Source: a virus. Taken from it: DNA of 21,314 nucleotides. Each line of letters opens with the position of its first letter. Within the stretch, counting starts at the first letter, position 1. Under the pieces are notes generated by a model, which saw nothing but the letters and a program-made list of their open reading frames with translations, had not been told where the DNA came from and ran no database searches. Below are positions 1 to 21,314 of the stretch, one piece after another. Position numbers and translations under genes: made by a program. Where the stretch lies: IMG/VR virus record IMGVR_UViG_3300043449_001406, positions 1 through 21,314 of that record, one strand, 5' to 3'.

Positions 1-1
1 C

Positions 2-3000
2 TACGAAGCGGCTGCGGCTCTCCATGCAGCGAATCCAGCGAATCCTTCACCCTCACAGCTTGGCTTCGATGTCGCCGACTACAATGGTCTGAGGTTTGCC
101 ATTGAGAACCAAATCTGGCCGATGTTCTTGAACATGGGCGACATGGACGATGCTGCGAGGGCGGCTCAATACCTGACTCCTGTGGCGGTGCGGAAGCTGA
201 TGAAGGCTCCCATGTTCATCAAGGAGGTCTTCAGCCAGTATGAGCAAATTGGCAAGATGGTCGGAGGCTTTGCTGGCAACACCTTCCGCCAGCAGATTGC
301 CAAATACAAACGCGGCTACCTGAACGCCAAGCGGGTGGCTTCCCAGTTTCAAGACCTTCCCAAGCTGCAATCCGCTGCGATGCGGTCGCACAGCATCAAG
401 AACGAGGAATCCTACCGGAGACTCTTCAACGAGATGGCGCACTACGGACGCCTCTTCGGAACACCCCTGCGAGTTGGGTTCACGCTACCTATCTCCAATC
501 AGATCGTCACAAAAGAGGACATGGAGTTCCTCAAGCGGACGCTGGCTTTTGAGGAGAAGCTCCGTCGGGAAGTTACCGAGATTGATCCGGTCACGGGTGT
601 TCGCTACATGCGCGGCGGGAAGGAAATCACTCGTAAGGGTGCCTACGTCGGCGACCTCGGTATGCCGCGCCACCTGAACCGCGACGCCACGCAGTTCATT
701 GCGGATGTAACCAACGCCTACGCTACCACTCCCAAAGGCTTCACGCCTGCTACGGACCTTTCCTCCAGCAGCACGGATGAAGCGGTGAAGTATTGGAACC
801 AGCATCTCGGCACACTGAAGCAGCACATCTTGGACAGCCTACGCACCGACCGGACTTTCAAGCAGACTGCGGAGATGGCGGCTGCTGAGAAGCGGATTGC
901 TTCAAGGTGGCTCGCCGGGAACATGAATCAGGTGAACAGCGTTCAGGACTTGGTGGACATGATTGCTGCTGAGATTCCGGCTACGAATGGTATCAACCCG
1001 CTGGACACCGCCCGGCAGGGACTCAACAACGAGCTACTCCAATACGTCGCCCATGCGCAGCGCATCCAGAAGGAACGCGCCGACGACAACGCCAAGAACA
1101 GCGGACTCTCGATTGCGCTATCCTCTGACAACGAGTTCACCAAGCCTGCGGCCAACTTAGAGCTACCGTCGGAATACTACGACTATGGGGCAGTCAGTGG
1201 AATTGACCGCATCACGGCGCTCTCTCGGGCGAACCACTCTTCACTCGTGGACTTCGCCAACTCGCTCCGGCTTTCCATCACGGAATTGCAGAACCGGATT
1301 GCTCGGCTAGGGAAAGCCACCACAGACAAGGAGCGGGAAGCCATTCTGGAGAACTACAAGGGCAACCCGCAGGAGATGCAGGACGTGCTGGATCTGCTCA
1401 GGAACTCCCTGAAGAACTTCGAGGACAGCTACCGTTCAGGTGGACCAGACATCATCCCGACGAAGCTGGGGCAGAAGCTCTTGAAAGCGACCGTCGGAAG
1501 CGTGCTGGCCAAGGTGGAAATCGCCGCTCGCAACCTTTCCCAAGGTCAGATTCAGGTGCTCACGAATCTGTGGGCGATGAACTACATGAGCGCCTCGCTG
1601 GCTGCGTGGAAAGCCTTGTCGAATGTTCCTCGTGGCGTAATCAACACGGGCTATCTCGTGGCGCGGAACATCGCCGGATTTGCAGACCGACGCCTCGGAC
1701 GCGACCCACAGTTCCAGCGCACGCTCAAAGGTGCTGTTGACATGCTCGCGGATGGCATCTTCAAGTCCGCCCAGCTTGCACTCTTGAAGCCTCGGGTCGG
1801 AGCGCAGAATGCTCGGGCCAGTTTTGAACGGGTCCAGGCACTCGGCTTTGACATCAGCGATGACTGGTGGGAAACGGCCAAGCAGGCGTGGACTGAAAGC
1901 GGGCAGTTCAGAACACAGCTTGATCAGGACAACGCCAGCGCGGGCAAGACTGCGCGGCTGCTCAACGTCCTTGAACGCATTGCGAACACGGGTGCGGATG
2001 GATTCAGCGCATTCGTTCGCGGAAGTGTTCTTGAAGCCAGCGACCTAAACATGAACGCCCTCTCGCTGGGCTTGGTCGGCAACATGGAGCAACGCCTTGG
2101 AGAAGTGGCGATGGTGTTCGGCAAGCGGCTCACCGACGCGGGCATCACGGAGATTGATCCAGCCAACAAGGACGCAATCCTAAAACCGAACGAGTGGCTA
2201 CCATCCCTGAACCAGCAGACTGCGACGAACTCGCTGGCAGAGATTCGCAAGTTCCTTGAGAGCAGTGCTGCCTCGGAAGGGTTCCAGTTGGAGAAAAGCC
2301 TCCTGCAATACTATCAGGACAAGATGGCCGGGAAGCCTGCTCGGATTTTCAATCAGCGCACCTTTGATGCGGTTCAACGGAGCATGATTGCGGAGAACAA
2401 CGCCGCACTCCCGACCAACCGCGCCAGCGCAGGGCAAGCCTCGACACTCTGGCGGACCATGCTCGCCCTGACCGGCTACCCGGCAGACGCCATGCTGAAG
2501 CTCCTGCGGGTGTCCACTGGTGGTTCACGGGACCGGAAGGTTGTTCTGCAAGCGTTGAGCAAGATGACTGCTGCCGTTGGATTCGCCGCAATGGCCATCC
2601 TATTCCAAGGCGCGGGCGACGCTGGTAGCGAGTTCCTGAAGCGCAAGCTGCAAGGGAAGAAAGCTGACCGGGTTACTCCTTTGGACGCCGACTTCTGGAC
2701 GGACCCGGACCACATGAAGCGGGCGATGGGTCGTTACCTGATGATGAGCGCCTACTACCTTGGCGACTTCATCAACGGCGCTTACGGCTGGGTTGATGGA
2801 AGGTCAACGATTGATCCAACCCAGAAAGCATTCGTCTTCTCGACCGCCTCGCAAATCCTGCGCGACATCACCAGCGGTGCGAAGATCGCAATGAAGGGCG
2901 GCTCCGCCTCGGAAGTCCTCGAACCGCTTCGTAGGACGATGACGCGGCTAACCTTCGGAGCACCGGAGCTGGAGTATCTGCTCGGGAAGGACCGTGACAC

Positions 3001-3703
3001 CTCGGAAGCCGCTAGAAGGGCTATGGCTGAAAATGCACGAGCCAAAGGCTTTGAGATTCCTTCCCCCGGCTTCGGCGGCACCGTCGGCCTGACGAACGTA
3101 AAGCGCAAAGCTCTCAGCCAAGCGGTCAGCGACATGGACATCGCCCAGCGTAAAGGCGACACCGAAGGCTACGCAAAGGCGAAAGCCGCCGCGCAGAAGC
3201 AGCTCACCGAGCTGGAAGCCTACTACCTCAAGCAACGCCTCGAAGCGGGCGATTCACCAGAGGTCGCCGCCAAGACCGCCAAAGCATCCGTCTGGGGGGA
3301 TTACCAAGAGAACAACCCCGTCACCGCAGCCCTCGGTGGGAAGCGTCCGACAGCGGAGCAATACAAGCAGCTCGTGGAGAGTTCCACCGGGGAGCGCGGC
3401 CAAGTCATTCGCCAAGGCATCAAGGCGTGGCAGGACGGGGCACAGGCGCTCTTCGGCAAGCCGGGGAACATCACCAAGGAGGATGTCGCCGAGAATCGCC
3501 CTGGAGGCACCGTGCGCGAACCCTCCTACGGTCGCGTCTCGCTGACTGGCGGGGTGTCGGGCCGGATGAAGTCTGTGGGGGGTTCCGCTTCCCGTGGTCG
3601 TCGGGCGAAGATTCGCCGCATCAGCCTCACGGGTCGTCGCCGGAAGATTAGCCCCATGCGTGGCCGCAGGAAAAAGATTCGCCGGGTGCGATTGACGGCT
3701 TGA
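2..3703 (+). CDS. Large internal virion / ejection-like protein, 5' truncated by window edge
   Basis: The reading frame is open from base 2 through the first internal ATG at 122, so the true start lies left of the window; at least 1,233 residues are visible. The protein is mostly helical and charged, with Ala/Gln/Arg-rich segments. One hydrophobic stretch (nt 2564-2620, Met-Thr-Ala-Ala-Val-Gly onward) could be a membrane-interacting helix, followed by a basic patch. A Lys/Ala/Glu-rich region (about nt 3130-3250) is probably coiled coil. The last about 35 residues (nt 3590-3700) are roughly half Arg/Lys. Very long alpha-helical proteins of this kind in podovirus-like phages are usually internal virion proteins ejected with the DNA, or multidomain 'polyvalent' proteins. 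I see no enzyme motif in the visible part. The family call is inference from size, composition and location beside tail genes. The next gene starts at or just after this stop. Confidence 0.55.
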   Translation, partial: YEAAAALHAANPANPSPSQLGFDVADYNGLRFAIENQIWPMFLNMGDMDDAARAAQYLTPVAVRKLMKAPMFIKEVFSQYEQIGKMVGGFAGNTFRQQIAKYKRGYLNAKRVASQFQDLPKLQSAAMRSHSIKNEESYRRLFNEMAHYGRLFGTPLRVGFTLPISNQIVTKEDMEFLKRTLAFEEKLRREVTEIDPVTGVRYMRGGKEITRKGAYVGDLGMPRHLNRDATQFIADVTNAYATTPKGFTPATDLSSSSTDEAVKYWNQHLGTLKQHILDSLRTDRTFKQTAEMAAAEKRIASRWLAGNMNQVNSVQDLVDMIAAEIPATNGINPLDTARQGLNNELLQYVAHAQRIQKERADDNAKNSGLSIALSSDNEFTKPAANLELPSEYYDYGAVSGIDRITALSRANHSSLVDFANSLRLSITELQNRIARLGKATTDKEREAILENYKGNPQEMQDVLDLLRNSLKNFEDSYRSGGPDIIPTKLGQKLLKATVGSVLAKVEIAARNLSQGQIQVLTNLWAMNYMSASLAAWKALSNVPRGVINTGYLVARNIAGFADRRLGRDPQFQRTLKGAVDMLADGIFKSAQLALLKPRVGAQNARASFERVQALGFDISDDWWETAKQAWTESGQFRTQLDQDNASAGKTARLLNVLERIANTGADGFSAFVRGSVLEASDLNMNALSLGLVGNMEQRLGEVAMVFGKRLTDAGITEIDPANKDAILKPNEWLPSLNQQTATNSLAEIRKFLESSAASEGFQLEKSLLQYYQDKMAGKPARIFNQRTFDAVQRSMIAENNAALPTNRASAGQASTLWRTMLALTGYPADAMLKLLRVSTGGSRDRKVVLQALSKMTAAVGFAAMAILFQGAGDAGSEFLKRKLQGKKADRVTPLDADFWTDPDHMKRAMGRYLMMSAYYLGDFINGAYGWVDGRSTIDPTQKAFVFSTASQILRDITSGAKIAMKGGSASEVLEPLRRTMTRLTFGAPELEYLLGKDRDTSEAARRAMAENARAKGFEIPSPGFGGTVGLTNVKRKALSQAVSDMDIAQRKGDTEGYAKAKAAAQKQLTELEAYYLKQRLEAGDSPEVAAKTAKASVWGDYQENNPVTAALGGKRPTAEQYKQLVESSTGERGQVIRQGIKAWQDGAQALFGKPGNITKEDVAENRPGGTVREPSYGRVSLTGGVSGRMKSVGGSASRGRRAKIRRISLTGRRRKISPMRGRRKKIRRVRLTA

Positions 3704-3951
3704 CACCCCGCCAGATTTGGCGGATGCTCGCGGGTGTGCAAGACCATAAGTGTGCTCACTTCGGAAGCCGAAGAGGATACTGGCACACACAGGATTGCGC
3801 CTACCGACTTGGAATGCCAGCGGACGAGTTCATCTGCCAGCATATTGGAGACAAAGCGAAGCATGAAGAGTGTTTCCAGAAGTGGAAGCGGCTGATGGCG
3901 CAACAAACTGAAAACCCACAATGCAAGACCCCTACAAACCACGCGGCCTGA
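3700..3951 (+). CDS. Small Cys/His-rich hypothetical protein
   Basis: An 83-residue protein from a TTG at 3700 that overlaps the preceding TGA; an ATG at 3724 (75 aa) is an alternative, and neither has a clear Shine-Dalgarno. The sequence shows two successive units of the form C-x-H ... H-x(2-3)-C: C18/H20 with H29/C33, then C46/H48 with H55/C58. That spacing suggests one or two structural zinc sites. The C-terminus is polar and lacks a transmembrane segment. I recognise no family. It is the first of five small plus-strand genes after the giant virion gene and overlaps the next by 31 nt. A DNA- or protein-binding accessory role is possible but not shown. Confidence 0.55.
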   Translation: MTPRQIWRMLAGVQDHKCAHFGSRRGYWHTQDCAYRLGMPADEFICQHIGDKAKHEECFQKWKRLMAQQTENPQCKTPTNHAA

Positions 3952-4364
3952 CGAAGCTCTGGGGCGACCTCCCCTCAATGGCCAAGGCGCAGGTGAACAG
4001 CGGGAAGAAGAGCGCTGTGGCATCCGCTCAAAGGTTCACCCGAATGTGCCCCATCTGCGGGCTGATGTTTGATCGCTCTCCACTGTTCACGTCGCCGGAG
4101 CTGAAGATGGCTGAGTGCAAGGGGTGCAAGGAGAAGCTGGCCGATGGGAGCGTCGCCTTCATCACCGCCTCACGGAGATTCGCCATTGTGAAGTTCAACG
4201 AGGCTTTGAAGGAACGGCTCGTGGAGTTGAGCCATGTGGAGAACCTTCCGGTGGATGATGCGGTGTTCATCGCCAAGCTCGCCAATGCGGCTCCCGGTGG
4301 GACCATCACATTGAATGACGATGAGATGAACGCGCTGGAGAAGTTCCATGCGCAGGGGAATTGA
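3921..4364 (+). CDS. Zinc-ribbon hypothetical protein
   Basis: A 147-residue protein starting at ATG 3921 inside the end of the previous gene; ATG 3978 is an alternative start. It has a basic N-terminal 40 residues, then a four-cysteine zinc-ribbon-like module: C43-P-I-C46 and C66-K-G-C69, separated by 19 residues. A helical, acidic C-terminal half follows, containing the motif LPVDDAVFIAKLANAAPGG. The CPxC ... CxxC arrangement is typical of small zinc ribbons that bind nucleic acid or protein. I cannot assign a specific function. The downstream gene's Shine-Dalgarno lies within its last codons, suggesting translational coupling. Confidence 0.65.
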   Translation: MQDPYKPRGLTKLWGDLPSMAKAQVNSGKKSAVASAQRFTRMCPICGLMFDRSPLFTSPELKMAECKGCKEKLADGSVAFITASRRFAIVKFNEALKERLVELSHVENLPVDDAVFIAKLANAAPGGTITLNDDEMNALEKFHAQGN

Positions 4365-4365
4365 G

Positions 4366-4593
4366 ATGAAGAAAACCATCAAGCTGCACGGAAAGAAGAT
4401 TCGAGTGGATTGCGCGTGGAGTAATACCCGCGAGAGTATCGGGGTCAACGGATTCGATGTTGCGTGCTACATTGGCGACGGAGTTTCTGTTTGGCCATGC
4501 GGGGAATTCGTGGATGTAAAGGAAAAGACCGGCGACACATACTGCACATGCGCCACATGCGGTCGAGTGCGCGTCATCCTAGATGGCAAATAA
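4366..4593 (+). CDS. Small cysteine-rich hypothetical protein
   Basis: A 75-residue protein. I prefer ATG 4366 over the longer start at 4348 because AGGGG at 4354-4358 sits 7 nt upstream, and 4366 follows the previous TGA (4362-4364) immediately. The N-terminus is Lys-rich (MKKTIKLHGKKIR). There are six cysteines: C16, C34, C45 and a C60-x-C62-x2-C65 cluster near the end, suggesting a small metal-binding or disulfide-stabilised fold. No signal peptide is visible. I recognise no family. Its stop overlaps the start of the next gene. Confidence 0.6.
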   Translation: MKKTIKLHGKKIRVDCAWSNTRESIGVNGFDVACYIGDGVSVWPCGEFVDVKEKTGDTYCTCATCGRVRVILDGK

Positions 4594-4942
4594 GATGCCA
4601 ACCCTTCCACAAGTCCTTGACGAAGTTCCCCCCTTCATCGTCGCCGCGATGGCGAAGGTGGACCGGAAACCCCTTTCAAGGAACCAGCTCGCAGAGCGTT
4701 CCGGCCTGTCCTTGCGGATGGTGGAGCGCCTGGCAGTGAAGACCTCTTGGGAAGGCGTCAATGTGGACGTGTGCGGAGCTTTTGCCGAGGCTGCCTGCGT
4801 GGACCTCTTCAAGCCGTTCAAAGTGCGGCGGTTCCTGCTGGCTGCTGGCGGTTCGGAGAAGCCGCTGAATCACCTGTCACCGGCTGCGAGGAAGACTTTT
4901 AACAGGTGTTTGGAGGAGTGGATTAAGAGGAGGCAAGTATGA
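4583..4942 (+). CDS. Helix-turn-helix protein
   Basis: A 119-residue protein starting at ATG 4583 within the end of the previous gene; ATG 4595 is an alternative start. Residues about 31-52 (LSRNQLAERSGLSLRMVERL) match a helix-turn-helix: Q-L-A at the first helix, S-G-L at the turn, and a recognition helix S-L-R-M-V-E-R-L. The rest is helical with a basic C-terminus (IKRRQV). This suggests a small DNA-binding protein, perhaps a phage regulator or a DNA-packaging recognition subunit such as a small terminase. Only the HTH is supported by what I can see. It ends in an ATGA overlap with the next gene. Confidence 0.65.
   Translation: MANKMPTLPQVLDEVPPFIVAAMAKVDRKPLSRNQLAERSGLSLRMVERLAVKTSWEGVNVDVCGAFAEAACVDLFKPFKVRRFLLAAGGSEKPLNHLSPAARKTFNRCLEEWIKRRQV
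4928..4933 (+). promoter_or_regulatory. Strong Shine-Dalgarno AGGAGG
   Basis: A perfect AGGAGG with a 5-nt spacer to ATG 4939, lying inside the last codons of the HTH gene. It fixes the start of the following gene, and shows the host uses ordinary Shine-Dalgarno initiation although most minus-strand genes here rely on overlapping stop/start quartets. Confidence 0.8.
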
Positions 4943-5256
4943 AGAAACTGAAGATAATGCACAAAGGACGCCCCGCTACTCGGGAGGAAATCGAAGCGGC
5001 CATTCTTGGCAAACCGCTGCCGCCGATAGAGTTGGCGGAAGACTGCTCTGGATACCGCAACTTTCTAGCTTTCCTGCTCTACGCACAAAATAGCGCACAC
5101 AATGATTACACACCTTGCCGCTGGGCAACGCTGCGCGATGAACTGAAGGAACAGTGGCTAAAAACCGCAGACACTAAAATGTTGGAGTGGATTGCAGATG
5201 AGGATGATGCAAGGAGAAGCAGAGAAGAAGGCAACCCAAGGGCGTTCTTTTGTTAA
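4939..5256 (+). CDS. Hypothetical protein, last plus-strand gene
   Basis: A 105-residue protein whose start is fixed by AGGAGG 5 nt upstream and an ATGA overlap with the HTH gene. It begins with a basic stretch (MKKLKIMHKGRPATREEIE), then a helical region and a Trp/Leu/acidic C-terminus. No catalytic motif, transmembrane helix or zinc motif is evident. I do not recognise the family. Translational coupling to the HTH gene suggests the two are made together and may act together. It ends 25 nt before the convergent stop of the tail nozzle-like gene. Confidence 0.6.
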   Translation: MKKLKIMHKGRPATREEIEAAILGKPLPPIELAEDCSGYRNFLAFLLYAQNSAHNDYTPCRWATLRDELKEQWLKTADTKMLEWIADEDDARRSREEGNPRAFFC

Positions 5257-5262
5257 ACCGAA

Positions 5263-5277
5263 CCAAATGTCGTTTGG
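5263..5277. other. Short hairpin at the convergent junction
   Basis: The 25-nt gap between the two convergent stops contains CCAAA-TGTCG-TTTGG, a 5-bp stem with a 5-nt loop. No U-tract follows on either strand, so it is at best a weak bidirectional terminator. Nothing else is visible in the gap. Confidence 0.25.
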
Positions 5278-5281
5278 AGTC

Positions 5282-7228
5282 TCAGGAAGCCATCACCCGA
5301 GCATCCACCTGAAAGCGACTGAGCGTGAACACCGCGCCCACGGGTGGAATTACCTCGCCAAGCTCGTTCTTACCGATCACCGACAACTCGAAGTAGAGGA
5401 AGCGACCCTGGAAAAGTCCAACCCAGTTCTCCGACTTCACCGGCCTCACATTCGCAGCCAAGTATTGAGCAGTCGTCCGGTCGTCGGGGCAGCGGATCTC
5501 CTTGTCGGTCATCCGATGCCAGAGCACTTCGCAAGAATCTCCGTCCGTGGTGAACTCCGCCTGCCACTCCGGTGCGAAATCGTCTGTCTCGTAGCCGAAA
5601 GCGAGCGGCTTCAGGTAGGGATTGGCGTCTCGCGCCTGATAGCTTGTCCCGATGCGTAGCCGCCAGTAGTTTGAGTCGCCGAGAAGGTCTTGAACGGTCG
5701 GCTCCATGAGGAACTGCCGGATGGACTTCTCGTAGTCCATGTTCCCCAGCGGGAACATCCCGCGAACGATGCTGAAATAGCCGTCGTTGACGTATTCCCC
5801 GATGAACGGGACGTAGTTGCCCTGCGCGTCGAAGGAACCTTCGCCAGTGGAAGCGTTCTCGCAGCGTTCCCGGCTGTAACTCGTGCCGAGCTGCTTGATG
5901 GAGTAGTCTTGCGAGGAGGCTCCAATGAAAAGCTGCTGCTGATTGCATTCCGTGCAGAAGTCATCAATGGTTTTTCCACCGATGTTGGCGCAGAGGCCGA
6001 GGAAATCGTCGGTGCAATACTCATCGAGCCACTCATCGAGGGTCTGGCGGCGGTCGCTGCGGTAGTTGGCGAAGACGGTGAAGCCGTGGTCAATGATGTC
6101 GGCGGTGTTGACCCGCAGATTCGCCTGAATGGTGCGGAAGTTGAGGCATCCCTCACCACTTTTCGGCCAGGACCAGAGGATTGTCTTCAGGTTTGGCCAG
6201 TATTCGCCCACCGGCCCGGAGCAGCAACTCGTGTCGAGGGTGTTAATGACCAGATTTGAGGAGCGCCACAGCCACTCCGGCTGTTGAGGTTCAGCCAGAT
6301 AGACGTTCCACTGGTAAAACGCATCCCGGCCAAGCCAGTAGAGGTTGTTACCGTCGCTCACCAAGGACTGCGGATAGACGAGGCACTTGTCCCGGTTCGT
6401 TGGCTCGGTATAGACGCGGGCAAACCCGAAGGAAGCCCCGTTCACGAAGCACCGATAGATGCTCTTATCGGTGAAGATTACCAGATTCCCCTGCAACTCC
6501 CGCGCTGCAAGGATAGTTTCCGTGTAGGGGAGGTCTTGAAAGTTCGCCACCGTGGCCGCTGAAGGCACCCACGTCAGCGGATTGTTCACACCGCTCCACC
6601 GGACACGGCTCGTGTAGCGGGTTCCTTCCTGAACGACGTTCATCAGGAAGATGCAGCCGTTGAAGTTAGCTGCGACCGCTGCCTGTGTAACGTCCAAAGT
6701 GTTCAGGTCGGCGATTTCGTTGACCGCCGAATCTCCGCAACCTGCTGGGAGCGTTCCGATGACGTAGCTCTGAGGCTTATCGCGGTTGTTCGTGAAGATG
6801 ATGGTGTTGCCAGCCTGCCCAACGGACCATCTGAGCTGGGTGGCAGTTGTTCCACCTCCAAATCCGCGTCCAATGCAGGTCCAATTACCAGTGCTCTCAC
6901 TCAGGATAGCGAGGGAGGATTGCTGGCCGCGAATCAGTCGGCGGATGCCAAGGTTGTTGGTGGCCTCGTAGAGCATCGTAATCGGCTCTCTAACGGGCGT
7001 GGTGTCGAAACAGTCTCCTTGGTCGTGCGCGTCTTGATTGACGTAAGGAGAGGCATCTGCGAGCAGCCGCTCCCATCCGTAGCCTCGGGCGAGCTTGTCG
7101 TTGTCGTCCACCATCATGTTCAACTTGAAGCGGAACGAGTTCGCGGGGGCGTCCTCCGGGTTCGTGCGCGAGTCCATCGGCCCAAGGAGAGGCCGTAGGA
7201 TGATGCCTTTGTAGGGGGTGGTGGACAT
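5282..7228 (-). CDS. Tail nozzle-like beta-propeller protein (T7 gp12-like)
   Basis: A 648-residue protein. Its ATG shares one base with the upstream TAA (TAATG). Repeated beta-strand blocks include RVRWSGVNNPLTW (about residues 208-220), LQGNLVIFTDKSIYRCF (about 245-261) and NNLYWLGRDAFYQWN (about 294-308). This succession (R-x-R-W-S, then L-V-I-F-x-x-x-S-I-Y-R, then Y-W-L-x-x-x-x-F-Y) resembles beta-propeller blades of podovirus tail nozzle or tubular proteins of the gp12 type and related tail-stem proteins. In that family the protein forms the hexameric distal tail tube. The C-terminal half is richer in Cys (a CC pair and clustered Cys about residues 400-425). It closes the minus-strand operon directly after two tail-tip genes, as a tail protein would. 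The nozzle assignment is motif-based inference. Confidence 0.6.
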   Translation of the reverse strand: MSTTPYKGIILRPLLGPMDSRTNPEDAPANSFRFKLNMMVDDNDKLARGYGWERLLADASPYVNQDAHDQGDCFDTTPVREPITMLYEATNNLGIRRLIRGQQSSLAILSESTGNWTCIGRGFGGGTTATQLRWSVGQAGNTIIFTNNRDKPQSYVIGTLPAGCGDSAVNEIADLNTLDVTQAAVAANFNGCIFLMNVVQEGTRYTSRVRWSGVNNPLTWVPSAATVANFQDLPYTETILAARELQGNLVIFTDKSIYRCFVNGASFGFARVYTEPTNRDKCLVYPQSLVSDGNNLYWLGRDAFYQWNVYLAEPQQPEWLWRSSNLVINTLDTSCCSGPVGEYWPNLKTILWSWPKSGEGCLNFRTIQANLRVNTADIIDHGFTVFANYRSDRRQTLDEWLDEYCTDDFLGLCANIGGKTIDDFCTECNQQQLFIGASSQDYSIKQLGTSYSRERCENASTGEGSFDAQGNYVPFIGEYVNDGYFSIVRGMFPLGNMDYEKSIRQFLMEPTVQDLLGDSNYWRLRIGTSYQARDANPYLKPLAFGYETDDFAPEWQAEFTTDGDSCEVLWHRMTDKEIRCPDDRTTAQYLAANVRPVKSENWVGLFQGRFLYFELSVIGKNELGEVIPPVGAVFTLSRFQVDARVMAS

Positions 7229-8013
7229 TACCAGACAATTCTAACTGCCCCATCAGTCCCGCTTGTTCCAGCCGCCCCTGAACCTGAGCCGCCAGCGCCA
7301 CCGCCGCCTTTAGCAAGGCCAACTGATGCGCCTCCAGAACCAGCACCGCAAGTTGGAGGATACGCCAATGATGCTCCACCAGCGTTGCCACTGGTCCCAG
7401 TCCCACCGGAACCGCCAGAACCGCCTGCGCCTCCAGCCCTAGCAACATTGCAAGCTCCGTAAGTTCCTCCGCTTCCACCCACCGCAAGGACGTATTCCGC
7501 CCCATAGCTGACCGAGGAGACTTGGCCGGAGCCTCCGTTGAAGACGCCTCCAACTCCGCCAGAACCAACAACGATTGTGACGGTATCCCCAGGTGTCACC
7601 GCAAATGTATGCACGCGCTTTTCACCGGAGCCGCCACCAGATCCAACACCAGTGTAAGGAGCAATGCAGAAGGCGCACGTTCCGCCGCCACCCGCACCAC
7701 CACCACCAACAACTGTGACAGTAATTTCCGTAATGCCGCCCGGCACCACCCAATCCTGAGAAGCTGTGAACGTCTCGCTTCCTCCGCCGCTTGGAGTTGT
7801 AGATGTAGATGTTCCACCCCCGCCACCACCACAGCCTGTCGCGCAAATCTTTTCCTTAAACGCTTCCGTGAATGAGAGGTTCTCGTTGTAGATGCAGGAG
7901 TAAGCGTCGGACCAGAGCCGCGATGCTGGCCCGAGCTTGCTCAACGCCTCGCACACCGAGGAGTTTTGGTCAATAATCAGGGCTTGGAAGTCCGATGGTG
8001 TTGGGCAACTCAT
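7228..8013 (-). CDS. Tail-tip / adhesin-like protein with poly-glycine domain
   Basis: A 261-residue protein with an ATGA overlap with the upstream paralogue. Residues 1-62 match the neighbouring 76-aa protein (MS-x-P-x-P-S ... CE-x-L ... FTE-x-F ... IC ... CGG). A Ser/Thr/Gly linker (about 66-80) follows. Residues about 80-261 form a glycine-rich domain that opens with a strand of the type FTASQDWVVPGGITEITVTV, runs through VVGGGGAGGGG-like stretches, and closes with GAVRIVW. This pattern is typical of phage tail-fibre glycine-rich domains; in adhesins such as S16 gp38 such stretches form polyglycine-II helix sandwiches with receptor-binding loops. It is therefore a good candidate for receptor binding at the tail tip. 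Several Cys lie in the Gly-rich loops. The receptor is unknown. Confidence 0.7.
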   Translation of the reverse strand: MSCPTPSDFQALIIDQNSSVCEALSKLGPASRLWSDAYSCIYNENLSFTEAFKEKICATGCGGGGGGTSTSTTPSGGGSETFTASQDWVVPGGITEITVTVVGGGGAGGGGTCAFCIAPYTGVGSGGGSGEKRVHTFAVTPGDTVTIVVGSGGVGGVFNGGSGQVSSVSYGAEYVLAVGGSGGTYGACNVARAGGAGGSGGSGGTGTSGNAGGASLAYPPTCGAGSGGASVGLAKGGGGAGGSGSGAAGTSGTDGAVRIVW

Positions 8014-8240
8014 GGTGATGTGGAGCTTGAACCGCTGCCACCGCAGTCAGCATTGCAAATCTCACTGGTAAATTCTTCCGTGAAGGTTCCATCCTCGTTG
8101 AACCACGCCGCCCACCACCGATGCAGCAAAGCCTGCAAGCCAGTCTCTCGGTCCATCAAGGCACGCAACTCCTCGCAGGTGGGATTGTCTGGGTTGGCAG
8201 GAACAAGCGCCTCGAACTCAGATGGCAGTGGCAACGACAT
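8010..8240 (-). CDS. Small tail-tip protein paralogous to next gene's N-terminus
   Basis: A 76-residue protein. Its whole length aligns with the N-terminal domain of the poly-glycine protein that follows: same opening (MS-x-P-x-P-S-E/D-F), C22-E, a Trp/Tyr-rich middle, N-E, F-T-E-x-F, then I-C61 and C66-G-G, ending in a Ser-rich tail (SGSSSTSP). It therefore looks like a stand-alone copy of a tail-attachment domain. ATGA overlap couples its translation to the paralogue. A 34-nt gap separates it from the glycosyltransferase upstream, the largest gap nearby, and holds a motif shared with the region before the capsid gene. A minor tail or fibre-attachment role is inferred. Confidence 0.65.
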   Translation of the reverse strand: MSLPLPSEFEALVPANPDNPTCEELRALMDRETGLQALLHRWWAAWFNEDGTFTEEFTSEICNADCGGSGSSSTSP

Positions 8241-8258
8241 GCTGGCTCTTACTATGGA

Positions 8259-8275
8259 GCCAATACTTTATCGTT
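8259..8275 (-). promoter_or_regulatory. Shared 17-bp upstream motif, copy 1
   Basis: On the minus strand this reads AACGATAAAG-N3-TGGC. The same pattern (14 of 17 positions identical) lies just upstream of the putative capsid gene at 20058-20074. Here it overlaps the glycosyltransferase stop and precedes the tail-tip genes by about 20 nt. It may be a phage promoter or translation element; with only two copies, chance is possible. Confidence 0.3.
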
Positions 8276-9213
8276 CAAGCCCAAAACCGAGGCATTCCAA
8301 ACCGCTCCAGAAACTCCTCTAACGACCGCGTGAACACCCGCTCCGCAAAGACCCTTTCGACCTCGATGTTAGCCTGGTCGTTTCGGAACAGGTCTATGGC
8401 AATCTTGAAGTCCTGCGCCGGGAGCGCGTGCTGGTGCATCTTCGCCACCAGAAACGCTGTAGCGTCCTCTGGGAAGAGCGTGGCCGCAATCATCAGCTTG
8501 TTGTAGAGCGAGGCGGAAATCTTGTAGGTGTAGGTGGTGGCGGTCCTGAACTGGTGTCCTATCCGCACATCCGTCATCTGCTTGCATTCGCCACCGGCCA
8601 GCCAGACTTTCAGCGAGAGGTAAGGCTCCGAGGAACCCCAGTGGCGAAGCATCCTCATACCGCCAATCTTGAAGAACAGGCTTCGGGGCATGAAGTAGGC
8701 GGCTCCCAAGACGCACGGTATCACGTCGTTGTTCTTGGGGTGTTGAGCTTGGGGTATCCACACCGGCTCAATGAACTGCATAAGGTGCGGCTTGTTCTTG
8801 TTCGGCCCGAAGAAGTTCAGAGTGGCACCATTGTAAAACCTGTTCTCCGGCTTCATCTGCATGTCCGCCGCGTTCAGGTGGACGCAGGTGCAGCCCCAGA
8901 GGGTGCTGTCGCTGGATTCCAGCCGGTCGAGCGCCTTCTCATACCAACCCGGCTCAAAGCGCATGTGGGCGTCTATGATGAGCAGGTGCTTCCGGCTGGC
9001 CATCGTAGCGGCGATGTGGCGGGCTGGCCCCACACCAGCCCTTCCGTGGACGGTCCTGAACACGACGTTCTTATCGTCCAGCTTGAGCGGTTGGTCGGAG
9101 CCATCATCCAAAACTACGACTTCGGGGAGGTCGCCAGCCGTCTCCCTGATGGAGCGAATCGTGGCGTTCGTTTCCTCTTGGTCATTCCGGCAGGTGATGC
9201 AGACGGAGATCAT
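8275..9213 (-). CDS. GT27-like (polypeptide GalNAc-transferase-like) glycosyltransferase
   Basis: A 312-residue GT-A-fold glycosyltransferase. The start (ISVCITCRNDQ) and VVVLDDGSD (residues 33-40) are the usual nucleotide-binding part. Residues 80-83 give IDAH, the DxH metal-binding motif of polypeptide GalNAc-transferases (GT27), rather than the DxD of ordinary GT2 enzymes. Further on, CVLGAAYFMPRSLF, GGM, SSEPYLSLKVWLAGGE (about 194-209) and IGHQFR (H220) follow the order of GT27 motifs (acceptor-site segment, E-x-x-x-x-x-x-x-W-x-x-G-G, then the G-H metal ligand). In that family the enzyme transfers GalNAc to Ser/Thr. The gene sits between tail genes next to Thr/Ser-rich virion proteins. 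The actual sugar and acceptor cannot be read from sequence. Confidence 0.8.
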   Translation of the reverse strand: MISVCITCRNDQEETNATIRSIRETAGDLPEVVVLDDGSDQPLKLDDKNVVFRTVHGRAGVGPARHIAATMASRKHLLIIDAHMRFEPGWYEKALDRLESSDSTLWGCTCVHLNAADMQMKPENRFYNGATLNFFGPNKNKPHLMQFIEPVWIPQAQHPKNNDVIPCVLGAAYFMPRSLFFKIGGMRMLRHWGSSEPYLSLKVWLAGGECKQMTDVRIGHQFRTATTYTYKISASLYNKLMIAATLFPEDATAFLVAKMHQHALPAQDFKIAIDLFRNDQANIEVERVFAERVFTRSLEEFLERFGMPRFWA

Positions 9214-9216
9214 TTA

Positions 9217-9423
9217 CTAGTATGCCTTGACCGTTCTGAAGTCGAATGGGCCTTCATCGGTTTCGATGATGTGCATTTCTGTGATAACACAGCCAGTATC
9301 GCGGCAGATTCTCGCCATTAGTTCATGCGCTTCCTGCCAGCCACCAGCGATGATCCGCTCCACCCTGGCTTCAGGCTTATCGTTGTTGCCGAGGATCACG
9401 GCCTCCACTTTGTAGATTTTCAT
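9217..9423 (-). CDS. Small hypothetical protein
   Basis: A 68-residue protein with an ATGA overlap with the upstream 58-aa zinc-knuckle ORF and a 3-nt gap to the glycosyltransferase downstream. The start (MKIYKVEAVILGN) and a later segment (VITEMHIIETDEGPFDFR) suggest a compact alpha/beta fold with two beta strands; C40 and C45 are present. No known family is recognised. Its position inside the operon is the only functional hint. Confidence 0.55.
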   Translation of the reverse strand: MKIYKVEAVILGNNDKPEARVERIIAGGWQEAHELMARICRDTGCVITEMHIIETDEGPFDFRTVKAY

Positions 9424-9596
9424 AAGTCGTGCAGCATTCTAGCGGCTTCCATTGGAACAGCGCCACCTAGTTGCATCACGCCATTTTTGCAGTTTCCATT
9501 TCCGCAAATTGGACATCGCGTCTTAGCTTTTAACTTGCGAGGGCTTCGGGTGGGCTTCTCTCGCGGAGGCGGGGCGGTATTGGTTTGGCGTCTCAT
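9420..9596 (-). CDS. Unlisted 58-aa zinc-knuckle-like ORF
   Basis: Read directly on the minus strand: ATG at 9596, stop TGA at 9422-9420, 58 codons. The N-terminal third is basic and Pro-rich (MRRQTNTAPPPREKPT), then TRCPICGNGNCKNGVM carries C28-x2-C31-x4-C36, a zinc-knuckle or zinc-ribbon half; H56 could be a fourth ligand. The ORF lies 11 nt after the stop of the upstream 83-aa gene and ends in an ATGA overlap with the 68-aa gene, as neighbouring genes do, which is good evidence that it is real. It fills what would otherwise be a 184-nt gap. The function is unknown; the composition suggests RNA/DNA or protein binding. Confidence 0.65.
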   Translation of the reverse strand: MRRQTNTAPPPREKPTRSPRKLKAKTRCPICGNGNCKNGVMQLGGAVPMEAARMLHDL

Positions 9597-9607
9597 AGCT
9601 TCACGTT

Positions 9608-9859
9608 CTAGCCCTTGTAGCGAACAAACTCAAAGTCATACCAGCTCCAGTCCGAATTCCACGCCAACTCCTCCGAGCAAAGCCTGAACGTGGCAATCTT
9701 TCCACTTTCCATCTTTACGTCAATCTGGCTGCCGATGACGATTGGAGAGCCGTGATTTCTCCAGAAAGTAGAGCATCCATGCGTGCGGAACGGCCTTGGA
9801 ATCGGAGCCTTTGGCGAACGGAAGACGAATGTAAGCCACTTGAGGAATTTTAAGATCAC
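9608..9859 (-). CDS. Small Trp-rich hypothetical protein
   Basis: An 83-residue protein from a GTG start that overlaps the upstream stop as GTGA. The N-terminal helix (ILKFLKWLTFVFRSPK) is hydrophobic with a basic end and could associate with a membrane, but it is too short to be sure of a transmembrane segment. A central beta-rich part (SPIVIGSQIDVKMESG) and a Trp/acidic end (WNSDWSWYDFEF) follow. I recognise no family. The start is chosen because the GTGA overlap matches the pattern of this operon. Confidence 0.55.
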   Translation of the reverse strand: MILKFLKWLTFVFRSPKAPIPRPFRTHGCSTFWRNHGSPIVIGSQIDVKMESGKIATFRLCSEELAWNSDWSWYDFEFVRYKG

Positions 9860-10056
9860 TGCTTACACCTCCTCAAAAGGTAATCCCTCGCAGCAACCAT
9901 CTCCAGACGCTCCTCCACAAGCTCCTCGTAGCGCTCCTTCTGCTCGGCATCCCACTCGCCGGTCAACTCCCCAAGAGCGGACGCTATCTGCTCGTGCTCG
10001 CGGTCAATCTCGGCGAGGACTTCTGCGACGGTGGATTGTTGGGTGAGTGGGTTCAT
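9856..10056 (-). CDS. Small coiled-coil protein
   Basis: A 66-residue, strongly charged protein. It is almost entirely helical with heptad-like Leu/Ile/Val spacing from about residue 10 to 60 (EVLAEIDREHEQ ... EERLEMVAARDYLL), typical of a short coiled coil. An ATGA overlap couples it to the methyltransferase upstream and GTGA to the next gene. Small coiled-coil proteins in phage tail operons may be chaperones or minor structural parts, but no specific role can be stated. Confidence 0.55.
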   Translation of the reverse strand: MNPLTQQSTVAEVLAEIDREHEQIASALGELTGEWDAEQKERYEELVEERLEMVAARDYLLRRCKQ

Positions 10057-10583
10057 GGGTGGGATGTGTCAGGCTTTAGAAATGCGACCCAGTGAGTCGC
10101 GCTCTGCTTTCCGGATTTGTGTCCGAACAGCGGTCGATGGCTGGTTAATGCCAGCACCTCGGAAACTGGGTAGTCCGATTCCGCCCACTTGAATATCAGA
10201 GTCCCGTGCGGCTTCAGCACCCGGAAGCACTCCCGGAAGCCTTGCCGCAGCGTTTCTCGCCAGTCTCCTGTCAGGTGGCCATATTTCTTTGTCAGCAGCC
10301 CCAGCGCAGCAGTTCGTTCGATGTGCGGCGGGTCGAAGACCACAAGCGCGAATGTGTCATCCGGGAACGGAAGGCTTGTGAAGTCGGCCAGCATGTCAGG
10401 GTTTACCACGATTGGGCTTCGCCCGATTGTGCCCGGAGTGCCAATGTCTATTGGATGCGTCTCGCGGCGTTTATCCACAAACAGAGCGCGGTCATCTTCC
10501 TTATCAAACCAAAACATGCGGCTCCCACAGCAGGCATCCAGCACTGGTGGAAAATTAGAAGTCTTTTCAGTGGCATCTGTCAT
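10053..10583 (-). CDS. Class I SAM-dependent methyltransferase
   Basis: A 176-residue protein with a Rossmann-type methyltransferase pattern. LDACCGSRMFWF (residues 15-26) serves as SAM-binding motif I. FVDKR (35-39) is the second strand. VVFDPPH (81-87) is a catalytic D-P-P-H motif of the kind seen in DNA N6-adenine-type and related small-substrate enzymes. Then W108, GFRECFRVLKPHGTLIFKW (115-133) is the strand-helix-strand of the core, and PLFGHKSGK/THW is characteristic of phage copies of this family. ATGA overlaps on both sides place it within the glycosyltransferase run. Substrate is open: it could methylate DNA or cap the sugars made by its neighbours. No restriction enzyme is nearby. 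Confidence 0.75.
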   Translation of the reverse strand: MTDATEKTSNFPPVLDACCGSRMFWFDKEDDRALFVDKRRETHPIDIGTPGTIGRSPIVVNPDMLADFTSLPFPDDTFALVVFDPPHIERTAALGLLTKKYGHLTGDWRETLRQGFRECFRVLKPHGTLIFKWAESDYPVSEVLALTSHRPLFGHKSGKQSATHWVAFLKPDTSHP

Positions 10584-11296
10584 GGATGCGCTTTCAGATA
10601 TTCCCGCGTGAGCTGCCAGTAGTCGTGCTGCCAGCGCGGATGCAGCGTCACCTTACCGCGCCTCGGCATGGCCTTCATCACGAGCCGCTTGACGGTCTGC
10701 ATTCCATTGAGCTGCCCCGGTCGGTCTGGTCCCGTGCGGGAGATGTTGCTGGAGTGCCATCGGTAGAGGAAGCCAGCATCCTCTGGTCGGCATTCCACAC
10801 GAGCACCACCGAAGCGATTCGCCAGCAGCTTCCTGAAGCCCTTGTCCTCCCCGGAGTTCTCGTGGGGGAACCCACCAACAGAAGCCCATGCCGACTTCCT
10901 GAAAAGCGACTGGTTGGTGGCTTGCTCTGCCATCCCGATGATTCTCCCATTGCGAAGGCAGAAGCGGCGGTCCTGCCGAATCCAATCCCGGCCTTCCAAC
11001 CTGGATGCCAGCCATGAGAGGTATCCCGGCAGGATGATGTCGTCGTCGTCGAGGTTGAGGATGTATTCCCCTTCGCACTTCTCAATGCACCTGTTCCGGG
11101 TTTCTCCAAGGGTGGCCGGTCTGGAGTAGGCATTGATAACGCGCACGCCGGGAGCAGTGCAGACCAAATGCTGCCGCTCGTAGGTGTTGTAGATCACCAT
11201 CTCCTTGTGGGGATAGTCCTGCCGGAGAAAGCTCTCGATGGCTTCCTCCAGCATCCCCGTGCGGGCGTAGGTGAGGGTGGCGCAGGAGATTTTCAC
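10580..11296 (-). CDS. GT2-type glycosyltransferase
   Basis: A 238-residue GT-A-fold protein. I choose GTG 11296 because it overlaps the upstream TGA as GTGA; the longer reading from 11335 would run through the neighbour's last codons. It opens VKISCATLTYARTGMLEEAI, the usual GT2 start of strand plus helix. ETRNRCIEKCEGEYILNLDDDD (residues about 65-86) contains the D-D-D-D metal and nucleotide-sugar motif after the R-N element. Later parts, GGFPHENSGEDKGF and a Trp/His-rich end, match the acceptor half. The enzyme would transfer sugar from an NDP-donor in the cytoplasm. Acceptor and sugar cannot be told from sequence. It follows the nucleotidyltransferase gene directly. Confidence 0.75.
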   Translation of the reverse strand: MKISCATLTYARTGMLEEAIESFLRQDYPHKEMVIYNTYERQHLVCTAPGVRVINAYSRPATLGETRNRCIEKCEGEYILNLDDDDIILPGYLSWLASRLEGRDWIRQDRRFCLRNGRIIGMAEQATNQSLFRKSAWASVGGFPHENSGEDKGFRKLLANRFGGARVECRPEDAGFLYRWHSSNISRTGPDRPGQLNGMQTVKRLVMKAMPRRGKVTLHPRWQHDYWQLTREYLKAHP

Positions 11297-11955
11297 AGCT
11301 TGGCAATTTCTGGCGCAGCCACCTCCGAAAGCCAATTCACAAGGTCCGTCGGATAATCGAAGTCGCGCGATTTTCCGGGAACATCAATGTAACGGTCCAG
11401 CGGGGTCGGGTGGTTTGGAAATGGATAAATCTCGCCCAGTGACGCCTCCAATGGCAGTCCGTTCCAATGCCGCAACATCCTCCAAGATCCGCCAGCCGTC
11501 TCCCCCCTTCCCTCCATTTGCAAAACGGCATCCATGCTCGATTTCCAGCGAAGCAGTTCGGGTTTTGCACAAAACGACGCTAGTATTTCGTAATAAGCAA
11601 TGTTCCCAAACCACAAGCTCTCATCCCGACACAGCCCGCAGATTTTGTCCACGGCAGCATTTTCAAAGAAGACATCTCCGTGAACAAACAACACGTTTCC
11701 GCCACCACCCCACAACCGTTCCGAAGAGGCAAACTTGTCGGTGTTTTTATCTCCCGGAGCAGGCTTGTGGATGATGGCACCATTCGCTGAAAACCCATCG
11801 CCAACTATCCACACTTTTCCATGCTTGGAAAACTGCCGCACGGTTCGGTGAAGCAGAGGCTCTCCAGACACGTTGATCAACTGTTTGGGAACGCCGGTGA
11901 AGTTTCCCCACCGAGAGCCAAGACCTCCACACAAAATCAGAATCTTCTCGATCAT
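11293..11955 (-). CDS. Sugar-1-phosphate nucleotidyltransferase-like protein
   Basis: A 220-residue protein. The N-terminus ILILCGGLGSRWGNFTGVPK (residues 5-24) carries the signature G-G-x-G-x-R ... P-K of sugar-phosphate nucleotidylyltransferases (and MobA-like relatives), followed by QLINVSGEPLLHRTV. A later VHGDVFF (about 90-96) fits the D-containing metal and nucleotide motif of the same fold. Such enzymes make NDP-sugars (or CDP-activated alcohols) from NTP and a sugar phosphate, so it would feed the glycosyltransferases around it. ATGA and GTGA overlaps tie it to its neighbours. Which NTP and sugar are used is unknown; a LicC-like cytidylyltransferase is also possible. Confidence 0.75.
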   Translation of the reverse strand: MIEKILILCGGLGSRWGNFTGVPKQLINVSGEPLLHRTVRQFSKHGKVWIVGDGFSANGAIIHKPAPGDKNTDKFASSERLWGGGGNVLFVHGDVFFENAAVDKICGLCRDESLWFGNIAYYEILASFCAKPELLRWKSSMDAVLQMEGRGETAGGSWRMLRHWNGLPLEASLGEIYPFPNHPTPLDRYIDVPGKSRDFDYPTDLVNWLSEVAAPEIAKL

Positions 11956-12701
11956 CGGATAAGCATTGCTGGGTTAATAAACACCTTGCCGCCACGCTTT
12001 CGGATAGCTTGATTGAAAGCGACATGCTCCACATCTCCTCCATGAAATGTGCTTCTCATGCTATATCTACACCCCTCTATGGAAGATGTTCTGTAGATTC
12101 CAAGCCCGTTGAAAGCCGACTCAACCTCAATCGGTGGTAGGTGTCTCGGTATCGCTTTTTTGTGAGCGTGGATGAATTTATCTATCGCCTCCTCACCGCT
12201 CATGGAAGACGGCCTACCATGAACCATCTTCCAGCAATCGTATGGACACCACTCCGAACGCAGCGCCCAAATGTCGTAATACTTGGTTGTGTTAGCAGTC
12301 ATCGCCGCCCATCCGTCATGCTTAAAGCTGCTAAGAATGCTTTCTGTTGGAATTGGCTCCTGGCATATCCCGTCCATATCCAGCACTATCAGGAAGTCCT
12401 TCCTGTCTTTCCACAGCTCATCTAGGCAGGCGTTCCGACACTCCGGCAAACGCTCCGTCCTGCTTTTTAGCCGACTAGCCATGCCGTCAAGGTTAATGAC
12501 CCTTCTGGAAGCTCCGTCGCTGCTCCACGCCTTCAAGGATCCCAGAGTTCCATCCTCGTTATCATTCGTAACAACCACATACGAAGCATTTTTGAACAAC
12601 CCACCTATAGAGGCGAAGTTCGCCAAAACGCCGGGAAGATGTTTTTCGACGTTCCGCGCACAGCCGCAGACCTGAACGGAGTGTTTTGATGTATCTATCA
12701 T
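11952..12701 (-). CDS. Glycosyltransferase-like protein (DxD, Cys-rich)
   Basis: A 249-residue protein. ATG 12701 is preferred to TTG 12716 because it forms an ATGA overlap with the upstream stop. It has a Rossmann-like N-terminal half: SVQVCGCARNVEKHLPG, YVVVTNDNEDGT (about 41-52), then R81-T-E-R-L-P-E-C-R-N90. FLIVLDMDG (about 103-111) provides a D-x-D metal motif. A conserved-looking region around residue 146 (KYYDIWALRSEWCPYDCW) and a basic C-terminus follow. The order 'R-x(5)-C-R-N, then D-x-D' resembles poorly characterised GT-A-type families (CAP59/GT69-like). I am fairly sure it is a glycosyltransferase, less sure of the family. Confidence 0.6.
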   Translation of the reverse strand: MIDTSKHSVQVCGCARNVEKHLPGVLANFASIGGLFKNASYVVVTNDNEDGTLGSLKAWSSDGASRRVINLDGMASRLKSRTERLPECRNACLDELWKDRKDFLIVLDMDGICQEPIPTESILSSFKHDGWAAMTANTTKYYDIWALRSEWCPYDCWKMVHGRPSSMSGEEAIDKFIHAHKKAIPRHLPPIEVESAFNGLGIYRTSSIEGCRYSMRSTFHGGDVEHVAFNQAIRKRGGKVFINPAMLIR

Positions 12702-13564
12702 AAGGCCCACTGGCAAATTTCTGGAAGCATTCTTGCACAGTCAAAACGTGAAGCGTCTGCACGCTGCGCCGCCGCATCGCGCTCCGCAACATCCCATCTA
12801 ACCCTCTTCACTTCCGCAACAGCAGCATCCACGTCGCTCGCCTCGAACCGCTGCAAATCCAAGACGTAGCAACCGCAGGAAGCGGCCTCCAACGGGCGCG
12901 GCATGGAGCGCTCAATCTCACCATGCCCGCTCCTGAGATTTATCACGCCGCAAAACGCGTTGTATAACGCAACGAGCATTTCAGGGTTCGACTTCGGACA
13001 CTTCACATCAACAACCAACCCGTGATTCTTCAACGCCTTCAGAATTGCCATCCGCTGCTCACCGTATGCTGTTCCAACAAACAGGAACAGTTTTGTTCTA
13101 TCCGAAAACTCGGTCGTTTTGCGACACTTTTCAAAGGCGAACGGGAACGCTCCAATCTTCATGGTTGGCAACCCGGTCAACTGCAACTGCCTGTATTCCT
13201 CCGAATTTGTGCCCCTATCAAATCCGACAAGATGCGTTGCACACGCCACCGCGTTGGCAAATTTATCACGAAATTCAGGTCTGGCCCTTTTCGCAAATAC
13301 TAGCTCATTGGCTAGAAGTATTCTCTTTCCTCGAAGAGACTTAAACGCAGACCGCTTTTCAGCAGAGTCAAAAAGCCAGCCAAGCTGAGTTGTGCCACCA
13401 AAGAAAACACACCTTGCGTCGCTCGCGCCACATGCAGCGATCACCTCAGAAACATTGTTGTGACCACTTTCAATAGCAACCCCAAGCCCACGCTCCATCA
13501 CCACGTCTCCAACCCACGAAGAGCACGACGCTGGCTCGTTTGCAGGGTAAATGAAAACTATCAC
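12698..13564 (-). CDS. GT-B fold glycosyltransferase-like protein
   Basis: A 288-residue protein starting at GTG 13564. The C-terminal half shows the GT4/GT1 hallmarks: FLFVGTAYGEQRMAILKAL (about 161-178) at the start of the donor-binding domain, and RSMPRPLEAASCGCYVLDL (about 219-237), the E-x-x-x-C-G-x-x-V donor-sugar motif. The N-terminal half is shorter than in most GT4 enzymes. A CgeB-like or DUF-type GT4 relative is plausible. A 153-nt gap with a strong inverted repeat precedes it, the longest minus-strand gap within the cassette. It overlaps the next gene as ATGA. Donor sugar and acceptor are unknown. Confidence 0.7.
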   Translation of the reverse strand: MIVFIYPANEPASCSSWVGDVVMERGLGVAIESGHNNVSEVIAACGASDARCVFFGGTTQLGWLFDSAEKRSAFKSLRGKRILLANELVFAKRARPEFRDKFANAVACATHLVGFDRGTNSEEYRQLQLTGLPTMKIGAFPFAFEKCRKTTEFSDRTKLFLFVGTAYGEQRMAILKALKNHGLVVDVKCPKSNPEMLVALYNAFCGVINLRSGHGEIERSMPRPLEAASCGCYVLDLQRFEASDVDAAVAEVKRVRWDVAERDAAAQRADASRFDCARMLPEICQWAL

Positions 13565-13717
13565 AATGCGGGTCTGGCGGAATTGACTTGGGCTAACATT
13601 CCTGAAATGGTTTCCCTAGCGTCAATCATTCGCGCATGTTGGTTGATGTTAGCACCGGGCAGGCTTGTCAGATGGACTGCCCGGTGCGTTCCATCTAGCC
13701 GCCAGCTTTGGCGGATG
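13565..13717. other. 153-nt intergenic region with two hairpins
   Basis: The longest gap inside the sugar cassette. It holds an 11-bp perfect GC-rich inverted repeat (arms GCACCGGGCAG at 13652-13662 and CTGCCCGGTGC at 13677-13687, 14-nt loop) and a 6-bp stem with a 4-nt loop (CCGCCA/TGGCGG, 13699-13714). Neither is followed by a U-tract, so these are not textbook terminators. A 22-codon minus-strand reading from ATG 13629 would end in TGA overlapping the next GTG; it lacks a Shine-Dalgarno and is not called. No other gene is seen. Confidence 0.6.
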
Positions 13718-14275
13718 TCAAGCGCGTTTGTTGCTGCGATAGCGATAGTAGTAGATCGTCTGCGGGATGTCTCCTTGGGTCTTCAAGAGCGGCTGAACGC
13801 GCTTGCTGAAGTCGTGGTCTTCCCCAAAGCTCTTCTCGGGGAATCCAGCTTGAAGTGCCAGATCGAGGCGAATCGCATTCAAATGGTTCGGCATCCTCCA
13901 ATAGACGCCATCCTTCTCGTGCCACTTCTGGCAGGTGACAGTGTGGATGAACGGCTTCGGGTTCTTCCCGTCGGTGGTAATCTCACCGCGCAGCTCGGCG
14001 CAGTCCGGCTTTGAGCGGAGGGCTTGCAGGACGAGCTGAACGTAATTCACTGCCACCTCGTCGTCATCATCCACAAAGGCGACGTATTCCCCTCTGGCCC
14101 GCTTCATAAGTGCGTTCCGCTTGGCTCCGATGCAGACATTCTTGCCGCGATTGTCGGTCAGGATTTCGACTGGGAATCCGCGAGCCTGCTTTTCAAGTGA
14201 TGCCATCAGGCGACGCAGAAACATCGCACGCTCTGGCAGGGTGCAGATGAGGATGCTGAGAACGAATGGGCTCAT
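13718..14275 (-). CDS. GT2-type glycosyltransferase
   Basis: A 185-residue GT-A-fold protein. ATG 14275 is chosen because it overlaps the upstream TGA as ATGA; the longer reading from 14377 runs into the neighbour. It opens MSPFVLSILICTLPERAM, the first GT2 strand. NVCIGAKRNALMKRARGEYV leads into AFVDDDDEV (about 67-74), the metal-binding D-D-D-D motif. FGEDHDFSKRV (about 155-165) is the E-D catalytic region. Length is on the short side for GT2 but all core elements are present. A hairpin-bearing gap follows its stop. The sugar and acceptor are unknown. Confidence 0.75.
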   Translation of the reverse strand: MSPFVLSILICTLPERAMFLRRLMASLEKQARGFPVEILTDNRGKNVCIGAKRNALMKRARGEYVAFVDDDDEVAVNYVQLVLQALRSKPDCAELRGEITTDGKNPKPFIHTVTCQKWHEKDGVYWRMPNHLNAIRLDLALQAGFPEKSFGEDHDFSKRVQPLLKTQGDIPQTIYYYRYRSNKRA

Positions 14276-14928
14276 TTGGGGAAGCCAGCAGCCTTCCTCC
14301 GCTCGTAGTTCGGTTTGTCCACGCACCACAAATTGCTGTTGCGAATGAACGTGGCATCTTTTCCCGTCTTTGCCCACTCGTGCTTGAACAGGCAGAGCGG
14401 AGACTTGACCGACTTGCCATCCCGCTCAGTCACATCTTGGAACTCGTTATCGCAGAACTCCGAACGATACGAGGGGTGGTAGATGTAGCCCCACGAATCA
14501 ATCAGCTTCTTCCCCGCTATCGGCATCGTGTTCAGGCCATGCTTGTTAAGGCCGTCATCAAAGTGCAGGCAGCCGTCCATGTCGGGAAAGTGCCTCATCA
14601 TCAACTGCTCGATGGTGACATCATAGTTGCGCACCTGCGGAACCATGTCGTCAGAGGCGAGGATGAGCACGTCGTAGTCGCCCAGCTTGTCGAAGTTCGC
14701 GTTGACAGCCTCAATCTTCCCCTTCGATGCGCCGACATACACCTTCATGTCGCGCTGCCGGGAGATGAACGCCTGCACGTCGGCGGCGTGCATCGTCCGG
14801 TCGTCCTCGTCAATGGACACCACAAAGCGGACTGGATTGCGGCGGGAAAGGAATGCCCGATACTTCTGCACCTGCCGGATGAACTGCCCCGGCCTGCCCC
14901 TGGTGGGATACTTGATTACGAAGCGCAT
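14272..14928 (-). CDS. GT-A fold glycosyltransferase-like protein
   Basis: A 218-residue protein starting at ATG 14928, inside the end of the zinc-ribbon ORF (119-nt overlap). RFVIKYPTRGRPGQF (residues 2-16) and FVVSIDEDDRTM (35-46) are GT-A-type strands; YDVLILASDDMVPQ (85-98) gives the D-D-M metal motif; a later YIYHPSYRSEFCDNEFQDV region is typical of the acceptor half. It is the first sugar-transfer gene of the cassette, just after the adaptor gene block. ATGA overlap couples it to the next glycosyltransferase. Specificity is unknown. Confidence 0.7.
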   Translation of the reverse strand: MRFVIKYPTRGRPGQFIRQVQKYRAFLSRRNPVRFVVSIDEDDRTMHAADVQAFISRQRDMKVYVGASKGKIEAVNANFDKLGDYDVLILASDDMVPQVRNYDVTIEQLMMRHFPDMDGCLHFDDGLNKHGLNTMPIAGKKLIDSWGYIYHPSYRSEFCDNEFQDVTERDGKSVKSPLCLFKHEWAKTGKDATFIRNSNLWCVDKPNYERRKAAGFPK

Positions 14929-15118
14929 GTTGTTCTGTCAGATACTTGTCGTTTCGGGCTGTGCATCGGTCGCATCTAAACCGCCCGTCTTGGTTTAGCC
15001 GAATCTGTAGCAGGTCGAACTGGTCGTGGCAATCAGCGCATTCGTTCAGCGTTTCCTGCTCGTCCACTCCAATGATAGGCACCCGGAAGCCGTGGAATGG
15101 GACGAAGGAGATGTTCAT
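14810..15118 (-). CDS. Small zinc-ribbon ORF overlapping the next gene
   Basis: A 102-residue ORF starting at ATG 15118 with an ATGA overlap with the upstream 48-aa ORF. Residues 27-30 (CADC) and 50-53 (CDRC), separated by 19 residues, form a four-cysteine zinc-ribbon-like module (NECADCHDQ ... RFRCDRC). After about residue 63 it runs in another frame over the first 119 nt of the following glycosyltransferase, and that tail is low-information. The zinc module and the overlap pattern argue for a real gene; the unusual length of overlap leaves open a frameshift near the true stop. Confidence 0.5.
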   Translation of the reverse strand: MNISFVPFHGFRVPIIGVDEQETLNECADCHDQFDLLQIRLNQDGRFRCDRCTARNDKYLTEQHALRNQVSHQGQAGAVHPAGAEVSGIPFPPQSSPLCGVH

Positions 15119-15261
15119 GCAGGCGTAGTCGTTGTCGAGTCACCAGCGGTTGTGCTGGTGGCACCGCTTCCGGTGGTGGACGTTGAATCGCTGCCAGTTG
15201 TCGTTGTCACGCTAGTCCCCGGCGTCTCGCAGGGAGTTTCTATGATTCGGTCGAAGCGCAT
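15115..15261 (-). CDS. Unlisted 48-aa Thr/Ser-rich ORF
   Basis: Read directly on the minus strand: ATG 15261, stop TGA at 15117-15115, 48 codons. After a short N-terminus (MRFDRIIETPCETP) the rest is a low-complexity run of Thr, Ser, Gly and Asp; 17 Thr plus 7 Ser make half of all residues. It lies 26 nt after the adaptor gene's stop and ends in an ATGA overlap with the zinc-ribbon ORF. Two codons before the ATG an in-frame stop separates it from an earlier 7-codon reading, so it is not an extension of the adaptor. It resembles the Thr-tract linker of that adaptor. It could be a glycosylation substrate or a short linker-like peptide; no Shine-Dalgarno is visible, so the call is moderate. Confidence 0.45.
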   Translation of the reverse strand: MRFDRIIETPCETPGTSVTTTTGSDSTSTTGSGATSTTAGDSTTTTPA

Positions 15262-15287
15262 ATCTGTTCAGGATTTAGGTGCGACTT

Positions 15288-17768
15288 TCATAGCGTGACT
15301 CCTGTGTATCCGCCAAACACGGCAACACTCTCCGGCAACCGCTCCTCACACCAGTTTTGAGAACTTGTTCCAGAATCAGTTACACTTCCATCCAAAGGAC
15401 TGTTCAGAGTTTGCTCCAACGTCCAAATGCACGTTTCAGAATTTCTCCTGAACACAAAAGACGCATCACCAAAATATCCCGGCGCATTCTCGTATGTGAC
15501 AGCTCCGCTCACGGTTCCGACGTATTGAACCTCACCGCCAACAACCTGCTTTGTGCAGACAACCCCATAGCCAAAACTGAATCCGCCGGATGCTGGAAGT
15601 GATCCGTAACCGCCACCAATAAAGAGGCTGTTCGGAAGATCATCGCAGCACAAATCAGGTGCCGCAGTTGTAGTTGTAGTGCTACCTCCAGTTGTTGTCG
15701 TGGTTGTAGTCGGCGGTATCGGTGGGAGAATCACGCAGCCACCCTCGCCAACGATTCCGTTGGCGGACACACCTGAAAGAACCACCACATCGCCGGGTGC
15801 GTATTTGGTTCCCGGCGTGAAGCCGACATCACTCAGAGAGACGCTGCTGCCATCCGAGCTGACAGCATTCACCTGACCAAGAATCCACTGGCCATCCAGC
15901 ACGAACACTACCCACGTTCCCGTCACAACCACCGCTGGAACAATCGTTTTATCAGGGCTAAGTTTTGTTGCAATGTTGAAAGTGTATGAAACTTCCCTTT
16001 GATCGTTTGCCTCAAGCTTAATGCACCCCTCTTCCGGGTCTTCCCCTACGCACTCAATGCTGTGAGTGGTGTAAAACTTCGTTCCGTCCTCAAGAAAGAT
16101 TATCAGCTTGTAGTGAGAACCAGTGCTCGGACGACCAACCGACTCTCCAAACATAGCCCACGAATGAGCGTCGTCACCCGGCTCGTTCAGGTTTGTTGTA
16201 TAAGAATGGTTAATCTGCCCGCCGTCATCAAGCACCAGCGGGAATGTGGCAAAATTGCCGTTGATGAGATACTGAGTAGCCCACGCTCGGCCACTTGACC
16301 AGACGCCATTCTCATCCGTCTCATACATCTCCAGCCGCTTTACTATGGAGCCAGCGTTGAAGGCAAACTCAAGCCTCCAGTTGATGTCCTTGCTACCATC
16401 CGGGGTGAACACATACCAACGTCCAGCTCGGTCTGTATCAGTGCAAAGAACTGTCAGCACTGGAGCAGAGCCGGTCTTGGTAGGATCGTCAGGAGGATTC
16501 AGGTAGTCCTGCGCCGAGATGTAGTCCGACGAGTTCTCAGGAGACGGGCAGACGCCAAGGAATGCGACAGCGTTGATGTTGTATCCAGAAGCAAGCTGGA
16601 AAGGACCGCTGTAACGATTGCTTGCGCGGGTTGGCTCTGATCCATCCGTGGTGAAGTAAATCTCCGCACCATCTGTTGCAGACGTGATCGTGACCCACGT
16701 TGGATAGGTAACAATCGCACCGGACGGCGGATCAAATTCAGGAGCTTCGACCGGAACACATCCAGGGACTCCCCCTCCAGCTCCACCCGGATTTGAACCG
16801 CCAGCGCCAGCGCTCCCACCGTTGCCGGGATACTGCAATGTGGCTGGAATCGGCTCTGGATCTCCATTGATGCGAATGTCCGCCTGCCGCGCATTGCTAC
16901 CCTCACAGCCACGCACACGGGTTTCCTCTCGGCAATCCCGCATGAGGCCGCGCAGAGCCATGATCCAGTCCTTCTCCGCCTGCGCTGCCGCTACGTCGTC
17001 CCGCTCGTAGTCTTTCAGGTGATTCCAGAGAACGTAGTAGCGCACGGCCCGCTTGAGCTGTGCGTTGTCCACCACGAGGTCAAGGTCATCCCAGTCGGCC
17101 TTGATGCCGTCCCACTCCACAATCACCGTCTCGGTGCTCTGGAGCCACGGCGCGAGGTAGATGCGGCCCCGCTCCAGCGACCAGACACCATGCCGGGAGC
17201 GTCCCCATCGGGAATCCGTGGAGGCTTGCGGCTGGTAGTGGTGCCCCAACGGGAGCGCAGGGCTGGCGAGATACTCCGCATCGGTTGGCGTCGGGAAGTT
17301 TCCCTTCTGGCACGAAGCGCCGGGGAACCCGAACAGGCCGCTGAAGTTGGCGTTCCCGCCACCGCAGCTTATGCAGGCTGCCACCTTCTGCTGATACTTG
17401 AGCAGCTCGCAGTAAGGCACCTGCTTGTAGTAGATGCGAGAACACCATTGATCAGGAGCCGCTGCTGATTCGAGCTGTGTCTCCGGGTCAATCTGGTCAA
17501 TAACGGACAGGCGGCGAATCGTGTTGGCGATGCTTCCAGCAACCAACGCACCGGGAGCCTCCATCACGTTCAACCCGCAGGTGTAGAACCGAGAGCAGGC
17601 CCGGTAGAGCTGGCTGTTGTTGTATTGGTAGCAGTCTGCCCAACGCTGGATCTCAATCAACGCTTCCGTGAAGAACTTGTTGTGAGGGAGAATCAGGTTC
17701 TCCGCCTCTCCCTGTGGCCACAGGAGCGGCTGCAACTCGGACTTCAGGTTGGCGTAGGTGTAAGGCAC
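15288..17768 (-). CDS. Adaptor-like protein fused to chitobiase-C-terminal-like domain and Thr-tract
   Basis: An 826-residue protein with a GTG start 2 nt after the upstream stop. Residues 1-about 300 (PYTYANLKSELQPLLWPQ start; helix- and Trp-rich with several Cys) fit a head-tail adaptor or upper-tail protein, as expected after the capsid gene. A Gly-rich linker (about 315-333) leads to a chitobiase/beta-hexosaminidase C-terminal-like module at about 344-405 with the core AEIYFTTDGSEPT. Later domains are beta-rich. At residues 687-701 is a Thr tract of 12 Thr in 15 residues (nt 15666-15710), then a CC-containing C-terminal domain of about 120 residues. A single protein combining a connector with several surface beta-domains is unusual; the domains could be virion-surface decorations or carbohydrate-contacting. 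The adaptor role is inferred from order and N-terminal character. Confidence 0.6.
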   Translation of the reverse strand: MPYTYANLKSELQPLLWPQGEAENLILPHNKFFTEALIEIQRWADCYQYNNSQLYRACSRFYTCGLNVMEAPGALVAGSIANTIRRLSVIDQIDPETQLESAAAPDQWCSRIYYKQVPYCELLKYQQKVAACISCGGGNANFSGLFGFPGASCQKGNFPTPTDAEYLASPALPLGHHYQPQASTDSRWGRSRHGVWSLERGRIYLAPWLQSTETVIVEWDGIKADWDDLDLVVDNAQLKRAVRYYVLWNHLKDYERDDVAAAQAEKDWIMALRGLMRDCREETRVRGCEGSNARQADIRINGDPEPIPATLQYPGNGGSAGAGGSNPGGAGGGVPGCVPVEAPEFDPPSGAIVTYPTWVTITSATDGAEIYFTTDGSEPTRASNRYSGPFQLASGYNINAVAFLGVCPSPENSSDYISAQDYLNPPDDPTKTGSAPVLTVLCTDTDRAGRWYVFTPDGSKDINWRLEFAFNAGSIVKRLEMYETDENGVWSSGRAWATQYLINGNFATFPLVLDDGGQINHSYTTNLNEPGDDAHSWAMFGESVGRPSTGSHYKLIIFLEDGTKFYTTHSIECVGEDPEEGCIKLEANDQREVSYTFNIATKLSPDKTIVPAVVVTGTWVVFVLDGQWILGQVNAVSSDGSSVSLSDVGFTPGTKYAPGDVVVLSGVSANGIVGEGGCVILPPIPPTTTTTTTGGSTTTTTAAPDLCCDDLPNSLFIGGGYGSLPASGGFSFGYGVVCTKQVVGGEVQYVGTVSGAVTYENAPGYFGDASFVFRRNSETCIWTLEQTLNSPLDGSVTDSGTSSQNWCEERLPESVAVFGGYTGVTL
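15666..15710 (-). repeat. Thr-codon tract in adaptor-like gene
   Basis: Fifteen codons of which twelve are Thr (7 Thr, Gly-Gly-Ser, 5 Thr). The codons are mixed ACT, ACA, ACC and ACG rather than a simple nucleotide repeat, indicating selection at the protein level. Such linkers are common O-glycosylation sites. Confidence 0.85.
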
Positions 17769-17770
17769 GT

Positions 17771-18265
17771 TCAGGCTGCTACTGGCTCAGGAGCGTCTGC
17801 GAAGCGTTGCTTGCGAGGCCGACCCAGCCGGACTGGCTTGGGGGCGGGTTGCACCGCATCGGCGAGGGTGGCGTCACCCTTCGGGAGCAGTGTGTTCGGC
17901 TGCGCTTCAGGCTTGGGCTCACTGGGATTGTTGCTGGCGGCGGCGTCCACAGACGGAGCAGCCGCTTGTTTTCGGGGGGTGAGGTCGTTGCGGAGGACGC
18001 GCATTGGCCCGCCTAAGCTGGACAATTTTGTCGCGGGCTTGAAGTTCTTGCGGTTTTTTTTTAACTCGACGTAGCGAGCGTCGTCGATCTCGGTGATGCC
18101 ACGGCGATTGATGGACTTCACCAAGTCCTCAATAAGTTGACCCTTAGTGGCCGGGTCGAGGGCGATGACGCCGGTGTTACCCGGAAGAATCTCCCATGCG
18201 ATAGTCTTGCCATCGCGGTCTTTGAAGATGTTTTGGCTGAGGATTGCTTTCTTGAAGTAGCGCAT
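17771..18265 (-). CDS. Small virion/DNA-binding-like protein with AT-hook-like tail
   Basis: A 164-residue protein. ATG 18265 is preferred: the longer reading from 18325 would translate the terminator hairpin of the capsid gene. The N-terminal about 75 residues (MRYFKKAILSQNIFKDRDGK, then GVIALDPATKGQLI) form a compact alpha/beta domain. A Lys-rich strip follows, containing an A9 run (minus strand, 18054-18062). The last about 65 residues are Ala/Pro/Ser-rich and disordered, with RLGRPRKQR (residues 146-154) close to an AT-hook G-R-P core. It lies between capsid and adaptor genes, where small neck, completion or head-associated proteins are usual. The precise role is unknown. Confidence 0.55.
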   Translation of the reverse strand: MRYFKKAILSQNIFKDRDGKTIAWEILPGNTGVIALDPATKGQLIEDLVKSINRRGITEIDDARYVELKKNRKNFKPATKLSSLGGPMRVLRNDLTPRKQAAAPSVDAAASNNPSEPKPEAQPNTLLPKGDATLADAVQPAPKPVRLGRPRKQRFADAPEPVAA

Positions 18266-18280
18266 AGGCGGGACAGTATC

Positions 18281-18320
18281 CAAAGAAAACCGGGCCGTCC
18301 AGAGTTTCTGAACGGCCCGG
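18281..18320 (-). terminator. Intrinsic terminator after the capsid gene
   Basis: Minus strand: a 9-bp GC-rich perfect stem (CCGGGCCGT/ACGGCCCGG, arms at 18312-18320 and 18290-18298, 13-nt loop) followed at once by TTTTCTTTG. It sits 24 nt after the capsid stop and before the next gene's ATG. It would limit read-through, so capsid mRNA exceeds downstream tail mRNA. Confidence 0.85.
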
Positions 18321-18343
18321 CGCAATTTCTTGGGCCGCTGCGA

Positions 18344-20062
18344 TTAGTCCGCAGGCGTGGTGGTCACACCGGAGCCATCGTTCGGATAGACGCTGCTGCC
18401 GTCATCCGTGGTGGCGTCAGGCACCTGCTCACCGACGTTCTCCAGCACGATGCTTGCACGGGGGCACTCGACGTGCATACCCATCGTGAAGCTGTTGAGC
18501 GTCTTCTGCTCCGTGTAGATTTTCGGAGTGCAGGCGTAGGTGGCGTCAATCCCCTGCAACGCATTGGGATTGGTCTTGGTGACAGTCCGATCCGTGGAGA
18601 CGGTGAACGGGTAGATGCCCGCAAAGTCCAGAATCCAGATGTTCCGACCGAGCGAGGTGTTGCCGATGGCAGCCGCCTGCGTAACGAGGTCGTCGAAGAA
18701 GAAGTGCGTGACGACGTTGATGACCAAGCCCTGCGGCCACTCCAGCGGGTAGCTGCGATAGGCGAATCCGAACTCGGCCTTCTTGATGGAGGCCGGGTTG
18801 GTGATGCTGTAATCGCCACCCATGTTCATGTTGACCCGGAGCAGGCCGCTGTTCTGGGCGCTGTAGTAAGTCACCATCGCCTGATGGAACCGGCTCGCCG
18901 TCGAGGTGTCCATGAACAGGTCAATCATGTTGCTCGTGTCACCGTTCGCCTGACGCGAGCGGAGCATGAGATACAGCGTGCGGAACAGGTCGCTCAGGAT
19001 GAGCTGGCCACCCTGAAGGTCCGCCACGCGGTCGCACTCGGCGAGCTGTTCGAGGATGCCCACCATGTTCGCCCGCTTGCCGACGCAGCGCGAGCTGGTC
19101 GGGATGTCGAGGAACTGGCTCGCAGCCGTGGTGATGTCCTCCAACTGGTCGTAGGTGGACATCGTTTGGTTCACCAGCGGCTTGTTGTAGAACATGGCGT
19201 AGGCCATGCGGTTTTGAGCGTCCAGACCCTCCTGCCGGTTCACTTCCGCTTCGGGAAGGTCTTGGAAGTCGCGGAAGTAGGTGTTGCCACCAGCGAGCAA
19301 CGCCTCACGATACTGGTCGTAGAGTTCGCTCTTGCAGGTGGTGAACCGCATCGTCTGATACCACGCCGGGTAATCAGAGTTGGTGATGTAGCTCGGAGGC
19401 TGATTGCAGAAGCTCTCCGTGACATCCTTGTTGTTGATGCCGCGAATCAGCCAGCCAGTCACCGGACTGGTGAGCTTGTCGGCATCCAAGTAGGAGCCGG
19501 AGTTCAGCGAGGACAGGACCAACCGGCCAGAGGTCGAGGTCAACGCGGTGGCGCTGACAATCTTCCACTGCGTCTCGGAGAGGCTGCCGCCATCGCCAGC
19601 CGCTTGGATATACACTTCCTCGTCAGCGATGAAGGAGCGCACATCGAACGGAACGCCGGTCGGGCTGGACACGTCCACGCGCCAGTTTCCACCGGACGCC
19701 TGACCGCCGCTGACGTTCCAATACTTGTTGTTGATCGGCCACTTGCGGCGGGCGATCACGAACGGGCGGAGCTTGGCGAGGCCGGGGGACTTCACAGCGT
19801 CCACGCGCTTCGACCAGTTCACACGGTTCGCCATCAGGAAGTCGAACATGCCGACCTGCGAGGCACCGCACGCCTTGACCTCAAGCTGGAAACCAGCCAG
19901 AGCATCCATGATGCGGAAGTTGCCGTCCGCATCAGCGAAGACCTCTTCGATGTTGTCGGCGGTGATGACGGAGGCATTGCAGATCGTCACCGACCCGCAA
20001 GCCTGGATGTTGGTTCCAAGTGCCGGAGAGCACTTGCTGAAGATATTCGCAGATACGGCCAT
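18344..20062 (-). CDS. Putative major capsid protein
   Basis: A 572-residue protein with an ATG start. It lies directly after a scaffold-like gene, and a strong terminator follows, both typical of the major capsid gene. The sequence is mixed alpha/beta without catalytic motifs. There are four Cys in the first about 70 residues, a long central helix-rich stretch (ILSDLFRTLYLMLRSRQ), a beta-rich C-terminal half, and a Ser/Thr/Asp tail (last about 24 residues, nt 18347-18418). The fold (HK97-type) is inferred from context and size, not from a recognised motif. Alternative: another abundant structural protein. A shared 17-bp motif lies just before the start. Confidence 0.65.
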   Translation of the reverse strand: MAVSANIFSKCSPALGTNIQACGSVTICNASVITADNIEEVFADADGNFRIMDALAGFQLEVKACGASQVGMFDFLMANRVNWSKRVDAVKSPGLAKLRPFVIARRKWPINNKYWNVSGGQASGGNWRVDVSSPTGVPFDVRSFIADEEVYIQAAGDGGSLSETQWKIVSATALTSTSGRLVLSSLNSGSYLDADKLTSPVTGWLIRGINNKDVTESFCNQPPSYITNSDYPAWYQTMRFTTCKSELYDQYREALLAGGNTYFRDFQDLPEAEVNRQEGLDAQNRMAYAMFYNKPLVNQTMSTYDQLEDITTAASQFLDIPTSSRCVGKRANMVGILEQLAECDRVADLQGGQLILSDLFRTLYLMLRSRQANGDTSNMIDLFMDTSTASRFHQAMVTYYSAQNSGLLRVNMNMGGDYSITNPASIKKAEFGFAYRSYPLEWPQGLVINVVTHFFFDDLVTQAAAIGNTSLGRNIWILDFAGIYPFTVSTDRTVTKTNPNALQGIDATYACTPKIYTEQKTLNSFTMGMHVECPRASIVLENVGEQVPDATTDDGSSVYPNDGSGVTTTPAD

Positions 20063-20074
20063 AGCTTTATCGTT
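20058..20074 (-). promoter_or_regulatory. Shared 17-bp upstream motif, copy 2
   Basis: On the minus strand AACGATAAAG-N3-TGGC, its last bases overlapping the first codons of the capsid gene. The same pattern occurs before the tail-tip genes at 8259-8275. The 65-nt gap before it (20063-20127) is AT-rich near the gene and also has a 6-bp hairpin. A TATAAC next to the motif might be a -10 element, but no -35 is convincing. Confidence 0.3.
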
Positions 20075-20127
20075 ATAGTTTTAGGTTGCTGTTCTGGCCG
20101 AGAACTTTCCCGGCTTGCTTGCAAGAA

Positions 20128-21314
20128 CTATTTACCAAGCCACGCTTTTCCCCAAGCCTGAAGTAAAGTTTGCGACTCGGCTGGAGGGGCACCTTTTACG
20201 CCCGCCATTTTTGGCTGCAACGCGGAGGACGGAGAAACGGGTTTCTCCTCGTGTGTGATTAGCGGAGATTGCTGTTTGGCTGGTGCTGCGGCTGGCGTTT
20301 TTGGTGCAGATGCCACTTCGTAACCTCGCCGTTTGGCCAGCGTGATGATGCGATTCTCCTCTTCGTCGATCACTTTTTTCGCATCGTTTTGCAGGTCCAA
20401 CGCCATGAGTTCCACGAAATCTCGCTCATCGAAAGTCCAGTGTTTCGCCTGTTCCGTCTTGCTCATGCGGTGGAACTTGGCGCTCGGAACGAAGTCCTCG
20501 TGCTTGCGGTTGCGCTGGTCTTGCCCCTCCCACTGGTCTGGGCTCAGTTGCAACATGCGTTCCTCAACGCCTTTGCCGAACTCGACAATCTGGCGATGCA
20601 GTGGATTGCGCTCGGTGTCCGGCTTCACGGCACCACGGAACAGCTTCACCACTTCGGTTCCGAGCTTCTGCGCGGCCTGGGCGGCGTGAGCCAGCACGGG
20701 GGCGCGAACAGGGTCTTCCGTCTGGAGCGCCTCGAAGCGTTCCTGATTGATGGAGCCGTCGGAGTTCACCAGACCGCTGCCAGCCTTACCGAGAATTCCG
20801 CTCACTACGCTGGACGCTACACGAGCCCCTTCACGGGCCGCTGCGGGGTTCACCTCGGCGCGAGTGGCCACGGCTTCGAGCTTGGCGTCGAACGCCTTGC
20901 GCTCATCCTTCAAGCGGTGCTCAGCGATGGCTTCCGCCATGTGCTCTGCATCCACCTTGTTGATGGGGTCTTTCTCGAAGAATTCCTCGTGCTCAGATGC
21001 GTTCGGGTCGAAGTCTTCGCCGGGATGCTCTTTGATCCAACTCTCCTCATACTTCCGCTGGGCTTTCAGGAAGTTCTCTCGCTGTTGAGCGATGTCCTTG
21101 TAGTCTTCCGGGTAGAGCTGCTCTAGCACAGCCAGCCGCTCCATGCGCTTCAGCTCGACAGGTGGGAGCGGTGCTTCCTTGGGCTCCTCCGCCTTCCGCT
21201 CCTGCCGCACCGCTTCACGGACGCCCTCACGCACGCCTTTGACGATGGACTCGGAGAGTTCTTCCTGATTGATGGCAGGCTTGCGCTCCAGCTCAGGAGC
21301 GGGCTTCGGCTTGG
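20128..21314 (-). CDS. Scaffold-like charged protein, N-terminus outside the window
   Basis: The frame stays open to the right edge; an internal GTG at 21234 is not needed as a start. About 395 residues are visible. The N-terminal part is Pro/Lys/Glu-rich (PKPKPAPELERKP), then long charged helical stretches (RLAVLEQLYPEDYKD, NFLKAQRKYEESWIKEHPG), with a later Ala/Gly-rich segment and a Lys/Pro-rich tail ending GKAWLGK. This composition and its location immediately before the capsid gene fit a scaffolding or capsid-assembly protein. No protease or portal motif is seen. The assignment is inference from composition and order. Confidence 0.5.
   Translation of the reverse strand, partial: KPKPAPELERKPAINQEELSESIVKGVREGVREAVRQERKAEEPKEAPLPPVELKRMERLAVLEQLYPEDYKDIAQQRENFLKAQRKYEESWIKEHPGEDFDPNASEHEEFFEKDPINKVDAEHMAEAIAEHRLKDERKAFDAKLEAVATRAEVNPAAAREGARVASSVVSGILGKAGSGLVNSDGSINQERFEALQTEDPVRAPVLAHAAQAAQKLGTEVVKLFRGAVKPDTERNPLHRQIVEFGKGVEERMLQLSPDQWEGQDQRNRKHEDFVPSAKFHRMSKTEQAKHWTFDERDFVELMALDLQNDAKKVIDEEENRIITLAKRRGYEVASAPKTPAAAPAKQQSPLITHEEKPVSPSSALQPKMAGVKGAPPAESQTLLQAWGKAWLGK

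Follow-up and report, generated by a model that had tools for sequence, protein, structure and literature searches.

Few phages have a documented glycosylation of their virions, which has been discussed as antibody evasion. For the mycobacteriophages Che8, Corndog and Myrna, glycosylation of capsid and tail tube proteins by phage-encoded glycosyltransferases (GTs) has been reported (Freeman et al. 2023, as cited in PMC12363180 and PMC11256854), and gp110 was called essential for the glycosylation of the Che8 capsid (PMC12363180). Runs of GT genes among structural genes are present in the Omegavirus LittleE, with four GTs in gp15-gp21 between the major head protein and the head-tail connector, and in pelagimyophages, for which GT-rich hypervariable islands in the structural region were read as modifying the host O-antigen (O-chain) (PMC7029224).

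In the DNA analysed here (the window, the whole stretch of 21,314 nucleotides of IMG/VR record IMGVR_UViG_3300043449_001406), the minus strand at positions 8275-14928 codes for six GT-like proteins, four assigned firmly and two weakly, one sugar-nucleotidyltransferase-like protein and one methyltransferase. This inventory, as well as the joining of nearly all genes by ATGA or GTGA overlaps, had been claimed in an earlier, sequence-only reading and was borne out, with 12698 and 11952 staying below the Pfam cut-offs. In the locus, an exchangeable block is enclosed by a constant frame of four GTs:

15288-17768, minus strand: adaptor-position protein with a CHB_HEX_C domain (PF13290, 2.8e-16), upstream flank; adaptor by gene order only
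15666-15710, minus strand: Thr-rich linker TTTTTTTGGSTTTTT in the adaptor-position protein, candidate O-glycosylation site (0 of 500 shuffles)
14272-14928, minus strand: GT14272, frame glycosyltransferase (phrog_14945 GT, 6.8e-13)
13718-14275, minus strand: GT13718, GT2 glycosyltransferase of the frame, start moved from 14377 (PF00535, 3.8e-8; ATGA overlap)
13565-13717, no strand: 153-nt intergenic gap with the upstream block edge; at about 13582 the similarity to block-B phages stops
12698-13564, minus strand: GT12698, block A, GT-B-like, weak assignment (Glyco_trans_1_2, 0.0043, below cut-off)
11952-12701, minus strand: GT11952, block A, CAP59-like GT, weak assignment (PF11735 (CAP59), 7.2e-5, below cut-off)
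11293-11955, minus strand: NT11293, block A, sugar-nucleotidyltransferase-like (PF12804, MobA-like NTP-transferase, 6.2e-8; PDB 6jq8, 3.3e-4)
10580-11296, minus strand: GT10580, frame GT2, its start codon being the downstream block edge (PF00535, 1.2e-10; GTGA overlap)
10053-10583, minus strand: MT10053, DNA-methyltransferase family, accessory slot (phrog_954, 1.2e-65, annotated DNA methyltransferase)
9217-10056, minus strand: four small ORFs of the accessory slot (9856-10056, 9608-9859, 9420-9596, 9217-9423; ORF calls)
8275-9213, minus strand: GT8275, polypeptide-GalNAc-transferase (GT27)-like enzyme (profile, predicted fold, metal ligands, synteny)
8010-8240, minus strand: p76, small protein with a Ser/Thr tail at about 8013-8039, candidate acceptor (sequence)
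7228-8013, minus strand: Gly-rich tail protein with a TSTSTTPS stretch at about 7789-7812, candidate acceptor (phrog_863, 4e-7; PF21722)
5282-7228, minus strand: P22 gp10-like virion protein, downstream flank (phrog_3287, 1.4e-25; phage stabilization proteins)

From 14272 to 8275, 4-nt overlaps were found at 8 of the 11 junctions, while the other three have gaps, of 153, 11 and 3 nt. The starts of 13718-14275, 11952-12701 and 10580-11296 were revised from relatives and overlaps; genes were called on the late strand, as greedy both-strand calling picked shadow ORFs. The cassette had been placed between adaptor and tail-tip genes. The adaptor is one by position only, and the gene on the other side can now be named more closely as P22 gp10-like. 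Profile searches, a synteny comparison and structure prediction had been suggested as checks. The profiles left four GTs firm and 12698 and 11952 weak, with PF00535 passing the Pfam cut-off for 13718, 10580 and 8275, and 14272 assigned by its PHROG family. By synteny, the cassette GT genes were identified again at the same site in about 20 related contigs, and their dN/dS of 0.02-0.35 shows purifying selection. Because of these orthologues and dN/dS values, a chance origin of the cassette is excluded. Megablast of the whole window against phages gave no match, tblastn of GT8275, GT12698 and the MCP-position protein gave none within the limits applied to 50,697 phage records, and a host search in bacterial genomes with GT8275 and gp10 also gave none.

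The four frame GTs (14272, 13718, 10580 and 8275) are present in the same order and position in relatives whose MCP identity goes as low as about 50%, with GT14272 kept at 54-99% at the same site. GT13718 has 36.7% identity to Che8 gp108 (E 2e-15), which is located in a three-GT cluster that includes gp110, and 37% identity to LittleE gp15. Phage GTs are thus common to Che8 and to the locus here, which is known from genes alone. However, the three GTs of Che8 lie near the genome end, whereas six are found here in a podovirus-like structural operon, and the nucleotidyltransferase-like gene, the GalNAc-transferase-like enzyme and the exchangeable block are features of the present locus. LittleE shares the position among structural genes, but represents a different phage lineage, and no GalNAc-transferase-like or nucleotidyltransferase gene is annotated there. 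The host recognition clusters of pelagimyophages are likewise hypervariable GT islands within a structural region, but these phages are T4-like myoviruses and their islands are larger and centred on tail fibres (PMC7029224). A GT run inside the structural operon, described as unusual in the earlier reading, therefore has precedents in LittleE and the pelagimyophages (PMC7029224), while the precedents for virion glycosylation are the mycobacteriophages.

Two independent pairs of close relatives differ in their blocks, which are unrelated within each pair but have the same boundaries. For GT12698 of block A, a 36% identical homologue was identified at the same position in the relatives L047 and L048; a 37% identical relative gave no family match either, so that the GT assignment stays weak. 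The L047 homologue of GT11952 has CAP59 and Glyco_tranf_2_4 matches, both below cut-off. NT11293 resembles nucleotidyltransferases of the 6-deoxy-mannoheptose pathway and glucose-1-phosphate nucleotidyltransferases, and its homologues in Streptomyces phages adjoin GTs. In Streptomyces phage Wentworth, a GT, the NT11293 homologue and a methyltransferase (gp32-gp34) stand in a row behind a 4.3-kb gene; this set is shorter, with no frame and block structure seen and no GalNAc-transferase-like enzyme annotated. The blocks of the relatives contain a TylF O-methyltransferase, GT15, GT25, WbqC, GT10, pyruvyl transferase, an FkbM methyltransferase, GT34, TOD1/MUCI70 and a PLOD-type GT. Of these, GT25, WbqC and pyruvyl transferase are families familiar mainly from the synthesis of LPS or capsule, a counterpoint to a virion model.

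The block is swapped as a unit, glycan enzymes being replaced by other glycan enzymes, and bacterial surface-antigen genes are likewise exchanged as a block at the same spot among relatives. Bacterial O-antigen and capsule serotype cassettes have conserved flanks and exchangeable glycan-gene blocks, as found here. However, these cassettes serve lipid-linked polysaccharides and include a flippase and a polymerase, whereas the enzymes here are soluble and encoded by a phage. It is very unlikely that the GTs are auxiliary genes gathered loosely and independently in a recombination hotspot, with no glycan on which they work together. Such a set would agree with the internal mosaicism of single GT genes and with the unrelated genes gathered in the accessory slot (DNA methyltransferases of different kinds and, in L048, an integron integrase), but not with the conserved order of the frame, the unit exchange of the block and the purifying selection.

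MT10053 had been counted with the glycosylation genes. Because it matches DNA-methyltransferase families, and its position in relatives is occupied by other, unrelated DNA methyltransferases or none, a role as sugar methyltransferase was set aside; by family and slot contents, MT10053 probably stands outside the glycan pathway, in a separately exchanged DNA-methyltransferase slot. The first of the small ORFs (9856-10056) is kept in close relatives. In L048, one attC site was identified by a relaxed fold-based scan and others by eye, a strict scan having missed them; none was found in the accessory slot of the window.

A DNA-methyltransferase-family gene within the same operon would also suit enzymes that glycosylate modified phage DNA bases against restriction, as is generally known for GTs of other phages (PMC7029224). 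Here, this is very unlikely, since no gene of the PF00303 family (hydroxymethylpyrimidine synthase; thymidylate-synthase-type) was found in six relatives, while the control matched in 9 of 14 genomes, and since GTs and decorating enzymes this numerous and varied agree better with an oligosaccharide built on a polymer than with a base. The six include G007, the contig ends of which overlap by 34 bp. For the Tet/JBP oxygenases (PF12851), seven relatives gave no match, and the control likewise matched nowhere. With no supporting genes in the relatives, base hypermodification was set aside.

GT8275 comprises 312 amino acids, forming a catalytic domain and a C-terminal helical segment. In its profile search, the polypeptide GalNAc-transferases matched with E=6.7e-20 and the next family with 4.8e-5; phmmer against the PDB gave 16 significant matches, all to polypeptide GalNAc-transferases, among them the Toxoplasma enzyme (8uhv). 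An AlphaFold (AF2) model from an alignment of 14 diverse sequences reached a pLDDT of 92.6 and showed the GalNAc-transferase fold; a run with five closely related sequences (pLDDT 41) was discarded. In a fold search with the model, the top 50 PDB matches were all GalNAc-transferases, with TM (TMq) up to 0.77. D81, H83 and H220, invariant in 14 sequences, align with D224, H226 and H359 of GalNAc-T2, the DxH and third His metal ligands. W192, which falls opposite W331 in the alignment, is nearly invariant and G193 invariant in the same sequences. Compared to the polypeptide GalNAc-transferases of CAZy GT27 (human GalNAc-T2 and T10), GT8275 thus shares the predicted catalytic fold, the metal ligands and the W192/W331 position, but is phage-encoded, has 18-20% identity, and carries WGSSE at the WGGEN active-site loop, where W and G align and the full motif is absent. 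Further, the ricin-type lectin domain usual at the C-terminus of the animal enzymes gave no Pfam match, and because of its absence the protein is named GT27-like and not a full GT27 member. By sequence and predicted structure, GT8275 is related to the polypeptide GalNAc-transferases, which in animals attach the initial sugar of mucins, a relatedness of fold that does not fix donor and acceptor.

In every relative that covers this site, even at gp10 identities as low as about 30%, the GT8275 gene precedes p76 and gp10, or gp10. That the most conserved enzyme is polypeptide-GalNAc-transferase-like and tied to gp10 argues against enzymes that alter the surface polysaccharide of the infected host, for instance so that competing phages are kept out or progeny do not bind to debris, the late-operon position then setting only the timing. 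Lipid-linked glycans of the host can be substrates of soluble GTs, and the LPS/capsule-type families in the blocks are consistent with such a role, which was preferred by the pelagimyophage authors for GT islands in structural regions (PMC7029224). This role is nevertheless unlikely here: no GtrA flippase was found in seven relatives, the cassette GTs of the window have no membrane-type hydrophobic segment, and six of the seven relatives have no integrase, the one in G014 being an integron integrase. On the same grounds, a serotype-converting gtr module was set aside.

The mucin-like Thr-rich linker was found in five divergent versions of the adaptor-position protein, kept while the sequence changes. 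Thr-rich linkers occur in non-glycosylated proteins too. Besides this linker, the Ser/Thr tails of p76, a paralogue of the N-terminus of the gene next after it, and of the Gly-rich protein are candidate acceptors. For gp10, an eight-sequence alignment was too divergent for pattern scanning.

The earlier proposal that virion proteins are modified is thereby partly supported, and is the best-supported reading; it gains from GT8275, from the unbroken neighbourhood of this gene and gp10, from the Thr-rich linker, and from relatives that lack GtrA and thymidylate-synthase-type genes. The locus is rather likely a module for O-glycosylation of virion proteins with switchable glycan types, for which we infer acceptor, sugars and purpose. 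GT8275 would most likely add the first sugar to Ser or Thr of a tail or neck protein from the same operon. GT10580, GT13718 and GT14272, together with the block enzymes (in the window GT12698 and GT11952, with the activated sugar supplied by NT11293), would lengthen it to an oligosaccharide. As the middle block is exchanged as a unit between related phages, otherwise near-identical virions would bear different glycans. The benefit would most plausibly be altered adsorption, or shielding of neck and tail. More specifically, and a little short of even confidence, this uncultured podovirus-like lineage may perform mucin-type O-glycosylation of its own neck and tail, with a gp10-linked GalNAc-transferase-like initiator acting on Thr-rich linkers and elongation and decoration blocks exchanged at a fixed site, giving glycan serotypes.

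A GT8275-type enzyme could serve as a small tool for producing O-glycoproteins in the bacterial cytosol, and the existence of a phage relative of the polypeptide GalNAc-transferases is relevant to how mucin-type glycosylation arose. In environmental phages, antibody evasion would hardly account for virion glycosylation. Close relatives with different glycan blocks are natural near-isogenic pairs, on which the purpose of phage glycans, be it adsorption, shielding or competition, could be addressed.

The window is an entire 21,314-bp IMG/VR fragment from an uncultured phage, with its late genes on the minus strand; all data on it and its relatives derive from metagenomic contigs. Family searches returned no match naming a function for the scaffold-, MCP- and adaptor-position proteins, whose roles are assigned by gene order and size only.

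Late genes of the window
20128-21314, minus strand, scaffold-position protein
18344-20062, minus strand, MCP-position protein
17771-18325, minus strand, small protein
15288-17768, minus strand, adaptor-position protein of 826 residues with a CHB_HEX_C domain
14928-8275, minus strand, glycosyltransferase (GT) cassette, followed by the small protein p76, a Gly-rich tail protein and the gp10-like protein
5282-7228, minus strand, P22 gp10-like protein (phrog_3287; phage stabilization proteins)

At 18289-18321 (minus strand), the MCP-position gene is separated from the following gene by a terminator-like hairpin (15-bp stem, T-rich tail). The following gene probably starts at ATG 18265 rather than TTG 18325; the hairpin may reduce expression of all downstream genes, including the cassette.

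Six GT-like genes had been proposed from the sequence-only reading. Family searches support those named by their ends at 14272, 13718, 10580 and 8275, while the assignment is weak for 11952 and 12698; the proposed sugar-nucleotidyltransferase-like gene (NT11293) is likewise supported, and the ATGA/GTGA coupling noted there was found at 8 of 11 cassette junctions. The cassette genes are maintained, since their dN/dS values among relatives range from 0.02 to 0.35. In a subset of orthologues (G003, G010, G001 and G004), GT14272 (14272-14928) is only 84% identical, and the position of the G010 differences in the C-terminal third suggests mosaicism within the gene. Its start is overlapped by 119 nt by a 102-residue reading frame with CxxC pairs (14810-15118, minus strand), 96-99% conserved among close relatives; at this place G007 carries a different Cys-containing frame of 83 residues, whose end overlaps the GT by 4 nt.

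In nearer relatives the gene order is GT14272, GT13718, an exchangeable block, GT10580, an accessory slot, GT8275, p76, the Gly-rich gene and gp10. The following blocks were identified.

Contents of the exchangeable block
Block A: GT12698, GT11952 and NT11293; window, G009, G010 and the distant L047/L048 (about 50% MCP identity)
Block B: unassigned 265-residue protein, TylF O-methyltransferase (4.9e-37), GT15 (PDB 1s4n, 9e-10) and GT25; G002, G003 and L031, partly visible in L028, L030 and G004, and at 50-73% in G007 and L121
L029: WbqC-like gene and 437-residue protein
L122: GT10 and pyruvyl transferase
L207: alcohol dehydrogenase, E1 and transketolase-like proteins, FkbM methyltransferase
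L214: GT34, TOD1/MUCI70 and PLOD-type GTs

In the window and G002, the MCP-position protein is 99% identical and the DNA 95.8% identical up to about 13582; from there to 11296 no similarity is present, and beyond that point it resumes at 81%. Likewise, L207 and L122 are 87% identical upstream and 95% downstream of blocks between which neither DNA similarity nor significant protein similarity was detected. In both exchanges the edges are identical, lying just behind GT13718 and at the GT10580 start. Block A is found in frames of close and of distant relationship, as is block B, so both are in circulation within the lineage. The preserved frame and the exchange of the block as a unit fit poorly with a loose recombination hotspot encoding no common pathway. 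The families matched by several cassette GTs of L214, L018 and the window block take their names from eukaryotic enzymes (GalNAc-T, GT15 2-alpha-mannosyltransferase, GT34 GMA12/MNN10, CAP59, PLOD and TOD1/MUCI70).

The accessory slot contains phrog_954-type methyltransferases in the window, G002 and L029, a C5-methylase-like protein in G009, and, in L048, a methyltransferase bearing a DPPW motif together with an integron integrase; no methyltransferase was recognised in G010 and G003. MT10053, a DNA-methyltransferase-family protein, had been counted into the glycosylation cassette; the gene is present, but since the slot varies independently of the block, it is treated as a putative DNA-directed enzyme outside the glycan pathway. 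In L048 (12533-15353 of contig 3300020167_000153; L047 is arranged alike), the integrase (TIGR02249, 268 bits against a cut-off of 265) runs into the start of the homologue of GT8275. Farther upstream, attC-like sites at 12857-12985 (fold-based scan) and at about 13884-13972 and 12533-12635 (by eye) flank small genes and the methyltransferase; phage integrons with methyltransferase cassettes are already known (PMC9892861). Glycosylation of phage DNA by the cassette is unlikely: relatives yielded no PF00303 and no Tet_JBP, the control search for the latter being likewise without any match.

For GT8275, the only significant PDB matches in phmmer were polypeptide GalNAc-transferases, and viral-model matches were weaker. 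A profile of seven phage sequences retrieved GalNAc-T10 at 6.7e-20, with GmaR as the next family at 4.8e-5. All top 50 PDB matches of an AlphaFold model (14 phage sequences, pLDDT 92.6) were GalNAc-transferases, with TM up to 0.77. D81, H83 and H220, invariant across the 14 sequences, align with D224, H226 and H359 of full-length GalNAc-T2, the Mn2+ ligands of that enzyme, and W192 aligns with W331. GT8275 has no lectin domain, which is usual in animal GalNAc-transferases, and is therefore named GT27-like; among isolates of the phage collection it had no tblastn match. Every relative covering the site has it immediately ahead of p76 and gp10, or shortly ahead of gp10, even at about 30% gp10 identity (L210, L212, L214 and L215). 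Nothing else in the locus is as constant as this position, which links the enzyme to virion genes. That the cassette instead modifies the host surface is less likely; LPS/capsule enzymes do occur among the block families, and GT islands of pelagimyophages were so interpreted (PMC7029224), but the presumed initiator GT8275 is of the peptide type, GtrA was not found in the relatives searched, the window's cassette GTs have no membrane-type hydrophobic segment, and G007, which a 34-bp overlap of contig ends suggests to be complete, contains no integrase.

Candidate acceptors for the proposed O-glycosylation of virion proteins are the following. The adaptor-position protein contains TTTTTTTGGSTTTTT, with Ser or Thr at 13 of 15 residues (0/500 shuffles), and a Thr-rich linker is retained in five divergent versions, in which linker sequence and following domain vary. 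In G003, G009, G010 and G007, unrelated sequences take the place of the C-terminal domain behind the linker (window 15288-15665), which forms a second exchangeable element that is apparently not tied to block type. p76 (8010-8240) is a paralogue of the N-terminal part of the Gly-rich protein (7228-8013; 32-38% identity). A small domain appears to have been duplicated in tandem, and most relatives retain the duplication; in most copies the common domain ends in a Ser/Thr-rich tail. These tails and the linker are candidates only.

Virion glycosylation by phage GTs has itself been reported, in PMC12363180 and PMC11256854 for the phages Che8, Corndog and Myrna. Che8 gp108 is a relative of GT13718, and the four GTs amid the head genes of LittleE provide a precedent for GTs among structural genes. 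As far as our searches show, the following are new: a GalNAc-T-like enzyme with a fixed position next to gp10, a frame and block architecture for which exchanges were demonstrated, and so wide a range of decorating enzymes.
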